Below, piece after piece: positions 1 to 64,000 of a stretch of DNA of 64,000 bases. The stretch is taken from assembly GCF_030063305.1 (NCBI RefSeq), contig NZ_JASISV010000004.1, forward strand, positions 1-64,000, given 5' to 3'. Numbering within the stretch: the first letter of the stretch is position 1; each line of letters opens with the position of its first letter. This DNA is from Salinibacterium sp. G-O1 (lineage in GTDB: Bacteria > Actinomycetota > Actinomycetes > Actinomycetales > Microbacteriaceae). Both the position numbers and the translations under genes were made by a program. Below the pieces are notes generated by a model. The model was not told the origin of the DNA and ran no database searches. It was given only the letters and a program-made list of their open reading frames with translations.

Positions 1-11
1 CGTTTTGCCGT

Positions 12-3000
12 CTACGTAGCGACAGTTTGCGCAAGGGCGGCGGGGATGTGGGGTGCGGGCGCGGCGGGGACGGGGATGCCGGGGCGGCCGAGGGCGGCGG
101 GGACGGGGATGCCGGGGCGCCCGAGGGCGGCGGGGATGTCCCCGGGCAGCCGCTCGTCGGGGTGGTGGCTGACCAGCACGACGATGCGGTCGGCGAGGGC
201 GGCGCGGAGGTTCGACATCAGCCGCTCGGCGTTGGCAGCGTCGAGGTGGGCGGTCGGTTCATCCAGCAGCACCAGGTCGGAGCGGGTGAGCAGCATTCGG
301 GCGACCGCGAGGCGCTGGCGCTCGCCACCGGAGAGCCTGCCGCCCAGCGAGCCGGTGCGGGTGTCGAGGCCGAGCGGCAGTGAGCGCATGAGATCGCCGA
401 GGCCGGCAGTGGCCAGCGCCGCGACCATCTCGGCATCGCTGGCGCGGTCGTCCCGCGCGCGGGCGAGCAGGAGGTTTCCGCGGATGGTGGAGTCGAACAG
501 GTGAGCCTCCTGCGGGCACCACGAGATGCGCGACCGCAGCGACGCCGGGTCGAGGGTGGTGGCATCCATGCCGTTGACGACGATGGTTCCGGATGCCGCC
601 GGCAGAAAGCCCATGAGCGTCGCGAGCATGGTCGACTTGCCGGAGCCCGACGGGCCCTCGGCAACGATCCAGTCACCGCGGCGCGCCGTTGCGGTGATCG
701 GACCGAAGCTCGTGGAGTTGTTCCAGCCCACGGCGAGGCCGCGCAGCTCGAGTGTGTCGATGGGGCCGAGCGGGAGTGTTCCGGCGGCCGCGGCGCGGGC
801 GCTCGTGATGGCGCGCACTTTGGCGAGCGCCCCGGCCAGGGCTGGCCACTGTTGCACGGCCTCGACCATGCCGGTGAGCGGTTCGATGAGGGCGATCGGC
901 AGCAGTACAAGCACGGCCACGATGGCGCCAGGCAACGTTCCGGCGGCTGTGGCCTGCGCTGTGGCGGGCAGCATCAGCATGGATGCCGCCCCGCAGGCCA
1001 GCACGACCATGCCGTTGCCCAGACCGAGGGCTGCCGCTCCCCGCCGGGCGTGCGCGCCGGCCGCGGCGTCGAGCGAGTCCAGCCGCGCGAGCACCCGCTC
1101 GGCGATTCCATTGGCGCGAAGGTCGGGTGCCGCACCGACCATGGCGCTGAAGTGGCGCACGACGGCAGTTTGCGCGGTGGCTGTTCCTCGCGCGGCCGAG
1201 CGGTCTGCGACGACGGCGACGGCGGGAGCGACGATGAGGCTGACGAGGATGACCCCGACCACGATGGGAACGGCGTCCTGGTGCAGGGCGGCCGTGGCGA
1301 CGATGGCAACGACCGCCGTCATAGCTGCGACGCTGGCGGGCAGCACGACGCGGGGAACGAGGTCACGAACCCTGTCGGCTGCGGCGACGAGATGATCGAG
1401 CGCGTTGGCGCCGGTGGCTGCCGAACGCGAGGCGATGCCGGTGGTGGCGATCCCCGTCCACAGCCGCTGCCGGAGGGTGGTGACGGAGCCGAGCACGGCG
1501 TCGTGGGTGACCAGTCGCTCGCTGTACCGGAGCACGGCCCGGCCGATCCCGAAAAATCTGACGCCCACGATAGCCACCGTGAGGTACATGATCGGTGGCT
1601 GCTCGCTCGCTCGCACGATCAACCATCCCGACAGCGCGGTGAGGGCGACGGCGAAGAGCGCTGCGCCGGTTCCGAGGGCGATGGCGGCGAGCATGCGGCC
1701 GAATGACGGGCGCACGAATGCGACCAGCTCGGCGAATATGCCCGTTGAGGCATTTGCCGTTTCGGGTTCAGCCGGAAGGGTGATGGTCGCCGGGTCGGCC
1801 GAGGCCGCGTCACGCGATCCGCCCTGGGCGCCGAGCCGCACCCGGTGGTCGGCCAGCCGGGTCATGCCTGCTTCGTGCGACGCGAAAACGATGGTCACGG
1901 TCGTGCGCAGCTCGTCGATGGCGCGCTCGACCAGCAGCGCGTGGGCGGGGTCCAGGTGCGCGGTGGGCTCATCCAGCAACAGGATGTCTGCGCCACCAGC
2001 GACCCGGACGAGGGCGCGCGCGACGCCTACCCTACGCAGTTCACCAGGGCTTAGTCGTTCGGGATCGTCGTTGGCAACGGCGGAGAGACCGAGCTGCGCG
2101 ATGACGCGTGTGACGTCGGCGTTGTCGCTGGAGTAGAGGGCGATCTCGTCGCGCACGGTCGCCGCGACGGTGCGCGGATGCTGGGGAGCCCACGCGACAG
2201 TGAGCGGGTCGACGCCCGTCACCACGCCGTCATTTGCGGGGACGATGCCGGCCAGCACACCGAGGACCGTCGACTTGCCCGCACCGCTCGGCCCCTCGAT
2301 CGATGTGACCGAGCCGCGCTCGAAGGCGAGCGATAGACCGTCGATGATCGGTGAGGTGCGGTCTGCGTAGCGAACGACGAGGCCATCGACCCGCAGCCGC
2401 TCTCCGGCAACACGCACATCGGTCGGAAGAGGCTCATCCGCGATCGACCGGGCGCGACGTTGCGCGGCCAGACCGTCCTGCGAGGCATGGAATGCCGAGC
2501 CCAGTTCGCGGAACGGTGCGAAACATTCCGGAGCGAGAATAAGTGCGACCAGCCCGATCGCGAGGGGCATGTCACCGTTGACGAGCCGCAACCCGACGAA
2601 CACGGCGACGATGGCCACGGAGATCGTGGAGATGAGCTCGAGCACCAGCGATGAGAGAAACGCGGTGCGCAGCGTCAGCATGGTCGTCGCGCGATGCTCG
2701 GTCGACACCTGCCGGAGGGCCTCGGACTGCTCGTCGACCCGACCGAGTCCAACGAGCACGGGGAGGCCGCGCGCGAGCTCCACCAGATGATCCGAGAGTC
2801 GCTGCAGGGTCGCGGATGCCGCATCCGCACGGTCGCGGGTGTGCATGCCGACCAGCGCCATGAAGATCGGCACGAGCGGAACCGTGACCACGATGATCAC
2901 CGCGCTCACCCAGTCTGCGAAGAGGATGCGCGCACCGATGAGCAGCGGGATGGTCGCCGCTGTCACGACCGCGGGCAGCGCCAGGCGGTAGTAGTTGTCG

Positions 3001-3326
3001 AGTTGGTCGAGTCCGACCGTGCCCACCGCTGTCGCCGAACCCGTGCCCACGTCGCTGCCGGCGAGCATCCTGCCGGCGAGTTCCCGACGCAGCTCCTCCT
3101 TGGCGCCGATGGCCGCACGGGTGGCGTACGACTGCGCGGCCCAAGTGACGAGCGCGCGCAGCAGCGCCGCAGCGAGGCCGAGGGTGATGGCATCCCGCCA
3201 AGCGTCATCACGGGCGATGACCGAGACAATTCCGCGGGCGAGTGCCTCGGCCATACCGACGAGCGCCGCCGCCTTCAGCGCGGCCAGCACGCCGAAGACG
3301 AAGGTGCGACGCCGGTCGAGGGTCAT
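12..3326 (-). CDS. cydDC: Fused CydDC heterodimer-type ABC exporter (cytochrome bd assembly)
   Basis: A 1104-residue protein joining two full ABC exporter halves, matching CydD and CydC in one chain. This family exports thiols (cysteine, glutathione) and is needed to assemble cytochrome bd. First half: membrane domain about residues 1-300, Walker A GPSGAGKST, degenerate signature LSPGELRR, Walker B DILLLDEPTAHLD. Second half: another membrane domain, Walker A GPSGSGKST, canonical signature LSGGERQR, Walker B DLVLLDEPT, H-loop LVSHH. The start (MTLDRRRTF) overlaps the cydB stop in an ATGA, so the longer in-frame extension inside cydB is not used. The C-terminus ends in an unusual Ala/Pro/Gly tail built of an 11-residue repeat. 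Fusion is common in actinobacteria. Only the transported substrate is uncertain. Confidence 0.93.
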   Translation of the reverse strand: MTLDRRRTFVFGVLAALKAAALVGMAEALARGIVSVIARDDAWRDAITLGLAAALLRALVTWAAQSYATRAAIGAKEELRRELAGRMLAGSDVGTGSATAVGTVGLDQLDNYYRLALPAVVTAATIPLLIGARILFADWVSAVIIVVTVPLVPIFMALVGMHTRDRADAASATLQRLSDHLVELARGLPVLVGLGRVDEQSEALRQVSTEHRATTMLTLRTAFLSSLVLELISTISVAIVAVFVGLRLVNGDMPLAIGLVALILAPECFAPFRELGSAFHASQDGLAAQRRARSIADEPLPTDVRVAGERLRVDGLVVRYADRTSPIIDGLSLAFERGSVTSIEGPSGAGKSTVLGVLAGIVPANDGVVTGVDPLTVAWAPQHPRTVAATVRDEIALYSSDNADVTRVIAQLGLSAVANDDPERLSPGELRRVGVARALVRVAGGADILLLDEPTAHLDPAHALLVERAIDELRTTVTIVFASHEAGMTRLADHRVRLGAQGGSRDAASADPATITLPAEPETANASTGIFAELVAFVRPSFGRMLAAIALGTGAALFAVALTALSGWLIVRASEQPPIMYLTVAIVGVRFFGIGRAVLRYSERLVTHDAVLGSVTTLRQRLWTGIATTGIASRSAATGANALDHLVAAADRVRDLVPRVVLPASVAAMTAVVAIVATAALHQDAVPIVVGVILVSLIVAPAVAVVADRSAARGTATAQTAVVRHFSAMVGAAPDLRANGIAERVLARLDSLDAAAGAHARRGAAALGLGNGMVVLACGAASMLMLPATAQATAAGTLPGAIVAVLVLLPIALIEPLTGMVEAVQQWPALAGALAKVRAITSARAAAAGTLPLGPIDTLELRGLAVGWNNSTSFGPITATARRGDWIVAEGPSGSGKSTMLATLMGFLPAASGTIVVNGMDATTLDPASLRSRISWCPQEAHLFDSTIRGNLLLARARDDRASDAEMVAALATAGLGDLMRSLPLGLDTRTGSLGGRLSGGERQRLAVARMLLTRSDLVLLDEPTAHLDAANAERLMSNLRAALADRIVVLVSHHPDERLPGDIPAALGRPGIPVPAALGRPGIPVPAAPAPHIPAALAQTVAT
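61..137. repeat. 33-bp tandem repeat in the cydDC 3' end
   Basis: A 33-bp unit starting GCGGCGGGGACGGGG occurs at 61-93 and 94-126, with a third partial copy from 127. Read on the minus strand it encodes the repeated peptide AALGRPGIPVP just before the CydDC stop. The two full copies differ at about one position. The tail lies beyond the ATPase domain, so it is probably dispensable and length-variable. Confidence 0.85.
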
Positions 3327-4354
3327 CGCGATGCCACCGCCGGAAGCACGGTATGCGCGTCGGGGAGGTGTGTTTCTGCGAGGCGGCGGCGGAACACCCA
3401 GTAGGTGTAGCCCTGATAGAGCAACACGAGGGGCAGCCCGATCGCCGTCACGACGCTCATCACGCCGAGGGTGTATTCGCCGCTCGAAGCGTTGGTGACG
3501 GTCAGGTCGAACGCGCTGTCGATCGTCGACGGAATCACCACGGGGAAGGCTGCGGCGAAGATGGATGCAGCGCCCAGCACCAGGAACGCGGCAATCCCGG
3601 CGAACGCCCGGCCTTCCCGCCCGGCCCTGGCGGCTACCCATCCGTAGACGACAGCAGCCACGGCCAGCACGACGAGCCCCCAGGTGATGACGGTTCCCGA
3701 CGCGAGTTGCACCGCGAGCACCCAGCCGACGATCGGCAGCAGCGCGACGGGTGCCCAGCGCACCACGAAGGCACGCGAGCGGTCGCGCACGGGGCCGAGC
3801 GTCTTGAGGCTGAGGAACACGGCGCCGTGCACGAGGCAGAAGCCGATCACGGCCAGCCCGCCCAGGATGGCGTACCCGTTGAGCCAGGCGAACGGCCCGC
3901 CGACGCGGTCACCATTCGCGTCGATCGGCAGGCCCGTCGTGGTGAGGGTGAGCATGGCGCCCACCCCAAAGGCGGTGACGAACGAGCCGATGCCGAGCGC
4001 ACGATCCCACCAGGCGCGCCAGCGATCGCTGTCACCCTTGCCGCGGTATTCGATGGCGACGGCGCGAAAGATGAGCGCGAGCAGGGTGAGCGTCAGCGGG
4101 ATGTAGAGGGTGGAAAACAGGGAGGCGTACCAGAGCGGGAATGCTGCGAAGGTTGCCGCCCCCGCGGTGATCAGCCAGACCTCGTTGCCGTCCCACACCG
4201 GCCCGATGCTGTTCAACATGAGCCTGCGCTGCTTCTCGGTGCGCGCAGACACGAGCATGTGCATCCCGACCCCGAGGTCGAAGCCTTCGAGCAGGAGGTA
4301 GCCGATCCAGAGAGCCGCGATGGCGACGAACCACAGTGTTGGCAGGAATTCCAT
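3323..4354 (-). CDS. cydB: Cytochrome bd ubiquinol oxidase subunit II
   Basis: A 343-residue integral membrane protein of the CydB family. It begins with the hallmark segment in which the first helix runs into LEGFDLGVGMHM, followed by about eight hydrophobic helices. With CydA it forms the bd-type quinol oxidase, which reduces O2 to water without pumping protons and works at low oxygen tension or under respiratory inhibition. It lies 9 nt after cydA, with AGGAGG placed in that gap, and its stop overlaps the cydDC start. The three genes are clearly one operon. Length is normal for the family. Confidence 0.96.
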   Translation of the reverse strand: MEFLPTLWFVAIAALWIGYLLLEGFDLGVGMHMLVSARTEKQRRLMLNSIGPVWDGNEVWLITAGAATFAAFPLWYASLFSTLYIPLTLTLLALIFRAVAIEYRGKGDSDRWRAWWDRALGIGSFVTAFGVGAMLTLTTTGLPIDANGDRVGGPFAWLNGYAILGGLAVIGFCLVHGAVFLSLKTLGPVRDRSRAFVVRWAPVALLPIVGWVLAVQLASGTVITWGLVVLAVAAVVYGWVAARAGREGRAFAGIAAFLVLGAASIFAAAFPVVIPSTIDSAFDLTVTNASSGEYTLGVMSVVTAIGLPLVLLYQGYTYWVFRRRLAETHLPDAHTVLPAVASR

Positions 4355-4363
4355 GTCAGCCTC

Positions 4364-5947
4364 CTAGTACGCAAACGCGAGAACGTCGCGCTTGTCGGGA
4401 TCGTCGGGTTTGTCCGGGTCGTCGTCGTGCCCCGGATGCGCCAGCTCGGGCATCGCGGACGCCACCCCGCCACGCACATACTTCACGAGCAGCTTCAGCT
4501 CGAACACGAGGATCACGGCGTACACCACGGCGAAGGCAGCCAGCGAGAACACGATCTCCTCACCCGTGACCCCCGGCGAGACGGCGGCAGCGGTGAACAT
4601 GAACACGCCATCGACACCGCCCGGCGTCGGGTTGGGGGCGACCACGAACGGCTGTCGGCCCATTTCGGTGAAGACCCAGCCCGCGATGTTCGCGGCGAAG
4701 GGAGCCATAATGCTCGTAAGCGCGGTCCACATCATCAGCTTCGATCGCGGCACGGTGCCCTTGCGGGTCAGCCACAGGGTGAGCACGGCGAACCCGGCAG
4801 CGAGCATCCCGAAACCGATCATCAGCCTGAAGCCCCAATAGGTGACCTCCATGATCGGGAGGTAGTTGATCTCCTGGCCGGCACGCTCGCCGTAGAGGGG
4901 GTTGTCGGGCAGGTTGGTGCCATACAGGGCCTGATATTCGGGGATGAGGGTGTTCACGCCCTTGATCTCGGTCGTGAAATCGCCGTGGGCGAGGAACGAC
5001 AGGATGCCGGGGATCTCGATGATCCCCGCGACCTCGTTGCAGTTCTGCGCCCCGAGGTTGCCGATCGACAGCACCGAGAAGCTCGTGCCGTCTTGGCAGG
5101 CGGCCTCGGCTGCGGCCATCTTGAGCGGTTGCTGTTCGAACATGAGCTTGGCCTGCAGGTCGCCGGTCAGCGCCACTCCGCCGAAGCCGATGATCGCGAC
5201 GACGGCACCGATCCGGAGGCTTCTGATCCACACCGAGTGGTCGACGCGGTCGCGGCCCGGGATGTCGAGCCGTTCACCGACGACGACCCGGCCGCGGGCA
5301 TCCACTGTGTCGATTCCGTCACGCCGACGCTGCCAGAGCTGGTACCAGGAAATGCCGACCAGGAAGCCGGCGCCGACGGCGAGGGCGCCCATGATCGTGT
5401 GGCTGTAGGCGGTGAGGGCGGTGTTGTTGGTCAGCACTGCCCAGATGTCGGTCATGACGGGTCGGCCGTCGATGAGTTCGACGCCGACGGGGTGCTGCAT
5501 CCAGGAGTTCGCGACGATGATGAAGAAGGCGGATGCGATGGAACCCGCCACCGCGATCCACAGGGCAGCGAGGTGCACCTTCTTGGGGAGCCGACCCCAG
5601 CCGAAGATCCACAGGCCGAGGAAGGTCGACTCGAAGAAGAAGGCGAGCAGCCCTTCCATCGCCAGCGGTGCGCCGAAGACGTCGCCGACGAACCTGGAGT
5701 ATTCGCTCCACGCCATGCCGAACTGGAACTCCTGCACGAGACCGGTGGCGACGCCGATGATGAAGTTGATCAGGTAGAGCTTGCCCCAGAACTTCGTCAT
5801 GCGAAGGTACTTCTCGTTGGCCGTGCGCACCCACATGGTCTGCATGATGGCGACCAAAGGGCCGAGGCCGAGGGTGAGGGGAACCATGACGAAGTGGTAC
5901 ACGGTGGTAATACCGAATTGCCATCGTGCGATTTCGAGTGGATCCAT
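4364..5947 (-). CDS. cydA: Cytochrome bd ubiquinol oxidase subunit I
   Basis: A 527-residue CydA. The start MDPLEIARWQFGITTVYHF is the conserved N-terminus carrying the heme b595 histidine; the 68-codon extension upstream is rejected. Further family blocks are visible: FQFGMAWSEYSRFVGDVFGAPLAMEGLLAFF-type helices (given here only as a landmark near residues 65-95) and a periplasmic Q-loop of the short type. It oxidises quinol and carries the three hemes. It is the first gene of cydA-cydB-cydDC. Its upstream region (5948-6116) is shared with a divergent BlaI-type repressor and holds two operators, so expression is probably BlaI-controlled. Confidence 0.96.
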   Translation of the reverse strand: MDPLEIARWQFGITTVYHFVMVPLTLGLGPLVAIMQTMWVRTANEKYLRMTKFWGKLYLINFIIGVATGLVQEFQFGMAWSEYSRFVGDVFGAPLAMEGLLAFFFESTFLGLWIFGWGRLPKKVHLAALWIAVAGSIASAFFIIVANSWMQHPVGVELIDGRPVMTDIWAVLTNNTALTAYSHTIMGALAVGAGFLVGISWYQLWQRRRDGIDTVDARGRVVVGERLDIPGRDRVDHSVWIRSLRIGAVVAIIGFGGVALTGDLQAKLMFEQQPLKMAAAEAACQDGTSFSVLSIGNLGAQNCNEVAGIIEIPGILSFLAHGDFTTEIKGVNTLIPEYQALYGTNLPDNPLYGERAGQEINYLPIMEVTYWGFRLMIGFGMLAAGFAVLTLWLTRKGTVPRSKLMMWTALTSIMAPFAANIAGWVFTEMGRQPFVVAPNPTPGGVDGVFMFTAAAVSPGVTGEEIVFSLAAFAVVYAVILVFELKLLVKYVRGGVASAMPELAHPGHDDDPDKPDDPDKRDVLAFAY

Positions 5948-6048
5948 CCGCAATGCCTCCGTGGTTTCCGGGCCGTATTCTCGGCGACCGCGTCCCATCA
6001 TGTCGACGGGGTGAACCGCTCGACAGGGCCTTTGGTCCCCGTTTCCAT

Positions 6049-6065
6049 TTCTACGAGCCGTAGAA
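6049..6065. promoter_or_regulatory. Operator 1, cydA-blaI intergenic region
   Basis: The perfect inverted repeat TTCTACG-AGC-CGTAGAA (17 bp) lies 101 bp from the cydA start. A near-identical site is 26 bp to the right. BlaI/MecI/CopY repressors bind short dyads as winged-helix dimers, so the adjacent BlaI-type protein is the likely ligand. Binding is inferred from position and symmetry. Confidence 0.75.
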
Positions 6066-6070
6066 CTATT

Positions 6071-6076
6071 TTGACA
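6071..6076 (+). promoter_or_regulatory. Possible -35 box between the two operators
   Basis: A consensus TTGACA sits between the two dyads. The matching -10 is not convincing (operator 2 occupies the expected place), so I call only the hexamer. If used, operator 2 would overlap the -10 and start site of the blaI-type gene. Confidence 0.4.
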
Positions 6077-6091
6077 CGGCGCAGCACATAT

Positions 6092-6108
6092 TTCTACGTG
6101 GGGTAGAA
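6092..6108. promoter_or_regulatory. Operator 2, cydA-blaI intergenic region
   Basis: TTCTACG-TGG-GGTAGAA is the same 17-bp dyad as operator 1 with one arm mismatch. It ends 8 nt before the regulator's ATG, a position that suits autorepression. Together the pair would let one repressor control both cydA and its own gene. Confidence 0.75.
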
Positions 6109-6116
6109 TTTCAGGT

Positions 6117-6464
6117 ATGGCAACACTGGGCGAGCTTGAGCGATCGATCATGGATGTGCTCTGGGCGGCAGACGAAACTCTGTCGGCCTACGACCTTCAA
6201 GACGCCATGCCCGAGCGGAAGCTTGCACCGACGACGATTCTCACCGTGCTGTCGCGGCTTGAGAAGAAGGGCTTCGTGGCAAGGGATCGCGCCTCCCGCC
6301 CCCACCGGTACAGCGCGGCGGCCGACCGCGAAGAACACATGGCCGAGCTTATGCATGAGGTGCTCGGGGGAGCGTCGAATCGAACGGCCGTGCTCGAGAG
6401 GTTCGTTGGTCAGGTCAGCGCCGAAGAAGCCGACACTCTCCGCCGCATTCTCGACGGGCACTAA
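6117..6464 (+). CDS. BlaI/MecI/CopY-family transcriptional repressor
   Basis: A 115-residue winged-helix protein of the BlaI/MecI family (Penicillinase_R): N-terminal MATLGELERSIMDVLW, recognition region PTTILTVLSRLEKKGFV, and a short C-terminal dimerisation helix. Family members are inactivated by a cognate BlaR-type metalloprotease, which is encoded 5 nt downstream here. It is divergent from the cytochrome bd operon, and two matching dyads lie in the shared region, so the likely job is repression of cydABDC rather than of a beta-lactamase (none is present). The start is the only ATG close to the conserved N-terminus; no strong ribosome binding site is visible. Confidence 0.9.
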   Translation: MATLGELERSIMDVLWAADETLSAYDLQDAMPERKLAPTTILTVLSRLEKKGFVARDRASRPHRYSAAADREEHMAELMHEVLGGASNRTAVLERFVGQVSAEEADTLRRILDGH

Positions 6465-6469
6465 GCGCG

Positions 6470-7402
6470 ATGGTCGCGCCGCTGGCGCTCGCAGCGCTCG
6501 CGATAGCCCTTGCGGTGCCGGTACCGCTGCTGCTGGCTCGCGCGTCGTGGCCCGCACGTGCCCCCGCCGCCGCCCTGCTGCTGTGGCAGTCCATCGCCAT
6601 CGCCGGCGGGCTGTCGATGATCGGTGCCCTCCTCGCCTTCGGACTCGCGCCGTTCGGTGACGATCTGCTCTCGGGAGCCGCCGGGTTTGCCGCCCGAGGC
6701 TTTCTGGCGGTTCCGCTGACCAACGCCCTCGCGCTCGCCGGCGCCGCGCTTCTCGCCTTTCACCTGCTGCTGAACCTCGCGCTCACCGTCGTCAGGTCGG
6801 AGCGCCAGCGCCGCCGTCACGCCCAGCTTGTGCACCTGCTCAGTTCGCCCCTCGAGCTCGTTCCCGGAGCGAGGCTGCTCGACAGCCCAGCTCCCGTCGC
6901 ATACTGCCTGCCCGGCGCGGTTACCTCGGTCACCGTCGTGTCTGCCGGACTGGTCGCGCTGCTGGACGGCGACGAAATGACAGCGGTAATCGAACACGAG
7001 AAGGCACACGTGAGCCAGCGGCACGATGTCGTACTCGTTGCTTTCCGAGCCTGGTACGCCTCCCTTCCCTGGTTTCCGATCGCGTTCCGCGCCCAGCGCG
7101 AGGTCGGGCTGCTCATCGAGATGCTCGCCGACGATCGTGCACGCCAGGTCGTGCCAGACTCCGTGCTGGCGCGGGCCATCGTGCTCGTCGGCGCGGAGCG
7201 AGGCGGGGCTCCGCTGGCTGCGTCGCCGGGTGACTGGGGGGATGCGGCATCCACCGATGAACTTCGCAACCGCATCGCGCGGCTCGACTCCCGCCCCCTG
7301 TCGACTGTCGCCAGGGTTGCGGTCATGGCCGCCGCGGTCGCGCTCCTGCTGGTGCCCACGGCGTTGCTGTTCGCGCCGGGGGTGTCGCTGCTCGCGCCCT
7401 AG
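6470..7402 (+). CDS. BlaR1-type M56 family membrane metallopeptidase, no sensor domain
   Basis: A 310-residue membrane protein with hydrophobic segments at about 3-25, 34-60, 75-108 and 280-308. The zinc site HEKAH is at residues 176-180, and EMLADDRA downstream probably supplies the third ligand. This is the M56 (BlaR1/MecR1) protease fold. BlaR1 proteins have an extra penicillin-binding sensor domain of about 250 residues at the C-terminus; it is absent here, so the signal must be sensed differently. It follows the BlaI-type gene by 5 nt. Inference: it cleaves that repressor and so derepresses the cyd genes. Confidence 0.86.
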   Translation: MVAPLALAALAIALAVPVPLLLARASWPARAPAAALLLWQSIAIAGGLSMIGALLAFGLAPFGDDLLSGAAGFAARGFLAVPLTNALALAGAALLAFHLLLNLALTVVRSERQRRRHAQLVHLLSSPLELVPGARLLDSPAPVAYCLPGAVTSVTVVSAGLVALLDGDEMTAVIEHEKAHVSQRHDVVLVAFRAWYASLPWFPIAFRAQREVGLLIEMLADDRARQVVPDSVLARAIVLVGAERGGAPLAASPGDWGDAASTDELRNRIARLDSRPLSTVARVAVMAAAVALLLVPTALLFAPGVSLLAP

Positions 7403-7452
7403 CGGCGCGGCGCGACCCATTCCTGCCCGCCCCTCCCGCCCCCGCTCCGGCC

Positions 7453-7544
7453 CCTTCCGAAATGACGGAGATCGGATTGCTCCGGCGCGGAGTTCCGGGG
7501 GTGTGCTCGGGCGCGATGCGGCGTGTCTCCGTCATTTCGGAAGG
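7453..7544. repeat. Intergenic long-stem inverted repeat (family member A)
   Basis: The perfect 19-bp arms CCTTCCGAAATGACGGAGA (7453-7471) and its reverse complement (7526-7544) are separated by 54 bp. It lies between the convergent blaR-like and hpf genes. The arm core AAATGACGGAGAT resembles those of the inverted repeats at 25944-26023 and 49410-49465. It may serve as a two-way terminator, but the long loop and the recurrence point to a dispersed element. Confidence 0.8.
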
Positions 7545-7578
7545 AGAGCGGCCCACGTGCCGGCCCGAGCCAGGCGCC

Positions 7579-7929
7579 CTAGCGAGGTTCGGGACCACCC
7601 ATCGGCGTGCTGCCCTTGTGTTGGTCACGACGGCCGAAGGTGGAATCCAGCACGCTCCGCATCTTCTTGAGGGCACCCCTGACGGCATCATCGACCGCTG
7701 AGGCGTTGTCAGTGACATATTCCGGATTTCGGCCCTCGGGCCGAGCTTCGAGTCGGCAACTGATGTCGTCGCCTGTGCTGCGGCCGGCGCTCTCGTCGGT
7801 CAGGTGCACCTCGACCCTGGTCAGGTGGGCGCCGAAATGCCCGAGAGAGGTTTCCACCACCGACGCCAACTCGTCGAGCTTCTGCTGATTGAGAGTGATG
7901 TTGCTATCGGTGTTGACGATGACCTGCAT
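7579..7929 (-). CDS. HPF/RaiA-family ribosome-associated inhibitor
   Basis: A 116-residue protein of the ribosome hibernation factor (sigma-54 modulation/RaiA) superfamily. It has the beta-alpha-beta-beta-beta-alpha pattern, with the strand MQVIVNTDSNI, helix KLDELASVVETSLGHFGAHL, strand VEVHLTDES and the final helix AVDDAVRGALKKMRSVLD. Such proteins bind the 30S decoding region and silence ribosomes in stationary phase or under stress. I start at MQVIVNTD, with GGGAGG 7 nt upstream; an 11-codon longer form is possible. It is the short form without the dimerisation tail. It has no operon partner. The ligand ribosome site is family knowledge, not visible here. Confidence 0.85.
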   Translation of the reverse strand: MQVIVNTDSNITLNQQKLDELASVVETSLGHFGAHLTRVEVHLTDESAGRSTGDDISCRLEARPEGRNPEYVTDNASAVDDAVRGALKKMRSVLDSTFGRRDQHKGSTPMGGPEPR

Positions 7930-8075
7930 GGTCGCCTCCCGGCAATTGTTGCCGCCCACCACCGCCCCCGTGGTGAGGGCTTTGTGGGGAATCCGGCGGC
8001 GCGTGCCCTCTCCATGCTAGGTCGTCAATGCGCGAGTAGCACGGGTTTGGTCGCCACGACCCGGCGGGCGTCCTG

Positions 8076-8104
8076 TTGACAGACCCACGAACACCCCATA
8101 GTGT
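8076..8104 (+). promoter_or_regulatory. Promoter P1 of the oxidase-epimerase operon
   Basis: TTGACA at 8076-8081, a 17-bp spacer and TAGTGT at 8099-8104. The same three elements with identical hexamers and spacing occur at 15820-15848 in front of the ABC importer operon. The operator-like element begins 6 nt after the -10, over the expected transcription start. Confidence 0.7.
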
Positions 8105-8110
8105 TCTGAC

Positions 8111-8131
8111 TTGTATACAGATACGGATACA
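8111..8131. promoter_or_regulatory. GntR-type operator of the 8-21 kb regulon, copy 1
   Basis: TTGTATACA-N5-GGATACA. The first part is nearly the palindrome TTGTATACAA, which fits the FadR-subfamily pattern TNGTN(1-3)ACNA. The second GATACA part repeats one half-site. Copy 2 at 15857-15877 shares all 16 defined bases. The likely ligand is the GntR regulator encoded at the end of this operon. Confidence 0.72.
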
Positions 8132-8191
8132 AGGTCACCGTTGACCGGCTCACTGCCTGCGCCACGGTGCCTCCAGAACCTAAGGAGTCCT

Positions 8192-9676
8192 GTGAGCCAG
8201 ACACCAGAGTCCGACGGGGTGAGCGGCACCAGCTACCTTCGGGGCCAGATCGTCCGAGAACTTTCCGCGGCCATCGGTGCGGCGAACGTCAGCACGGAGG
8301 CGACAGAACTTCAGGCCCAGGCCGCAGACTGGTCGTGGTACTCCAAGTACCTCGCCTTCAAGAACCTCGAGCAGCCCTCCGCCGACATCGCGGTCACGCC
8401 GGCGAACACCGCCGAGGTCGAGCGCGTCATTCAGATCGCCTCGGACTACCGCATCCCTGTCACGACCCGGGGCGGCGGCAGCGGCACCCAGGGTGGCACC
8501 TTCGCTCCGTACGGCGGAATCTCGCTAGACCTGACCAGACTCACCGACATCGTGGACATCGACGAAAAGAGCCTCGTCGTCACGGTCGGCGCCGGCATCG
8601 ATGGGCCCACTCTCGAGGCTGAGCTCAATGAGAAGGGCCTCACGCTCGCCCACTACCCCGGCTCGTATCACCTGGGTGCCACCATCGGCGGCTTCATCGC
8701 CGCGCGTGGCTCCGGCGTCGTAAGCACGAAGTACGGCAAGGCCGAAGACCAGGTTCTTCAGCTCGAAGTCGTCGTACCTCCCGGCAAGACCGTCAAGACT
8801 CTGGCCGTGCCGAGTCACGCCGCGGGATCCGACCTGCTCCAGTCGTTCGTCGGCTCGGAGGGCACCCTCGGAGTCATCACCCAGGCCAGCCTGCGCGTCG
8901 ACCCGCTGCCCGAGTCGAGGGGCTTCCTGTCGTTCAGCTTCCCCGACATTTTTGCGGGTATCGAGGCCGGCCGGCTCATCATGACGAACCGGCTCCGCCC
9001 TGCGGTCATCCGTCTCTACGACGAAGCCGACAGCAAGAAGCTGCAGGACTGGGTGGGCACCCCGTTCACCGGAACCCTGATGGTCATCATGTGCGACGGC
9101 AGCAAAGAACTCGTCGACTACGAGACAAAGGCCATCACGGCCCTCGTCGAGAAGGCCGGCGGGTCGAGCCTCGGGCCCGACGTCGGCCAGACCTGGTGGG
9201 ACGGCAAGTACGAGCCGTACGCGAAGGGCAAGCTGCCGCAGCCTCCACTGATGTACGGCACCTTCGACCAGGTCGCTCGGTTCGTGGACATCCCGAACAT
9301 CTATCGCGCAAAGAAGCAGGTCATCGAAGAGAAGTTCAGCGAGTACGGTGCGCGCTACACCGCCCATCTGTCGCACTGGTACGACTGGGGCGCCATGCTC
9401 TACGACCGCTTCTATGTCGATGAGCCACCGACCGATCCGGCCGAAGCGATGGATCTTCATGACCGACTTTGGGATGCAGGCATCCTGACCGGCATGGAGA
9501 ATGGTGGCGTTCTCAACGACCACCACGGTGTCGGAATCAAACTGGGGCGCTTCATGCGTCCGCAGTATGGCCACGGTTTCGAACTGATGCGCCAACTCAA
9601 GGATGCGTGGGATCCGGATGGGATCATGAACCCGGGCAAGCTCGGGTTCGGCCCCCCTCGCAACAGCAAGTGGTAG
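8192..9676 (+). CDS. FAD-binding oxidoreductase of the VAO/AGPS-like family
   Basis: A 494-residue flavoprotein with the PCMH-type FAD domain first (pyrophosphate loop PVTTRGGGSGTQGG near residue 90; GSYHLGATIGGFIAARGSG near 160) and a C-terminal substrate domain ending in MNPGKLGFG, the usual C-terminal FAD-contacting motif. The middle segment with RPAVIRLYD resembles alkyl-DHAP synthase and D-lactate/glycolate dehydrogenase relatives. It should oxidise a hydroxy acid or sugar-derived alcohol; the substrate is unknown. The start is a GTG with AAGGAG just upstream. The in-frame ATG at 8111 lies inside the operator and is rejected. It is the first gene of a five-gene operon with an epimerase, a UPF0261 protein, a creatininase homolog and GntR. 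Confidence 0.82.
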   Translation: MSQTPESDGVSGTSYLRGQIVRELSAAIGAANVSTEATELQAQAADWSWYSKYLAFKNLEQPSADIAVTPANTAEVERVIQIASDYRIPVTTRGGGSGTQGGTFAPYGGISLDLTRLTDIVDIDEKSLVVTVGAGIDGPTLEAELNEKGLTLAHYPGSYHLGATIGGFIAARGSGVVSTKYGKAEDQVLQLEVVVPPGKTVKTLAVPSHAAGSDLLQSFVGSEGTLGVITQASLRVDPLPESRGFLSFSFPDIFAGIEAGRLIMTNRLRPAVIRLYDEADSKKLQDWVGTPFTGTLMVIMCDGSKELVDYETKAITALVEKAGGSSLGPDVGQTWWDGKYEPYAKGKLPQPPLMYGTFDQVARFVDIPNIYRAKKQVIEEKFSEYGARYTAHLSHWYDWGAMLYDRFYVDEPPTDPAEAMDLHDRLWDAGILTGMENGGVLNDHHGVGIKLGRFMRPQYGHGFELMRQLKDAWDPDGIMNPGKLGFGPPRNSKW

Positions 9677-9710
9677 AAGCAACAAAACCCAACTCAAAGA
9701 GGAGTGTGTG

Positions 9711-10613
9711 ATGCACCTGTCAATGCATAACTGGATGCGCGCTGAGCCGATCGAGACCACGATCGCGCGACTCGCGAAGTACGGCTACAAGTCGATCGAG
9801 ATCTCGGGTGAGGCCGAGAAGTACGATGCCAAGCACGTACGCGGCCTGCTCGACCACTACGGACTCAACTGCTGGGGCTCGGTGACCCTCATGGTCGGCG
9901 GCCGCAACATGCAGTCGGGCGACGAGGCAACCCGCGCCAAGAGCGTTCAGTACGTGAAGGACTGCATCGGGTTGGTCTCCGACCTCGACGGCAAGATCCT
10001 CACCCTCGTTCCCGGCGAGGTTGGCAAGATCACGCCAGATTCGACCCCCGAGAACGAGTGGAAGTGGCTCGTCGAGGGTGTCTCCGAGATCTATGAAGTG
10101 GCCGAGGCGAAGGGAGTGCGCGTCGGAATCGAGCCACTCAACCGCTTCGAGTCTTACCTCATCACCCGCGCAGAGCAGGCACTGGCGCTGTGTGACGCGG
10201 TCGGCCCGAACCTGGGTGTCGTTCTCGATGCGTTCCACATCAACATCGAGGAGAAGGACCTCTTCGAGTCGATCCGTCTGGTGGGCGACAAGCTCGTCGA
10301 CTTCCACGTCGCCGACAACAACCGCATGCCCGCCGGCTACGGAGATTACGACTGGAACAAGGTCATCGCCACCTTGAAGGAGGTCGGCTACGACGGTGCG
10401 CTCACCGCCGAGTTCGTGGCACCGGTTGACCGCACCCCGGCCAACAAGTACCCGAACGCGCTCGAGACCAACCTCGAGGGGCTCGACATTCCCGCGGACC
10501 AGCTCAAGTTCATCATCGACCACGGTTCGTCGATCCTCACCGAGGAGTTCTACGACTGGCTGGTGAAGGTCAACAGCGAAACGCTGCTGCCGCTCATCAA
10601 CGACACCTGGTAG
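9711..10613 (+). CDS. Sugar phosphate isomerase/epimerase (ketose 3-epimerase-like TIM barrel)
   Basis: A 300-residue AP-endonuclease-2 family TIM barrel. The metal and substrate residues of the D-tagatose/D-psicose 3-epimerase group are in place: GIEPLNRFES (Glu), VVLDAFHINIEE (Asp/His), VDFHVADNNR (His) and ALTAEFVAP (Glu). These enzymes move stereochemistry at C3 of a ketose through an enediol using Mn2+ or Co2+. GAGGAG lies 6 nt before the chosen ATG; the GTG one codon earlier is less well spaced. It follows the FAD oxidase by 34 nt and precedes the UPF0261 gene by 12 nt. The substrate may be a free ketose or keto acid rather than a phosphate. Confidence 0.84.
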   Translation: MHLSMHNWMRAEPIETTIARLAKYGYKSIEISGEAEKYDAKHVRGLLDHYGLNCWGSVTLMVGGRNMQSGDEATRAKSVQYVKDCIGLVSDLDGKILTLVPGEVGKITPDSTPENEWKWLVEGVSEIYEVAEAKGVRVGIEPLNRFESYLITRAEQALALCDAVGPNLGVVLDAFHINIEEKDLFESIRLVGDKLVDFHVADNNRMPAGYGDYDWNKVIATLKEVGYDGALTAEFVAPVDRTPANKYPNALETNLEGLDIPADQLKFIIDHGSSILTEEFYDWLVKVNSETLLPLINDTW

Positions 10614-10625
10614 CCGACTGAACTC

Positions 10626-11852
10626 ATGGGCAAAGTAGTCATCGTCGCAACGCTCGACACCAAGGGGCCGGAGGTTGCGTACCTGCGCGACAGGCTGAAC
10701 ATCCTCGGCCTCGAGACGCTCGTCGTTGACTCCGGAATCCTCGGCGAACCTGTGGGCATCGTGCCGGATGTGAGCCACTCCGAGTTGGCTGGGCGAGGTG
10801 GCATCACCCTCGCCCAGCTGCAGGGCTCCGGAACGCGCGGTCGTGCGGTAGAGACCATGCGTGAGCTGGTGCGTGACCTGGTGCGGGAGCGGTTCGCGGC
10901 CGGCGAGATCATCGGCGGCATCAGTGTGGGTGGCGTCGGCTCCGTGATGGGTGCGGCCGCCATCCAGGAGTTGCCCGTCGGCGTGCCCAAGATCGTCGTC
11001 GCGCCCACGGCATCCGGACACCACGAGTTCGGCCCCTATGTCGGCACAAAAGACGTCATGGTGGTTCACTCAGTCGTCGACATCCTCGGCCTCAACCCCG
11101 TCTCGACCACCGTGTTCGACAACGTCGCCGCTGCGATGTTCGGGATGCTCGCGCACGGGCATCCACTGACCCGCCCCGCGCAGGGGCAGAAGTTCGTCGC
11201 GACAACGATGCTCGGCAACACCACCGCCGCGGTCGGAGCGCTCAAGGATCGTCTCGCCGAGAACGGAATCGAGACTGTCGTCTTCCACTCCAACGGTGTG
11301 GGCGGTCGCGCCATGGAAGAGCTGGCGGGCGAGGGCCAGTTCGTGGGTGTGATCGACTACACGACCAACGAGATTAACGACCCACTCGTGGGCGGCATCC
11401 ACAATGGAGGACCAGACAGGCTCGCGACGGTGGGCCGTCTCGGCCTGCCCCAGGTGCTCGTACCCGGCTGCATGGACTTCTCCGTGTGGGCGGCCGGCTC
11501 GATTCCGGCCTCGATGCGCGCTCGCCCCGTCTACGACCACAACCCCGAGTACACCCTGGTGCGTGCGACCCACGACGAGAAGGCGCAGCTCGGCCGGATC
11601 TTTGCCGAGCGCGTCAATGAGACGACCGCCCCGGCGGCGGTAATCATGCCGATGCTCGGGCTCTCTATTCCCGCCACCCCCGACGGACCCTTCTGGGATC
11701 CCGAGGGTGATGCGCTCTTTCTCGCGGCACTCCGCGAGAACCTTCGGCCGGACATCCCGATCGAAACCGTCGACCTTCACATCAACGACCCCGACCTCGG
11801 CCGGCTTGCCGCCGACCGCTTTCTGTCACTCATCAACAAGGAGAAGCCATGA
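10626..11852 (+). CDS. UPF0261 / Tm-1-like ATP-binding domain protein
   Basis: A 408-residue member of the UPF0261 family, related to the N-terminal domain of tomato Tm-1. It begins GKVVIVATLDTKGPEVAYLRD, the conserved opening of the family, followed by the glycine-rich GGISVGGVGSVMG and VVAPTASGHHEFGPYVGTKD blocks and the second half containing VLVPGCMDFSVWA. ATP binding is known for the plant relative, but the bacterial function is not established to my knowledge. It overlaps the creatininase-family gene by 4 nt (ATGA), so the two products are probably made in fixed ratio and may act together. It could be a ligase-like or kinase-like step; I do not assign one. Confidence 0.85.
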   Translation: MGKVVIVATLDTKGPEVAYLRDRLNILGLETLVVDSGILGEPVGIVPDVSHSELAGRGGITLAQLQGSGTRGRAVETMRELVRDLVRERFAAGEIIGGISVGGVGSVMGAAAIQELPVGVPKIVVAPTASGHHEFGPYVGTKDVMVVHSVVDILGLNPVSTTVFDNVAAAMFGMLAHGHPLTRPAQGQKFVATTMLGNTTAAVGALKDRLAENGIETVVFHSNGVGGRAMEELAGEGQFVGVIDYTTNEINDPLVGGIHNGGPDRLATVGRLGLPQVLVPGCMDFSVWAAGSIPASMRARPVYDHNPEYTLVRATHDEKAQLGRIFAERVNETTAPAAVIMPMLGLSIPATPDGPFWDPEGDALFLAALRENLRPDIPIETVDLHINDPDLGRLAADRFLSLINKEKP

Positions 11853-12766
11853 ACCCCCGTCCCGAGCGCACCATCGCCCGCCTCACCGAGGGCGACGAAG
11901 ACTTCCGCGCTAAGTTCCGCTCCTGGAACCACGCCTACCTCTCCTACGTAGACATCGAGGAGTACCTCAAGACCAAAGACACGATCCTCGTTCCGATGGC
12001 GAGCACCGAGCAGCACGGCCCGCACCTCCCGCTCTACACAGACACCATCACGGCGGTCGAGGTTTCTGAGCGCGTCTCGGAGGCGATTGGTGTGCTGCAC
12101 ACCCCGCCCATCTGGGCCGGCTACTCGCCCCAGCACATGTACGGGGTGGGCCAGGGTCGCGGAACCGTCACCCTGCGGGCATCCACCCTCCTGAACCTCA
12201 TGAACGATGTCGCACGCAGCCTCATCCACCACGGGTTCAACCGCATCATCTTCATCAACGGCCACGGTTCCAACATCAAGGTCGTCGACCCGGTGCTGCG
12301 CAAGCTGCGCTACGAGACCGGAGCGCTCATCTCCTTCGTCAAGCCGTACATGGAACGCTACGAGGGCATCCTCGAGGGGCTCATGGAGAACCCGCCGGAG
12401 GAAACCCCAGGCTGGCACTCGAGCGAGCTCGAGACCTCGCAGGACATGGCGTGGAACCCCGACCTGGTGCGCATGGAGCGCGCGGTCGACACGCGGGCGC
12501 ACATCCCCGAGTTCCTGCCCAAGTCGTTCAGCAAGGACGATGGGATGCCGGACGCAGAGTTCGAGGGGTACCAGTACTTCAGCTTTCCGATGGACCACCA
12601 CGAGTTCGTCGAGAACGGCATCATCGGCAACCCGATGCGGGCCACCGCCGAGAAGGGCGAGGAGTCGTTCCGTCGGCTCAGCGAGCACGTTGCGCGCGGC
12701 ATCCTTGAGTTGCAGAAGGTGCCCGTCAACGTGCACACCCGCGAATTCATTGAGCGCACAATGTGA
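11849..12766 (+). CDS. Creatininase-family metal-dependent amidohydrolase
   Basis: A 305-residue protein of the creatininase/MftE superfamily. The metal-binding signature ASTEQHGPHLPLYTDTITA supplies Glu, His and Asp, and FINGHGSNIKVV supplies the later His. Known members hydrolyse creatinine or formamide rings, or trim peptides (MftE). No creatinine pathway partner is present, so the substrate is probably a lactam, amide or related bond generated by the neighbouring enzymes. It is translationally coupled to the UPF0261 gene and followed 45 nt later by GntR. At 305 residues it is longer than creatininase (about 260), with an insertion around the WHSSELETSQDM region. Confidence 0.83.
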   Translation: MNPRPERTIARLTEGDEDFRAKFRSWNHAYLSYVDIEEYLKTKDTILVPMASTEQHGPHLPLYTDTITAVEVSERVSEAIGVLHTPPIWAGYSPQHMYGVGQGRGTVTLRASTLLNLMNDVARSLIHHGFNRIIFINGHGSNIKVVDPVLRKLRYETGALISFVKPYMERYEGILEGLMENPPEETPGWHSSELETSQDMAWNPDLVRMERAVDTRAHIPEFLPKSFSKDDGMPDAEFEGYQYFSFPMDHHEFVENGIIGNPMRATAEKGEESFRRLSEHVARGILELQKVPVNVHTREFIERTM

Positions 12767-12811
12767 GTGTTTCCTCTGGCTATAGTTGCCTGATTACGAA
12801 ATGGGTACGGC

Positions 12812-13483
12812 ATGACTCTTGACGATGCGGGTTCGCGGGTAGATAGCGCCTACGAGTGGCTGCTCGGTGAAATCACCGGTTTCAAGATCCGGTCGGGGGC
12901 GCCGCTGTCGGAGAACCGTATTGCGACCCAGCTCGGGATCAGCCGCACACCGGTGCGCGAAGCGTTGCAGCGCCTCGAGAAAGAGGGGCTCGTCAAGCGC
13001 ACAGACAACGCGCGCTTCGCCGTCTCGCAGCTGACGATCGCCGAAGTCAACGATGCCTGCGACCTGCTCGAGGTGCTCGATACCTACATCTGCCGCAAGG
13101 CTTCGAGCAAGCTGACCGACGACGAAACCGAGCTCCTGAAGCAGAGCGTCGCCGAGATGCAGCGGGCCGCGAAAGAGGATGACCGCGAGTCCTGGTCTGC
13201 GGCCGATCTTGCCTTCCACCGCACCGTCAACTCGATTGCGGGCAATCAGCTCGTCGCCGAGACGGTCAAAGAGACCCGTCGGCGCGTGCAGCGGTTCTGG
13301 ATGCGCGCAACGTCGCTGCAGTCCCGACTCGAGGCGTGCTCCAGCGAGCACCTGGTGCTGGCCAACGCGATCATTTCCCACGACTACGAGGCGATCGAGC
13401 CTGCGGTCAAAGAGCACATCGGGCACATGCGTCGCCGGATGATCGAAATGCTCGAGTCGGCTGCCGCCATCCTCGGAGATTAA
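12812..13483 (+). CDS. GntR-family (FadR/FCD) transcriptional regulator
   Basis: A 223-residue regulator with an N-terminal winged helix (PLSENRIATQLGISRTPVREALQRLEKEGLV, residues about 30-60; shown only as the landmark helix-turn-helix) and an alpha-helical FCD ligand domain with the metal-coordinating pattern FHRTV and later His residues. FCD regulators usually respond to a pathway carboxylic acid. It is the last gene of the operon starting at 8192. The operon promoter and the importer promoter both carry TTGTATACA-type sites, so it probably represses both and is itself autoregulated. Confidence 0.88.
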   Translation: MTLDDAGSRVDSAYEWLLGEITGFKIRSGAPLSENRIATQLGISRTPVREALQRLEKEGLVKRTDNARFAVSQLTIAEVNDACDLLEVLDTYICRKASSKLTDDETELLKQSVAEMQRAAKEDDRESWSAADLAFHRTVNSIAGNQLVAETVKETRRRVQRFWMRATSLQSRLEACSSEHLVLANAIISHDYEAIEPAVKEHIGHMRRRMIEMLESAAAILGD

Positions 13484-13489
13484 CCACCT

Positions 13490-13540
13490 CGGGCTCACAC
13501 CCGGGACATCCGCTGGGCGGCTGTCCCTGGTGTGAGCCCG
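13490..13540. terminator. Bidirectional terminator between convergent genes
   Basis: Arms 13490-13508 and 13522-13540 form a 19-bp stem with one mismatch (GGGCTCACACC pairs with GGTGTGAGCCC, and GGGACA with TGTCCC) around a 13-nt loop. It starts just after the GntR stop and precedes the end of the convergent TIM-barrel gene. No clear U-tract is present, which is common in actinobacteria. Confidence 0.75.
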
Positions 13541-13555
13541 GAGTCGTTGCTGGAG

Positions 13556-14566
13556 TTAGTCTTTCGCGGCGAAGGCGTCGTCGAACGATCCGGTCGGCAC
13601 ATTCCAGAGCAGCGAGCGAACGTAGGCGAGGCCGGCGGGTGCGCCCTCAAGCCGATCCATGCCGGCATCCTCCCACTCCACCGAGATCGGCCCGTTGTAG
13701 CCGATCGAGTTGAGTGCGCGGAACGCGTCCTCCCACGGCACGTCGCCGCGGCCGGTCGACACAAAGTCCCAGCCGCGCCGCGGGTCGGCCCAGGCGCCGT
13801 GCGATCCAAGAACCCCGTTGCGGCCGTTGCCCATGCGCATCCGGGTGTCTTTGCAGTCGACGTGGTAGATCCGGTCAGCGAAGTCGAGGATGAACCCCAC
13901 GGGGTCGAGCCCCTGCCACACCATGTGTGAGGGGTCCCAGTTCAGCCCGAAGGCCTCGCGGTGACCGATCGCCTCGAGGGTCTTGACCGTCGTCCAGTAG
14001 TCGTAGGCGATCTCAGAGGGGTGAACCTCGTGCGCGAAACGAACCCCTTCCGAGTCGAAGACGTCGAGGATGGGATTCCACCGGGTGGCGAAGTCTTCAT
14101 AGCCGGCGTCGATGACGTCCTGCCCGACGGGCGGGAACATCGCGACGTACTGCCAGATGCTTGAGCCGGTGAACCCGACGACCGTGTCGACGCCGAGCTT
14201 GCGGGCGGCGATCGCGGTCATCTTCATCTCTTCTGCCGCGCGCTGGCGCACCCCCTCGCCATCACCGTCGCCCCAGACTTTCGCGCCGACGATGGCCTTG
14301 TGCCGGAAGTCGATCGGGTTGTCGCAGACGGCCTGTCCCTTGAGGTGGTTCGAGATGGCGAAGAGCTTGAGGTTGTACTTGTCGAGGATGTCGAGGCGCG
14401 ACTGCACGTAGGCGTCGTCTTCGGCGGCGCGCCACGGGTCGAGGTGGTCACCCCAACACGCGAGCTCGAGGCCGTCGTAACCCCATCCGCTCGCGAGCTT
14501 CGCAACCTCCTCCAGAGGCAGGTCGGCCCACTGGCCGGTGAACAGGGTAACGGGGTGACTACTCAT
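13556..14566 (-). CDS. Sugar phosphate isomerase/epimerase family TIM barrel
   Basis: A 336-residue AP-endonuclease-2 type TIM barrel. Metal-site candidates are visible in [13 protein letters not shown] (Glu/His), [11 protein letters not shown] (Asp/His), [10 protein letters not shown] (His/Asp) and [11 protein letters not shown] (Glu). It is more like IolE/IolI-type dehydratases and isomerases than the ketose 3-epimerase at 9711. AAAGGAG precedes the start. It lies 30 nt downstream of a Gfo/Idh/MocA dehydrogenase on the same strand; such pairs commonly work on keto-sugars or keto-inositols. The pair sits between the two operons of the TTGTATACA regulon and probably belongs to the same pathway. 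Confidence 0.82.
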
Positions 14567-14596
14567 TCTTTGCTCCTTTGCGGGGTGGTGACGGTG

Positions 14597-15769
14597 TCAG
14601 TCGAGCCGGATATACGAACCGCTGTTGCTGGCGCTTTCCTCGATCGCGGCCAGCACGCGCTGCACGCGCAAGCCTTCCGCGAACGAGGGAGTTGATGGGG
14701 TGGAGTCGCGGATGCTCCACAGGAACTCCGCGAACTGGTGGGTGAAACTGTGCTCCCATCCGATGATGTGACCATCCGGCCACCATGCTCCCACGTAGGG
14801 GTGGTCGGCTTCGGTCACGAGGATGCGCCGGAAGCCCTGCTCACCGGCGGCGTCGCGTCCATCGAAGAACTGCAACTCGTTGAGATTTTCGAGGTCGAAG
14901 GTGATCGCCCCCCGGTCTCCGTAGATCTCGAGGGTGAGCCCGTTCTTCCTGCCGAGGGCCATGCGGGTCACCTCCATCTGAACCACAGCACCTCCGGAGA
15001 GTTCCCCGGTGCCCCATGCCGCGTCATCCACCGTCACCGGCTCCAGCGGACCGCCGCCACCTGAGCCCAGGATTCCTCCGCCTCCGCTGTCACCGGCCGG
15101 TCGTTCGGTGACAAAGGTACGCAGGCCGCCAGAGATCGCCAGAATGTTCTGCCCGGTAACATGCTGCACGATGTCGGCGACATGGGAGCCGAGATCGCCG
15201 AGGGCGCCGCTGCCGGCATCCTCTTTGCGCAATCTCCAGCTCATGGGGCCAGATGAGTCTGTCAGCCAGTCCTGCAGGTAGGCGGCGCGCACGTGCCGGA
15301 TGGTCCCGATCCGTCCGTCTGCGATGAGCCGTTGAGCAACAACGAGCGCTGGCACCCGCCGATAGTTGAAGTTGACGATCGCATGCTGGCCGCGGGCCTC
15401 GGCGGCCTCGAACGCCGCCGCCATCCGCTGGGCCTCCTCCACGCTGTTGGCCAGGGGCTTCTCGACGATGACGTGCTTGCCGGCCTCGAGTGCCGCGATG
15501 GCCACCTCGGCGTGCATGCGGCCGGGGGCGCAAATGTCGACGATGTCGATGTCGTCCCTGGCGATCACCTCACGCCAGTCGCTCGCCGTCGACAACCAGC
15601 CAAGCTTCTGCGCGGCTGCCTTCACCGCGTCTGGTTGCCGCCCAACAAGTACTGCTTGTTCGACAGGCGGCACGTCGAAATAGGATGCGACGTTTCGCCA
15701 CGCCTGCGAGTGGGCCTTGCCCATAAACGCGTATCCGATCGAGGCGACTCGAAGTGGGGAATTGGCCAT
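14597..15769 (-). CDS. Gfo/Idh/MocA family NAD(P)-dependent oxidoreductase
   Basis: A 390-residue dehydrogenase with an N-terminal Rossmann fold (RVASIGYAFMGKAHSQAW; the usual GxGxxG is GYAFMG), the family EKP motif in HVIVEKPLANSVEEAQ with the conserved Lys, and the C-terminal Gfo/Idh domain with DLGSHVADIVQHVTG. Members oxidise or reduce sugar, inositol or keto-sugar carbons with NAD(P). The start MANSPLRV has AAAGGG upstream; the longer frame reaching 15826 is rejected. It is divergent from the ABC importer operon across a region holding a regulon operator, so it may be co-regulated. Confidence 0.86.
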   Translation of the reverse strand: MANSPLRVASIGYAFMGKAHSQAWRNVASYFDVPPVEQAVLVGRQPDAVKAAAQKLGWLSTASDWREVIARDDIDIVDICAPGRMHAEVAIAALEAGKHVIVEKPLANSVEEAQRMAAAFEAAEARGQHAIVNFNYRRVPALVVAQRLIADGRIGTIRHVRAAYLQDWLTDSSGPMSWRLRKEDAGSGALGDLGSHVADIVQHVTGQNILAISGGLRTFVTERPAGDSGGGGILGSGGGGPLEPVTVDDAAWGTGELSGGAVVQMEVTRMALGRKNGLTLEIYGDRGAITFDLENLNELQFFDGRDAAGEQGFRRILVTEADHPYVGAWWPDGHIIGWEHSFTHQFAEFLWSIRDSTPSTPSFAEGLRVQRVLAAIEESASNSGSYIRLD

Positions 15770-15819
15770 GGTGTGCCCTTTCGCTTCGTTGCGATTGTGT
15801 TGGGGAATCCGGCTGCCGA

Positions 15820-15848
15820 TTGACACGGATACCTGCTGGCTCTAGTGT
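15820..15848 (+). promoter_or_regulatory. Promoter P2 of the ABC importer operon
   Basis: TTGACA at 15820-15825, a 17-bp spacer and TAGTGT at 15843-15848. Hexamers and spacing are identical to P1 at 8076-8104. The operator begins 8 nt after the -10, so a bound repressor would cover the start site. Confidence 0.7.
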
Positions 15849-15856
15849 ACAACTAC

Positions 15857-15877
15857 TTGTATACAAGGCGGGATACA
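15857..15877. promoter_or_regulatory. GntR-type operator of the 8-21 kb regulon, copy 2
   Basis: TTGTATACA-N5-GGATACA, here with the full palindrome TTGTATACAA at 15857-15866. It matches the site at 8111-8131 at all 16 defined bases. It lies between the divergent Gfo/Idh gene and the importer operon. Confidence 0.74.
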
Positions 15878-15928
15878 TTTTCGTGTCCCGGATTGAATGG
15901 TGATTCACAGAGTTGTGAGACAGGTGAC

Positions 15929-16795
15929 ATGGATCAATTTTTACTCATCGCGTTGAATGGGTTGACCCTTGCCGCCGTTTATTTCCTGGTGGCCAGCGGG
16001 CTGACCCTGATCTTCGGACTCATGCGCGTCATCACCATGGCCCACGGCACCAGCTACCTCCTCGGCGGATACATCGGGTACGTCATTGCCCGCGAGACCG
16101 GAAACTGGCTTCTGGGAGCGCTCGGAGCCGCTATTGCGGTCGGTGTCCTCGGCCTCATCATCCATCAGGTGCTCATCCGTCGATTCCAGGATGACGACAT
16201 GCGCGTCGCGCTCGTCACCCTCGGCGTCTCGCTGATCGGCACCGACCTCATGCTCGCGGTGTTCGGCGGTACCGCCACCCAGGTCGCGATCCCGGCAGCC
16301 TTCCAGGTCGGACTGCCGCTACCCGGTCTGGGGAGCTACCCGCTCATCCGCCTGCTGATCCTCCTCGTGGCCGTGCTGGTCGGCGTCGGTCTGACTCTCT
16401 TCATCAACAAGACCCGGTACGGATCGATCGTCAGGGCCGGTGTGGACGACTCCCAGATGACCTCGGCGACCGGCGTGAACGTGCGAGTGGTCTTCGCATC
16501 GATCTTCTTCCTCGGCTCGGCGCTCGCCGGATTCGCCGGAGTCGTGGGCGGAACCCTGTTCCCGCTCCTGCCCGGACAGGACGGCAGCTACCTTCTCTTC
16601 TCGCTTGTGGTCGTGATCGTGGGCGGCATGGGCAGTGTGCCGGGAGCTGCTATCGGCGCAGCGCTCGTCGGCATCGTGTCGCAGTTCGCACTCGTCTATG
16701 CGCCGACGTACTCGCTCGTGCTGACCTTCGCACTCATGGTCGTGGTGCTTGCCATCAGACCCCAGGGCATCCTGGGCAGGAGGTCGGCAACATGA
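15929..16795 (+). CDS. Branched-chain amino acid-type ABC transporter permease (LivH-like)
   Basis: A 288-residue inner-membrane permease with about eight hydrophobic segments and the LivH hallmark GLMRVITMAHGTSYLLGGYIG near the N-terminus and GMGSVPGAAIGAALVG in the cytoplasmic coupling loop. It belongs to the HAAT family, whose members import amino acids but also urea, short amides and aromatic acids. The start MDQFLLIALNG aligns with the family; upstream codons fall in the operator. It is the first gene of an importer operon (two permeases, binding protein, two ATPases) ending in an SDR. Confidence 0.9.
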   Translation: MDQFLLIALNGLTLAAVYFLVASGLTLIFGLMRVITMAHGTSYLLGGYIGYVIARETGNWLLGALGAAIAVGVLGLIIHQVLIRRFQDDDMRVALVTLGVSLIGTDLMLAVFGGTATQVAIPAAFQVGLPLPGLGSYPLIRLLILLVAVLVGVGLTLFINKTRYGSIVRAGVDDSQMTSATGVNVRVVFASIFFLGSALAGFAGVVGGTLFPLLPGQDGSYLLFSLVVVIVGGMGSVPGAAIGAALVGIVSQFALVYAPTYSLVLTFALMVVVLAIRPQGILGRRSAT

Positions 16796-17889
16796 CCGCG
16801 CCAGAGACTCTCGTAACCCCAACTGCGACCGGACGATCCCGGTCCCTCTGGGCCCGCTACAGCTGGATCGGATGGGTGGTGGTGCTGGGGCTGGCGCTGC
16901 TGTTCCCCTACGTCGTGGATCGCCCGCGGTTCTGGCTGCCCAACATCGGTGTGCGCAGCCTGTGGCTCGGCATCATCGCCATGAGCCTTGTATTCCTGAA
17001 CAGGTATGTTGGTCTGCTCTCGCTCGCGCAGGTCACCATCGCCGGCATTTCGGCGTACGGCGTCGGCTACGTGATGGTGACGCTGGATCAGCCGTTCTTC
17101 ATCGCCATCCCCGTGGGTATCACCGCCGGCACGGTCGCGGGATTCCTCGTGGCGCTTATCGCGGCCCGCACCAAGGCCATCTACTTCCTCATGATCACGC
17201 TCGCGCTTGGCCAGGTGTTCTACTCGTACGCCTCACAGGCCATCGAAGTCACGAACGCCCGTCGAGGGCTTGCACCGATCAAGAAGCCAGACCTCGAGAT
17301 CATCAACCTCAACGACATCACGACGTTCTACTTCGCCGCGCTGCTCGCCGCGGTGATCTGCTTCCTGCTCTGCCGGTATGTCGCGGCATCCACATTCGGG
17401 ATGGCGCTGCAGGGCATCAGGGACAGCCCGGAGCGCATGGCGGCCCTCGGCTACAAGGTCAACAGGTACCGGATCGCCGCGATCACCTTCTCTGCGTTCA
17501 TCGCGTCGATCGGCGGGGTTGTGCTCGTCTTCGACCGCGCACAGATCGATCCGGATGTCGTCAGCCTCGGTTCCACCCTCGACGTGCTGGTCGTGGCGGT
17601 CATCGGCGGGATCGGCTCACTCGGTGGCGTGTTCATCGGCGCGATCATCCTGACCCTGCTCGACAACTTTGCTCAGGACTTCACAGACAGGTACATGACC
17701 CTCACCGGGATCGTGTTCATCCTCGTCCTGCTCTTCGCGCCGGCGGGCATCGCCGGCATCGGGGCGCAGGTAAAACGGGCCTTCGATCGCAGGCGGAAGA
17801 ACGCTTCCGACCCAGGCGATGACCCGCAGCAAGAACCGACGGCGACCCAGCCGACGGGTGAGGCAATCACGAAAGGAAAGCAGCAATGA
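16792..17889 (+). CDS. Branched-chain amino acid-type ABC transporter permease (LivM-like)
   Basis: A 365-residue LivM-type permease. It carries the conserved YVGLLSLAQVTIAGISAYG block (the LivM 'GxxSLGqaaf' region), the loop ALQGIRDSPERMAALGYKV and the coupling motif GGIGSLGGVFIGA. The C-terminus is a charged, disordered tail of about 35 residues. The start overlaps the previous stop (ATGA), and the same overlap links it to the binding-protein gene, so translation of the membrane components is coupled. Confidence 0.9.
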   Translation: MTAPETLVTPTATGRSRSLWARYSWIGWVVVLGLALLFPYVVDRPRFWLPNIGVRSLWLGIIAMSLVFLNRYVGLLSLAQVTIAGISAYGVGYVMVTLDQPFFIAIPVGITAGTVAGFLVALIAARTKAIYFLMITLALGQVFYSYASQAIEVTNARRGLAPIKKPDLEIINLNDITTFYFAALLAAVICFLLCRYVAASTFGMALQGIRDSPERMAALGYKVNRYRIAAITFSAFIASIGGVVLVFDRAQIDPDVVSLGSTLDVLVVAVIGGIGSLGGVFIGAIILTLLDNFAQDFTDRYMTLTGIVFILVLLFAPAGIAGIGAQVKRAFDRRRKNASDPGDDPQQEPTATQPTGEAITKGKQQ

Positions 17890-19154
17890 TGCTGAACAAC
17901 TGGAAAGGGCTGGTCCCGACGCTCGCCGTCGGAGCAGTCGTGGTCCTCGGCGTAACCGGCTGTAGCACTGGCGGCAGTGGTGGCGACGGTGGCGGCGATG
18001 CCGGCGGCGACACGATCAAGATCGGCGTGCTCGCGACCTCTGAGGGAAACCTCGCATTCGGTATGGGCGAGGCCAAGGCCGCAATCGCTGTCGCGATGGA
18101 GGCAATCGGGGGAACCGTCGACGGCGGTGAGATCGGCGGCAAGTCCATCGAGATCATCTACGCAGGCACCGACGGAACCTCGGGATCGGCGCAGACCCAG
18201 GTAAAGAAGCTCGTCGAGAACGACGACGTCGACATCGTGTTCGGCCCGGTCTCCGGTGACGAGGGTGAGGCTGTCGTGCAGTACGCACTGACGGTTCCCG
18301 AAGTGACCTTCGTCAACGGTTCAGCCAGCCCCGTCGGAATGACGCTCGAGGGCGCAGAGAACTTCTTCCGCTTCCACGGCGACTCGGCGATGTGGATGGG
18401 TGGCCTCGGCGACTACGCCTACGACGAAAAGGGTTACAAGAAGATCTACTCGATCGCCGAAGACTACTCGTTCCCCTACGACAACGCCGGAGGATTCTTC
18501 TCCGAGTTCTGCGCGGCCGGTGGCGAAGTGAACGGCAACTCATGGGTGCCCGTCGGCACCACCGACTACGCCACGATCATCGCTCAGATTCCTGCAGACA
18601 CGGACGCCGTCTATGTGGGACTCGGCGGCGCTGACGCTGCGTCGTTCCTGTCGCAGGCCGTCACCAACGGCGTAGACCTTCCGCTCGTCGGCGGGTCAAT
18701 CGCGGTAGACACGACCGCCCTCTCCGGTGACGCGAACATCGCGTCTGCTGCTGTCGGCACCATCACGGGTGGACCGGTGCCCGGTGCCGGGTACGACAAC
18801 CCGGAGTGGCAGCCGTTCGTGGATGCGTACGTCACGCAGCCCGATGCCTTCCCGAGCCCGAGCATCTTCTCCATCCTCTACTACAACTCGTTCCAGTCGC
18901 TGGTTCTCGGGTTGCAGGAGGTCGATGGCGACCTGAGCGACGGCCACGCCGGTCTGCGCGATGCTCTCGGCAGCCTCGACTGGAACTCGCCCACCGGGCA
19001 GATCTCGATGGACGAGAACCGCCAGGCGATCGTCGACAACTTCCTGATCGAAGTTCTTGACGAGGGGGGCACGCTGGTTCAGAAGAACATCAGCGAGGCA
19101 TCCGGCGTCACGCAGGGCACCACGGTCTACGACCGTTTCGAGGGTTGCCCGTAA
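17886..19154 (+). CDS. Substrate-binding lipoprotein of the HAAT-type importer
   Basis: A 422-residue lipoprotein: signal sequence, lipobox VTGC at residues 25-28 with Cys28 as the lipidation site, a Gly/Asp-rich linker, then a periplasmic-binding-protein type 1 (Peripla_BP_6) fold starting TIKIGVLATSEGNLAFGMGEAKAA. LivJ/LivK relatives bind amino acids; this one has a conserved-looking FGPVSGDEGEAV hinge but I cannot read the ligand from sequence. The neighbouring catabolic enzymes suggest a carbohydrate-derived or cyclic acid rather than leucine. A stem-loop follows the gene. Confidence 0.9.
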   Translation: MMLNNWKGLVPTLAVGAVVVLGVTGCSTGGSGGDGGGDAGGDTIKIGVLATSEGNLAFGMGEAKAAIAVAMEAIGGTVDGGEIGGKSIEIIYAGTDGTSGSAQTQVKKLVENDDVDIVFGPVSGDEGEAVVQYALTVPEVTFVNGSASPVGMTLEGAENFFRFHGDSAMWMGGLGDYAYDEKGYKKIYSIAEDYSFPYDNAGGFFSEFCAAGGEVNGNSWVPVGTTDYATIIAQIPADTDAVYVGLGGADAASFLSQAVTNGVDLPLVGGSIAVDTTALSGDANIASAAVGTITGGPVPGAGYDNPEWQPFVDAYVTQPDAFPSPSIFSILYYNSFQSLVLGLQEVDGDLSDGHAGLRDALGSLDWNSPTGQISMDENRQAIVDNFLIEVLDEGGTLVQKNISEASGVTQGTTVYDRFEGCP

Positions 19155-19165
19155 ACAGCAGTACC

Positions 19166-19193
19166 GGGCCGGCGTACGCGAGTGCGCCGGCCC
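19166..19193 (+). terminator. Intra-operon stem-loop after the binding-protein gene
   Basis: The perfect 9-bp arms GGGCCGGCG and CGCCGGCCC flank a 10-nt loop in the 64-nt gap between the binding-protein and ATPase genes. Such hairpins often shield the 3' end of binding-protein mRNA or attenuate read-through, giving more binding protein than ATPase. No U-tract, so I read it as partial. Confidence 0.65.
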
Positions 19194-19218
19194 ACCCATT
19201 CTTCTGAAAGGACCGATC

Positions 19219-19977
19219 ATGGCCGACCCCGCCCTCGTGGTGCGTGACGTGTCGAAGAGCTTCGGCGGCGTCAAGGCGATCCGCGACGTGAGTCTCGAAA
19301 TCGCCGCCGGTGAGCGCATCAGCGTCATCGGCACCAATGGTGCAGGCAAGTCGACCCTGTTCAACGCAATCGCCGGTGTGTTTCCCCCGACGACGGGTTC
19401 CATCCATCTGTTCGGTGAGGATGTCACTAGACTTCCCACGGCTACCCGCGCCCAGCGCGGACTCGCCAGAACGTTCCAGACGTCCCGACTCTTCGAGCAG
19501 CTCAGTGCCGCAGACAACGTCTTCATCGCCCTCGGCGGCAACGAGTTCCGCGGAGGGCTGCTGCGACCGGCTCGCTCGAACCCCAAGCGCTGGGAACGGG
19601 TCGAGCGACTGCTCGAACGTGTCGGCCTCCCCGGCCGGGGTGAGCAGCTCGTCGCTGACCTCTCGCACGGCGAGCAGCGGCAGCTCGAACTGGCCATGGC
19701 GCTGGCGCTGCAGCCGAAATTGCTGATGCTCGACGAACCCGCGGCGGGCTTCTCCCCGGCCGAGCGGGGCCACCTCATCACACTCCTGCGCGAGCTCCCG
19801 CAGGAGATCACGCTGCTGCTCATCGAGCACGACATGGACATCGCGCTGGCCGTGGCATCCAGAGTCGTCGTCATGCACGACGGCGAGAAGATTCTCGAGG
19901 GCACGCCAGCAGAGATTCGCAACAGCGCGCGCGTTCGCGAGATCTATCTGGGAGGTTCCATTGACCACGCAGCCTGA
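19219..19977 (+). CDS. ABC transporter ATP-binding protein (LivG-like)
   Basis: A 252-residue ATPase: Walker A GTNGAGKST, a LivG-type Q-loop GLARTFQTSRLFEQLSA, signature LSHGEQRQLELAMAL (variant of LSGGQ), Walker B LLMLDEPAAGFSP and H-loop LLIEHDMD. It energises the HAAT-type importer together with the following LivF-like protein. The start MADPALVVRD has GAAAGGA upstream; in-frame codons further upstream overlap the preceding gene and are rejected. Its end overlaps the next gene by 17 nt. Confidence 0.92.
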   Translation: MADPALVVRDVSKSFGGVKAIRDVSLEIAAGERISVIGTNGAGKSTLFNAIAGVFPPTTGSIHLFGEDVTRLPTATRAQRGLARTFQTSRLFEQLSAADNVFIALGGNEFRGGLLRPARSNPKRWERVERLLERVGLPGRGEQLVADLSHGEQRQLELAMALALQPKLLMLDEPAAGFSPAERGHLITLLRELPQEITLLLIEHDMDIALAVASRVVVMHDGEKILEGTPAEIRNSARVREIYLGGSIDHAA

Positions 19978-20680
19978 CGCCACCCACGAATTTCGGGTCA
20001 CCGACCTCAACGTTTACTACGGGCGCGTGCACGTGCTGCAGGACGTCTCGTTCTCCATGGGCACCGAGCCCCTCGGGGTCATCGGCCGCAACGGCATGGG
20101 AAAGACCACACTCGTGAAGGCGATCGCCGGGTTTGTTCCGGCTCGCAGCGGCTCGATCGAGTTCGAGGGCAAGGATGTTGCGGGCAAGCAGCCGTACCAA
20201 ATCAATCACGCCGGCATCGCCTACGTGCCCCAGGGCCGCCGCATCTTCCCGTCGTTGAGTGTGCACGAGCACCTGACCATGGTCGGCGCGAAGAAGAGCG
20301 CCCGGTGGAACGTTCCGGCGATCTACGACCTCTTTCCCCGTCTGGCCGAACGCCGCAAGAACAGCGGAGCTGCCCTGTCGGGTGGAGAACAGCAGATGCT
20401 CGCCATCGGACGGGCGCTTCTCTCCAATCCGCGACTAGTCGTGATGGACGAACCCAGCGAAGGTCTCGCCCCCGCGGTCGTCGATCATCTCGCCGAGGTG
20501 CTTCGCGGCGTGGTGCGGGAAGGCCAGGCCGTGCTGCTAATCGAGCAGAACCTGCGCTTCGCCACGGAGTTGTGCGACCGTATCCTCGTCATGGTCAACG
20601 GGCGGATCGCCGCAGACATGGCGGCCTCCGAGATCGCCAACAACCCCGAGGTGCAGAACAAGTACCTCGGTGTCGTTTAG
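19961..20680 (+). CDS. ABC transporter ATP-binding protein (LivF-like)
   Basis: A 239-residue ATPase with Walker A GRNGMGKTT (the LivF variant with Met), the LivF Q-loop segment GIAYVPQGRRIFPSLSV, signature ALSGGEQQMLAIGRAL, Walker B LVVMDEPSEGLAP and H-loop LLIEQNLR, in which the usual His is Gln as typical for LivF. The start is TTG, chosen because GGAGG lies 5 nt upstream within the end of the LivG-like gene. It pairs with the LivG-like subunit. Confidence 0.92.
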   Translation: MTTQPDATHEFRVTDLNVYYGRVHVLQDVSFSMGTEPLGVIGRNGMGKTTLVKAIAGFVPARSGSIEFEGKDVAGKQPYQINHAGIAYVPQGRRIFPSLSVHEHLTMVGAKKSARWNVPAIYDLFPRLAERRKNSGAALSGGEQQMLAIGRALLSNPRLVVMDEPSEGLAPAVVDHLAEVLRGVVREGQAVLLIEQNLRFATELCDRILVMVNGRIAADMAASEIANNPEVQNKYLGVV

Positions 20681-20689
20681 CCTGACAGC

Positions 20690-21400
20690 ATGACCTCACC
20701 CTTCGACCTGACGGGTCGCACCGCCGTGGTGACTGGCGCTTCGCGGGGCATCGGTGCGGGGATCGCGACCGCGCTCGCCGAGGCGGGTGCCGACGTCGTG
20801 CGTGTGGCGCGCTCGGGTGCGGACATCTCCGCCGACCTCGCCACGGCCGATGGTGCACTCGACCTGGTGGCACAGCTGGATGCGCTCGGGCGCCCCATCG
20901 ACATCCTCATCAACAACGCCGGAATCGCCGAACGCAATCCTGCCGAGCACCACACGATTCAGCAGTGGGACGTCACGCTTGCCGTCGACCTCACCGCCCC
21001 GTTCCTGCTCGCCCGCGAGCTGGGCGGTCGGATGCTCGAGCGCGGTTCCGGCAAGATCATCTTTCTCGGGTCGATGATGACCTGGCAGGGTGGCAGGAAT
21101 GTGGTCAGCTACGCCGCGGCCAAGTCGGGCGTCGCCGGCGTTGTGCATGCCCTCGCCAACGAGTGGGCGGATCGCGGGGTCAACGTCAACGCGCTCGCCC
21201 CTGGCTATATCGAGACCGACCTGACATCAGGCGCGCACACCGACCCGGAGCGCCGGGAGACGTTTCGTCAGCGGATTCCCGCGGGCCGCTGGGGAACTCC
21301 CGCCGATCTCGGAGGTGCGGCGGTGTTTCTGTCTTCCGCGGCATCCGACTATGTGCACGGCGTCGTGCTGCCCGTCGATGGCGGTTGGCTGGTTCGCTAG
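20690..21400 (+). CDS. Short-chain dehydrogenase/reductase (classical SDR)
   Basis: A 236-residue classical SDR: cofactor motif TGASRGIG, structural NNAG (INNAGIAE), catalytic Ser in LGSMMTW and YAAAK active site (Tyr, Lys), and the C-terminal VHGVVLPVDGGW. The best general match is 2-deoxy-D-gluconate or other sugar-acid 3-dehydrogenases (KduD-like), but that is inference. It lies 9 nt after the LivF-like gene and closes the importer operon, so it probably performs an early oxidation of the imported compound. Confidence 0.85.
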   Translation: MTSPFDLTGRTAVVTGASRGIGAGIATALAEAGADVVRVARSGADISADLATADGALDLVAQLDALGRPIDILINNAGIAERNPAEHHTIQQWDVTLAVDLTAPFLLARELGGRMLERGSGKIIFLGSMMTWQGGRNVVSYAAAKSGVAGVVHALANEWADRGVNVNALAPGYIETDLTSGAHTDPERRETFRQRIPAGRWGTPADLGGAAVFLSSAASDYVHGVVLPVDGGWLVR

Positions 21401-21431
21401 ACGCTGCCGCAGGGTGCTGAGAGGTGAACCA

Positions 21432-21459
21432 GCGCGGCGCCCCACCACGAGCGCCGCGC
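21432..21459. terminator. Bidirectional stem-loop between convergent SDR and alpha-hydroxyacid oxidase genes
   Basis: The perfect 9-bp GC-rich arms GCGCGGCGC and GCGCCGCGC flank a 10-nt loop. It sits in the 68-bp gap between two convergent stops, the expected place for a shared terminator. There is no U-tract. Confidence 0.7.
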
Positions 21460-21468
21460 CGGTAGTCG

Positions 21469-22785
21469 TTAGCCCTTTGCGGGAGCCTTGCGCGCGGCGG
21501 GCTTGCGCACGGTCGGGCGGGCGGATGCCACGGCATCCGCCGCGGCCGAATGCACAGCACGCGGCGCCAGGCGCTGCAGCTGCGTGACGTGCTTCGGGGC
21601 GAGTTCTTCGATGCTCGCGACCTCAAGCAGTTTCATCGTGCGCACAACCTGGTCAGACAGGATCTCGATCGTGCGGTCGACACCGGCACGCCCACCCGCC
21701 ATCAGCCCGTACAGGTAGGCGCGGCCGATGAGGGTGAACTTCGCGCCCAGAGCAATGGATGCCACGACATCCGCGCCGTTCATGATGCCGGTGTCGACCA
21801 TGACCTCGGTGTCGTTGCCGACCTCGCGCACGACCTCCGGCAGCAGGTGGAACGGGATGGGGGCGCGGTCGAGCTGGCGCCCGCCGTGGTTGGACAGCAG
21901 GATGCCGTCCACGCCCAGATCGGCAAGGCGCTTGGAGTCCTCGAGGTTCTGAACGCCCTTGATGACGAGCTTGCCCGGCCACATGGCGCGGATGATCTCG
22001 AGGTCCTCAAAGTCGATCGACGGGTCCATCGCCGAGTCCAGCAGCTCGCCCACGGTGCCGCCCGTGTTCGAGAGCGACGCGAATTCGAGCGGGGGAGTGG
22101 TGAGGAAGTCGATCCACCACCACGGTCGCGGGATCGCGTTGACGATCGTGCCGAGGGTGAGCTGTGGAGGGATGGAGAAACCGTTGCGCTTGTCGCGCAG
22201 TCTCGCGCCGGCGACGGGGGTGTCGACGGTGAACATGAGGGTGTCGAAGCCTGCCGCGGCTGCCCGCTCGACGAGACCGTACGAGATTTCTCGCTGCCGC
22301 ATCACGTACAGCTGGAACCAGTTGCGACCGTTCGGGTTCGCCGCTTTCACGTCTTCGATGGTCGATGTGCCCAGGGTTGAGAGCGTAAAGGGGATGCCAG
22401 CAGCTGCGGCCGCGCCGGCCCCGGCGATCTCGCCCTCGGTCTGCATGAGGCGCGTGAATCCGGTCGGGGCGATCCCGAACGGCATCGCGGACGTGCCGCC
22501 GAGCACCTGAGTGGTGGTATCCAGTTTTGACACGTCGCGCAGGATCGAGGGGTGGAACTCGATGTCCTCGAACGCCTGACGCGCGCGGGAGAGGGAGAGT
22601 TCACCCTCGGCGGATCCATCCGTGTAGTCGAAGGCGGCCTTGGGGGTGCGACGCTTCGCGATGTCCCGCAGCTCGTAGATCGTGAGCGCAGACTGGAGCC
22701 TGCGCTTCTTGCCGTCGAGCTCCGGTCCCTTGAACTTCATGAGCTTTGCGAGCTCTACGGGGTTGGGAAACTGTCGCTTTACCAT
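21469..22785 (-). CDS. FMN-dependent alpha-hydroxy-acid oxidase/dehydrogenase (LldD-like)
   Basis: A 438-residue member of the L-lactate dehydrogenase/glycolate oxidase family. The signature [14 protein letters not shown] near residue 290 contains the catalytic His and Arg, [18 protein letters not shown] provides FMN-phosphate contacts, and [19 protein letters not shown] is the final FMN loop. It turns L-2-hydroxy acids such as lactate into 2-keto acids. About 35 residues at the C-terminus form an Ala/Lys/Arg-rich tail that is not part of the fold. The start MVKRQFPNP overlaps the upstream GntR gene by 7 nt. L-lactate made by the nearby rhamnose pathway is an attractive substrate; this is inference. 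Confidence 0.85.
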
Positions 22786-23417
22786 TGCTGGTCCTCTCCA
22801 TGGGTAAGCAGTCGATCGCGGGCGCCATGGATGTGCTCGCGCATGAGGGTGGAGGCGCCTTCGGCATCTCCCGCGCCGATCGCGTCGAGGATCGCCTCGT
22901 GCTGGCCGCAAATGTCGTTGGCGCTGATCAGGTGGGCAGACTGCACCTGACCGATGCACAGCTCGATCTCGCCCATCAGCAGGTCGTGCATTTTGGACAG
23001 TCGAAGACTGGGCTGGCTGGCGACGATGGCCCTGTGAAACGCGATGTCGTGCCTGGCGAAATCCGGGTCGGTGCGAAGCGCACTGTTCGCGGCTACCGCA
23101 GCAGGGGGCACGGTGGCGCTGGAGGCGAGGGCAGCTGCCGCCTCGGCTTCGACGATCGCGCGGTTATAGAAGAGGTCGACGATGTCGTCGCGGCTCAACA
23201 GCGGCACACGCGCGGCGTGGTGCGGCTCCCGCCGCAGCAGTCCATCCGCGACGAGCCTTTCGATTGCCAGCCGGGCGGTGGGCCTGGCGACGGCAAACCG
23301 TTCGGCGACGGCGGATTCCGTGAGGGTCGAGCCCGGCGCATCCTGCTGGGTGATGATGCTGGCGCGGAGCTCGTCGTAGATGGCCCCGGGAAGCACGGTG
23401 TTGTCGATCGACATCAT
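22779..23417 (-). CDS. GntR-family (FCD) regulator of the LldD-like gene
   Basis: A 212-residue FadR-subfamily regulator: N-terminal winged helix ([20 protein letters not shown] recognition region) and an FCD domain with [15 protein letters not shown] and distal His residues ([12 protein letters not shown]) that usually coordinate a metal. It is the first gene of a two-gene operon with the alpha-hydroxyacid oxidase, as in LldR-lldD pairs. A double FadR-type operator lies 30 bp upstream of its start in the region shared with the divergent Gfo/Idh gene. Ligand is probably the hydroxy acid. Confidence 0.88.
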
Positions 23418-23446
23418 GCTCCCGCTTCATTGTGGATCCCGACTGG

Positions 23447-23481
23447 AATTGTCTAACAATCTAATGGATTGTTAGACAATT
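23447..23481. promoter_or_regulatory. Double FadR-type operator, nested palindrome
   Basis: The 15-bp arms AATTGTCTAACAATC and GATTGTTAGACAATT are perfect inverted repeats around TAATG. Each arm is itself a dyad, ATTGT-N3-ACAAT, matching the GntR/FCD operator pattern. Two regulator dimers could therefore sit side by side between the divergent gntR-lldD and Gfo/Idh transcription units. Confidence 0.85.
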
Positions 23482-23546
23482 ACGCAAGGGTGGGGCGCCG
23501 ATAAACTTCTGCGGTGTGCACTGTGGCGCCGAAATAGGAGAAGGTA

Positions 23547-24539
23547 ATGACTCGACGACTGGCATGGGGAATTCTGGGCACGGGCCTGATCGCGGGCATG
23601 CAGACCCAGGATCTGCTCGAACACGGTTTTCACGTCGCGGCGGTGGGGTCACGCACCGCCGGGTCGGCGGATCAGTTCGCAACGAAATATGGCATTCAGG
23701 ATGCCCACGGCAGCTACGAGGACCTCGTCGCCAACCCCGCCGTTGACGCCATCTACGTCGCCAGCCCGCACCCGTTCCACGAGGAGCACGCTCTGCTCGC
23801 CCTCAATGCGGGCAAGCACGTTCTCGTCGAGAAGCCGTTCACGATGAATGCCGCTCAGGCCGAGACGGTGGTCGCCCGGGCTAACGAGTCAGGGCTCGTG
23901 GTGCTCGAGGCGATGTGGACCCGCTACCTGCCTCACATGGTTCGCATCCGCGAGCTGGTGCGCAGCGGGGCAATCGGGACCGTGCGAAGCGTGATCGCCG
24001 ATCACAACCAGGATCTGCCGCGCGACCCGCTGCACCGAATCAACAACCCGGATCTGGGCGGCGGCGCCCTGCTCGACCTCGGCATCTACCCCGTCTCATT
24101 CGCCTGCGACATTCTCGGAGAGCCAACGGGCGTCTCCGCCGTGGCGACCATGACGGCCACCGGCGTCGATCGCCAGACCTCCATGATCCTGAGCTACGGC
24201 GAGGATGCACAAGCCGTTCTTCAGACGACCCTCGACCTGAACGGCCCGACGCGCGCGGTCATTGTCGGCAGCGAGGGTCGGATCGAGATCGACGAGGTCT
24301 GGTACAACCCGACCACCTTTACGCGCTTCGACGGCGCAGGTGCGGTCGTCGAAAAGTTCGACGCCACGGTGACCGGTCGCGGCATGCAGTTCCAGGCCGC
24401 GGAACTCGAGCGGTTGGTCACGGCGGGTGAACTCGCAAACGACATCCTGCCGCCGAGCGAGACCGTGCAGATCATGCGCACCCTCGACGAGGTGCGCCGC
24501 CAGATCGGCCTGACCTACCCGATGCTCGACGAGGGCTAG
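23547..24539 (+). CDS. Gfo/Idh/MocA family dehydrogenase
   Basis: A 330-residue NAD(P)-dependent oxidoreductase. Rossmann motif GILGTGLIAG, EKP motif HVLVEKPFTM, and the signature DLGIYPVSFACDILGEP of the trans-1,2-dihydrobenzene-1,2-diol dehydrogenase/D-xylose dehydrogenase branch, where the conserved Tyr (LGIYP) and Lys act in catalysis. AGGAGAAGG precedes the ATG. It is divergent from gntR-lldD and shares its operator. Its stop overlaps the convergent rhaB stop within the tetranucleotide CTAG. The substrate is probably a sugar. Confidence 0.86.
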   Translation: MTRRLAWGILGTGLIAGMQTQDLLEHGFHVAAVGSRTAGSADQFATKYGIQDAHGSYEDLVANPAVDAIYVASPHPFHEEHALLALNAGKHVLVEKPFTMNAAQAETVVARANESGLVVLEAMWTRYLPHMVRIRELVRSGAIGTVRSVIADHNQDLPRDPLHRINNPDLGGGALLDLGIYPVSFACDILGEPTGVSAVATMTATGVDRQTSMILSYGEDAQAVLQTTLDLNGPTRAVIVGSEGRIEIDEVWYNPTTFTRFDGAGAVVEKFDATVTGRGMQFQAAELERLVTAGELANDILPPSETVQIMRTLDEVRRQIGLTYPMLDEG

Positions 24540-25921
24540 CGCGGGAGATACCTCGTCGGCGAGAACGCGTTCGCAACGAGTGCCCGCAGGGATTCGAGCG
24601 AGTCCGAGTCGAGGCCCTGCGCGCGTGCCTGAATGAGCACATTGCCGATGGCCGTGGCCTCGACGGGACCGGCGAGCACAGGCATCCCGCTGCGGTCGGC
24701 GACGAGTTGACACAGCAACTCGTTCTGAGAACCGCCGCCGACGATGTGGATGACGCTGACCGACTTGCCCGACAGCTCCGACGCCGCACGTACCGCGTTC
24801 ACGAACGCTGCGCTGAGGCTCTCGATGATGCTGCGCACGAACTCCGCGCGGGATTGGGGCGGCCGAAGCCCGTGCTCGACGCACCAGCGCGCGATACGGG
24901 CAGGCATGTCGCCCGGCGCCAGAAAGCCGGGGTCATCAGCGTCGAAGACGGAGACCGCGCTGGAGAGGGCGGATGCCGCGGCCAGCAGGTCGACGAGCTG
25001 CAGGGCCGGGTCATCCTTTTGCCATTCGCGGACGCATTCGCTCAAGAGCCAGAGCCCCATCACGTTGTGCAGGTACCGGACGCGGCCATCGACGCCGCCC
25101 TCGTTGGTGAAGTTGGCGGCACGGGAGGCCTCCGTCAGCACCGGCGCATCCAGCTCGACGCCGACCAGGCCCCAGGTTCCGCAGGAGATGTAGGCGAAGT
25201 CGGGTTCCGTCGCTGGCACGGCGACGACCGCCGAGGCGGTGTCGTGTGAGCCGATCGCGGTGACGATGCCCGGCAGGTTCAGCTCCGGTCTCGGTGTGCC
25301 CACGGTGGTTCCGGGGGTGATCAGCTCGGGGAAGATGCGCCTCGGCAGGCCGAGCCGCTCGATGAGCGTGTCATCCCAGCGTCCTGTAGCGATGTCGAGC
25401 AGCCCGGTCGTTGACGCATTCGTCTGTTCCGCAGCCTCGCGACCGGTGAGCCAGAAGTTGATAAGGTCTGGCACCAGAAGGAAGGAGTCGGCCTCGGGGA
25501 GATTGCGCTCGGCCGAGAGCTGGTACAGCGTGTTGAAGGGCAAAAACTGCAGGCCGTTCGCGGCGTACAGCTCGTCCGGTGGCACGAGTTCGTGCACGCG
25601 GGTGATCGCGGGCTCGGTTCGAGCGTCGCGATAGTGGAACGGGGCGGCGAGCATCCGGCCGTCCTTGATCAGCGCGTAGTCGACGGCCCAGGAGTCGACG
25701 CCGATGCTGCACATCTCCGAATCGTCGCGAGCCGCCGTAGCAAGCCCTTTCAGCACGCTCGAGTACAGCGTGTCGATGTCCCAGTGCAGGCCGTCGTCGC
25801 GCTGAACCGGGCCGTTGGGGAAGCGCGCAACGGGCCGCACGCTCAGCTCGTTGTGGCCGACGTGACCGAGCATAACCCTGCCGCTGGTCGCGCCGAGGTC
25901 GACGGCGGCGACCGAGATCAC
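24536..25921 (-). CDS. rhaB: Rhamnulokinase
   Basis: A 461-residue FGGY-family kinase that phosphorylates L-rhamnulose at C1. N-terminal ATP-site strand VAAVDLGATSGRVML, the RhaB-type WDIDTLYSSVLKGL and SIGVDSWAVDYAL blocks, ASTTGLLD, GSHDTASAV with the catalytic Asp, and the C-terminal HIVGGGSQNELLCQ adenosine loop. The start is a GTG at VISVAAVDL; the longer frame would run through the intergenic inverted repeat and is rejected. It is the last gene of the minus-strand rhamnose operon, separated from the aldolase by 139 bp containing that inverted repeat. Confidence 0.92.
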   Translation of the reverse strand: MISVAAVDLGATSGRVMLGHVGHNELSVRPVARFPNGPVQRDDGLHWDIDTLYSSVLKGLATAARDDSEMCSIGVDSWAVDYALIKDGRMLAAPFHYRDARTEPAITRVHELVPPDELYAANGLQFLPFNTLYQLSAERNLPEADSFLLVPDLINFWLTGREAAEQTNASTTGLLDIATGRWDDTLIERLGLPRRIFPELITPGTTVGTPRPELNLPGIVTAIGSHDTASAVVAVPATEPDFAYISCGTWGLVGVELDAPVLTEASRAANFTNEGGVDGRVRYLHNVMGLWLLSECVREWQKDDPALQLVDLLAAASALSSAVSVFDADDPGFLAPGDMPARIARWCVEHGLRPPQSRAEFVRSIIESLSAAFVNAVRAASELSGKSVSVIHIVGGGSQNELLCQLVADRSGMPVLAGPVEATAIGNVLIQARAQGLDSDSLESLRALVANAFSPTRYLPR

Positions 25922-25943
25922 CGCAGCCCCCCGCCCACTCCAT

Positions 25944-26023
25944 CCAAATGAAGGAGATTTCCGGCAGGATGCCTCGGCAGCGGCACACATGTGCGGCCCG
26001 ACCCCGAAATCTCCTTCATTTGG
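25944..26023. repeat. Intergenic long-stem inverted repeat (family member B)
   Basis: The perfect 18-bp arms CCAAATGAAGGAGATTTC (25944-25961) and its reverse complement (26006-26023) flank 44 bp. It lies between the aldolase/dehydrogenase and rhaB genes inside one operon. The core AAATGAAGGAGAT differs by one base from AAATGACGGAGAT in member A at 7453. Inside an operon it could attenuate rhaB or stabilise the upstream message. Confidence 0.82.
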
Positions 26024-26060
26024 GGAAGAGGCAGCGCGGCGGCGGCGCGGGGGACGGCAC

Positions 26061-28097
26061 TCATCGCAGGAATGCCGCGGCGACGCCAGCATCCACGGGG
26101 ATGTGCAGGCCCGTCGTGTGAGAGAGATCCGAGGTGCACAGCACGAACACGGCGTTGGCGACGTTCTCCGGCAGCACTTCGCGCTTCAGCAGCGTGCGCT
26201 GCGCGTAGTACTTGCCCAGGTCGTCTTCGTCCACGCCGTAGACGGCGGCACGCTTGGCGCCCCACCCACCCGCGAAGATTCCGGAGCCGCGCACGACGCC
26301 GTCCGGGTTGATGCCGTTGACCTTCACGCCGTACTCGCCCAACTCGGCGGCGAGCAGTCGCACCTGGTGCGCCTGGTCGGCTTTCGTCGCGGAGTACGCG
26401 ATGTTGTTGGGCCCTGCGAACACCGAGTTCTTCGAGGAGATGTAGATGATGTCGCCGCCCAACTTCTGGTCGATCAGCACCTTCGCGGCGGCGCGGGAGA
26501 CCAGGAACGAGCCCTTGGCCATCACGTTGTGCTGCAGGTCCCAGTCGGCGACCGTGGTCTCGAGCAGGCTCTTCGACAGCGACAGCCCAGCGTTGTTGAC
26601 CACGAGGTCGAGTCCGCCGAACGCGAGTACGGTCTGGTCGATCGCCGACTGGACGGCGTCTTCATCGGTGACGTTCGCGACGATCCCGATGGCGACATCG
26701 CTGGTTCCGAGTTCGGCCGCTGCCTCCTGTGCCTTGGCGAGGTCGAGGTCGGCGATGACGACGCACGCGCCCTCGGCGGCGAGACGGGTCGCGATGGCCT
26801 TGCCGATTCCGGATGCTGCGCCGGTGACGAGTGCGATCCTGCCGGCGAGCGGCTTCGGCTTGGGCATCCGCTGCAGCTTCGCCTCCTCGAGCGACCAGTA
26901 CTCGATCGCGAACTTCTCGGCGTCTGAGATGGGGGAGTAGGTCGAGATGCCCTCGGCACCGCGCATCACGTTGATGGCGTTGACGTAGAACTCGCCTGCC
27001 ACTCGGGCGGTCTGCTTATTGGACCCGTAGCTGAACATGCCGACGCCCGGGATGAGCACGATGGCGGGGTCTGCGCCGCGCATGGCGGGGCTGCCCTCAA
27101 CCTTGTGCGCGTCGTAGTAGGCGGCGTAGCCCTCACGGTATGCGGTGTGCAGCTCGTCCAGCCTGGCGATGGATTCCTCGACCGTGGCGCTCGCGGGAAG
27201 GTCCAGCACCAGCGGCTTCACCTTGGTGCGCAGGAAGTGGTCGGGGCAGCTGGTTCCCAGCGCACCGAGGCGCACGTGCTCCGCTGCCGCGAGGAAGTCC
27301 GTCACAACTGACGCGTCGGTGAAGTGGCCTACCTGAGGCCGGTCGGTGGAGGCGAGGCCGCGGATGTGAGCGCCGAGGGCCGCAGCCTTCGCGAGTCGCT
27401 CCTCAGCGGGCAGCGCGCCAAAGCCGTCGAGCGCGGGCCCGAACGGCTGGGCCTTGCTGTTGGCCGCGATGAAGTCTTCGGCGGTCGTGATGATCCACTG
27501 GCTGTTCTTCTCTGCCTCGTCGCTGGAGTCACCCCACGCCGTGATGCCGTGTCCGCCGAGGATGCAGCCGATCGCCTGCGGGTTGGCGGTCTTGATTGCC
27601 GCGATGTCGAGTCCGAGCTGGAAGCCGGGGCGGCGCCACGGCACCCACACCACCTTGTCGCCGAACGCCTTCGCGGTGAGGGCCTCGCCATCGGCGGAGG
27701 TGGCGAAGGCGATGCCGGAGTCGGGGTGCAGGTGGTCGACGTGGGCGGCATCCACCAGCCCGTGCATGGCGGTGTCGATGGATGGCGCTGCGCCACCCTT
27801 GCCGTGCAGCGTGTAGTCGAAGGCGGCGACCATCTCGTCTTCGCGGTCGAGGCCGGGGTAGACGTCGACGAGCGCACGCATGCGGTCCAGTCGCAGAACT
27901 GCGAGGCCGGACTCGGTGAGGGTTCCGAGGTCTCCGCCAGAGCCTTTCACCCACATCAGTTCGACGGGTTCGCCCGTTACGGGATCGGTTTCGGTGCCTT
28001 TGGCGGAGGTGTTGCCTCCGGCGTAGTTGGTGACGCGCGGGTCGGAGCCCAGGCGGTTGGAGCGTGCGATCAGCTCTGCTGCAGTGGTGTTCGTCAT
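26061..28097 (-). CDS. rhaEW: Bifunctional rhamnulose-1-phosphate aldolase / L-lactaldehyde dehydrogenase
   Basis: A 678-residue fusion. Residues about 1-390 form a class II aldolase with the zinc histidines in DAAHVDHLHPDSG and CILGGHGITAWG; it splits L-rhamnulose-1-phosphate into DHAP and L-lactaldehyde. Residues about 415-678 form a classical SDR (TGAASGIG, VNNAGLS, YSATKAD) that oxidises lactaldehyde to L-lactate. The same fusion is known as RhaEW (YuxG) in Bacillus and in many actinobacteria. I start at MTNTTAAEL, 5 nt after the rhaI stop; a start six codons upstream overlapping rhaI is also possible. Follows rhaI in the operon. Confidence 0.92.
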   Translation of the reverse strand: MTNTTAAELIARSNRLGSDPRVTNYAGGNTSAKGTETDPVTGEPVELMWVKGSGGDLGTLTESGLAVLRLDRMRALVDVYPGLDREDEMVAAFDYTLHGKGGAAPSIDTAMHGLVDAAHVDHLHPDSGIAFATSADGEALTAKAFGDKVVWVPWRRPGFQLGLDIAAIKTANPQAIGCILGGHGITAWGDSSDEAEKNSQWIITTAEDFIAANSKAQPFGPALDGFGALPAEERLAKAAALGAHIRGLASTDRPQVGHFTDASVVTDFLAAAEHVRLGALGTSCPDHFLRTKVKPLVLDLPASATVEESIARLDELHTAYREGYAAYYDAHKVEGSPAMRGADPAIVLIPGVGMFSYGSNKQTARVAGEFYVNAINVMRGAEGISTYSPISDAEKFAIEYWSLEEAKLQRMPKPKPLAGRIALVTGAASGIGKAIATRLAAEGACVVIADLDLAKAQEAAAELGTSDVAIGIVANVTDEDAVQSAIDQTVLAFGGLDLVVNNAGLSLSKSLLETTVADWDLQHNVMAKGSFLVSRAAAKVLIDQKLGGDIIYISSKNSVFAGPNNIAYSATKADQAHQVRLLAAELGEYGVKVNGINPDGVVRGSGIFAGGWGAKRAAVYGVDEDDLGKYYAQRTLLKREVLPENVANAVFVLCTSDLSHTTGLHIPVDAGVAAAFLR

Positions 28098-28102
28098 GGT
28101 CT

Positions 28103-29269
28103 TTACGCTCCCCATCCGGCCTGAACGCCGCCGACGCGGTCTTCGGCGATCTTCTGCTGGTATCCGGATGCCGCATACGCCGCCATCGGGTCACCGTTTA
28201 GCCCGCGCGACTCACGCCACGCGGCGAGGTCGGCGCGAACATCCGTATAGAACGCGTCCATCAGGATGCCGTTGGCCCCGAGCACGTCGCCAGCGTCCTG
28301 GGCGGCCTTCAGCGCAACCGAGTCGACGAGCAGCGCTCGAGCCGTCATCTCCTGCACGTTGAGTACGGAGCGGATCTGACCGGGGATCTTGTCTTCGACG
28401 TTATGGCACTGGTCGAGCATGAAGGCGACCCCACTGTCTGCGCCGTAGCCTCCGCCGCGCACGACCTCGAAGAGGATGCGGAACAACTGGAACGGGTCTG
28501 CCGCACCGACGATGAGGTCATCGTCGGCGTAGAAGCGCGAGTTGAAGTCGAACGAGCCGAGCTTGCCGAGACGCAGCAGCTGCATGACGATGAACTCGAT
28601 GTTGGTGCCGGGAGCGTGATGGCCGGTGTCGAGGCACACCAGGGCGCGCTCGCCGAGGGCGGCCACCTGCGCGTAGCTCGTTCCCCAGTCGGGAATGTCG
28701 GTGTGGTAGAAAGCGGGCTCGAAGAACTTGTACTCGAGAACGAGACGCTGTTCTTCGCCGATTCGGGCGTAGATCTTCGCGAGCGAATCGGCCAGGCGAT
28801 CCTGCCGGCCGCGGAGGTCACCCTGGCCCGGGTAGTTGGTTCCGTCGGCGAGCCAGATCTTCAGGTCGCGCGACCCGGTCGCATCCATCACGTCGATGCA
28901 TTCGAAGTGGTGGTCGATGGCCTTCTGGCGCACCGCTGCGTCGGTGTGCGTGAGCGAACCGAACTTGTAGGCGTCGTCCTGGAAGGTGTTGGAGTTGACG
29001 GTTCCGAGCTCGACTCCGAGGTCTTGGGCGAACGAGCGCAGCTCGGAGAAGTCGTCGACCTTGTCCCACGGGATGTGAAGGGCGACCGAGGGCGACAGTG
29101 CCGTGTACTTGTTCACCTGGGCGGCATCCGCGATCTTCTCCTGCGGAGTGCGGGGGGTGCCCGGCGTTCCGAAGACCTTGAAGCGTGTTCCCGAGTTGCC
29201 GAACGCCCACGACGGCAATTCGATGGCTTGCTCGGCGAGGCGGGATGCGATGGAGTCGAAGCTGGTCAC
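28103..29269 (-). CDS. rhaI: L-rhamnose isomerase (RhaI type)
   Basis: A 388-residue TIM-barrel isomerase of the Pseudomonas-type RhaI family, converting L-rhamnose to L-rhamnulose. Metal ligands are recognisable in VLEYKFFEPAFYHTD (Glu), CLDTGHHAPGTNIEF (Asp/His), FDFNSRFYADDDL (Asp) and the catalytic region FMLDQCHNVEDK. It starts with GTG (VTSFDSIAS). It lies 9 nt after the rhaM stop and 5 nt before the aldolase start, so the four catabolic genes form one operon. A long uninterrupted frame on the opposite strand is an artefact of codon bias. Confidence 0.93.
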   Translation of the reverse strand: MTSFDSIASRLAEQAIELPSWAFGNSGTRFKVFGTPGTPRTPQEKIADAAQVNKYTALSPSVALHIPWDKVDDFSELRSFAQDLGVELGTVNSNTFQDDAYKFGSLTHTDAAVRQKAIDHHFECIDVMDATGSRDLKIWLADGTNYPGQGDLRGRQDRLADSLAKIYARIGEEQRLVLEYKFFEPAFYHTDIPDWGTSYAQVAALGERALVCLDTGHHAPGTNIEFIVMQLLRLGKLGSFDFNSRFYADDDLIVGAADPFQLFRILFEVVRGGGYGADSGVAFMLDQCHNVEDKIPGQIRSVLNVQEMTARALLVDSVALKAAQDAGDVLGANGILMDAFYTDVRADLAAWRESRGLNGDPMAAYAASGYQQKIAEDRVGGVQAGWGA

Positions 29270-29278
29270 TGGTGTTCC

Positions 29279-29623
29279 TTACTCTGCTTGGTGTGTGAGC
29301 AGCTGGTGCTCGAGGTTGAAGACCTCCGGCAGGCGGAGGGAGTTCTGGTCGGCGCGGCCCGTGAGCGAGACGAAGAAGCCAGCCATGTGCTTCTCCCATG
29401 CCGCTGTGCGGGGGTCTGCCTCGAGGGCCGCCTGCGAGGCGTCGTCGTCCGCGGTTTCGTAGTAGCCGATGAGCAGGCCGTCATCGCGCAGGAAGAGCGA
29501 GTAGTTATGCCGCCCGGATTCGGCAATCGCCTTGAGCATGTCGGGCCAGACCGCAACATGCCTTTCGCGGTACTCCACGAGGAGTTCGGGCTTCACCTGG
29601 AGCTGGAAGCATACGCGCTGCAT
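29279..29623 (-). CDS. rhaM: L-rhamnose mutarotase
   Basis: A 114-residue protein of the RhaM/RhaU family (ferredoxin-like dimer) that interconverts alpha and beta anomers of L-rhamnose. Conserved features: QVKPELLVEYRERHVAVWPDML (contains the catalytic His), HNYSLFLRDDGLLIGYYE (Tyr residues) and the Trp-containing end RTAAWEKHMAGFF. Length is typical. It is the first gene of the minus-strand rhamnose operon; a LacI-type operator half-match lies about 20 bp upstream. Confidence 0.93.
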   Translation of the reverse strand: MQRVCFQLQVKPELLVEYRERHVAVWPDMLKAIAESGRHNYSLFLRDDGLLIGYYETADDDASQAALEADPRTAAWEKHMAGFFVSLTGRADQNSLRLPEVFNLEHQLLTHQAE

Positions 29624-29643
29624 CCCTCACCGCCTTCGTCATT

Positions 29644-29655
29644 GAATCGTTTTAA
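29644..29655 (-). promoter_or_regulatory. LacI-type operator upstream of rhaM
   Basis: TGAATCGTTTTA (one full half-site and a degenerate one) lies 20 bp before the rhaM start. It matches TGAATCGATTCA at 9 of 12 positions. It is in the region between the rhaM operon and the divergent LacI gene, where the regulator would be expected to act. Confidence 0.55.
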
Positions 29656-29740
29656 CAGTCGCACTGAGAATAGCCATGCCCGGGTCGCAAGGTCAAGCTC
29701 CTCGCCGCATGACACTATGGGACGGTCCAACGGAGGTTCC

Positions 29741-30751
29741 ATGGCGGTAACAAGCGTGCGCGACGTCGCGCGGCGCGCAGGCGTCTCCGTCGGCACGGTC
29801 TCCAACGTGATGAATCACCCAGACAAGGTGGCGGCCGCGACGGTAATCCGCGTGCAGGCGGCGATCGACGAGCTGGGCTTCATTCGCAACGACGCGGCTC
29901 GCCAGTTGCGCGACGGCCGCAGTAAGACGATCGGCATGGTTGTGCTCGACGTGCGCAACCCGTTCTTCACCGACGTGGCACGGGGCGCTGAGGACAAAGC
30001 GGCCGCGGCTGGTCTCATCGTGACGCTCGGCAACAGCGACGAGAACACCGAGCGCGAGTCGACGTACCTCGATTTGTTTGAACAACAGCGCGTGCACGGC
30101 ATTCTCATCTCGCCGTATGCGGACATCAATGACCGGCTGCTGGCGCTCCGTCGGCGCGGCATTCCGGTGGTGCTCGTCGACCGCACGAGCACGGATGCCT
30201 CATTCAGCTCGGTCTCGGTCGATGACATCTCCGGGGGAGCCCTGGCACTCGAGCACCTCGCGGCCCTGGGGAGGAGGCGCGTCGCCTTCGTGGGCGGACC
30301 GATGGAGATCCGCCAGGTCGCCGACCGCCTCGAGGGTGCTCGCCGGGCGGCAGCCGGACACCCGGGATTGACGCTCGAGATCATCGACATTGCGGCGTCC
30401 ACGGTGATCGAGGGCAGGGCGGCGGGCGCTGCGATCGTCGCGCGCCGACCGGAGGACCGCCCCGATGCCGTCTTCGCCGCCAACGACCTGGTGTCGATGG
30501 GGGTGCTGCAGGCGCTCATGATGCAGGGCGCGGAGGTGCGCGTACCCGACGACATAGCGATCATCGGCTACGACGACATCGACTTCGCCTCGGCGGCGGT
30601 GGTGCCGCTGTCGTCCATCCGGCAGCCCAGTGCACTCATCGGCGCAACTGCCGTGCAGATCCTTCTCGAGGAGGCCGCTGACCCGTCAATCGGCGCGCGC
30701 CAGATCGAATTTCAGCCCACACTGGTGGTCCGAGCGTCCACCGGCGGCTGA
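29741..30751 (+). CDS. LacI-family regulator, rhamnose locus, copy 1
   Basis: A 336-residue LacI/GalR regulator: helix-turn-helix SVRDVARRAGVSVGTVSNVMN, hinge RNDAARQLRDGRS, and a periplasmic-binding-like core with LVSMGVLQALMMQG and the C-terminal PLSSIRQPSALIGATAVQIL. CGGAGG lies 6 nt upstream. It is divergent from the catabolic operon and upstream of the transporter operon. Its sequence is strongly similar along its length to the LacI protein at 35670, and both are 336 residues, so the two are paralogs. Ligand is probably rhamnose or rhamnulose. Confidence 0.9.
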   Translation: MAVTSVRDVARRAGVSVGTVSNVMNHPDKVAAATVIRVQAAIDELGFIRNDAARQLRDGRSKTIGMVVLDVRNPFFTDVARGAEDKAAAAGLIVTLGNSDENTERESTYLDLFEQQRVHGILISPYADINDRLLALRRRGIPVVLVDRTSTDASFSSVSVDDISGGALALEHLAALGRRRVAFVGGPMEIRQVADRLEGARRAAAGHPGLTLEIIDIAASTVIEGRAAGAAIVARRPEDRPDAVFAANDLVSMGVLQALMMQGAEVRVPDDIAIIGYDDIDFASAAVVPLSSIRQPSALIGATAVQILLEEAADPSIGARQIEFQPTLVVRASTGG

Positions 30752-30775
30752 TATCGGGCCGATATTCGATCGGAC

Positions 30776-30805
30776 TTGACGCTCGTCGGGTTCTGGACCT
30801 ATGGT
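30776..30805 (+). promoter_or_regulatory. Promoter of the rhamnose importer operon
   Basis: TTGACG at 30776-30781, an 18-bp spacer and TATGGT at 30800-30805. A perfect 16-bp palindrome begins 11 bp after the -10, over the early transcribed region. The arrangement suits LacI-type repression. Confidence 0.6.
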
Positions 30806-30816
30806 TCTGAACACGC

Positions 30817-30832
30817 AATGAATCGATTCATT
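30817..30832. promoter_or_regulatory. LacI-type operator of the rhamnose importer operon
   Basis: AATGAATCGATTCATT is a perfect 16-bp palindrome with the central CG typical of LacI/GalR operators. Related sites precede rhaM (29644) and the binding-protein gene (34510). One or both LacI paralogs are the likely ligands. Confidence 0.82.
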
Positions 30833-30862
30833 TACGATTCACCCAACACGAGGTAGACGAAG

Positions 30863-32386
30863 ATGTCGAGCAGCACCGAGCCGCCCACCCCCGCTCTGGA
30901 GCTCAACCGTATCGCCAAGGCATTCGGCGCGGTGATCGCCCTGACCAGCGGCACCCTGGCCCTGCAGTCCGGCTCGATCCACGCGCTTGTGGGCGAAAAC
31001 GGCGCTGGCAAGTCCACTCTCGTCAAGATCATTGCGGGTCTGTACCAGCGCGACAGCGGCGAGTTCCTGCTTGACGGCAAGAGCGTCGACTTTACCTCGA
31101 CAGCCCAGTCGAAGGCCGCCGGCATCGCGGTCATCTACCAGGAGCCCACCCTCTTCCCCGACCTGTCTGTCACCGAAAACATCTTCATGGGACGCCAGCC
31201 CACGCGCTCCTTCGGTCGCATCGACCGCAAGCGGATGCACGAGGAAGCGCTCGGCCTGTTCGCCCGCCTCGGGGTACGCCTCGACCCCGAGCGACCCACC
31301 CTCGGCCTCTCCATTGCCGACCAGCAACTCATCGAGATCGCAAAGGCCATCTCGCTTGACGCCAAGGTGCTCGTGATGGATGAGCCCACCGCCGCTCTCT
31401 CCGGCATCGAGGTGGAGCGCCTCTTCGCTGTCGCCCGCAGCCTTCGGGACGAGGGCCGGGCGCTGCTCTTCATCTCGCACCGCTTCGATGAGGTGTTCGA
31501 CCTCTGCGACACGGTGACCATCATGCGCGACGGTGCATATATCGACACCAGCCCTATCGCCGAGACCACCGTCGAGCAGATCGTGCGCCAGATGGTTGGC
31601 CGCGACGTTTCAGCCCTGTTCCCCAAGGAGGAAGCCGTGATCGGCGACGACGTTCTCGTCGTCGAGGGCCTTACCGAGCACGGGGTCTTCGAGAACGTGT
31701 CGTTCACCGTGAAGTCTGGCGAGATCGTGGCGCTTGCTGGACTCGTGGGTGCGGGCCGCAGCGAGATCGCGCGCGCCGTATTCGGCGTCGATCCTTACAG
31801 CGCTGGGCGCGTGACGATCGGGGGAGTGACCGTGCCGCACCGGAATCCCGCCGCGGCGATGAAACTGGGTCTCGCTCTCGTGCCCGAGGATCGCCGCAAG
31901 CAGGGACTCGTGCTCGAGACATCCGTCGCCCGCAATGCCACGATGGCGATCCGCAGCCAGCTGACCAGGTCCGGGTTGCTGTTTACTCGCCCCGAGAACG
32001 CCGCCGCGCGCGAGTGGGCGAGCCGCCTCGAGGTGAAGGCCGCGGCTTTGGATACCGAGGCTGGCACCCTGAGCGGGGGTAATCAGCAGAAGGTCGTCCT
32101 CGCGAAGTGGCTTGCGACCAAGCCGACAGTGCTCATCGTCGACGAGCCCACCCGCGGTATCGACGTCGGCACCAAGGCTGAGGTGCACCGCCTGCTCTCG
32201 CAGCTCGCCGGCCAGGGCCTCGCGATCCTGATGATCTCGTCGGAGCTGCCTGAGGTGCTCGGCATGGCCGACCGCGTGCTCGTGGTTCGCGAGGGACACA
32301 TCACCGCCGAGATCAGCCGGGCCGACGCCACAGCGGAGAGCGTCATGTTCGCAGCTACCCACGCAGCATCGGAGATCGCACAATGA
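30863..32386 (+). CDS. rhaT: Rhamnose ABC transporter ATP-binding protein
   Basis: A 507-residue CUT2-family ATPase with two nucleotide-binding domains. The first has Walker [10 protein letters not shown], signature-like [17 protein letters not shown] and Walker [12 protein letters not shown]. The second has the degenerate Walker [10 protein letters not shown] usual in RbsA/MglA proteins, signature [15 protein letters not shown] and Walker [13 protein letters not shown]. It powers monosaccharide uptake. Position between rhaM/lacI and the rhamnose-type binding protein, in the order T-P-Q-S, supports rhamnose. Its stop overlaps the next start (ATGA). Confidence 0.9.
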
Positions 32387-33417
32387 CCGCCCTCATCCCC
32401 GCCCCGACCGTGGGATCCCGCATCACCCGCGGACTCGGTTCGTTCGTCAAGGCACGCGAGACGGGCATCCTGCTTGCCCTGGTGCTCGTAATTGTCGCAG
32501 CGACCGTCAAGAACCCGAACTTCCTGTTCAGCTCCGACGGGTTCCGCGACCTCCTGCTGACGCCATCTATTCTGCTGCTCGTTGCAGTGGGCCAGGCCAT
32601 CGTGATCATCACCCGAAACGTCGACCTGTCGGTCGGTTCGGTGCTCGGATTGACCGCGTACCTCACGGGCCGCCTGTTCATCGACATTCCCGGTATCCCG
32701 GTCATCGCAGTGTTCGCCATCGGGATCATTGCTGGCGGATTTCTGGGGCTCATCAACGGCGCCCTCGTCGCCTTCGCGAAGGTTCCCGCGCTGGTGATCA
32801 CGCTCGGAACGCTCTACGCCTACCGAGGCATCAACGTGCTGTGGACCGGCAGCGATCGCATCAACTCGAGCGACATGCCGGCATCGTTCCTCGCGCTCGG
32901 CACACAGTCGATCATGTTCATCCCGGTGTTGACCATCATCGCCGTCGTGGTTCTCATCATTGCCGCCTGGTATCTGCGCAACCAGCGCGGAGGCCGCGAG
33001 CTGTACGCGATCGGGTCAGACCCGGCGGCCGCCAACCTTTACGGGCTGAAGGTCACGCAGCGACTGCTCGCGGCGTTCATCCTGTGCGGTGCGCTGGCTG
33101 GTCTGGCGGGCGTGCTCTACGCGGCCCGCTATGGCACGGTCAGCTCGCAGGCGGGCGCGGGCTACGAGCTGAATGCCGTGGGTGCTGCCGTCATCGGCGG
33201 TGTCGCGATCTTCGGCGGAAGCGGCACCGTGTGGGGTGCCGCAATCGGCGCCTACCTGCTGCTGACCATCAACCGAGCCCTTCCCATCCTCGGCGTTCAG
33301 GACTTCTGGCAGCGTGCCGTTGTCGGCGCACTCATCATCGGCGCGATCGTGCTCGACCGCGTGCTGGCCCTGCGCCAGGCGAAACGACTCGTGGAAGCGA
33401 GAGGCGACCTCCAGTGA
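32383..33417 (+). CDS. rhaP: Rhamnose ABC transporter permease
   Basis: A 344-residue CUT2 (RbsC-like) permease with about nine hydrophobic helices. Family blocks: [22 protein letters not shown] in the first third, [16 protein letters not shown], and the cytoplasmic coupling region [14 protein letters not shown]-like segment (here [19 protein letters not shown]). Partner of the following permease. Translationally coupled at both ends through 4-nt overlaps. Confidence 0.9.
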
Positions 33418-34472
33418 CGAACTTTCTTCAGGCCCTTGCGCCCGCTACCCGCACCTACCGGGATCACTCCCAGCCGCTGTGGCGCCGCATCCTGCTCTCA
33501 CGCGAAGCCGCCGTGATCGGAGCGGTGCTGCTCGTGATCATCGTCGCGAGCGTGAGCGTTCGCGCCTTCGGCAAACCGATCACGGCTACCTACCTGCTGC
33601 TGGACATCGCCCCCATCCTCCTCATCGCGCTGCCGATGACGCTCATCATCATCACCGGCGAGATCGACCTCTCGGTTGCGAGTATTGTCGGCCTGTCGAG
33701 CGTCACGCTGGGCGTGCTGCACTCGAACGGGATGCCCATCGAGGCCGCAGCAGTCGTCGCCCTGATCGTCGGCGCCATCGCCGGTGCCCTCAACGGATTC
33801 CTGATCACGATTGTCGGGCTGCCATCCCTGGCAGTGACCATCGGCACCCTCGCGCTGTACCGCGGCCTCGCTGTGGGGTTGCTCGGCACGAAGGCCGTGA
33901 CCGAGTTCTCTGAGTTCTGGACGAGTCTGGCGAAATCGAAAATCGGAGCCTCGGCGATTCCGAGTGTCGTGATCCCGATCGTGATCCTCGCCGTGATTTT
34001 CGGGGTGCTTCTGCACCTCACGCCGTTCGGCCGCGGCGTCTACGCGATCGGGCTGAGTGCTGAGGCTGCGCGCTTCTCGGGCATCCATGTGGAACGCACG
34101 AAGTTCACCCTTTTCATGCTGAGTGGCCTCGTATCGGCCCTCGCCGGCATCTACTACACGCTGCGATTCTCGAGCGCGCGAGGCGACAACGCCACGGGCC
34201 TTGAACTGTCGGTGATCGCCGCTGTGCTTCTGGGTGGAGTCTCGATCTTTGGCGGCCGCGGGTCGACCCTCGGCCCTATCGCCGGCGCCGCGCTTATCGG
34301 GGTGCTCGCGAGTGCTTTGCGCCTCGCTAACGTCACCTCGGACGTCATCAACATCATCACGGGAACGCTTCTTGTCGCGTCCGTCGTGGCTACAAGCTTC
34401 CTGGCCTGGCTCCACACCAAACGGATCCGGCCAGGGAAGAAAACGGAAACTCTGGTCGCCGCCAAGGGCTAG
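33414..34472 (+). CDS. rhaQ: Rhamnose ABC transporter permease, second subunit
   Basis: A 352-residue RbsC-like permease with the same architecture: LIIITGEIDLSVASIVGLSSV, GLPSLAVTIGTLALYRG, GRGVYAIGLSAEAARFSGI and LGGVSIFGGRGSTLGPIAG. I use the GTG start overlapping the previous stop; the much longer frame upstream lies inside the first permease and is rejected. The last 15 residues are basic and cytoplasmic. Together with the first permease it forms the membrane channel. Confidence 0.9.
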   Translation: MTNFLQALAPATRTYRDHSQPLWRRILLSREAAVIGAVLLVIIVASVSVRAFGKPITATYLLLDIAPILLIALPMTLIIITGEIDLSVASIVGLSSVTLGVLHSNGMPIEAAAVVALIVGAIAGALNGFLITIVGLPSLAVTIGTLALYRGLAVGLLGTKAVTEFSEFWTSLAKSKIGASAIPSVVIPIVILAVIFGVLLHLTPFGRGVYAIGLSAEAARFSGIHVERTKFTLFMLSGLVSALAGIYYTLRFSSARGDNATGLELSVIAAVLLGGVSIFGGRGSTLGPIAGAALIGVLASALRLANVTSDVINIITGTLLVASVVATSFLAWLHTKRIRPGKKTETLVAAKG

Positions 34473-34509
34473 GGAATCCTGACAGACCGTCGGTGCAATC
34501 ACATCGACT

Positions 34510-34521
34510 TGAAACGATACA
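34510..34521 (+). promoter_or_regulatory. LacI-type operator upstream of the binding-protein gene
   Basis: TGAAACGATACA matches TGAATCGATTCA at 10 of 12 bases and keeps the dyad. It lies in the 61-bp gap between rhaQ and the binding-protein gene, 12 bp before the ATG, and suggests a second, internally controlled promoter. The promoter itself is not clear. Confidence 0.5.
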
Positions 34522-34533
34522 ACAGGGAGAACA

Positions 34534-35580
34534 ATGATGTTTGGAAACACCAGGAAGGCCCGCGTTGGCGCCTTCGCCGCACTCGCGGTGAGCGTCGCGC
34601 TCGTGGCTACGGGTTGTGCCGAGACGGGCGATGACAGCGGATCGGGCGACGCCGGCAGCGGAGACGCGAACTACGCGATCACGTTCCTGCCGAAGAACCT
34701 CGGTAACGCCTACTTCGACACCTCAGACGCCGGTGGCGCGGACGCCATCAAGGAGTTCGGTGGCACCTACGCCGAGGTCGGACCCGCTGAGTCTGGTCCC
34801 GACGCTCAGGTGAGCTTCATCAACACCCTCACCCAGCAGGGTGTCGGCGGAATCGTCGTCTCCGCGAACGACCCACAGGCCATCTGTGACGCCCTCAACG
34901 AGGCCCGCGATGCCGGAACCAAGGTCGTGACCTTCGACTCAGACACCAACCCCGAGTGCCGCGACCTGTTCATCAACCAGGCCACCGCCGAGGGTATCGC
35001 CAAGGTCGAGGTCGATCTGATCGCCGAGCAGATCGGTGGAGCTGGCAAGATTGCGATCCTGTCATCGACGCCAAACGCGACGAACCAGAACGCCTGGATC
35101 GAGATCATGAAGACCTACCTCGCATCCGACTACCCGGACATCGAGCTCGTTGACACCGTGTACGGCACGGACGACGACCAGGCCTCCTTCGACAAGACAG
35201 CGGCGCTGCTCCAGACCAACCCCGACCTCAAGGGCATCATCTCGCCCACGACCGTCGGCATCACGGCCGCCGCACGCTACCTCTCGACCTCGGAGTTCAA
35301 GGGCAAGATCGCGCTGACCGGCCTCGGTACGCCAAACCAGATGCGTGACTACGTCACCGACGGCACCGTCACGGCCTTCGCGCTGTGGAACCCGGCCGAC
35401 CTCGGCTACCTCGCCGCTTACGCTGCGAAGGCGCTCATCGACGGCGACATCACCGGCGCTGAGGGCGACACGTTCGACGGAGGCAAGCTCGGAAGCTTCA
35501 CCGTCGGCGAGAACGGCAGCGTCCTGCTGGGCGACCCATTCACCTTCGACAAGGGCAACATCGGCGACTTCGACTTCTAA
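34534..35580 (+). CDS. rhaS: Rhamnose ABC transporter substrate-binding lipoprotein
   Basis: A 348-residue lipoprotein: basic N-terminus, hydrophobic core, lipobox ATGC with Cys at about residue 28, an Asp/Gly/Ser-rich linker, then a Peripla_BP_4 (RbsB-like) domain starting YAITFLPKNLGNAYFDTSDAGG, which is the usual opening of RhaS proteins. It delivers rhamnose to the RhaTPQ complex from the outer face of the membrane. A strong stem-loop follows 16 nt after the stop, ending the importer operon. Confidence 0.9.
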   Translation: MMFGNTRKARVGAFAALAVSVALVATGCAETGDDSGSGDAGSGDANYAITFLPKNLGNAYFDTSDAGGADAIKEFGGTYAEVGPAESGPDAQVSFINTLTQQGVGGIVVSANDPQAICDALNEARDAGTKVVTFDSDTNPECRDLFINQATAEGIAKVEVDLIAEQIGGAGKIAILSSTPNATNQNAWIEIMKTYLASDYPDIELVDTVYGTDDDQASFDKTAALLQTNPDLKGIISPTTVGITAAARYLSTSEFKGKIALTGLGTPNQMRDYVTDGTVTAFALWNPADLGYLAAYAAKALIDGDITGAEGDTFDGGKLGSFTVGENGSVLLGDPFTFDKGNIGDFDF

Positions 35581-35595
35581 GTCGAAGCCGCACAC

Positions 35596-35636
35596 CCGTA
35601 CAGCCCGATCGGTCTCGCGCCGACCGGGCTGTACGG
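35596..35636 (+). terminator. Terminator after the rhamnose importer operon
   Basis: The 12-bp perfect arms CCGTACAGCCCG and CGGGCTGTACGG are extended inward by TCGG/CCGA after one mismatch, with a 9-nt loop. It separates the importer operon from the second LacI gene. No strong U-tract. Confidence 0.78.
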
Positions 35637-35669
35637 TCATCTACACCCCTGCTCTCACCGAGGAGACCC

Positions 35670-36680
35670 ATGCCAATCACGAGGATTCGCGACGTCGCGC
35701 AACTCGCTGGCGTCTCCGTCGGTACCGTCTCCAACGTCCTGAACAAGCCGGACGAGGTCTCGCCCGAATCGCTGGCCCGGGTGCAGAAAGCCATCGCTGA
35801 GCTGGGCTACGTGCGCAACGATGCGGCCCGCCAGCTGCGAGCGGGCGTGAGTTCCACCGTGGGCTTCGTCGTTCTCGACGGCCAGAATCCGTTTTTCAAC
35901 GAGGTAGTGCGAGGCGCAGAAGACGAGGCCTCGAAGAATGGCATCGCCATCCTCGTGGGTAATACCGATGAGGACCCCCGTCGCGAGGGAATGTACCTCG
36001 ACCTCTTCGAGGAGCAGCGCGTGCGAGGCGTGCTCATCTCGCCGTACGACGACATCGGTGACCGTCTGCAAAAGCTCAAGGACCGGGATATTCCGGCGGT
36101 GCTCGTCGACCGGATCAACGTCGACGGCAAGTTCAGCTCGGTGGCCGTGGACAGCGTCGCGGGTGGCCAGATCGCCGCACAGCACCTCATCGACACCGGA
36201 CGCCGCCGCATCGCCTTCGTGGGCGGGCCGTTCGACATCCGGCAGGTGCGCGACCGGTTGGCGGGAGCTCGAGTGGCCGTTGACAACAGCGAATTCAACG
36301 TTGAGATCGAGGTCATCGCCACCAACGCTCTCACCGTGGTGGAGGGCGTTCAGGCTGGTCGGCGAATCATGGAGCGATCCCGTCCGAACCGGCCGGACGC
36401 GCTCTTCGCGGCAAACGATTTGCTCGCCCTCGGTCTTCTCCAGTCGCTCATCGTGAACGGCAAACTGCTCGTGCCATCGGAAATCTCGCTCATCGGATTC
36501 GACGACATCGCGTTCGCCGTCGCAGCTGCTGTTCCGCTTTCATCGGTGCGCCAGCCCGGCCGGATGATTGGGCAGACCGCACTTCGGGTGCTGCTGGAGG
36601 AGTCTGAGGATCCGACCATGATCCCCCGCCAGACCGTGTTCCGGCCCGAGCTGGTGGTTCGGGAATCCACCCAGCCGTGA
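35670..36680 (+). CDS. LacI-family regulator, rhamnose locus, copy 2
   Basis: A 336-residue LacI/GalR regulator with helix-turn-helix RIRDVAQLAGVSVGTVSNVLN and a ligand core ending VPLSSVRQPGRMIGQTALRVLL. It is a paralog of the regulator at 29741: same length, near-identical recognition helix, and matching blocks throughout (for example EEQRVRGVLISPYDDI against EQQRVHGILISPYADI). The identical recognition helix region SVGTVSNV implies overlapping operators. GAGGAG is upstream. It may bind a different ligand, such as a rhamnoside-derived sugar, or fine-tune the same operons. Confidence 0.9.
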   Translation: MPITRIRDVAQLAGVSVGTVSNVLNKPDEVSPESLARVQKAIAELGYVRNDAARQLRAGVSSTVGFVVLDGQNPFFNEVVRGAEDEASKNGIAILVGNTDEDPRREGMYLDLFEEQRVRGVLISPYDDIGDRLQKLKDRDIPAVLVDRINVDGKFSSVAVDSVAGGQIAAQHLIDTGRRRIAFVGGPFDIRQVRDRLAGARVAVDNSEFNVEIEVIATNALTVVEGVQAGRRIMERSRPNRPDALFAANDLLALGLLQSLIVNGKLLVPSEISLIGFDDIAFAVAAAVPLSSVRQPGRMIGQTALRVLLEESEDPTMIPRQTVFRPELVVRESTQP

Positions 36681-36795
36681 GCAGAGCACCACGGTGGTTG
36701 CTGAGTCCATGTTCTGAGGGTGCGAACGCTCGGATCCACTGGAGTGAACCTGTTGGATTGACCGAGTAGTAACTGCCGAGTACAGAGGAGTGCTG

Positions 36796-36990
36796 ATGGT
36801 TGTCGTAGTCCAAAGGGATGCGTGCGTAGGGGCGGGTCAATGCACCCTCGTAGCGCCGGATGTTTTCGATCAGGATGATGACGGGATCGTGCTGCTTCTC
36901 GAGCCCGAGGTCGAGGGAGCCCTTCTCGAGGCGGCCAATAAGGCCGCGCGTCTCTGCCCAGCGCGCGCGATAGCTGTATCGGCACAATGA
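36796..36990 (+). CDS. Ferredoxin (3Fe-4S type) for the adjacent P450
   Basis: A 64-residue ferredoxin. Cluster motif CVGAGQC near residue 10 (C-x2-A-x2-C, with Ala in place of the second Cys of a 4Fe-4S site) and LCPARAI near the C-terminus. This pattern marks the single-cluster ferredoxins that feed bacterial P450s. I use the ATG 5 nt after GAGGAG; a GTG two codons earlier overlaps the ribosome binding site. It is the first gene of a ferredoxin-reductase-P450 set, and its stop overlaps the reductase start (ATGA). Confidence 0.9.
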   Translation: MVVVVQRDACVGAGQCTLVAPDVFDQDDDGIVLLLEPEVEGALLEAANKAARLCPARAIAVSAQ

Positions 36991-38174
36991 CCGCGGGCCC
37001 GCGGATCGTCATCGTAGGCGCATCGATTGGCGGATTGACTGCAGCGGAGACGCTACGCCAGGAGGGCTTCGACGGTGAGGTCATCCTGATCGGTGACGAG
37101 CGCCACCGGCCGTACAACCGACCGCCGCTCTCGAAGCAGATCGTCGTCGGCGAGTGGGGGCCTGAGGATGCCGCAATCCGGAGCGAGGCGGAGGTCGATG
37201 ATCTCGGGATCCAACTGCGTACATCGTGCACGGCAGAGTCGCTGGACGCCGTGGGCCGTGTGCTGCACACGTCCCAGGGCGACATTGAATTCGACGAGCT
37301 CATCATCGCGACAGGAACTGAGCCTCGCCGCCATCCCCTCGTCCCTACCGCGCTCACGCTGCGGACGATCGACGACGCCCTCGCGATCCGGGACGGACTG
37401 CGAACGGCGCAACGCGTCGCCGTGATTGGCCCAGGGATTCTCGGCTCAGAGATCGCGAGCGCGGCGCGCAAGTACGGCGCGGATACGCAACTGATCGGCC
37501 GGTCCGGAGCCCTCACCCTCGGCGGTGTCGGCTCTCTCCTCTCGTCCCGGCTCGCCGAACTGCACACGGAGAACGGTGTCGACCTCGTGCTTGACGCTGA
37601 GATCGTCGGCGCCCGAGCCGACGCGGGTGGAACGAGCATCGAGTTCGCCGACGGACGTTCAGAGCGAGCCGACCTGGTCGTCGCGATGATCGGAGGAACT
37701 CCGCGGACCCAGTGGCTGATGTCGTCGACCCTCACTGTGGACAACGGTGTGGTGTGTGACGGAACCGGCCATGCAGCGCCGGGTATTTCGGCGGTAGGAG
37801 ATGTCGCCGCATGGCGCGATCCCTACACGGCCCGGCCCGTTCGCGTGGAGCACCAGAGCAACGCGATCGAGCAGGCGATCGCCGTCGCGCTGCGTCTCGT
37901 CCACGGAGAGCCCGGAGCACGACCGATACCGCTCTTCTGGTCGGAGCTTCACGGCACGCGCATCAACGCGTACGGATGGTTCGATCCCGAGCTCCCGCTC
38001 GTGTCCATCGACGACGGCAGCAACCCGCACGCTACCGTGCTTGTCAGCCGCGATGACACCGACCGCGTGCACGGCGCGGTCGGGTGGAATGCGCCCCCTC
38101 GCGAGTTCCGTGCGGCTCGAGCGTCGGTTGCCGCCTCTGCCGCGATCGCCCCGGCTCTGATTACACGCCCATGA
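36987..38174 (+). CDS. FAD-dependent ferredoxin reductase
   Basis: A 395-residue NAD(P)H-ferredoxin reductase of the putidaredoxin-reductase type. FAD site IVGASIGGLTAAETL, the family motif YNRPPLSKQ, LIIATGTEPRRHP, NAD site VAVIGPGILGSEIASAA and the second FAD motif GISAVGDVAAW. A C-terminal reductase domain follows (about residues 310-395). It moves electrons from NAD(P)H to the ferredoxin encoded just upstream. ATGA overlaps on both sides couple it to ferredoxin and P450. Confidence 0.92.
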   Translation: MTAGPRIVIVGASIGGLTAAETLRQEGFDGEVILIGDERHRPYNRPPLSKQIVVGEWGPEDAAIRSEAEVDDLGIQLRTSCTAESLDAVGRVLHTSQGDIEFDELIIATGTEPRRHPLVPTALTLRTIDDALAIRDGLRTAQRVAVIGPGILGSEIASAARKYGADTQLIGRSGALTLGGVGSLLSSRLAELHTENGVDLVLDAEIVGARADAGGTSIEFADGRSERADLVVAMIGGTPRTQWLMSSTLTVDNGVVCDGTGHAAPGISAVGDVAAWRDPYTARPVRVEHQSNAIEQAIAVALRLVHGEPGARPIPLFWSELHGTRINAYGWFDPELPLVSIDDGSNPHATVLVSRDDTDRVHGAVGWNAPPREFRAARASVAASAAIAPALITRP

Positions 38175-39448
38175 CCACATCCTCAACAGAAATCGAAAAC
38201 GCCATGTCGAACACCGCAGGTTGCCCCTTCCACGCGCGCTCCCTCCCCAGTGACGGCACCCCCCTGGCGCCGTCGCCACGGTTCGCAGAGTGGCGCGAAC
38301 AGGGGGCGTTCGTCCCCCTCGACTTTCAGGACGGCCACGAGGGCCTCGTCGCCACCCGATACGACGCGGTGGTGAGCGTGCTCCAGGATCCTCGCTTCAG
38401 CATGCTCCCGGCCCGGATGCCGGTGGGTCCCGCCACCCTCGACGAGCCCAAGTCGGAGGGTGCCGCAGCCGCGGTGCCGCTCGAGTTGCCCGGTGACCTC
38501 GACGAGGCCGCGCAGGCGTCCGAGCTGCTGAACCTGCTCACGCTCGACGGCGCCGAGCATTCCAAACTCCGACGTGCGGTCACCGCCAGGTTCACGGTGC
38601 GCCAGGCGCGCTCGCGGGAGCCGTGGATCCGCGACATGATCGCGGGCGAGGTGGCACGCATCCGCGGTTCGAAAGACGTTGTCGACCTGTGGCACGACTA
38701 CGCAATGCCGATCTCTGCACGGACCCACTGTCACGTGATCGGCATTCCCCCGCAGAAGTACGAGGACTTCGTGGAACTCTTCGTTGAGCCATCCACGGCC
38801 CAGCAGAAATATGACTTCATCCGGGCCCTCCTCGAGGAGCGTCGCAATGACCCAGGCGAAGACGTCATCACTGACCTGCTGAACAACCCCGAGCTCACGC
38901 AAATCGAGATCGAGGGCTTGCTCCGGCTTCTGATGGGCGCGGGCCGCGATTCGGTCGCATACCTGATTGCCACGGCGTCGGTTGCCCTCCTGACGCACCC
39001 GGAGCAGATGGAATTGCTCCGCAGCGACGTGGAGGGGGTACGTCCAGCGGTGGAGGAATTCATGCGGGCGGGCTCGATGTTCGTCACGCTGTTTGCCCGC
39101 ACGGCCACAGAAGACGTGGAAATCGAGGGGACGATCATCCGGGCAGGCACGTCGGTCGCGGTCTCGCCCGTTGCAGCAAACCGTGACCCAGCGCACTGGG
39201 GCGAGAACCCCGAGCAGTTCGACGTGACGCGCGACGCCTTCGGGCACATCGGCTTCGGCTATGGCATCCATGGATGCATCGGGCAGCAGGTGGCACGCGT
39301 TGAGATCCGTGAGGCGATAACGGCGCTCCTGGAAGGCTTCCCGGACATCTCACTTGTCTCGGCAGAGCAGCTCGAACCGCATCCGTTCGCCCATCCGGTC
39401 GCTGTCTACGAAGCCGGCGAGGTGCTCGTGAGGCTCACAACGGCATAA
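38171..39448 (+). CDS. Cytochrome P450 (class I, bacterial)
   Basis: A 425-residue soluble P450. Heme loop FGYGIHGCIG with the ligand Cys369; ExxR at Glu296-Arg299; I-helix AGRDS at 257-261, where the usual Thr of the oxygen-activating pair is Ser. The start MTTSSTEIEN overlaps the reductase stop (ATGA); MSNTAGCPFHA 11 codons later is an alternative. With ferredoxin and reductase it forms a self-sufficient class I system. The substrate is unknown. Context (AraC regulator, aldo/keto reductase, GH2 glycosidase, rhamnose genes) raises the possibility of O-demethylation of a methylated sugar, but terpenoid or aromatic hydroxylation are equally compatible. Confidence 0.92.
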   Translation: MTTSSTEIENAMSNTAGCPFHARSLPSDGTPLAPSPRFAEWREQGAFVPLDFQDGHEGLVATRYDAVVSVLQDPRFSMLPARMPVGPATLDEPKSEGAAAAVPLELPGDLDEAAQASELLNLLTLDGAEHSKLRRAVTARFTVRQARSREPWIRDMIAGEVARIRGSKDVVDLWHDYAMPISARTHCHVIGIPPQKYEDFVELFVEPSTAQQKYDFIRALLEERRNDPGEDVITDLLNNPELTQIEIEGLLRLLMGAGRDSVAYLIATASVALLTHPEQMELLRSDVEGVRPAVEEFMRAGSMFVTLFARTATEDVEIEGTIIRAGTSVAVSPVAANRDPAHWGENPEQFDVTRDAFGHIGFGYGIHGCIGQQVARVEIREAITALLEGFPDISLVSAEQLEPHPFAHPVAVYEAGEVLVRLTTA

Positions 39449-39457
39449 CATTGGCCC

Positions 39458-40312
39458 ATGCTCGACGATGACCCGGTCGTGGTAAGCGCGAATCGCTACC
39501 GGTTCTCATCGGGCGAGCGGATCGTCAACCCCCACGTCATGAGCGCCTCCTTCATCTGGGTGCTCAACGGTGCTGGCGAGATTCTCGCCGGCGGACGGCA
39601 ATTCGCTGTCGATAACCAGCACGTGCTGCGGCTCCCCTGGCACCACGCGGTGGAGTATCGAGCGAGTGGTCGCGGGCCGTTCCACGTGGGCACGCTGCAC
39701 GTCGTCCCTCGACACTCCAGGCACGCGCCGGTGGTGCCTCGGGTCGCCCACCTCCCGGGGGATCCCCTATTGAATGACCCAGCGCGCGGCGGGGACCCTT
39801 CAGCGTTTCAGCCCGGCATCTCATCGACCCGCAACAGTGCCGCGCGCCGCATCGTCGAATTCGGCACTATCGCCATCGAGCGGCTGGGCGAGGGCGGCTT
39901 CGACGAGGAATATTTCCGCGCTCTCGGCCGGCTCGTCCTGATCGAGAACGACTCGTGGGCCGATGGTCAGGCGCAGCACTCCACTCTGCCGGGCACGCTC
40001 GACATGATGATGACCTTCATCCGCCACCACATCGCCGAGCAGCTCACTGTGGCTCGCGTCGCGGAATCTGCGCGCTGCAGCGAGACGACGGCCCAGCGCC
40101 TCTTCGCACGGCACGCCGGTGAGTCCATGCAGTCGTGGATCCGCCAAGTGCGGCTCAGGGAGGCGGCCAGCCTGCTGCGCACGTCGAGCCTTCGAGTGAG
40201 CGAGGTCGCGCAGCTCGTCGGATACGCCGATCCGCTCTACTTTTCCCGGGCGTTCCGTCGCGCGTACGGGGTCGCCCCCAGCCAGTTCGCGCACACCGCG
40301 ATCCGCCCCTGA
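39458..40312 (+). CDS. AraC-family transcriptional regulator of the P450 operon
   Basis: A 284-residue AraC/XylS regulator. N-terminal cupin-like ligand domain (FSSGERIVNPHVMSASFIW, LRLPWHHAVEYRA) and C-terminal double helix-turn-helix ending VSEVAQLVGYADPLYFSRAF and GVAPSQF, the conserved second motif. It starts 9 nt after the P450 stop, so it is in the same operon and is probably the activator responding to the P450 substrate or product. The cupin domain is of the sugar/arabinose-binding kind, which is weakly in favour of a carbohydrate ligand. Confidence 0.9.
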   Translation: MLDDDPVVVSANRYRFSSGERIVNPHVMSASFIWVLNGAGEILAGGRQFAVDNQHVLRLPWHHAVEYRASGRGPFHVGTLHVVPRHSRHAPVVPRVAHLPGDPLLNDPARGGDPSAFQPGISSTRNSAARRIVEFGTIAIERLGEGGFDEEYFRALGRLVLIENDSWADGQAQHSTLPGTLDMMMTFIRHHIAEQLTVARVAESARCSETTAQRLFARHAGESMQSWIRQVRLREAASLLRTSSLRVSEVAQLVGYADPLYFSRAFRRAYGVAPSQFAHTAIRP

Positions 40313-40434
40313 CCAATCAGGCCCGTGCCCGTCTAATCCATGTTTCGGTGCCTCCGTGCCCGCTCCGACCACTCGCATTTCGGTAGATTCGTGACGACGG
40401 CGCAGTCACTGCGACCGCAAGCGAAGGAGCGCAG

Positions 40435-41415
40435 ATGGTGGTACATCGACGACCGTTCGGACGAACCGGCTGGGACATCAGCGAGGTAGCGTTCGGCGCC
40501 TGGCAACTCGGCGGGCAGTGGGGACCGGTGGACGACGATGTGTCGATTCGGGCTCTGGTCAACGCCTATGAGCTGGGAATCAACTTCGTCGACACAGCCG
40601 AGATGTATGGCTCGGGTCACAGTGAGGAAGTCGTTGGCCGCTCGCTACGCGAGTGGAATGGTGAGCGAATCTACGTCGCGACCAAGGTGCAGCCCACCCG
40701 ATGGCCGCACCCCTCAGAGGCCGACCCCAACATCGACAAGGCCTACCCGCCCGAGTACCTCCGAGACCAGGTCGAGCAGTCTCTGCGCCGGCTCGCGGTG
40801 GAACGGCTGGACCTCATCCAACTGCATTGCTGGATGCCCGGGGGAATGGCCAACCAGGAGTGGCTCGAAACCCTTCACTCGCTGCGCGACGAAGGGAAGA
40901 TCGACCGCATTGGGGTGTCCCTCCGCGACTACCGTGCGGACGAAGGAGTCGCGCTCGCCGAGTCTGGCCTCGTTGACTCGATCCAGGTCATCTACAACAT
41001 CTTTGAGCAGACGCCGGAAACCGCGCTGCTCCGTGCAGCCGAAACGACGAAGACCGCGATCATCGCCCGGGTTGTGCTCGACTCGGGGTCACTCAGTGGC
41101 GCCTGGACGCCGGAAACCTATGCGGGGTGGGATGAGGGTTCGGTTCTGAAGACCATGCTCCGCGGGGGTCGTTTCAGCGAGACGCTCGACCGAGTTGCCG
41201 AGGTGCGCACAGTGACCGACCCGTTTTACGAGACGCTCGATGAGGCGGCGGTTCGATTCGTGCTCGACCGCCCGGAGGTGTCGACGGCCATCATCGGGAT
41301 GACGACCCAGAAGCGGATCGAGCGCAACGCCTCATACGGCGACGGCGAGGGGCTCGCGCCCGGGCTCAGGGAGAAGCTCGGCGGCTTCCACTGGTCGAAG
41401 AACTTTTACGTATGA
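40435..41415 (+). CDS. Aldo/keto reductase
   Basis: A 326-residue AKR TIM barrel. The catalytic tetrad is visible: Asp and Tyr in FVDTAEMYG, Lys in YVATKVQ and His in LIQLHCW; the NADPH site includes IIGMTTQKRIERN near the C-terminus. It belongs to the voltage-channel-beta/YghZ-like branch that reduces aldehydes, including sugar aldehydes. It overlaps the following creatininase-family gene by 4 nt and follows the P450-AraC operon after 122 bp, so it may have its own promoter. Confidence 0.9.
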   Translation: MVVHRRPFGRTGWDISEVAFGAWQLGGQWGPVDDDVSIRALVNAYELGINFVDTAEMYGSGHSEEVVGRSLREWNGERIYVATKVQPTRWPHPSEADPNIDKAYPPEYLRDQVEQSLRRLAVERLDLIQLHCWMPGGMANQEWLETLHSLRDEGKIDRIGVSLRDYRADEGVALAESGLVDSIQVIYNIFEQTPETALLRAAETTKTAIIARVVLDSGSLSGAWTPETYAGWDEGSVLKTMLRGGRFSETLDRVAEVRTVTDPFYETLDEAAVRFVLDRPEVSTAIIGMTTQKRIERNASYGDGEGLAPGLREKLGGFHWSKNFYV

Positions 41416-42143
41416 GCGCCGGTCCTTCGGCAGCCGTCGAGCAGCTGAGTCCGCACCAGATCGAGGCACGCCTCGCACGAGCATCCGTTGCCTACCTCGC
41501 ACTCGGGTCGCTCGAGTTTCACGGCCCGCACCTTCCCATCGGCCTCGACGCCCTCACGGCGCACGGGATCTGCCTCGCCGCGGCCGAGCGGGGCGGCGGC
41601 ATCGTTCTGCCCCCGTGGTATGCGGCGATCGGCGGCGAGCACACGGCATACCGGTGGACGTTCATGTCCCACTCGCCGGCGTCGATCCAGGTACTTCTCG
41701 CAGAGACGCTCACGAGGCTCGACGAGCTCGGCGTGCGGCGCATCGTGCTCCTGAGTGGGCACTTCGCCGAGGAGCAGGGCGATCTCATCGCGAAGATCGC
41801 CGACGACTGGAACGCTCGCGCCGCGACGGCCCACGCAGTGGCGCGCACGCTGGGCCAGGCGCCACAGCCGCCCGTAGCCCCGGATCATGCCGCGACGTTC
41901 GAGTCGCTCGTGCTTCACGACCTGCATCCGGAGCTCGTCGACATCGGCCAGCTTCCCGATGCCCGTGAGTTTCCCGCGCCGGAGGGGGAGGATCCCTTCG
42001 GCCCGGACCGCCACCGCGCAGACCACCCTTTGTTTGGTGTATTCGGTCCCGATCCACGCCTCATGGATACGACCGACGCGGCACCACTCGTCGATTACCT
42101 CGTCCAGTGGGTCGTTGACCTGGGAACCGGCGCTGCGACCTAG
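41412..42143 (+). CDS. Creatininase-family hydrolase, second copy
   Basis: A 243-residue creatininase-superfamily protein with the full metal motif GSLEFHGPHLPIGLDALTA (Glu, His, Asp) and LLSGHFAEEQ (His, Glu). It is shorter than and only distantly similar to the copy at 11849. It is translationally coupled to an aldo/keto reductase and has no creatine-pathway partner. It may hydrolyse an amide or lactone-like bond. The shared pairing of such a protein with sugar-type oxidoreductases in two places of this window is notable. Confidence 0.83.
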   Translation: MSAGPSAAVEQLSPHQIEARLARASVAYLALGSLEFHGPHLPIGLDALTAHGICLAAAERGGGIVLPPWYAAIGGEHTAYRWTFMSHSPASIQVLLAETLTRLDELGVRRIVLLSGHFAEEQGDLIAKIADDWNARAATAHAVARTLGQAPQPPVAPDHAATFESLVLHDLHPELVDIGQLPDAREFPAPEGEDPFGPDRHRADHPLFGVFGPDPRLMDTTDAAPLVDYLVQWVVDLGTGAAT

Positions 42144-42170
42144 GCCACCGCGCTGCCGTAGCCGAACGGC

Positions 42171-44585
42171 TCACCCCGCGACGACGGTGACGACCTGCGG
42201 GTCGAACCCCTCGCTCGTCACAGTCACGGTGATCGTGCCGGAACCGGTGGGGCGGATGACCGCCAGCGCCCGCCCGTCGAAGGTGCGATGCGTGCTGGTC
42301 AGGTACGACTCCTCGGTCTGGGGGCGGGCACTGCCGAGGCCGAGCAGCATGCCGGGTCCGGCAACCTCGACGCTGACCGGTCGGTCGGAGTCGAGGCGCG
42401 CGATACCGGCGGAATCAGCGAGGGTGATCGTCACGAACGCGAGGTCGTCGTCGGTGGAGCGGATCTTGGTCCGATCCGCGACCGCGGAGAGCTCGAGCTC
42501 TGCGGCAGCGGATCGCACTAGCTCACGGCCGGTCTCGACTCCGCCCGACCGTGAGATCGCGACGAGTTCGCCGTGCTCGTGGGGGACGGTGAACTCGGTG
42601 CGGTAGCGATTGTTGCGGCCGGTGGCGGCCGTGCCGAGGGAGCGGCCGTTGAGCATCAACTCGACCTCGTCGGAGTCGCTGTAGACCTCGACGCGCAGCG
42701 GGGTGCCCTCGTCGACGGCCCATGACCATGAGGCCACGGAATCCGACCACGACCACGGCCCGGCACCCGGGCGCACATTCTCGGAGTGGGGGCGCTGCAC
42801 CGCGATGAAGGGTGCGGTGCGCAGACCAAAAACTATCTCACGGTAGTACGACGCCGGGCGTCGGAAGCCGGTGATGTCGATGTCGCCGCACCAGGCGAGC
42901 AGCCATGGGAACGGCCCAGTGGTTCCCAAGAATCCACCGCCCTCGGTGTAGTCCACCCGACCGATGCCCGCCTCGCCGAGGTAATCCCAGCCCGTCCAGG
43001 TGAAGTCGCCAACGATGTGGTCGTTCTCCATCACCATCGGCCAGGCGAGGTCGATCCGGGTGGGGAAGGTCTCGGTTCCGATGATGACGCGGTGGGGAAA
43101 ACGATCGGCGTCGGCAAGGTAGCGGCCGTCTCCGTAGTTGAGTCCTGCGGCGTCCGCGGCGCCCAGGCTCTCCTCGGTACGTTCGGTGACGAGGTCGGAT
43201 GCCACGAGCTCGGTCATCCTGTCACCCATGTTGGCCATGGCGCCGTTGACGTCCTGGGCCTGGTCGGAGCTGAGGGGCGGAAGCTCCCGCATCACGGACA
43301 CGAGCCCGTTGATGCTGTTGGTGGTGAATCGGGTCGGGTCGAGCTCGTGCAGTTTCTCGCTGAGGAGGCGGCTGAGGCGGGCTCCGTGCGGGCGACCCGT
43401 CTCCGGGATTTCGTTGCCGATCGAATAGAAGACGACACTCGGGTGATTGAAGTCCTGAGCGACCATCGACTCGAGGTCGCGCTGCCACCACTCGGGGAAC
43501 GCGGTCGAGTAGTCGAATTGGGTCTTCGATTCGGCCCACATGTCGAACGATTCATCCATCACCAGCATCCCCAGCCGGTCGCAGGCGTCGAGAAGCTCGG
43601 GGCTGATCGGGTTGTGCGCACTGCGGATCGCGTTGAAGCCGGCTTGCTTGAGGCCCTCGACGCGGCGCTCCTCGGCGCGGGCGATCGAGCGGGCCCCGAT
43701 CACGCCGTTGTCATGGTGGATGCATGCTCCGCGAAGTTTGACCGTCCTCCCGTTGATGCGCAGCCCGTGACGCACGTCGAGTTGCAGGCGCCGCACCCCG
43801 AACGTCGCGCGGTGCTCGTCGAGGGTGTCACCGTCCTGCACCGCGACCGCCGCGGTGTACAGCGACGGGGTGTCCGGGCTCCACAGCGCGGGCTCTTCGA
43901 CCAGCAAGCGCTCCCGCACGGCGCCGCTCTCGCCGGCGAGCAATGTCAGGGGGCTGCTGACCCGGGCGACGACGGAGCCGTCCGGCGCTTCGAGCGCGGA
44001 ACTGACGACGACCGTGCGGGTGTGCAATCCGTCGTTGGCGACGGTCGTTTCGACGACGACCATCGCCTCGGCGGCGTCGACGTCCGGCGTTGTGACGCGC
44101 ACGCCGTCGAGGGCGATGTGCACGCGCGGGCCAGATACGAGCGCGACGTTTCGGTGGATGCCCAGGCCCGAGTACCAGCGTGAGTCACGGTGTGCGCGTG
44201 ACTCGACCCGGATGATGTTCGGCGCATCGAAACGCAGGTACGGGTCGAGGTTCACCGCGAAGCGGGTGTAACCGTTGGCGTTCTGGCCGGCGAAGTGATC
44301 GTTCACGAAGACCATCGCGTCGCGGTAGACGCCGTCGAAGACGAGGCTGTGCACGCGGTCGGAGTCGTCGGGAGTCAGTTCGAGGGTACGGGTGTACTCC
44401 ACCGCGCCCCCTGCGTGGTAGCCGGAGTGGTTGCCGGCGGCGGCGTCGGCCGACCTGGGCAGCGCGAGCATGGCGTCATGCGGAAGAGTGACGTGCTCGA
44501 TCGCAGGCCCCTCGCCGTCCACGACGTCGAAGATCCCCCGCTTCGCGGTGACCGACCAACCATGAATGAACGGGGTGGATTTCAT
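42171..44585 (-). CDS. Glycoside hydrolase family 2 (beta-galactosidase type)
   Basis: An 804-residue GH2 enzyme without signal peptide, so cytoplasmic. Domains: sugar-binding jelly roll (about 1-160), Ig-like (165-270), catalytic TIM barrel (275-570), a DUF4982-type Ig domain (about 610-680) and a C-terminal Ig-like domain (about 700-800). Acid/base Glu392 in YSIGNEIPE; nucleophile Glu505 in IIGTETFPT. RSAHNPISPELLDACD and MDESFDMW are typical of beta-galactosidases of this architecture, but beta-glucuronidase or beta-mannosidase relatives exist. It follows a TetR gene by 32 nt on the same strand and is presumably controlled by it. Confidence 0.88.
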   Translation of the reverse strand: MKSTPFIHGWSVTAKRGIFDVVDGEGPAIEHVTLPHDAMLALPRSADAAAGNHSGYHAGGAVEYTRTLELTPDDSDRVHSLVFDGVYRDAMVFVNDHFAGQNANGYTRFAVNLDPYLRFDAPNIIRVESRAHRDSRWYSGLGIHRNVALVSGPRVHIALDGVRVTTPDVDAAEAMVVVETTVANDGLHTRTVVVSSALEAPDGSVVARVSSPLTLLAGESGAVRERLLVEEPALWSPDTPSLYTAAVAVQDGDTLDEHRATFGVRRLQLDVRHGLRINGRTVKLRGACIHHDNGVIGARSIARAEERRVEGLKQAGFNAIRSAHNPISPELLDACDRLGMLVMDESFDMWAESKTQFDYSTAFPEWWQRDLESMVAQDFNHPSVVFYSIGNEIPETGRPHGARLSRLLSEKLHELDPTRFTTNSINGLVSVMRELPPLSSDQAQDVNGAMANMGDRMTELVASDLVTERTEESLGAADAAGLNYGDGRYLADADRFPHRVIIGTETFPTRIDLAWPMVMENDHIVGDFTWTGWDYLGEAGIGRVDYTEGGGFLGTTGPFPWLLAWCGDIDITGFRRPASYYREIVFGLRTAPFIAVQRPHSENVRPGAGPWSWSDSVASWSWAVDEGTPLRVEVYSDSDEVELMLNGRSLGTAATGRNNRYRTEFTVPHEHGELVAISRSGGVETGRELVRSAAAELELSAVADRTKIRSTDDDLAFVTITLADSAGIARLDSDRPVSVEVAGPGMLLGLGSARPQTEESYLTSTHRTFDGRALAVIRPTGSGTITVTVTSEGFDPQVVTVVAG

Positions 44586-44617
44586 TGAGCGCCTTTGCCT
44601 CGACTAAAACCCAATGC

Positions 44618-45232
44618 TTATTGGATTTTCACGATCGTAATCGACTGCAAATGCGTCCGCAAGGTCTCGGTGACACTCACCGCCTCCGGGTCAATGAGCC
44701 AATGGATCTGGGCGCCATCCCACAGGGCGAAGGTCGACAGCGCTGCGTAGTCGGCCGTAATGCCGGGCGCGAGAAGCCCGGCATCCGCCATTCGCTGGAA
44801 CCCGGTGCGGAATGTGCGGCGGGTGTGCTCGGTGCGCGCTCGGAAATACTCGGCACTGGGGTGACCATCGGTCGTCGACTCGGCCGACATGATCGCGTAC
44901 AGCGCGATAACTCCGGGGATCTGGTTGTTCAGCTCGGCCAGAGCAATGAACTGCGCCGGAATAGTCGCCGGGTCGATGGTCGCGAGCTCGGGCATCCCCT
45001 GCACATCGTGGGCTTCCTTATCCTCAAGCACTGCTTCAAGCAGCGCCTCTTTGGTGGGGAAGTGGTGCAGGATCGTCGACGGATCGATGTCGATCAGAGC
45101 GCCGATGTCCTTCAGCGAACCGCCGCGATAACCGGACGCGGAGAAGACCTGCAGGGCTGCTGCGATGATCTCTCTTCGGCGGGCTTCGGTCTTGCGGTAC
45201 GGCCCGCGCTTGACAGGTTCCGACTCGGTCAC
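44618..45232 (-). CDS. TetR-family regulator of the GH2 gene
   Basis: A 204-residue TetR regulator: N-terminal helix-turn-helix IIAAALQVFSASGYRGGSLKDIG followed by HHFPTKEALLEAVL, then a helical ligand domain. The ORF can be extended further, but I place the start at GTG (VTESEPVKRG), which keeps the usual spacing to the DNA-binding domain and avoids overlap with the divergent gene at 45303. First gene of a two-gene operon with GH2, so autoregulated repression by a glycoside or its product is likely. Confidence 0.85.
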   Translation of the reverse strand: MTESEPVKRGPYRKTEARRREIIAAALQVFSASGYRGGSLKDIGALIDIDPSTILHHFPTKEALLEAVLEDKEAHDVQGMPELATIDPATIPAQFIALAELNNQIPGVIALYAIMSAESTTDGHPSAEYFRARTEHTRRTFRTGFQRMADAGLLAPGITADYAALSTFALWDGAQIHWLIDPEAVSVTETLRTHLQSITIVKIQ

Positions 45233-45302
45233 AGATCGACTGTAACGCGCCACATTCTCGCGGTGATACGCGGCCGCACCCAGCCCCTGCGAGAATATGT
45301 GC

Positions 45303-45743
45303 ATGCCACTAACGGGAGAGTACGAACCGAGCACGTCAGCCTGGGCCCGCAAGCAGGCCGAACTTTACGAAGCAACACACGGCGTCGAAGGCGGTGAGCT
45401 GCGGGGGATGCCCGTGATCATCCTCACGACGGTGGGGGCGAAATCCGGGAAGCTGCGAAAGACAGCGCTCATGCGGGTCGAGCACGATGGGCAGTACGCC
45501 GTAGTCGCCTCGCTCGGCGGAGCGCCGAAGCATCCGGTGTGGTATTTCAACATCAAGGCTCAGCCGCACGTCGAGTTGCAGGACGGATCGGTCAAGCGTG
45601 ACTATCTTGCGCGCGAGCTCGCCGGTGACGAGAAGGCTGCCTGGTGGGAGCGTGCCGTGGCGGCGTACCCCGACTATGCCGACTATCAGGAGAAGACCGA
45701 CCGCGAGATCCCCGTTTTCGTGCTGGAGCCGTTCACCGCGTAG
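45303..45743 (+). CDS. Deazaflavin (F420)-dependent nitroreductase-family protein (DDN-like)
   Basis: A 146-residue split-barrel protein of the F420H2-dependent oxidoreductase family. It opens with [20 protein letters not shown] and contains the F420-contact pattern [22 protein letters not shown] and [18 protein letters not shown], both diagnostic of Ddn-like proteins. Members reduce quinones or nitro compounds with F420H2, so the strain probably makes F420. An ATG two codons earlier is possible. It is divergent from the TetR-GH2 unit and has no obvious operon partner. Confidence 0.88.
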
Positions 45744-45816
45744 GGAGCCGCCAGGCGGCAACCGCCGGACGCGCGGCTGAAACACCGCGGCAACACTGTG
45801 GGCCTAGAGTCGGTAC

Positions 45817-47589
45817 ATGGCAGATCTGTTCGATGGCTATGGTGCCACCACCGCGACCAAGTCCGGATCCACGAAATCGGGCACGCCCGCCTGGGACGAG
45901 ATGTTCTCCACTCCCGGCGTTGCGCGGGAGTCGTATCGCGATCTGCACACTGCTCTCGCCGAGATGACTCAGGATGAGCTCCGCGGTCGAACTGAAGCAC
46001 TCGGTGCCAGCTACCTCGCGCAGGGCGTCACCTTCGACTTCGCCGGTGAGGAGCGACCGTTTCCGCTCGACGCGGTTCCTCGTGTCATCGACCAGGCCGA
46101 GTGGCTCACCGTCGAGGCGGGAATCAAGCAGCGCGTGCGCGCGCTCGAGGCATTCCTGGCCGACATCTACGGCGAGCAGAATGCCGTAAAGGATGGAGTG
46201 ATCCCCGCCCGCCTGATCACCTCCTCGAGCCACTTCCACCGCCAGGCGGCCGGCATCGACCCCGCCAACGGCGTGCGCATCCAGGTCAGCGGAATCGACC
46301 TGATCCGGGATGAGCAGGGCACGTGGCGCGTGCTCGAAGACAACGTGCGGGTACCGTCCGGCGTCAGCTACGTGATCTCCAACCGTCGGGTGATGGCGCA
46401 AACCCTGCCCGAACTCTTCGTCAGCATGCGGGTGCGACCGGTGGGTGACTACCCCCACAAGCTGCTTGGCGCGCTGAGGGCATCAGCTCCGGCCGGCGTC
46501 GAAGACCCGACGATCGTCGTGCTCACCCCCGGCGTCTACAACTCGGCGTACTTCGAGCACACCCTGCTTGCGCGCCTCATGGGCGTCGAGCTCGTTGAGG
46601 GCCGCGACCTCTTCTGTTCGGGCGGCAGGGTCTGGATGCGCACCACGGCCGGTCCCACCCGCGTCGACGTGATCTACCGTCGGGTCGACGACGAGTTCCT
46701 CGATCCGCTGCAGTTCAGGGCGGACTCGATGCTCGGCAGCCCCGGCCTGATGCTCGCCGCTCGCCTCGGAAACGTGACGATCGCCAACGCGGTCGGCAAC
46801 GGGGTCGCCGACGACAAGCTCGTCTACACCTACCTCCCCGAGCTCACGAAGTACTACCTCGGCGAGGAGGCTCTGCTTCAGAACGTGCAAACGTGGCGCC
46901 TCGAGGAGCCAGGGCAGTTGGAGGAGGTGCTCGATCGACTCGACGAACTCGTGGTCAAGCCGGTCGACGGCTCCGGTGGCAAGGGCCTTGTGATCGGCCC
47001 CGCGGCATCCAAGGACGAACTCGCCACCCTGAAGGCGTCGCTGCTGAAAGATCCCAGGGGGTGGATCGCGCAGCCCGTGGTTCAGCTCTCCACCATCCCC
47101 ACGCTCGTCGACGATGGGATGCGGCCACGGCATGCAGACCTCAGGCCGTTCGCCGTCAACGACGGCAAAGACGTCTGGGTTCTGCCCGGTGGCCTTACCA
47201 GGGTCGCGCTTCCCGAGGGCGAACTCGTTGTCAACAGCTCGCAGGGTGGTGGGTCGAAAGACACCTGGGTGGTGGGGCAAGATCCGCTGCTGGTCTCCCG
47301 CCACAGCATCCAGGGTCTCGTCGCAGGCCAGGCCGCGGCGACCGAAGCCATCACGATCATCACGCCCGAGATGCTGAAGGCAGCCCAACGGGATCACGCG
47401 CCGCATGAGCGACCGCTGGGCCAGGGGCAGCAGGAGCAGCAACAACAGAGCGGCCCCGTCGCTGCCGCGCCGATCGAGGTCGAGCGCGCCCCCTCGGCGC
47501 GAGCGCTGTCGTCCGCACGGGAGCCCTCGCGCCGAACGGGCGCGGTCGGCGATCCCACCGAACCTGTCACCGGAGGCACCGAATGCTGA
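45817..47589 (+). CDS. Circularly permuted ATP-grasp protein
   Basis: A 590-residue circularly permuted type 2 ATP-grasp (DUF404/DUF407) protein. Conserved blocks: WRVLEDNVRVPSGVSYV, VVLTPGVYNSAYFEHTLLA, GRVWMRTTAGPTRVDVIYRR, and the ATP-site LVVKPVDGSGGKGLV. About 100 C-terminal residues after QRDHAP are Gln-, Pro- and Ala-rich and disordered, longer than in most homologs. Comparative genomics (Iyer, Aravind and co-workers on amidoligases) links this family with alpha-E and transglutaminase genes and predicts peptide ligation. It overlaps the alpha-E gene by 7 nt. No substrate is known to me. Confidence 0.9.
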   Translation: MADLFDGYGATTATKSGSTKSGTPAWDEMFSTPGVARESYRDLHTALAEMTQDELRGRTEALGASYLAQGVTFDFAGEERPFPLDAVPRVIDQAEWLTVEAGIKQRVRALEAFLADIYGEQNAVKDGVIPARLITSSSHFHRQAAGIDPANGVRIQVSGIDLIRDEQGTWRVLEDNVRVPSGVSYVISNRRVMAQTLPELFVSMRVRPVGDYPHKLLGALRASAPAGVEDPTIVVLTPGVYNSAYFEHTLLARLMGVELVEGRDLFCSGGRVWMRTTAGPTRVDVIYRRVDDEFLDPLQFRADSMLGSPGLMLAARLGNVTIANAVGNGVADDKLVYTYLPELTKYYLGEEALLQNVQTWRLEEPGQLEEVLDRLDELVVKPVDGSGGKGLVIGPAASKDELATLKASLLKDPRGWIAQPVVQLSTIPTLVDDGMRPRHADLRPFAVNDGKDVWVLPGGLTRVALPEGELVVNSSQGGGSKDTWVVGQDPLLVSRHSIQGLVAGQAAATEAITIITPEMLKAAQRDHAPHERPLGQGQQEQQQQSGPVAAAPIEVERAPSARALSSAREPSRRTGAVGDPTEPVTGGTEC

Positions 47590-48512
47590 GCCGCATCGCT
47601 GAGTCGCTGTTCTGGATCGGGCGCTACATCGAGCGCTCCGACGGCACCGCGCGCATCCTCGATGTGCACCTGCAGTTGCTGCTCGAAGATCCCTGGATTG
47701 AAGAAGACCTCGCCTGCCGCTCACTCCTGAGCGTCATGGGCAGCGAGGTTCCCGAAGACCGCGTGCTGAACAGGCAGAGCGTGCTCGAGATTCTGGCCGT
47801 CGATCGTTCGGAGCCGGCATCCATCGCCTACTCGCTCGGGGCGGCGAGAGAGAACGCCCGCCGCGCTCGCGAGATCGTCTCGACCGAGCTGTGGGAGTGC
47901 CTCAACACCACCAGGGCCCGGATGCCGCGGCGCGTGTCCAGCGACAAGGTGCACGAGTTCTTCGGCTGGGTGCGGGAACGTTCGGCGCTCGCCGTCGGCA
48001 TCATCGAGTCGGGCACGAGCCGGGATGAGGCGTGGCAGTTCTTCACGCTCGGACGCTCCATCGAGCGTGCCGACATGACGGCCAGACTGCTCGCGACCAG
48101 GTCTCTGACCGAGGCCAGCGGGCCGTCGTGGACGACGATCCTGCGCTCTTGTGGCGCGTACGAGGCATACCTGCGCACCTACCGCGGCGTGCCGAGCGCC
48201 CGGAACGCCGCCGAGTTCCTGCTGCTCGATCGACTGTTCCCGCGCAGCATCCTCTATTCCGTCACCCGCGCTCAGGAGTGCATGCGCGAGCTCGAACCGC
48301 GCAGCGACCGGGTCGGCGTTTCAGACCCGTCACAGCGACTGCTCGGCCAGATCCGAAGCGAGCTAGAGTACCGGCCGATCGCCGAAATTCTGGAAGACCT
48401 GACCCTGCATATGGATAACGTGCAGGAGGCGACGAGTGCGGCATCCGAGGCGATCCGCCAGCGTTACTTCCCGACGAATGCCGCGCCCAGCTGGGTGGGA
48501 GAGACCTCATGA
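47583..48512 (+). CDS. Alpha-E domain protein (DUF403)
   Basis: A 309-residue all-helical alpha-E protein, opening MLSRIAESLFWIGRYIERSDGTARILDVHLQ, the standard N-terminus of the family, and containing FFTLGRSIERADMTARLLATR and ARNAAEFLLLDRLFPRSIL. It has no known catalytic motif and probably assists the ATP-grasp partner or binds its product. Overlaps tie it to the ATP-grasp gene upstream and to the transglutaminase gene downstream (4 nt). Confidence 0.92.
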   Translation: MLSRIAESLFWIGRYIERSDGTARILDVHLQLLLEDPWIEEDLACRSLLSVMGSEVPEDRVLNRQSVLEILAVDRSEPASIAYSLGAARENARRAREIVSTELWECLNTTRARMPRRVSSDKVHEFFGWVRERSALAVGIIESGTSRDEAWQFFTLGRSIERADMTARLLATRSLTEASGPSWTTILRSCGAYEAYLRTYRGVPSARNAAEFLLLDRLFPRSILYSVTRAQECMRELEPRSDRVGVSDPSQRLLGQIRSELEYRPIAEILEDLTLHMDNVQEATSAASEAIRQRYFPTNAAPSWVGETS

Positions 48513-49357
48513 ACCGCCTGCGCATCAAACACATCACGGGCTTCCACTACGGCGGCGACGTGACGGCGTCCTACAACGAGGCCAGGATGCTGCCCGTCAG
48601 CTCGGACGGCCAGCTCGTGCTGTACTCGAACCTCGAGATCCTGCCGATGTCGAGCAGCCACGGCTATGTCGACTACTGGGGTTCGCGGGTGTCGTCGTTT
48701 GAGATTCTCACCCCGCACAAGGAGCTGTCGCTCACGGCCACCAGCCTGGTCGAGGTGCGGCCGCGGCCTCACCAGCAGGACGGGTTCGGGTGGGATGACC
48801 TCGCCACCGCTGCCGATCGGCTCACCGAGACCGTGGAGCAGTTGAAGCAGACCAGGCGCACCGAACCTCCGGCCGAGGTCGTCGAGATGGCTCGTGAGAT
48901 CGCCGGCCGTCACACAGACTCCTGCGCCGCTGCGCTCGAGATCAGCACCGCCATCGGCGACGCTGTCGACTACATGCAGGGCGTGACCGCTGTCACGTCC
49001 ACCGCGGCGGAGGCGTGGGCGGTGCGCAAGGGCGTCTGCCAGGACATCGCTCACCTCGCGCTGGGGGCGATGCGCTCGGTCGGCATCCCGGCTCGCTACG
49101 TCTCCGGCTACCTGCATCCGAAGCCGGATGCTGCCATCGGTGAGACCATTGCTGGCGAATCGCACGCCTGGGTGGAGTGGTTCTGCGGCGGACAGTGGCG
49201 CGGATTCGACCCCACCAACCTCATCGACATCGGCGACCGTCACGTGCTGGTCGGACGTGGCCGGGACTACAACGACGTGCCTCCGCTGCGCGGGGTGTAC
49301 GCGGGCCCGTTCGGCTCGACGCTGTTCGTGAAGGTGGAGATCACGCGCGAGGCCTAG
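48509..49357 (+). CDS. Transglutaminase-like cysteine protease
   Basis: A 282-residue transglutaminase-fold protein with an N-terminal beta-rich domain (Bact_transglu_N, residues about 1-80) and the papain-like core. Triad: Cys in RKGVCQDIAHLALGAMRS, His in SHAWVEWFCG, Asp in GFDPTN. In the trio it is predicted to cleave or rearrange peptide bonds made by the ATP-grasp enzyme. No signal peptide, so cytoplasmic. Closes the three-gene operon. Confidence 0.92.
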   Translation: MNRLRIKHITGFHYGGDVTASYNEARMLPVSSDGQLVLYSNLEILPMSSSHGYVDYWGSRVSSFEILTPHKELSLTATSLVEVRPRPHQQDGFGWDDLATAADRLTETVEQLKQTRRTEPPAEVVEMAREIAGRHTDSCAAALEISTAIGDAVDYMQGVTAVTSTAAEAWAVRKGVCQDIAHLALGAMRSVGIPARYVSGYLHPKPDAAIGETIAGESHAWVEWFCGGQWRGFDPTNLIDIGDRHVLVGRGRDYNDVPPLRGVYAGPFGSTLFVKVEITREA

Positions 49358-49369
49358 CCCGGGCCCGGC

Positions 49370-49397
49370 CCGCACTCTGCGCGCCGCACTCTGCGCG
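49370..49397. repeat. 14-bp direct repeat
   Basis: CGCACTCTGCGCGC occurs twice in tandem (49370-49383 and 49384-49397) directly after the transglutaminase gene, then decays into a third partial unit. No coding function is visible. Confidence 0.75.
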
Positions 49398-49409
49398 CCC
49401 CTGCGCGCC

Positions 49410-49465
49410 GAGACCTCCACTTCTGCTGCCTGATCCGCGCGCGACACAGCAAAAGTGGAGGTCTC
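49410..49465. repeat. Intergenic long-stem inverted repeat (family member C)
   Basis: Arms 49410-49428 and 49447-49465 are 19 bp with one mismatch, loop 18 bp; the right arm contains GTGGAGGTCTC. It lies between the convergent transglutaminase and MFS genes. The arm motif GGAGGTCTC resembles GGAGATTTC of member B, but the arm orientation relative to the loop is inverted compared with A and B. Confidence 0.75.
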
Positions 49466-49475
49466 GATGGAAAAG

Positions 49476-49549
49476 GGGCCGCGCGAAGGTGGGGCTAGTC
49501 GGGCCGCGCGAGGGCTAGAGAGCTGGGCCGCGCGAGGGTAGAGGGCGCG
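49476..49549. repeat. Three imperfect 24-25 bp tandem repeats
   Basis: GGGCCGCGCGARGG begins at 49476, 49501 and 49525, giving three units that diverge toward their ends. They fill the gap between the inverted repeat and the MFS gene end. The gap 49358-49555 thus contains only repeats and no gene. Confidence 0.75.
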
Positions 49550-49555
49550 CGGGGC

Positions 49556-50851
49556 CTAGCTCGTGCGGCGGGCCGTCGCGGCGACGATCGCGATCTCCTG
49601 GGTGGCCAGTTCGCGCGTCTCGACGGGATCGGTGGCGACGCTCTCCTCGGCCATACGGTGACGATGCGACCGCAGCATCCACACTCCGGCGATTGCCGCT
49701 GCGAGGATGCCGGAGGCGGCCCCGATGCCGAGCGACCACCGGGGGCCGAACTCGTTCGCCACCCAGCCGACGATCGGCGCGCCGATGGGCGTTCCCCCGA
49801 CGAAGATCGCCATGTAGAGAGCCATCACCCGGCCGCGCATCATGGGTGCGGTTGTGGTTTGCACGTAGGCGTTGGCCGTATTCATCATGGTGAGGGATGA
49901 CGCGCCGACGAAGATCAGCACGACCGCGAAGAGACCGTAGCTGGGGGCGACGGCGGCGAGGATGCACAGCATGCCGAACGCGGCGGCGGCGATGATCACG
50001 ACACCCAGGCGTGCGCGTTCGCGGCGGGCGGCCAGCAGCGACCCCACGACGGCGCCCACCGCCATGATCGACGACAGGAACCCGAACTCGGTCGCGCCCA
50101 GGCTGAACTCGACAGTGGACATGGTGGAGATGAAGATGGGGAAGTTGAAGCCGAAGGTGCCGACGAGAGACACCATCACGAGCACCACGAGAATGTCTTT
50201 GCGGCCGATGACGTAGCTAAGGCCATCCCGAATCTGGCCTTTTGCCTTCGACAGTTTCGGGGTGGCGACGAGCTGGTGGCGGCGGATGAACACGAGCGAC
50301 AGCAGCACGCCCGCGAATGACACCCCGTTGATGATGAACAGCGGGCCGGAGCCGATCCACGCGATGAGCACCCCGGCGAGGGCGGGGCCGATCAGGCGCG
50401 CACTCTGGAACGAGGTGGAGTTGAGCGCGACGGCGTTGGAGAGGTCGGCGTCGGTGACCAGCTCTGAGACGAAGGCCTGACGGACGGGAGCGTCGATGGC
50501 CGTGGTCACCCCGAGCAGCAGTGCGAAGGCGTAGAGGTGCCAGAGTTGCGCGTGACCGGCGATCACGAGCACGCCCATGCCGAGTGCGAGCCCACACTGG
50601 GCGGCCTGCGTCCACATGAGCACTCGGCGCCGGTCGAACCTGTCGGCGATCAGGCCCGAGATGGGCATGAGGAGGAGGACGGGCCCGAACTGCAGTGCCA
50701 TCGTGATGCCGAGGGCCGCAGCGTCGTGGTCGGTCAGCTCGGTCAGCACGATCCAGTCCTGGGCGGTGCGCTGCATCCATGATCCGGTGTTCGACACCAG
50801 GGCGCCGGCGAACCACAGGCGGTAGTTGAAGATCCTCAGAGATCGGAACAT
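49556..50851 (-). CDS. MFS efflux transporter (MFS_3 / enterobactin-exporter type)
   Basis: A 431-residue major facilitator with 12 predicted helices. Its N-terminus LRIFNYRLWFAGALVSNTGSWMQRTAQDWIVLTEL is characteristic of the MFS_3 group, and GLIADRFDRRRVLM is the helix 2-3 loop. Proton-driven drug or metabolite export is likely; the substrate is unknown. The start is ATG at MFRSLRIF; a TTG three codons earlier overlapping the marR stop is an alternative. Second gene of a marR-MFS operon. Confidence 0.88.
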   Translation of the reverse strand: MFRSLRIFNYRLWFAGALVSNTGSWMQRTAQDWIVLTELTDHDAAALGITMALQFGPVLLLMPISGLIADRFDRRRVLMWTQAAQCGLALGMGVLVIAGHAQLWHLYAFALLLGVTTAIDAPVRQAFVSELVTDADLSNAVALNSTSFQSARLIGPALAGVLIAWIGSGPLFIINGVSFAGVLLSLVFIRRHQLVATPKLSKAKGQIRDGLSYVIGRKDILVVLVMVSLVGTFGFNFPIFISTMSTVEFSLGATEFGFLSSIMAVGAVVGSLLAARRERARLGVVIIAAAAFGMLCILAAVAPSYGLFAVVLIFVGASSLTMMNTANAYVQTTTAPMMRGRVMALYMAIFVGGTPIGAPIVGWVANEFGPRWSLGIGAASGILAAAIAGVWMLRSHRHRMAEESVATDPVETRELATQEIAIVAATARRTS

Positions 50852-50856
50852 GGCGC

Positions 50857-51273
50857 TCAAGAGTCGGCGAGCTCCCGGAGGATCGGGGCCGCGACGATGA
50901 GAGCGTCACGCTGTTCGGGCGGCAGTGAGTCGAGTCGCTGGGCGAACCAGGCCGCCCGCCGCCGTCTGGTCTCTCTCGCGATCTCGAGCCCGGCATCCGT
51001 CGCCTCGATCACGACCTTGCGCCCATCGTCGGGGGAGGGGTGCCGCGTCGCGAGGCCCGCTTTGACCAGTGCGTTGACGGTCCGGTTCATGGATGGAGGG
51101 GTCACCCGCTCGTGCTCACTGAGCGAGGTGAGGGTTTGCGCGCCCTCTTTCCACAGCACGAAGATCACCGAGAGCTGCCCGTCGCTCAGGTCGCCGTCGG
51201 CGCGTTCGAGCCGCATGCGGCGAACGAGGCGCATCAGGGCGATGCGCAAATCATCGTTTAGTGCTTCATCCAT
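50857..51273 (-). CDS. MarR-family transcriptional regulator
   Basis: A 138-residue winged-helix MarR protein: LTSLSEHERVTPPSMNRTVNALVKAGLATRHPSPDDGRKV contains the recognition helix and the DxR wing motif (landmark residues about 50-85). It probably represses itself and the downstream exporter until a small molecule binds. A dyad sits immediately upstream of its start codon. Confidence 0.9.
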   Translation of the reverse strand: MDEALNDDLRIALMRLVRRMRLERADGDLSDGQLSVIFVLWKEGAQTLTSLSEHERVTPPSMNRTVNALVKAGLATRHPSPDDGRKVVIEATDAGLEIARETRRRRAAWFAQRLDSLPPEQRDALIVAAPILRELADS

Positions 51274-51274
51274 A

Positions 51275-51310
51275 TTTCGTTAGCATAGCAAATTAGTTAC
51301 GCTAACGAAA
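51275..51310. promoter_or_regulatory. Probable MarR operator
   Basis: The perfect 10-bp arms TTTCGTTAGC and GCTAACGAAA flank 16 bp. It lies in the 43-bp gap between the marR start and the end of the aldehyde dehydrogenase gene, so any marR promoter must overlap it. Inferred from position and symmetry. Confidence 0.68.
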
Positions 51311-51316
51311 ATCGAC

Positions 51317-52789
51317 CTACACGAACGGATCCGGCGTCAGCGTGTATTTCGACTGAAGGTATTCGTGGATGCCTTCTGCGCCACCCTCGCGCCCCAAACC
51401 CGACATCTTCCAGCCGCCAAAGGGTGCGGCAGCGTTGGAGACAACCCCGGTGTTCAGCCCCATCATTCCGGTCTCCAGCCGCTCGATCATGCGCTGTCCC
51501 CTCGCGAGGTTCTCGGTGTAGACGTAAGAAATGAGGCCATACTCGGTGTCGTTGGCGATGCGGACAGCGTCGTGCTCGTCATCGAAGGCGACGATTGCCA
51601 GCACGGGACCAAAGATCTCTTCGCGCAGGATGTCGCTGCCGGGCTGTACGTCGCTGATCACCGTGGGTTCGAAGAACGTCCCCTCCCTGGCGGTCGCGTG
51701 TCCGCCGGTTCGAAGGGTGGCGCCGCGAGCGAGGGCATCGTCAACGAGTTGCACAGCCTTGGCCACCGCTCGATCATCGATAAGCGGCCCGATGTCGACA
51801 CCGGATTCGGTTCCCCGTCCCATGGTGAACGTCTTCACCCGCTCCGTGACCCGTCGAGTGAATTCCTCGACGACACCGCGTTGAACGATGAACCGATTGC
51901 CGGCCGTGCAGGCCTGACCGATATTGCGGAACTTTGCGGCTATGGCCCCATCCACAGCGCGGTCGAGGTCGGCATCGTCGAACACCACGAATGGTGCATT
52001 TCCACCCAGTTCCATCGAGGTGCGCAGCACTCCATGGGCGGCTTGCGCCATGAGGCTTTGCCCCACCGGGGTGGAGCCGGTGAACGACAGTTTTCTCAGG
52101 CGCGGGTCGCGGATGATGGGCTCAGACAGGGCGCCTGACTCGCTGGTGGTGACGACGTTGACGACACCTTTCGGCAGGCCCGCCTCCTCGAGAAGTTTCA
52201 CAAAGAACATCGTGGATAGCGGCGTCAGTGCCGCAGGTTTGATGACCACAGTGCACCCGGCGGCAAGCGCGGGGCCGACCTTGCGCGTAGCCATCGCGAG
52301 GGGAAAGTTCCAGGGGGTGATGAGAAAGCACGGTCCGACCGGATGTTGCGTGACGATCATGCGGCCGGTTCCCTCGGGGTTCGATCCGTAGCGCCCCTGC
52401 ACGCGCACAGTTTCTTCGCTGAACCAGCGAAGGAACTCCCCGCCGTACGCGACCTCGCGGCGTGCCTCTGCCAGCGGTTTTCCCATCTCCATCGTCATGA
52501 GAAGAGCGAATTCTTCTTCGCGCTCCATCAGGAGGTCGTAGGTGCGTCGCAGCATTTCGGCGCGCTCCCGGGCGGGAGTGCGGGACCACGCCGGGAAGGC
52601 CGCATCCGCCGCATCGAGGGCCGCCATGCCGTCGGCGGGGGTGGCATCGGCAATGGTCTTGATCGTTCGCCCGGTTGAGGGGTCTGTCACGTCGAGCGTT
52701 CTCCCGCTGGACGCGGCTCGCCACTCGCCTCCGATAAACAGACCGTGTGGCACCTGTGCCAGAAGGCTGGCTTCCTGGTTCTCGTTCAT
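51317..52789 (-). CDS. NAD(P)-dependent succinate-semialdehyde dehydrogenase-type ALDH
   Basis: A 490-residue aldehyde dehydrogenase of the GabD type. FTGSTPVGQSLM (cofactor), SMELGGNAPFVVFDDADLD (general base Glu), NIGQACTAGNRF (catalytic Cys) and EIFGPVLAIVAFDDE are all present. It would oxidise a semialdehyde or aryl aldehyde released from an amine. GGAGGAGAC precedes the start MNENQEA. It is divergent from the TetR gene at 52932, with a perfect 14-bp palindrome between them. Neighbouring amine oxidase and MoaF suggest amine degradation. Confidence 0.9.
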   Translation of the reverse strand: MNENQEASLLAQVPHGLFIGGEWRAASSGRTLDVTDPSTGRTIKTIADATPADGMAALDAADAAFPAWSRTPARERAEMLRRTYDLLMEREEEFALLMTMEMGKPLAEARREVAYGGEFLRWFSEETVRVQGRYGSNPEGTGRMIVTQHPVGPCFLITPWNFPLAMATRKVGPALAAGCTVVIKPAALTPLSTMFFVKLLEEAGLPKGVVNVVTTSESGALSEPIIRDPRLRKLSFTGSTPVGQSLMAQAAHGVLRTSMELGGNAPFVVFDDADLDRAVDGAIAAKFRNIGQACTAGNRFIVQRGVVEEFTRRVTERVKTFTMGRGTESGVDIGPLIDDRAVAKAVQLVDDALARGATLRTGGHATAREGTFFEPTVISDVQPGSDILREEIFGPVLAIVAFDDEHDAVRIANDTEYGLISYVYTENLARGQRMIERLETGMMGLNTGVVSNAAAPFGGWKMSGLGREGGAEGIHEYLQSKYTLTPDPFV

Positions 52790-52836
52790 GCGTCTCCTCC
52801 GGCAGCGATCGAGACTGCAGCACGCCGCCTCCGTTG

Positions 52837-52850
52837 GATCGTATACGATC
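52837..52850. promoter_or_regulatory. Perfect palindrome in the ALDH-TetR intergenic region
   Basis: GATCGTATACGATC, 14 bp, 47 bp before the ALDH start. The core GATCGTATACG recurs at 54955-54965 ahead of the AraC gene, and a related dyad lies at 57704. It may be the site of one regulator of the amine cluster. Binding protein not identified. Confidence 0.65.
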
Positions 52851-52931
52851 ACGACCGTGAAGAGAAGTCATACGCGGGATTGTCCTGATGCACGGGAGCG
52901 TGGGGCGGCGGGGCGGGGCTAGGGTGGACGA

Positions 52932-53483
52932 ATGTCGACCCCAACGGGAAGGGAAGCCCTCCTTCGTGCGACCATCACCGTCGTCGCCCGTGGTGGACTG
53001 CCGGAGCTGACCTATCGGTCCGTTGCGTCCGAAGCTGGCGTTTCGCACGGATTGGTGAGACATCATTTCGGCACGCGCGACGCGCTGCTGTCCGAAGCGC
53101 TCGAGTTCGCCGTCAACGAGAGCCTGAGCGAATCCAACATGTTGGCTCCGCTGTCGGATGCGTCGACTTTCGGCGAGGGCATTGATGACCTTGCGGTGCG
53201 CGATGCCACGCTGCAGGCCTTCCAATACGAGTTGCTGCTCGCGTCTCGTAGCCGTCCCGAGTTTCAGCCCCTGGTTCAGCGCTACTACTCTGCGTACCGC
53301 GACGCAGCGGCAGCTCGCCTCAGCGATCTTGGTGTGACCGACCAATCGGTCGTCGACATGATTTGGTTTTGTCTCGACGGATTGGTCTTCAAGGGCCTCA
53401 TCAATCCGGACGCCGACGAGGGCAACCGGGTCATGGCGCGCATCCGAAAACTGATCATCGATGAGGCTCCAGCGCGAGGCTGA
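52932..53483 (+). CDS. TetR-family transcriptional regulator
   Basis: A 183-residue TetR protein: helix-turn-helix LTYRSVASEAGVSHGLVRHHFGTRDALLSEAL at about residues 25-55 (landmark) and a helical ligand domain of the BetI/TetR_C_6 size. It starts the transcription unit leading into the flavin amine oxidase 74 bp downstream. A dyad in that gap is a candidate operator. Confidence 0.88.
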   Translation: MSTPTGREALLRATITVVARGGLPELTYRSVASEAGVSHGLVRHHFGTRDALLSEALEFAVNESLSESNMLAPLSDASTFGEGIDDLAVRDATLQAFQYELLLASRSRPEFQPLVQRYYSAYRDAAAARLSDLGVTDQSVVDMIWFCLDGLVFKGLINPDADEGNRVMARIRKLIIDEAPARG

Positions 53484-53501
53484 GCCGGAAAAAAGTTTTG
53501 G

Positions 53502-53517
53502 CTATCCATTTGGATAG
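53502..53517. promoter_or_regulatory. Operator-like dyad upstream of the amine oxidase
   Basis: CTATCCA-TT-TGGATAG, perfect 7-bp arms, 40 bp before the amine oxidase start. It is the kind of short-spacer palindrome bound by TetR dimers and follows the TetR gene directly. Confidence 0.65.
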
Positions 53518-53557
53518 TGTTAGCCTGACCGCACCTGACAACCAAAGGCGGTTCAGA

Positions 53558-54904
53558 ATGGCATCTCGCGATAATTCCCCCACAGTTTCGATCGTCGGCG
53601 CCGGTTTTGCCGGCCTCATTGCGGCGCGAGAGCTGGAAGCGGCCGGAGTCACGGTGTCGATCTTCGAAGCCCGCGATCGAATCGGGGGGCGAGCCTGGAC
53701 CGCGCCGGGCCTGGGCCACACCCTGGAAATGGGGGCGACCTGGGTGCACTGGATGCAGCCCTTCATCTGGACTGAAATCGCCCGGTACGGTCAAACCATC
53801 TATCCCAGCCCCGTCGCAGACCGCGCATACTGGCTCAGCGACGGTCAGGTGCACGAGGGCACCGAAGCTGAGCTCGACGAGAAGCTCGTGGCGCCTCAGG
53901 CGAAGATCTTTGAGGGATCTCGCGACATGTTCCCCTACCCGCACGACCCGCTGCACATCTTCGAACACGACGCCCCCGAAGGCGTGCGCGACGCGTTCCG
54001 TGCAGCCGATGAGGGAAGCGTGCTCGACGCGCTGCGCGGGGGCGACTTCACGCAGGAGCAGATCGACCTGGCAGACGCCTACTGGTCAGCTGGCTACAAC
54101 GGACACACCGCGACCGCCTCGCCCCTCATGGCCAAGCACTGGGCAGCGCTGAGCGATCATCGCCTCTCGCTGCTCGACGAACAGACGCTGCGGTTCAAGC
54201 TCACCAACGGAATGCGCGGAATCTACGAGGGCATTGCGGCAGACCTCCGCACGGAAGTCGAGCTGAATTGTCCGGTGGTGTCGGTCGAGCACGGTGCCGG
54301 CTCAGCGAGCATCACTCTTCAGGACGGGCGCACGATCGAGAGCGATGCCGTGATCGTCACTTCGCCTCTCGGTGCGCTGCGTCACCTCGAGTTCAGTCCA
54401 GCCCTCAGCGCTCAACAGCAGAAGGTTATTGACGAAGGCTTCAACTGCACGGGATTCAAGATCTGGATGAAGGTTGCCGGCCATCAGTCGATCATTGCCT
54501 ACGCGCCGACCGGCAACCCGCTCGCGCTGATTCGTTCGGAATACTTCCTCGACGACGACACGACCATCATCGTCGGGTTCGGTCCCGACCACGCCACAAT
54601 CGACCTGAATGACGCCGATGCTGTGCAGGAAATTGTGCGGCGATGGCGCCCTGACCTCGAGGTCATCGAGTCGACGGGTCATGACTGGGTGGCCGACAAG
54701 TGGTCGGGCCAAACGTGGGCGACGCCCCGATCCGGGCAATTCCTCGAAGGGTGGAACCTCTTTCGTGGCGCTGGGTCAAGGCTGCGCTTCGCCGGAGCCG
54801 ACTGGGCCAACGGATGGAATGGCGTTGTAGTGGATGGTGCCATTGAGAGCGGCATCACCACGGCGCGGGGCCTGATCGCCGAGTTCCGGTCTCTCAACCA
54901 CTGA
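53558..54904 (+). CDS. Flavin monoamine oxidase-family protein
   Basis: A 448-residue FAD amine oxidase. N-terminal dinucleotide site VSIVGAGFAGLIAARELEAAG and FEARDRIGGRAWT; GATWVHWMQPF; C-terminal FAD motif RFAGADWANGWNGVVVDGAIESG (landmark near residue 420). No covalent-FAD Cys is obvious, as usual for bacterial members. It oxidises an amine to an aldehyde with release of ammonia and H2O2. I start at MASRDNSP; in-frame upstream codons cross the dyad and are rejected. Flanked by TetR and an AraC/FeaR-like regulator, with two aldehyde dehydrogenases nearby to take the product. Confidence 0.88.
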   Translation: MASRDNSPTVSIVGAGFAGLIAARELEAAGVTVSIFEARDRIGGRAWTAPGLGHTLEMGATWVHWMQPFIWTEIARYGQTIYPSPVADRAYWLSDGQVHEGTEAELDEKLVAPQAKIFEGSRDMFPYPHDPLHIFEHDAPEGVRDAFRAADEGSVLDALRGGDFTQEQIDLADAYWSAGYNGHTATASPLMAKHWAALSDHRLSLLDEQTLRFKLTNGMRGIYEGIAADLRTEVELNCPVVSVEHGAGSASITLQDGRTIESDAVIVTSPLGALRHLEFSPALSAQQQKVIDEGFNCTGFKIWMKVAGHQSIIAYAPTGNPLALIRSEYFLDDDTTIIVGFGPDHATIDLNDADAVQEIVRRWRPDLEVIESTGHDWVADKWSGQTWATPRSGQFLEGWNLFRGAGSRLRFAGADWANGWNGVVVDGAIESGITTARGLIAEFRSLNH

Positions 54905-54954
54905 CGGCAGCATCCTGTTGTTATCGTCACGACGCGGCGTATGATCGGCTTCAC

Positions 54955-54965
54955 GATCGTATACG
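54955..54965. promoter_or_regulatory. Repeat of the GATCGTATACG motif
   Basis: GATCGTATACG is identical over 11 bp to the site at 52837-52847. It lies 28 bp before the AraC-type gene start, suggesting common control of this gene and the divergent ALDH gene. Confidence 0.55.
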
Positions 54966-54992
54966 GTGTTGTTGCGATCTGAGATCGAGGTG

Positions 54993-55949
54993 ATGAACGT
55001 GCTGACAAGTTCCAGGCCTGATGTCGTCTCCACGACGCTCGCACGAAGCATCAGCGAGTTTCGGTCAGCCGTCAACGAGTCGTTCGTTCCTCTGCACATC
55101 ACCAGCAACCACGCCGACCACTTTCGGGCAGTGCTCAGGGGCGCGGGCAGCGATGACATCCACGTTACGGATGTCCGTGCTACCGATCACACGGTCGAGC
55201 GCACCCCCGAGCTGATTGCCCGTGACGATCGTGCCTTCTTTAAGGTGAGCCTCATGCTTGCCGGCACCGGACTCCTGATCCAGGACAATCGGGAGGCGGT
55301 GCTGCAGGTGGGCGATCTGGCCGTCTACGACACCAGCCGCCCTTACTCACTCGTCTTCGATGAGAACTTTCGCACCATGGTCGTGATGTTCCCACAGCAC
55401 CTCATCAACCTTCCGCCAGCGGTTGTGGGGGAGCTCACCGCGGTGCGCATCTCGGGATCCGAGGGTCTCGGAGCCGTGGTCGCGCCCTACCTCACGCAAC
55501 TGGCGGCGAATCTGGATCAGATCTCCGGTGCGACCGGGGCAAGCCTTACGCACAGCGCCCTCGATCTCGTCACGGCCGTGTTCACCCGCGAGCTCGGCCT
55601 TGACGACGCATCCGCCGACCCCCATCGAACACTCGTGCACCGCATTCGGGGCTACATCGACAACCATCTCGCGTCGACAGACCTCAGCCCCTCATCCATC
55701 GCAGCCGCTCATTACATCTCAACGCGCCACCTGCACGTGCTCTTTCAGGAGCAGGGGATGACGGTCTCCACCTGGATCCGCTCACGACGGCTCGAACGGT
55801 GCCGACGCGATCTCGTCGATCCCGCATTCGCCGACCGACCTGTGGCCGCGGTAGCGGCACGATGGGGCTTTGTCGACGCAGCGCACTTCAGTCGTGCCTT
55901 CAAAACGGTTTATGACGTGGCGCCCAGCGAGTACCGTTCAACCCACTGA
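54993..55949 (+). CDS. AraC-family regulator, FeaR/NdmA-like N-terminal domain
   Basis: A 318-residue AraC/XylS regulator. The N-terminal 190 residues match the AraC_binding_2 fold (FKVSLMLAGTGLLIQDNREAVLQVGDLAVYDTSRPY, residues about 85-120 as landmark), shared with FeaR of phenylethylamine catabolism. C-terminal double helix-turn-helix: IAAAHYISTRHLHVLFQEQG and AAVAARWGFVDAAHFSRAFK. Start at MNVLTSS; an upstream GTG lies inside the repeated motif. It follows the amine oxidase gene and is a good candidate activator of the amine cluster. Confidence 0.88.
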   Translation: MNVLTSSRPDVVSTTLARSISEFRSAVNESFVPLHITSNHADHFRAVLRGAGSDDIHVTDVRATDHTVERTPELIARDDRAFFKVSLMLAGTGLLIQDNREAVLQVGDLAVYDTSRPYSLVFDENFRTMVVMFPQHLINLPPAVVGELTAVRISGSEGLGAVVAPYLTQLAANLDQISGATGASLTHSALDLVTAVFTRELGLDDASADPHRTLVHRIRGYIDNHLASTDLSPSSIAAAHYISTRHLHVLFQEQGMTVSTWIRSRRLERCRRDLVDPAFADRPVAAVAARWGFVDAAHFSRAFKTVYDVAPSEYRSTH

Positions 55950-55976
55950 TCCACGCTTTCTGCGCTTGGCTCGCGC

Positions 55977-56789
55977 CTACATTCCGGCGTGATCGAACGC
56001 GAGGGTCGGAACATCGACGATATGCGCCCCGCCATCCACCACGAGCACTGCGCCGGTCATGTATGACGATTCGGCAGATCCGAGAAACCGGGCCACCGAG
56101 GCGATTTCCGAGGGCTGGGCTGGGCGCCGCAGCGGAACGTCGGCGGTGACCGTCTCGTAGGCCTTCTCGCGCGAGTCGAGGCCCGCGTGCGATGCGAACT
56201 CATCCATTTCGTCGTCGGCCATCGGGGTTTGTACCCAGCCCGGGCAGATCGCGTTGACCCGGACGCCTGAGCGCCCGTAGTCACGGGCCAGTGTCTTCGT
56301 GAGTCCGATGAGTGCGTGCTTCCCTACGGTGTAGCCGGCGACCGACGGGCCAGCGAATAGTCCCGCCAGGGACGAAATGATGACGATCTGCCCCTTCGCT
56401 TCGACGAGCGATGGAAGGCATTCCCGTGCCATCGTGAAAGCCGTCGTCAGATTGGCTCGTAACGCCGCCTCCCACGCTGCGTCGTCGGTGTCACCGACGG
56501 GACTGAACCCATGTCCACCAGCGTTGGCGACGAAGACATCGAGGCGGCCGAACTTCGCCAGGATCGACTGCACCGCACCTCGTGCGGCTTCACCGTCGGC
56601 CGCGTCGGCGACGACCGCCATCGCGCCCAGCGACGTCGCGATCCGTTCCAGTGGTTCGCGACGGCGCCCGATCACCACAACGTGCGCTCCCTCTGCGGAA
56701 AAGCGCTCGGCGATCGCCGCTCCGATTCCCGTTCCACCGCCGGTGATCACGACTACCTTGCCGGTGAGCGTCGATCCTGATGTCGTCAT
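55977..56789 (-). CDS. Short-chain dehydrogenase/reductase (SDR)
   Basis: A 270-residue classical SDR: TGGGTGIG cofactor loop, VANAGGHG, Ser in ISSLAGLF, YTVGK active site and ICPGWVQTPM. The specificity is not readable; aromatic diol, 3-oxoacyl or sugar alcohols are possible. It lies 18 nt downstream of the second SDR, so both are in one minus-strand operon divergent from the APC permease. Confidence 0.88.
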   Translation of the reverse strand: MTTSGSTLTGKVVVITGGGTGIGAAIAERFSAEGAHVVVIGRRREPLERIATSLGAMAVVADAADGEAARGAVQSILAKFGRLDVFVANAGGHGFSPVGDTDDAAWEAALRANLTTAFTMARECLPSLVEAKGQIVIISSLAGLFAGPSVAGYTVGKHALIGLTKTLARDYGRSGVRVNAICPGWVQTPMADDEMDEFASHAGLDSREKAYETVTADVPLRRPAQPSEIASVARFLGSAESSYMTGAVLVVDGGAHIVDVPTLAFDHAGM

Positions 56790-56807
56790 GGTGATCCGTC
56801 TCGCTTT

Positions 56808-57557
56808 CTACGCTGGAAAATTCGATCGGGCGCTGTACCCAAAGTCACTGATGACCGCCGTCGCATTCACCGCGCGGGACCGCGGTGAAAGCAGGAACAG
56901 GATCTGGTCGGCGACCTCGGCCGCCGTGTGCACGGGGTAGCCCATGCGGCTGAATCCCTCGGGAAGATCGAGATCGTCTCTGCTCATCCCGGTATCCACG
57001 ATCGAGGGGCACAGCGCGTTCACACGGATGCCCTGGTCGGCCACCTCAACGGCGAGCGCTCGCGCCAATTGCACGACGGCAGCCTTCGAGGCGCAATACG
57101 GCACCATCCCACTAGCAGCGACCAGTGCCGAATCGCTGGCGACCAGAACAATGGATGCCGCGGAAGAAGTCGTGAGCGCGGGCAGTGCGTGCTTCAGCGC
57201 GAGAAAATTTCCCGCCACATTGACCGCGAACACCTCGTTCCACTCGGCGAGCGTGGTGTCGATGAGCGATCTGCCGACGGGGCCCGATATTCCGGCACAG
57301 CCGACCAGAAAATCGAGGCTACCCAGGTTATCCGTGGCGCGAGCGACGGCATCCGCGACACTGGCTTCGTCGGTTACGTCCGCCGCGACGGGATAGACGG
57401 CATCTGTGGTGTCCCACATGCCGGTGAGCGCCCGGGAATCCCTGTCGAGCACTGCCACCCGCACGCCCTCCCGCACCAGCGCTGCGACGACGGCTGCGCC
57501 GATGCCCCCGGCGCCGCCAGTGACGATCGCCGTGCGACCTGCTAGCCCGAGTTCCAT
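56808..57557 (-). CDS. Short-chain dehydrogenase/reductase (SDR)
   Basis: A 249-residue classical SDR with TGGAGGIG, VGCAGISG in place of NNAG, VASDSALVA, YCASK active site and LCPSIVDTGM. The Cys in the NNAG position is unusual but occurs in the family. It is the first gene of a two-SDR operon. Start MELGLAGR chosen; longer frames run into the divergent promoter region. Confidence 0.88.
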   Translation of the reverse strand: MELGLAGRTAIVTGGAGGIGAAVVAALVREGVRVAVLDRDSRALTGMWDTTDAVYPVAADVTDEASVADAVARATDNLGSLDFLVGCAGISGPVGRSLIDTTLAEWNEVFAVNVAGNFLALKHALPALTTSSAASIVLVASDSALVAASGMVPYCASKAAVVQLARALAVEVADQGIRVNALCPSIVDTGMSRDDLDLPEGFSRMGYPVHTAAEVADQILFLLSPRSRAVNATAVISDFGYSARSNFPA

Positions 57558-57703
57558 TGTCGTCCCGCTTTCGTGGTGAGTGACTGCTTCCTCGCAATCA
57601 TCCACAGTCCGCTGTGGTCGTGCGGCGTCCCTGCGCTTCAGGAGCACCGCTGTGCGCTGTGAATCAACTGCTAAGTCCTTCCGCCGAGCACAATCGGATT
57701 CGA

Positions 57704-57717
57704 CGGTCATACGACCG
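57704..57717. promoter_or_regulatory. Dyad upstream of the APC permease
   Basis: CGGTC-ATAC-GACCG, perfect 5-bp arms, 30 bp before the permease start. Its reverse strand reads GGTCGTATGACC, loosely like GATCGTATACG at 52837 and 54955. Weakly supported as part of the same regulon. Confidence 0.45.
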
Positions 57718-57747
57718 CCGCACCACGCCTCGCGCAAAGGAGCCGAC

Positions 57748-59220
57748 GTGACCAACCCGAATGTCAACACCACCCTTCGGAAAAATGCCCTCGGAGTCGC
57801 CGGGATCGTTTTTCTTGTTCTAGCAGCGGTGGCACCGCTGACCGGCATCGTCGTCGTGGCTTCGATAGCCATCGCACTGGGTAACGGCGGCGGCACGCCG
57901 GCATCGTTCTTCATCGTCGCGATTATTCTGCTGTTCTTCGCGATCGGCTATGCGCAAATGTCGAAGCAACTGGCCAATTCCGGCGGATTCTATGCGTTCG
58001 TCGTTAAGGGACTGGGACGCACCGGGGGGCTCGTCGCAGGCTTCATTGCGACGCTCGGCTACAACTTCTTCGTCGTCGGCACCATCGGCACGAGCGGCTT
58101 CTTCATGCAGATCATCGTCGCCGAGCTCACCGGATTCGATATGAACTGGTACATCTGGGGCCTGTTGTCCATCATCATCGCGTTCCTCATGGCGCGCACG
58201 GGGGTGGACTTCAGCTCGAAGGTGCTGGGGGTCTCTCTCATCCTCGAGGTCGCCATTCTGGTGGTCTTCGATGTCGCCGTGCTGGTGCAAACCGGTTATG
58301 ACGTGTCATCGTTCAGCCCTGAGGCGATCTTCTCGGGGTCGCTTCCGATCGGTCTATTGCTCGCGGCCACCGGCTTCCTGGGTTTCGAGGCAACAGCACT
58401 CTTCAGTGAGGAGGCGCGGAATCCGCTGAAGACGATTCCGCGCGCCACGTATACGGCGATCATCGCGATCGGCATCATCCTCGGTGTCACCACGTGGGCT
58501 GTCGTCAGCGCAACGGGAGTCGCTCAGGCGCAGGATGTCGCGCTCGAGCACCTTCCCACCGGTGATCTTATCTTCACCCTCTCCGCGACCTACCTCGGCC
58601 CGGTGACGACCACGATCATGGAAATTCTGCTCCTCGTGAGCCTCTTCGCGGCAATGCTCGCGTTTCACAACTCCGCGACGCGCTACCTCTACTCATTGGG
58701 CCGCGCTCGAGTGCTTCCTCACGCGTTGGCCAGGACACGTTCCAACGGAGCGCCGCAGCTGGCCGGCATCGTTCAGGGCTCGTTCGCTGCGGTTGTCGCC
58801 CTCTTCTTCCTCATTGCCGGGCTGGATCCGATCGTCAACCTGGTTCCCGCCATGCTGGGCTTCGGAACCCTGGCCATTCTTGTCCTGCAAGGTCTTGCCG
58901 CACTCGCGATTGTCGTGCACTTTCGCCGAGCGAACGATCCGCGCTGGTGGAGCACGTTCATCGCACCGGGAATCGGTTTCCTCGGGCTTTCGATGATCAT
59001 CATCCTTGCTGTCCTGAATTTCGATGTCGTCGCCGGTTCCAGCGAACCTCTCATCCTGCTCATGCCGCTGTTGCTGGTGCTGGCCCTAATAGGCGGCATC
59101 GTCTACGGGGTCTACCTGAAGAGGTCCAAGCCGGCCGTCTACGAAGGTCTAGCGACCGACATTGAGAAGTTCAATGCGCATGTTCCAGCTGACTCAGCTG
59201 AACGCGCTAATTCACTGTGA
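57748..59220 (+). CDS. APC-superfamily amino acid/amine permease
   Basis: A 490-residue permease with about 12 helices of the amino acid-polyamine-organocation family. It opens GVAGIVFLVLAAVAPLTGIVVV, contains the helix 1-2 glycine-rich stretch GNGGGTPASFFIVAIILLFF and the helix 6 motif GFLGFEATALFSEEARNPLKTIPRAT. It would import the amine or amino acid degraded by the cluster. The start is a GTG preceded by AAAGGAG; the 56-codon extension is rejected. Its stop is followed within 27 nt by moaF, so the two are one operon. Confidence 0.9.
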   Translation: MTNPNVNTTLRKNALGVAGIVFLVLAAVAPLTGIVVVASIAIALGNGGGTPASFFIVAIILLFFAIGYAQMSKQLANSGGFYAFVVKGLGRTGGLVAGFIATLGYNFFVVGTIGTSGFFMQIIVAELTGFDMNWYIWGLLSIIIAFLMARTGVDFSSKVLGVSLILEVAILVVFDVAVLVQTGYDVSSFSPEAIFSGSLPIGLLLAATGFLGFEATALFSEEARNPLKTIPRATYTAIIAIGIILGVTTWAVVSATGVAQAQDVALEHLPTGDLIFTLSATYLGPVTTTIMEILLLVSLFAAMLAFHNSATRYLYSLGRARVLPHALARTRSNGAPQLAGIVQGSFAAVVALFFLIAGLDPIVNLVPAMLGFGTLAILVLQGLAALAIVVHFRRANDPRWWSTFIAPGIGFLGLSMIIILAVLNFDVVAGSSEPLILLMPLLLVLALIGGIVYGVYLKRSKPAVYEGLATDIEKFNAHVPADSAERANSL

Positions 59221-59246
59221 ACCAGAAAATAGAGAAGGAGCATTTC

Positions 59247-60086
59247 ATGACCAACGGTCTCAACCTGTCAGACACCACAACCTGGCTTCCGCTGGACGGC
59301 CTGGCCCCAGGGTTCGATGCGAGCAAAGCCGAGTTGAGTACCGCGCTCGAGGGCAAGACATTCACCACCGTCGATGACCGTGGTACTCGGGTAACGCACA
59401 CGTTCGGCCCTGGCACCGTCTCGTGGAACTACCGACCAGGTGAAGGTGACGATATCGAGGCCGCTTCGCACACCGACACGTGCGAGGTCATTGAGGTCGA
59501 CGACGACCTGTTCTACGCACAGTTTCACCACGAATATCGACCCACCGAGGCCGTCTCGCTGATTCTCGACCTACGCAGTGGGCGTTCCCTTTCGATCATC
59601 AGCGTTCTTGGGGAGAAGACCACTGCGCAGGTCGCTGTGCAGCACGTGTTCACCCCCGGTCGTCTCGAAGAGCTGGGTCAGAGTGGCGAAGCTCCAGCGC
59701 CGACGATGGAGCTGGTGGGTCGCCGCGTGCTCTGGGTCTACTCAAGCGAGCACGCCTACGAGCACCTGTACCTGTCACCCCACTGGTACACGTGGCAGTG
59801 TCTGGCTGGCCCCGAGCAGGGTCTCGCCGACACCGACGAGAACTCAGTGTGGATGATTCGACCGGGCATCTACGTGTTCACCTGGCGGGAGAAGGTCATC
59901 CCGTGCGGTTCGGTGACGATCGCCGACCACCGCGACCAGAAGTCGATACGGTCGCACGGCGTACTGTTCGGCGAAGGCGAGAACGGAGCAGCTCCGACGC
60001 ACTTCACCTTCGGCGCCCACGGGCGGCTGCTGTCCAACACCGTCCATCCGGTCGAGTACGACCCTTCAAGGCCGCTCGAGCGCTGA
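59247..60086 (+). CDS. MoaF-like protein
   Basis: A 279-residue MoaF-family protein, two calycin-like barrels: N-terminal MoaF domain (about 1-115; GPGTVSWNYRPGE, DLFYAQFHHEY) and C-terminal MoaF_C domain (about 165-275; AYEHLYLSPHWYTWQCL, TFGAHGRLLSNT). The name comes from the Klebsiella aerogenes monoamine regulon (moaEF), not molybdenum cofactor synthesis, although databases often confuse the two. Biochemical function is unclear; its consistent association with amine oxidases supports the amine role of this cluster. GAAGGAG is 6 nt upstream. Confidence 0.88.
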   Translation: MTNGLNLSDTTTWLPLDGLAPGFDASKAELSTALEGKTFTTVDDRGTRVTHTFGPGTVSWNYRPGEGDDIEAASHTDTCEVIEVDDDLFYAQFHHEYRPTEAVSLILDLRSGRSLSIISVLGEKTTAQVAVQHVFTPGRLEELGQSGEAPAPTMELVGRRVLWVYSSEHAYEHLYLSPHWYTWQCLAGPEQGLADTDENSVWMIRPGIYVFTWREKVIPCGSVTIADHRDQKSIRSHGVLFGEGENGAAPTHFTFGAHGRLLSNTVHPVEYDPSRPLER

Positions 60087-60119
60087 CAGGTTGGTGACCC
60101 GTTCTGGGTCGTGAACTGA

Positions 60120-60164
60120 AAAGACCTCCTGGGTGGTGAGTTGTCACACACCCAGGAGGTCTTT
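60120..60164. terminator. Strong bidirectional terminator
   Basis: The perfect 16-bp arms AAAGACCTCCTGGGTG and CACCCAGGAGGTCTTT flank a 13-nt loop. With A and T runs on the outer sides it can act as an intrinsic terminator for both the moaF operon and the convergent aldehyde dehydrogenase gene. Confidence 0.9.
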
Positions 60165-60199
60165 CTGGCTCTCGCGATTCATCGCGAGGGCGTAGTGCC

Positions 60200-61624
60200 T
60201 CAGCCGTTGATGATCTGGGGGACGGCGACGGACTTCAGTCCCTCAACACCAAACTCGAGCCCGTACCCGGAGCCTTTGACCCCGCCAAACGGGATCATCG
60301 GGTGCACTCCGCCGTGCGAATTGATCCACACGGTGCCGGATTGGATGCGCGTCGCGATCTTGCGCGCTTCGTCCCGGTCACCCCACACCGATGCGCCAAG
60401 ACCGAACTCGAGTTGGTTCGCGCTGGCGATCGCCTCCTCCACATCGGAGTATCGGATGATCGGAAGCACGGGCCCGAACTGCTCCTCATCGACAAGTGCG
60501 ACGCCATCCGCGACATCGGCGACCAGGGTGGGCTGGTAGAACAGTTCGCCCAGCTCGGAAGCCGGTGCGCCTCCGGTGACGATCCGACCGCCGTTCGCCC
60601 TGGCGTCATCCACGAGCCTCGCGACGATGTCGAACTGTGCCTTGTTCTGCAGGGGCCCGAGCACGTTCTTCTCGTCGAGTCCGTTACCCATCGGGGTCTG
60701 TTCCACGACGTCTTTCAGTGCGTCCACGACCTCGTTGTAGATCGAGTCGTGCACATAGAGGCGTTTGAGCGCCGCACAGGTCTGGCCGGTGTTGATAAAC
60801 GCGCCCCAGAAGAGATCCTGGGCGATGGCTTTGGGATCAGCGCCTGGCAGTACGATTCCCGCGTCATTCCCGCCGAGTTCGAGAGTGAGGCGGGCGAGGT
60901 TGCCAGCGGAACTTTCGATGATCTTGCGGCCCGTCGCAGTGGACCCCGTGAACATCACCTTGTCGATATTCGGGTGGGCGGCAAGCCGTGCCCCCACTTC
61001 CCGGTCACCCGAGACCCCGATGAGAACATCGGCCGGAAGCACATCGTTCATGACCGACAGCATGGCCAGCACGCTCAGTGGAGTGTTTTCGCTCGGCTTG
61101 ACGACCACAGTGTTGCCCATGCGCAGGGCAGGGGCGATCTGCCAGATCCCGATCATCATCGGCCAGTTCCACGGCCCGATCGCGCCCACGACGCCAACTG
61201 CGCGGTAATGCATTTCGGCGTGGACCTCGCCATCGTCAACAACCACCTGCGGTTCCAGCACGGTCGCCGCAGTGGCACGGAGCCACCCCGAACACGCCCC
61301 CACCTCGAATCGAGCGTTGGGGCCGTTGAGCGGTTTGCCCTGTTCGCGCGAAAGCAGTCGCGCGAGAGCCTCAGCGTTCGCGTCGATGGCGTCTGCCGTC
61401 TTCATCAGCAGCGCAATGCGCTCGTCATGCCCGCGAGCCTCCCACCCGGGCTGCGCGGCTTTCGCGCGGGCGACGGCAGCATCGACATCCGAAATGTCCT
61501 GCACGGGAGCACGCCCGATAACCTCGCGAGTGGCGGCGTCGAGGATGTCGCGACCGGCGCCCTCCGCGGCCTGGATGCGGTCAAGGAGCGCGGTCTCGTC
61601 GAGCACCTGAGTGGAATCGGACAT
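60200..61624 (-). CDS. Aldehyde dehydrogenase family protein
   Basis: A 474-residue ALDH: FTGSTATGRKI cofactor region, LELGGNDAGIVLPGADPK with the general base Glu, NTGQTCAALKRLYVH with the catalytic Cys, and EEQFGPVLPIIRYSDVEEA. It is of the aryl/short-chain aldehyde type rather than a GabD. It is divergent from the ThDP enzyme at 61899 and could oxidise either the amine-oxidase aldehyde or an aldehyde made by that decarboxylase. AAGGAGAC precedes MSDSTQVL; the 118-codon extension is rejected. Confidence 0.9.
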   Translation of the reverse strand: MSDSTQVLDETALLDRIQAAEGAGRDILDAATREVIGRAPVQDISDVDAAVARAKAAQPGWEARGHDERIALLMKTADAIDANAEALARLLSREQGKPLNGPNARFEVGACSGWLRATAATVLEPQVVVDDGEVHAEMHYRAVGVVGAIGPWNWPMMIGIWQIAPALRMGNTVVVKPSENTPLSVLAMLSVMNDVLPADVLIGVSGDREVGARLAAHPNIDKVMFTGSTATGRKIIESSAGNLARLTLELGGNDAGIVLPGADPKAIAQDLFWGAFINTGQTCAALKRLYVHDSIYNEVVDALKDVVEQTPMGNGLDEKNVLGPLQNKAQFDIVARLVDDARANGGRIVTGGAPASELGELFYQPTLVADVADGVALVDEEQFGPVLPIIRYSDVEEAIASANQLEFGLGASVWGDRDEARKIATRIQSGTVWINSHGGVHPMIPFGGVKGSGYGLEFGVEGLKSVAVPQIING

Positions 61625-61898
61625 CAGTGTCTCCTTCATTGGTTCTGTGGAGGCACTATTTGCGCCAGCCTGCTGCCAGTCTGCGTTGAACGGCGCCGGG
61701 CGGGTTGTTGCACAGCGCGCCGTCGATGACTCTGGGCGAACCGTTCTGCACCGCTGGGTCGTAGACTGCTCGTGTCCGGCGCACGCATACCGTCGGTGCT
61801 CGAAAAAGGAGCACGCAGCCGTCCCCGTCATAACTGCGGGGGACGCGCGAGACACACACGGAATCATCCATCCGTCGTCGTCTCGAAAGGCCTCTGCC
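61625..61898. other. Divergent intergenic region, ALDH and ThDP gene
   Basis: 274 bp without a gene. The one notable structure is CGTCCCC/GGGGACG at about 61820-61845, a short hairpin in the leader of the ThDP gene. I do not see a TPP riboswitch or a copy of the GATCGTATACG element here. Confidence 0.6.
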
Positions 61899-63581
61899 AT
61901 GTCGACAGTCTCAGCCCACGTTGCCTCCACCCTCGCCCGCCACATCAGTGATGTCTTCGGGGTGATGGGCAACGGCAACGCCTACTTCCTCGACGCGCTC
62001 GAGAAGCAGTCCTCCGTGACCTTTACCGCAGTGCGCCACGAGGCCGGTGGGGTCGTCTCTGCCGACGCCTACTTCAGGGCGGGTGGAGGTATCGCCGCAG
62101 CGACCTCGACGTACGGTGCCGGCTTCACGAACACCCTGACGGCGCTCGCGGAGGCGGTGCAGGCGCACATTCCCCTCGTGCTCGTCGTGGGTGACGAGCC
62201 CACCTCCGGCCCACGGGCGTGGGATGTCGATCAGATCGCCCTGGCGTCAGCGATCGGTGCGCGCACCTACACGGTCGGGCGAGCGGATGCCGCTGCCACC
62301 ACGCTCATCGCGATCGAGCACGCCCTGGCGTACCGCATCCCCGCCGTCCTCGCGATTCCGTACGACGTCGCTGCGCTCGAAGCCGGGCCGGTGCCGGAGA
62401 CCACCGAGCCCCGGCTGCCCGAACCTCTTCAACCCCATGGACCCTTCACCGCCGCGTCCATACGTGAGCTTGCCGTGGCGCTATCGCAGGCTCAACGGCC
62501 GTTTCTGCTGGCCGGTCGCGGCGCGTGGCTTGCCGACGCGGGAGGCGCACTGGGGGAGCTGGCCGACGCAACCGGCGCACTGACGGCCGGCACGGCTCTC
62601 GGTCGTGGCGTCTTCCCGGACGACGGGCACGATCTCGGCGTGACAGGTGGTTTCGGTGCCGACGGCGCAATGCAACTCGTGCGTGACGCCGACGTGGCGG
62701 TCGTGTTCGGGGCATCCCTCAATCAATTCACCATGCGCTTCGGCGACCTCTTCGCGCCGGGTACGCGCGTGGTGCAGGTCGACACCGCGCCGGCCGCCAC
62801 GCACCCGCACGTGGGTACCTATATTCGTGGCGACGCCAGGGTGGTCGCGCGGGAGCTGCTGAGTGAGCTGCGCGAAATCGGTACGGCGGCGGCGGGATGG
62901 CGAGACTCGGTCAACGTAGCTGCCGCGAGGTCGTATCCGCGCGGAGACGACAGCGCCCCGGACGGCCGACTCGATCCCCGTTCGGTCGCGGTCCGCATCG
63001 GTGAGCTTCTGCCGGATGACCGGGTCGTCGTGTCGGACGGCGGGCACTTCATCGGCTGGGCGAACATGTATTGGACAGTTGCGGCGCCCGACCGAATGAT
63101 CATGGTCGGAACCGCGTTCCAGTCGATCGGGCTCGGATTTGCTTCAGTGCCAGGCGCGGCTCTGGCCAGGCCGGAGTCGACGGTCGTGCTGACCACCGGC
63201 GATGGCGGCGGTCTCATGGCCCTCGCCGATCTCGAGTCGGCGGTCAGGGCTGCCGGCGGAAGAGGGCTTGCGGTCGTCTGGAACGACGCCGCCTACAGCG
63301 CCGAGGTGCACCTCTATGGGCGCAAGGGATTGGCCGAAGCGCCGATGCTCATTCCCGAGGTGAACTTCGCCGGTCTCGCCGAGGCCGTCGGCGCGGAGGG
63401 TGTCATCGTGCGGGAGTTGGCCGACCTGGATCGATTGGCAGAATGGGTGACGATCCCGGCTTCGGAGCGGCGCTTCCTCCTGCTCGATCTTCGGATCTCC
63501 GGTGACGTGGTCGCGCCGTATCAGGAAGAGATCATTCGCGTGAATTCGCCGGCGTCAGGTTCTGCGCAAAGAAAGCGGTGA
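61899..63581 (+). CDS. Thiamine diphosphate-dependent enzyme (decarboxylase/acetolactate synthase-like)
   Basis: A 560-residue ThDP enzyme with the three POX-type domains: PYR with the cofactor-activating Glu in VRHEAGGVVSADAYF, central domain (about 195-320), and PP domain with GDGGGLMALADLESAVRAA...WND, the GDG-x(n)-N metal/diphosphate motif. Benzoylformate decarboxylase, acetolactate synthase and related 2-keto acid enzymes share this layout. Given the flanking ALDH and a phenol-type monooxygenase, an aromatic 2-keto acid is an attractive substrate. Its last 50 nt overlap the end of the convergent monooxygenase gene. Confidence 0.86.
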   Translation: MSTVSAHVASTLARHISDVFGVMGNGNAYFLDALEKQSSVTFTAVRHEAGGVVSADAYFRAGGGIAAATSTYGAGFTNTLTALAEAVQAHIPLVLVVGDEPTSGPRAWDVDQIALASAIGARTYTVGRADAAATTLIAIEHALAYRIPAVLAIPYDVAALEAGPVPETTEPRLPEPLQPHGPFTAASIRELAVALSQAQRPFLLAGRGAWLADAGGALGELADATGALTAGTALGRGVFPDDGHDLGVTGGFGADGAMQLVRDADVAVVFGASLNQFTMRFGDLFAPGTRVVQVDTAPAATHPHVGTYIRGDARVVARELLSELREIGTAAAGWRDSVNVAAARSYPRGDDSAPDGRLDPRSVAVRIGELLPDDRVVVSDGGHFIGWANMYWTVAAPDRMIMVGTAFQSIGLGFASVPGAALARPESTVVLTTGDGGGLMALADLESAVRAAGGRGLAVVWNDAAYSAEVHLYGRKGLAEAPMLIPEVNFAGLAEAVGAEGVIVRELADLDRLAEWVTIPASERRFLLLDLRISGDVVAPYQEEIIRVNSPASGSAQRKR

Positions 63582-64000
63582 GCTCGCCGGTCGCTGTGAG
63601 CGGCAAGACGTGCGCAACGTATTGGTCCGGGCGCACGACCACGACGGCGCCAGCTCGCGAGATCGCCCGAGCATCGAAGATGTCGTCGGTCGGGTCGACC
63701 GCATAGGCCTTTTCCCAGTCGGTCAACTCGAGCGGCCCGGTCTTCGGCAGGAACGTCCCGGGCACCCGTGCAATGTCGACATTGTCGAAGCTCTGCTGGT
63801 AGACCACCTTGACGTCGAGGACACTGTCGACGTCAGTGCCGTGCGGGGTGTGGCGCACCACAGGAGAATCGGGTGAGGTCGACAGCCATCGAGCCCAGTC
63901 GGAGAGCGCGGAGTCTTCGCCCGAGGCCGGAGCGTCGGCGAACGCGTAGATGCGCCAACGGCCGTCAGCCCTCGCATGGTGTCCGAGGTGCTGGCTGTTG
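63532..64000 (-). CDS. Phenol 2-monooxygenase/3-hydroxybenzoate 4-monooxygenase-type flavoprotein, C-terminal part
   Basis: The reading frame stays open to the window edge, so this is a partial gene; its N-terminus lies to the right. The visible 155 residues match the thioredoxin-like C-terminal domain of the phenol hydroxylase family: WRIYAFADAPASGEDSAL, DVKVVYQQSFDNVDIARVPG, FLPKTGPLELTDWEKAY and the diagnostic RPDQYVAHVLPLTATGELTAFF. Full family members hydroxylate phenol or 3-hydroxybenzoate with FAD and NADPH. The FAD domain cannot be checked here. Confidence 0.82.
   Translation of the reverse strand, partial: NSQHLGHHARADGRWRIYAFADAPASGEDSALSDWARWLSTSPDSPVVRHTPHGTDVDSVLDVKVVYQQSFDNVDIARVPGTFLPKTGPLELTDWEKAYAVDPTDDIFDARAISRAGAVVVVRPDQYVAHVLPLTATGELTAFFAQNLTPANSRE

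Follow-up and report, generated by a model that had tools for sequence, protein, structure and literature searches.

A tandem operator common to two operons points to a catabolic regulon around a UPF0261 protein in Salinibacterium sp. G-O1

Two operons of Salinibacterium sp. G-O1 start behind look-alike promoters, which raises the questions of whether they are controlled together and what chemistry they encode. We analyzed the surrounding 64,000 nt (hereafter, the window) and scanned the whole genome (3,143,343 bases). As noted originally, exact copies of TTGACA-N17-TAGTGT lie on the plus strand at 8076..8104 (promoter 1) and 15820..15848 (promoter 2), each followed on the same strand by an exact TTGTATACA-N5-GGATACA, at 8111..8131 (operator 1) and 15857..15877 (operator 2). 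Both operators consist of two GTATAC-like cores spaced 12 bp and located right behind the -10 box: GTATAC at 8113-8118 and GGATAC at 8125-8130 in operator 1, and GTATAC at 15859-15864 and GGATAC at 15871-15876 in operator 2. The two layouts had been called identical; the motifs are, but the gap from the -10 box to the operator is 6 nt in operon 1 and 8 nt in operon 2, so the layouts are only alike.

Within the window, even with one mismatch allowed, the promoter motif was found at these two places only (shuffle mean 0.04), and the operator motif had four matches with up to three mismatches, two of which were reverse-strand echoes (shuffle mean 0.03). The full motif is not common genome-wide, as neither part has a third exact match in 3.14 Mb. 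One other place matches the promoter at one mismatch and one other matches the operator at three, and a looser tandem form (≤2 mismatches) was listed at these two promoters only. With mismatches allowed, the genome-wide counts were close to those of backward-read controls (operator, 5 vs 3; looser tandem form, 4 vs 3; promoter, 3 vs 4), thus what counts genome-wide is that two exact double matches exist, where they lie, and that they are conserved. The bare core TTGTATACA is unspecific (6 matches genome-wide vs 9 for the backward control). Three further genomic places carry it outside the two operators, one where another GntR/FCD-like ORF begins and the other two, 6 kb apart, near PLP-enzyme-like and ABC binding-protein-like ORFs (all identified by eye). 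The bare core is probably a general FCD-type operator, and the tandem arrangement would confer specificity.

The predicted gene content of both operons was confirmed by Pfam and NCBIfam profile matches for ten proteins and by identity to known ABC genes. Operon 1 (plus strand) opens with an AGPS-like flavoenzyme with FAD_binding_4 and FAD-oxidase_C domains (8192..9676; hereafter, FADox), most likely starting at the GTG at 8192 behind AAGGAG rather than where the ORF opens at 8111. The -35/-10 spacing of its promoter is similar in many related FADox promoters. Its nearest solved relative is AGPS, and it matches GlcD-type 2-hydroxyacid enzymes; GlcD glycolate oxidase itself was rejected (TIGR00387, 171 bits vs a cut-off of 567.9). 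Next come a ketose 3-epimerase-like TIM barrel of the AP_endonuc_2 family (9708..10613; KEpi), a UPF0261 (Tm-1-like) protein with the Tm-1 fold and both its N and C domains above the Pfam cut-offs (10626..11852), and a creatininase-family hydrolase (11849..12766; Creat). The last gene (12812..13483) encodes a regulator of the GntR family, FCD subfamily (PF00392, 51.8 vs a cut-off of 27; PF07729, 83.5 vs 24.3).

Between the operons, on the minus strand, lie a second AP_endonuc_2 TIM barrel (13556..14566; TIM2) and a Gfo/Idh dehydrogenase (14597..15769). TIM2 is similar to 2-hydroxy-3-keto-glucal hydratase (structure matches 2zds and 8ro4, the latter being that hydratase). Gfo/Idh is levoglucosan-dehydrogenase-like, with levoglucosan dehydrogenase and scyllo-inositol dehydrogenase among its structure matches, and is below the cut-off of the former (NF052479, 331.6 bits vs 650). 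The divergent Gfo/Idh gene and the importer operon have the intergenic region 15770-15928 in common, so operator 2 is common to both.

The second operon (plus strand) encodes a LivH-type permease (15929..16795), a LivM-type permease (16792..17889), a HAAT-type substrate-binding protein (Peripla_BP_6, 17886..19154; PF13458, 147.9 vs a cut-off of 31.7), a LivG-type ATPase (19219..19977, start placed by eye), a LivF-type ATPase (19961..20680, start uncertain), and a KduD-like SDR dehydrogenase (20690..21400), which was rejected as KduD (TIGR01832, 257.4 bits vs 338.85). The permeases and ATPases are 42-55% identical to annotated branched-chain-type ABC genes, namely those of L117, a Thermomicrobium roseum plasmid (LivH 51%, LivM 42%, LivG 53%, LivF 55%). 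One binding protein, two permeases, and two ATPases in a single operon qualify as a HAAT importer, a family more familiar from the uptake of amino acids, amides, and aromatic acids. The best NCBIfam models of the binding protein are urea-binding, far below cut-off, and its structure matches include 4ey3 and 4evq types, which bind aromatic ligands.

The enzyme set recurs in other genomes, as had been predicted. Of 249 same-family genomes, 31 carry UPF0261, with no match in the 4 listed others of the genus, and FADox, KEpi, UPF0261, Creat, and GntR occurred together in 8 of 30 fetched loci, the own locus included. A single scan of genome contigs with the hydrolase as query gave 79 loci, in which UPF0261 was counted 76 times, FADox 67, KEpi 60, GntR1 45, Gfo/Idh 32, TIM2 25, LivH and the binding protein 23, and SDR 10. 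The four-enzyme core FADox-KEpi-UPF0261-Creat was complete in 55 of the 79. The hydrolase served to select the loci, and a good number of the contigs are short, which makes all these counts conditional on it and low. The loci span Actinomycetota, Chloroflexota, Rhodothermales, Trueperaceae, Poribacteria, and others, with some assignments that look mis-binned, and the four-enzyme pathway is also present in freshwater-type actinobacterial MAGs. Three loci labelled Rubrivirga, Clavibacter, and Bifidobacterium breve (L051, L064, and L113, respectively) closely resemble loci of freshwater or marine actinobacterial MAGs and are probably mis-binned or mislabelled. Three variants (L042, L053, and L107) combine FADox and the hydrolase with a more distant UPF0261 (44-45%), a different Gfo/Idh, and an old-yellow-enzyme-like protein; KEpi was not found in them, and CUT2-type transporter genes are present in L053 and L107.

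The footprint of the operator was sought in 40 loci whose GntR1 is >40% identical (665,678 bp). TGTATACA occurs there 46 times vs 7.0 expected from base composition, and three control palindromes 9, 0, and 2 times; 39 other loci have 14 vs 5.7 expected. Forty-five of the 46 sites precede FADox, LivH, Gfo/Idh, or SDR, with the remaining one inside Creat. None of 513 other ORFs has a site except by sharing one with a target promoter. Among readable loci, 26 of 35 have the site in front of FADox, 17 of 25 in front of LivH, and 12 of 21 in front of both genes; once look-alike promoters are removed, 20 of 29 have it ≤120 bp from FADox. Loci carrying both sites include the isolates Agreia sp. Leaf283 (L044) and Salinibacterium soli (L038). 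Inversion of the importer operon in G199 has left its site in place, and in L050, L051, L052, and L106 FADox and SDR have one site in common. No perfect site was seen at FADox in L039, L053, and L098, and none at LivH in L056 and L064.

Six diverged loci (L060, L062, L065, L066, L069, and L070) have the genes and no site at either FADox or LivH, and a search for a replacement motif in them found none. Their GntR1 is 41-44% identical, and its wing reads GF, vs RF wherever FADox has a site (26 loci), a contrast that was spotted post hoc and is confounded with ancestry.

The placement and conservation of the sites indicate, on sequence grounds, that operon 1 and the importer operon very probably form one regulon with a common tandem operator, as the original prediction held. 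That the promoters are alike by chance or by recent duplication, with no regulon behind them, is extremely unlikely: the genome offers two sites only, 7.7 kb apart, similar cores exist elsewhere, and the mismatch counts do not exceed the backward controls, but the spacers and flanks of the two promoters differ and 12 of the 21 readable loci have the site at both. We infer that the regulator is the GntR protein of 12812-13483. The TIM2 and Gfo/Idh genes had been described as lying between the operons; in L071 and L113 a site of its own precedes Gfo/Idh, so the pair probably belongs to the regulon.

The promoter and operator design conserved in relatives, with the enzyme set in several phyla, probably reflects a real catabolic pathway. 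Our best explanation, to which we give a probability of about 45%, is a substrate-inducible catabolic regulon with IolM-IolN-IolO-like chemistry. The GntR/FCD protein would bind the tandem operator and block transcription until its ligand is present; an operator that starts 6-8 nt past the -10 box is in keeping with a repressor acting at the start point, and the position of GntR at the end of the enzyme operon suggests autoregulation. The importer would take up a sugar-derived hydroxy compound (a glycoside, cyclitol, or sugar acid), and Gfo/Idh and TIM2 may process a glycoside-like form by 3-oxidation and hydration. FADox would oxidize a hydroxyl to a ketone, KEpi would invert the carbon adjacent to a ketone, Creat as a metal hydrolase would split the diketone so formed at a C-C bond, as has been described for IolN and diketo-inositol, and UPF0261 may handle a keto intermediate, possibly with ATP. 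The original reading is thus supported in part, by the shared regulon and the recurring enzymes; its order of import, oxidation, epimerization, and processing by UPF0261 and the hydrolase is tentative. The HAAT importer is not an obligatory part, as LivH and the binding protein are present in 23 of the 79 loci and CUT1, CUT2, or TTT genes are near other loci.

Oxidation, epimerization, and diketone hydrolysis are favored by the residues of KEpi and the hydrolase, by the IolO and IolN matches, and by neighborhoods in Thermus. KEpi keeps E142, E148, D174, H177, H200, R206, and E235 invariant in 14 aligned members, the residues expected of ketose epimerases. All 14 match IolO, the best NCBIfam model; the window copy is below cut-off and was not accepted as IolO, 5-keto-L-gluconate epimerase (NF041099, 136.5 bits vs 300). 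Its nearest solved structures are ketose 3-epimerases and TM_0416, the former matching as well as the latter. In Creat, E54, H56, H139, and E193 are kept in 16 of 16 aligned members, and the creatininase-family motifs are kept in the hydrolase members except L076, which is without the D65-equivalent residue. All 16 match IolN, the window copy again below cut-off. On Thermus plasmids, a 49% related hydrolase adjoins UPF0261, GntR, a zinc-binding dehydrogenase, and a TIM barrel; this barrel (L115) has no detectable KEpi homology at E 1e-5. Weak IolN-model matches were also seen elsewhere in the own genome, at 41445-41768 of the window and at C2:1016220-1016897 of another contig (27.5 and 37.7 bits).

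IolN-like chemistry as such is a tentative assignment, with the balance leaning against it. Creat scores higher with creatininase, its best NCBIfam and PDB match (TIGR04448, 133.6 bits vs 235), than with its second NCBIfam model, IolN, 3-dehydro-scyllo-inosose hydrolase (NF041098, 109.5 bits vs 245), and was rejected as either. The creatininase match and the urea-binding models of the binding protein would suit the breakdown of a cyclic amide or a comparable N-compound by a true amidohydrolase. We consider this highly improbable, as the creatininase score is well short of its cut-off, the ketose-epimerase and Gfo/Idh genes are out of keeping with it, and the model names IolN and MftE stand for other reactions within the creatininase family.

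The closest known system for diketone hydrolysis is the Thermotoga inositol route, IolG-IolM-IolN-IolO. Both have a Gfo/Idh dehydrogenase, a second dehydrogenation, a creatininase-family hydrolase, and an IolO-like epimerase (for IolO function, see PMC12632266). Here, a FAD enzyme replaces the zinc dehydrogenase, and UPF0261, the HAAT importer, and GntR control are added. The statement that no described pathway has this gene set is therefore modified: IolO as the best model for KEpi and IolN as the second for the hydrolase give a partial precedent, though both score below cut-off. Because KEpi and Creat stay below the creatininase, IolN, and IolO cut-offs, we did not file the pathway under those systems. 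It is a novel variation on known sugar, cyclitol, or acid-sugar catabolism.

The main rival to diketone hydrolysis is a 2-hydroxy-acid route of the oxo-tetronate kind, which we regard as doubtful. FADox, with an Fe-S-like partner in other phyla, would oxidize a 2-hydroxy acid, KEpi would move or epimerize the keto group, and UPF0261 would act as a kinase, giving a short ketose product. Oxo-tetronate (acid sugar) pathways likewise combine an oxidoreductase with a hydroxypyruvate-isomerase-like TIM barrel, and the Thermus cluster adjoins a class II aldolase and a TTT transporter. The GlcD-type matches of FADox fit this route, as do a Cys-rich, Fe-S-like protein encoded behind FADox in 25 non-actinobacterial loci (cluster 5, L079:7627-8742 and 24 others) and a LarA-like protein in 8 loci, Chloroflexota included (representative above the Ni-dependent lactate racemase cut-off). 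L071 has DhaL (above cut-off), a DhaK-like protein (below), and RpiB (subfamily cut-off reached), and L085 a DhaK-like protein; the LarA and DhaK/DhaL-RpiB loci fit this route as well as they fit IolN-like hydrolysis. On the other side, no Dak1 protein was found in the own genome, the oxo-tetronate scheme offers the creatininase-family hydrolase neither role nor counterpart, UPF0261 is only hypothetically a kinase, the Cys-rich representative matches no Pfam or NCBIfam model, and the 2-oxo-tetronate isomerase model scores far below cut-off (43.5 of 325). RpiB and DJ-1/PfpI-type genes are just upstream of FADox in L071, L068, L073, L098, L113, and L067, with CUT1-type transporter genes adjoining in some.

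The levoglucosan pathway, LgdA-LgdB1-LgdB2-LgdC (PMC7676230), likewise has a Gfo/Idh enzyme together with a relative of TIM2, the barrel that resembles 2-hydroxy-3-keto-glucal hydratase. It differs in that the dehydrogenase here is below the levoglucosan dehydrogenase cut-off, and nothing in the available part of that account corresponds to FADox-UPF0261-Creat.

UPF0261 is a family without settled function and, in plants, part of the Tm-1 virus-resistance protein. The known pairing of UPF0261 with TBST (PMC5028733) has the protein with both Pfam domains in common with our locus, but the TBST partner (PF09370) is missing here, with 0 matches in the own genome and none in six of seven other cluster genomes searched. 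In L117, the HAAT importer is directly before UPF0261, TBST, and GntR, with PEP/pyruvate-binding and PEP-utilizing genes further on. This neighborhood, the solved UPF0261 protein Saro_1862 with acetovanillone bound (title of 9mpy), and the 4ey3- and 4evq-type matches would agree with catabolism of an aromatic ketone or acid in which UPF0261 acts on an aryl ketone. Such a route is improbable: KEpi, Gfo/Idh, and TIM2 are of the sugar type, as are the CUT1/CUT2 transporters that some loci have, and no ring-cleavage gene was seen in the region.

On the most far-reaching interpretation, to which we give somewhat less than even odds, the multi-phylum pathway would be undescribed, with a TBST-free UPF0261 as a new enzyme class acting on a keto-sugar intermediate, coupled to a new C-C hydrolase subfamily of the creatininase fold. 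Of the 79 hydrolase-selected loci, 76, from several phyla, encode a hydrolase with 73-95% identity to that of the window, which points to one strongly constrained reaction. The common operator predicts co-induction of the two operons, and a regulon that links UPF0261 to three enzymes, a regulator, and an importer makes its reaction accessible to ordinary ligand screens.

LldD-like and rhamnose-type genes adjoin the cluster in the window (21469-31000), and LldD, RhaB/RhaD or zinc-dehydrogenase, SDR, and FAH-hydrolase genes are near the cluster in L041, L045, L055-L057, and L105.
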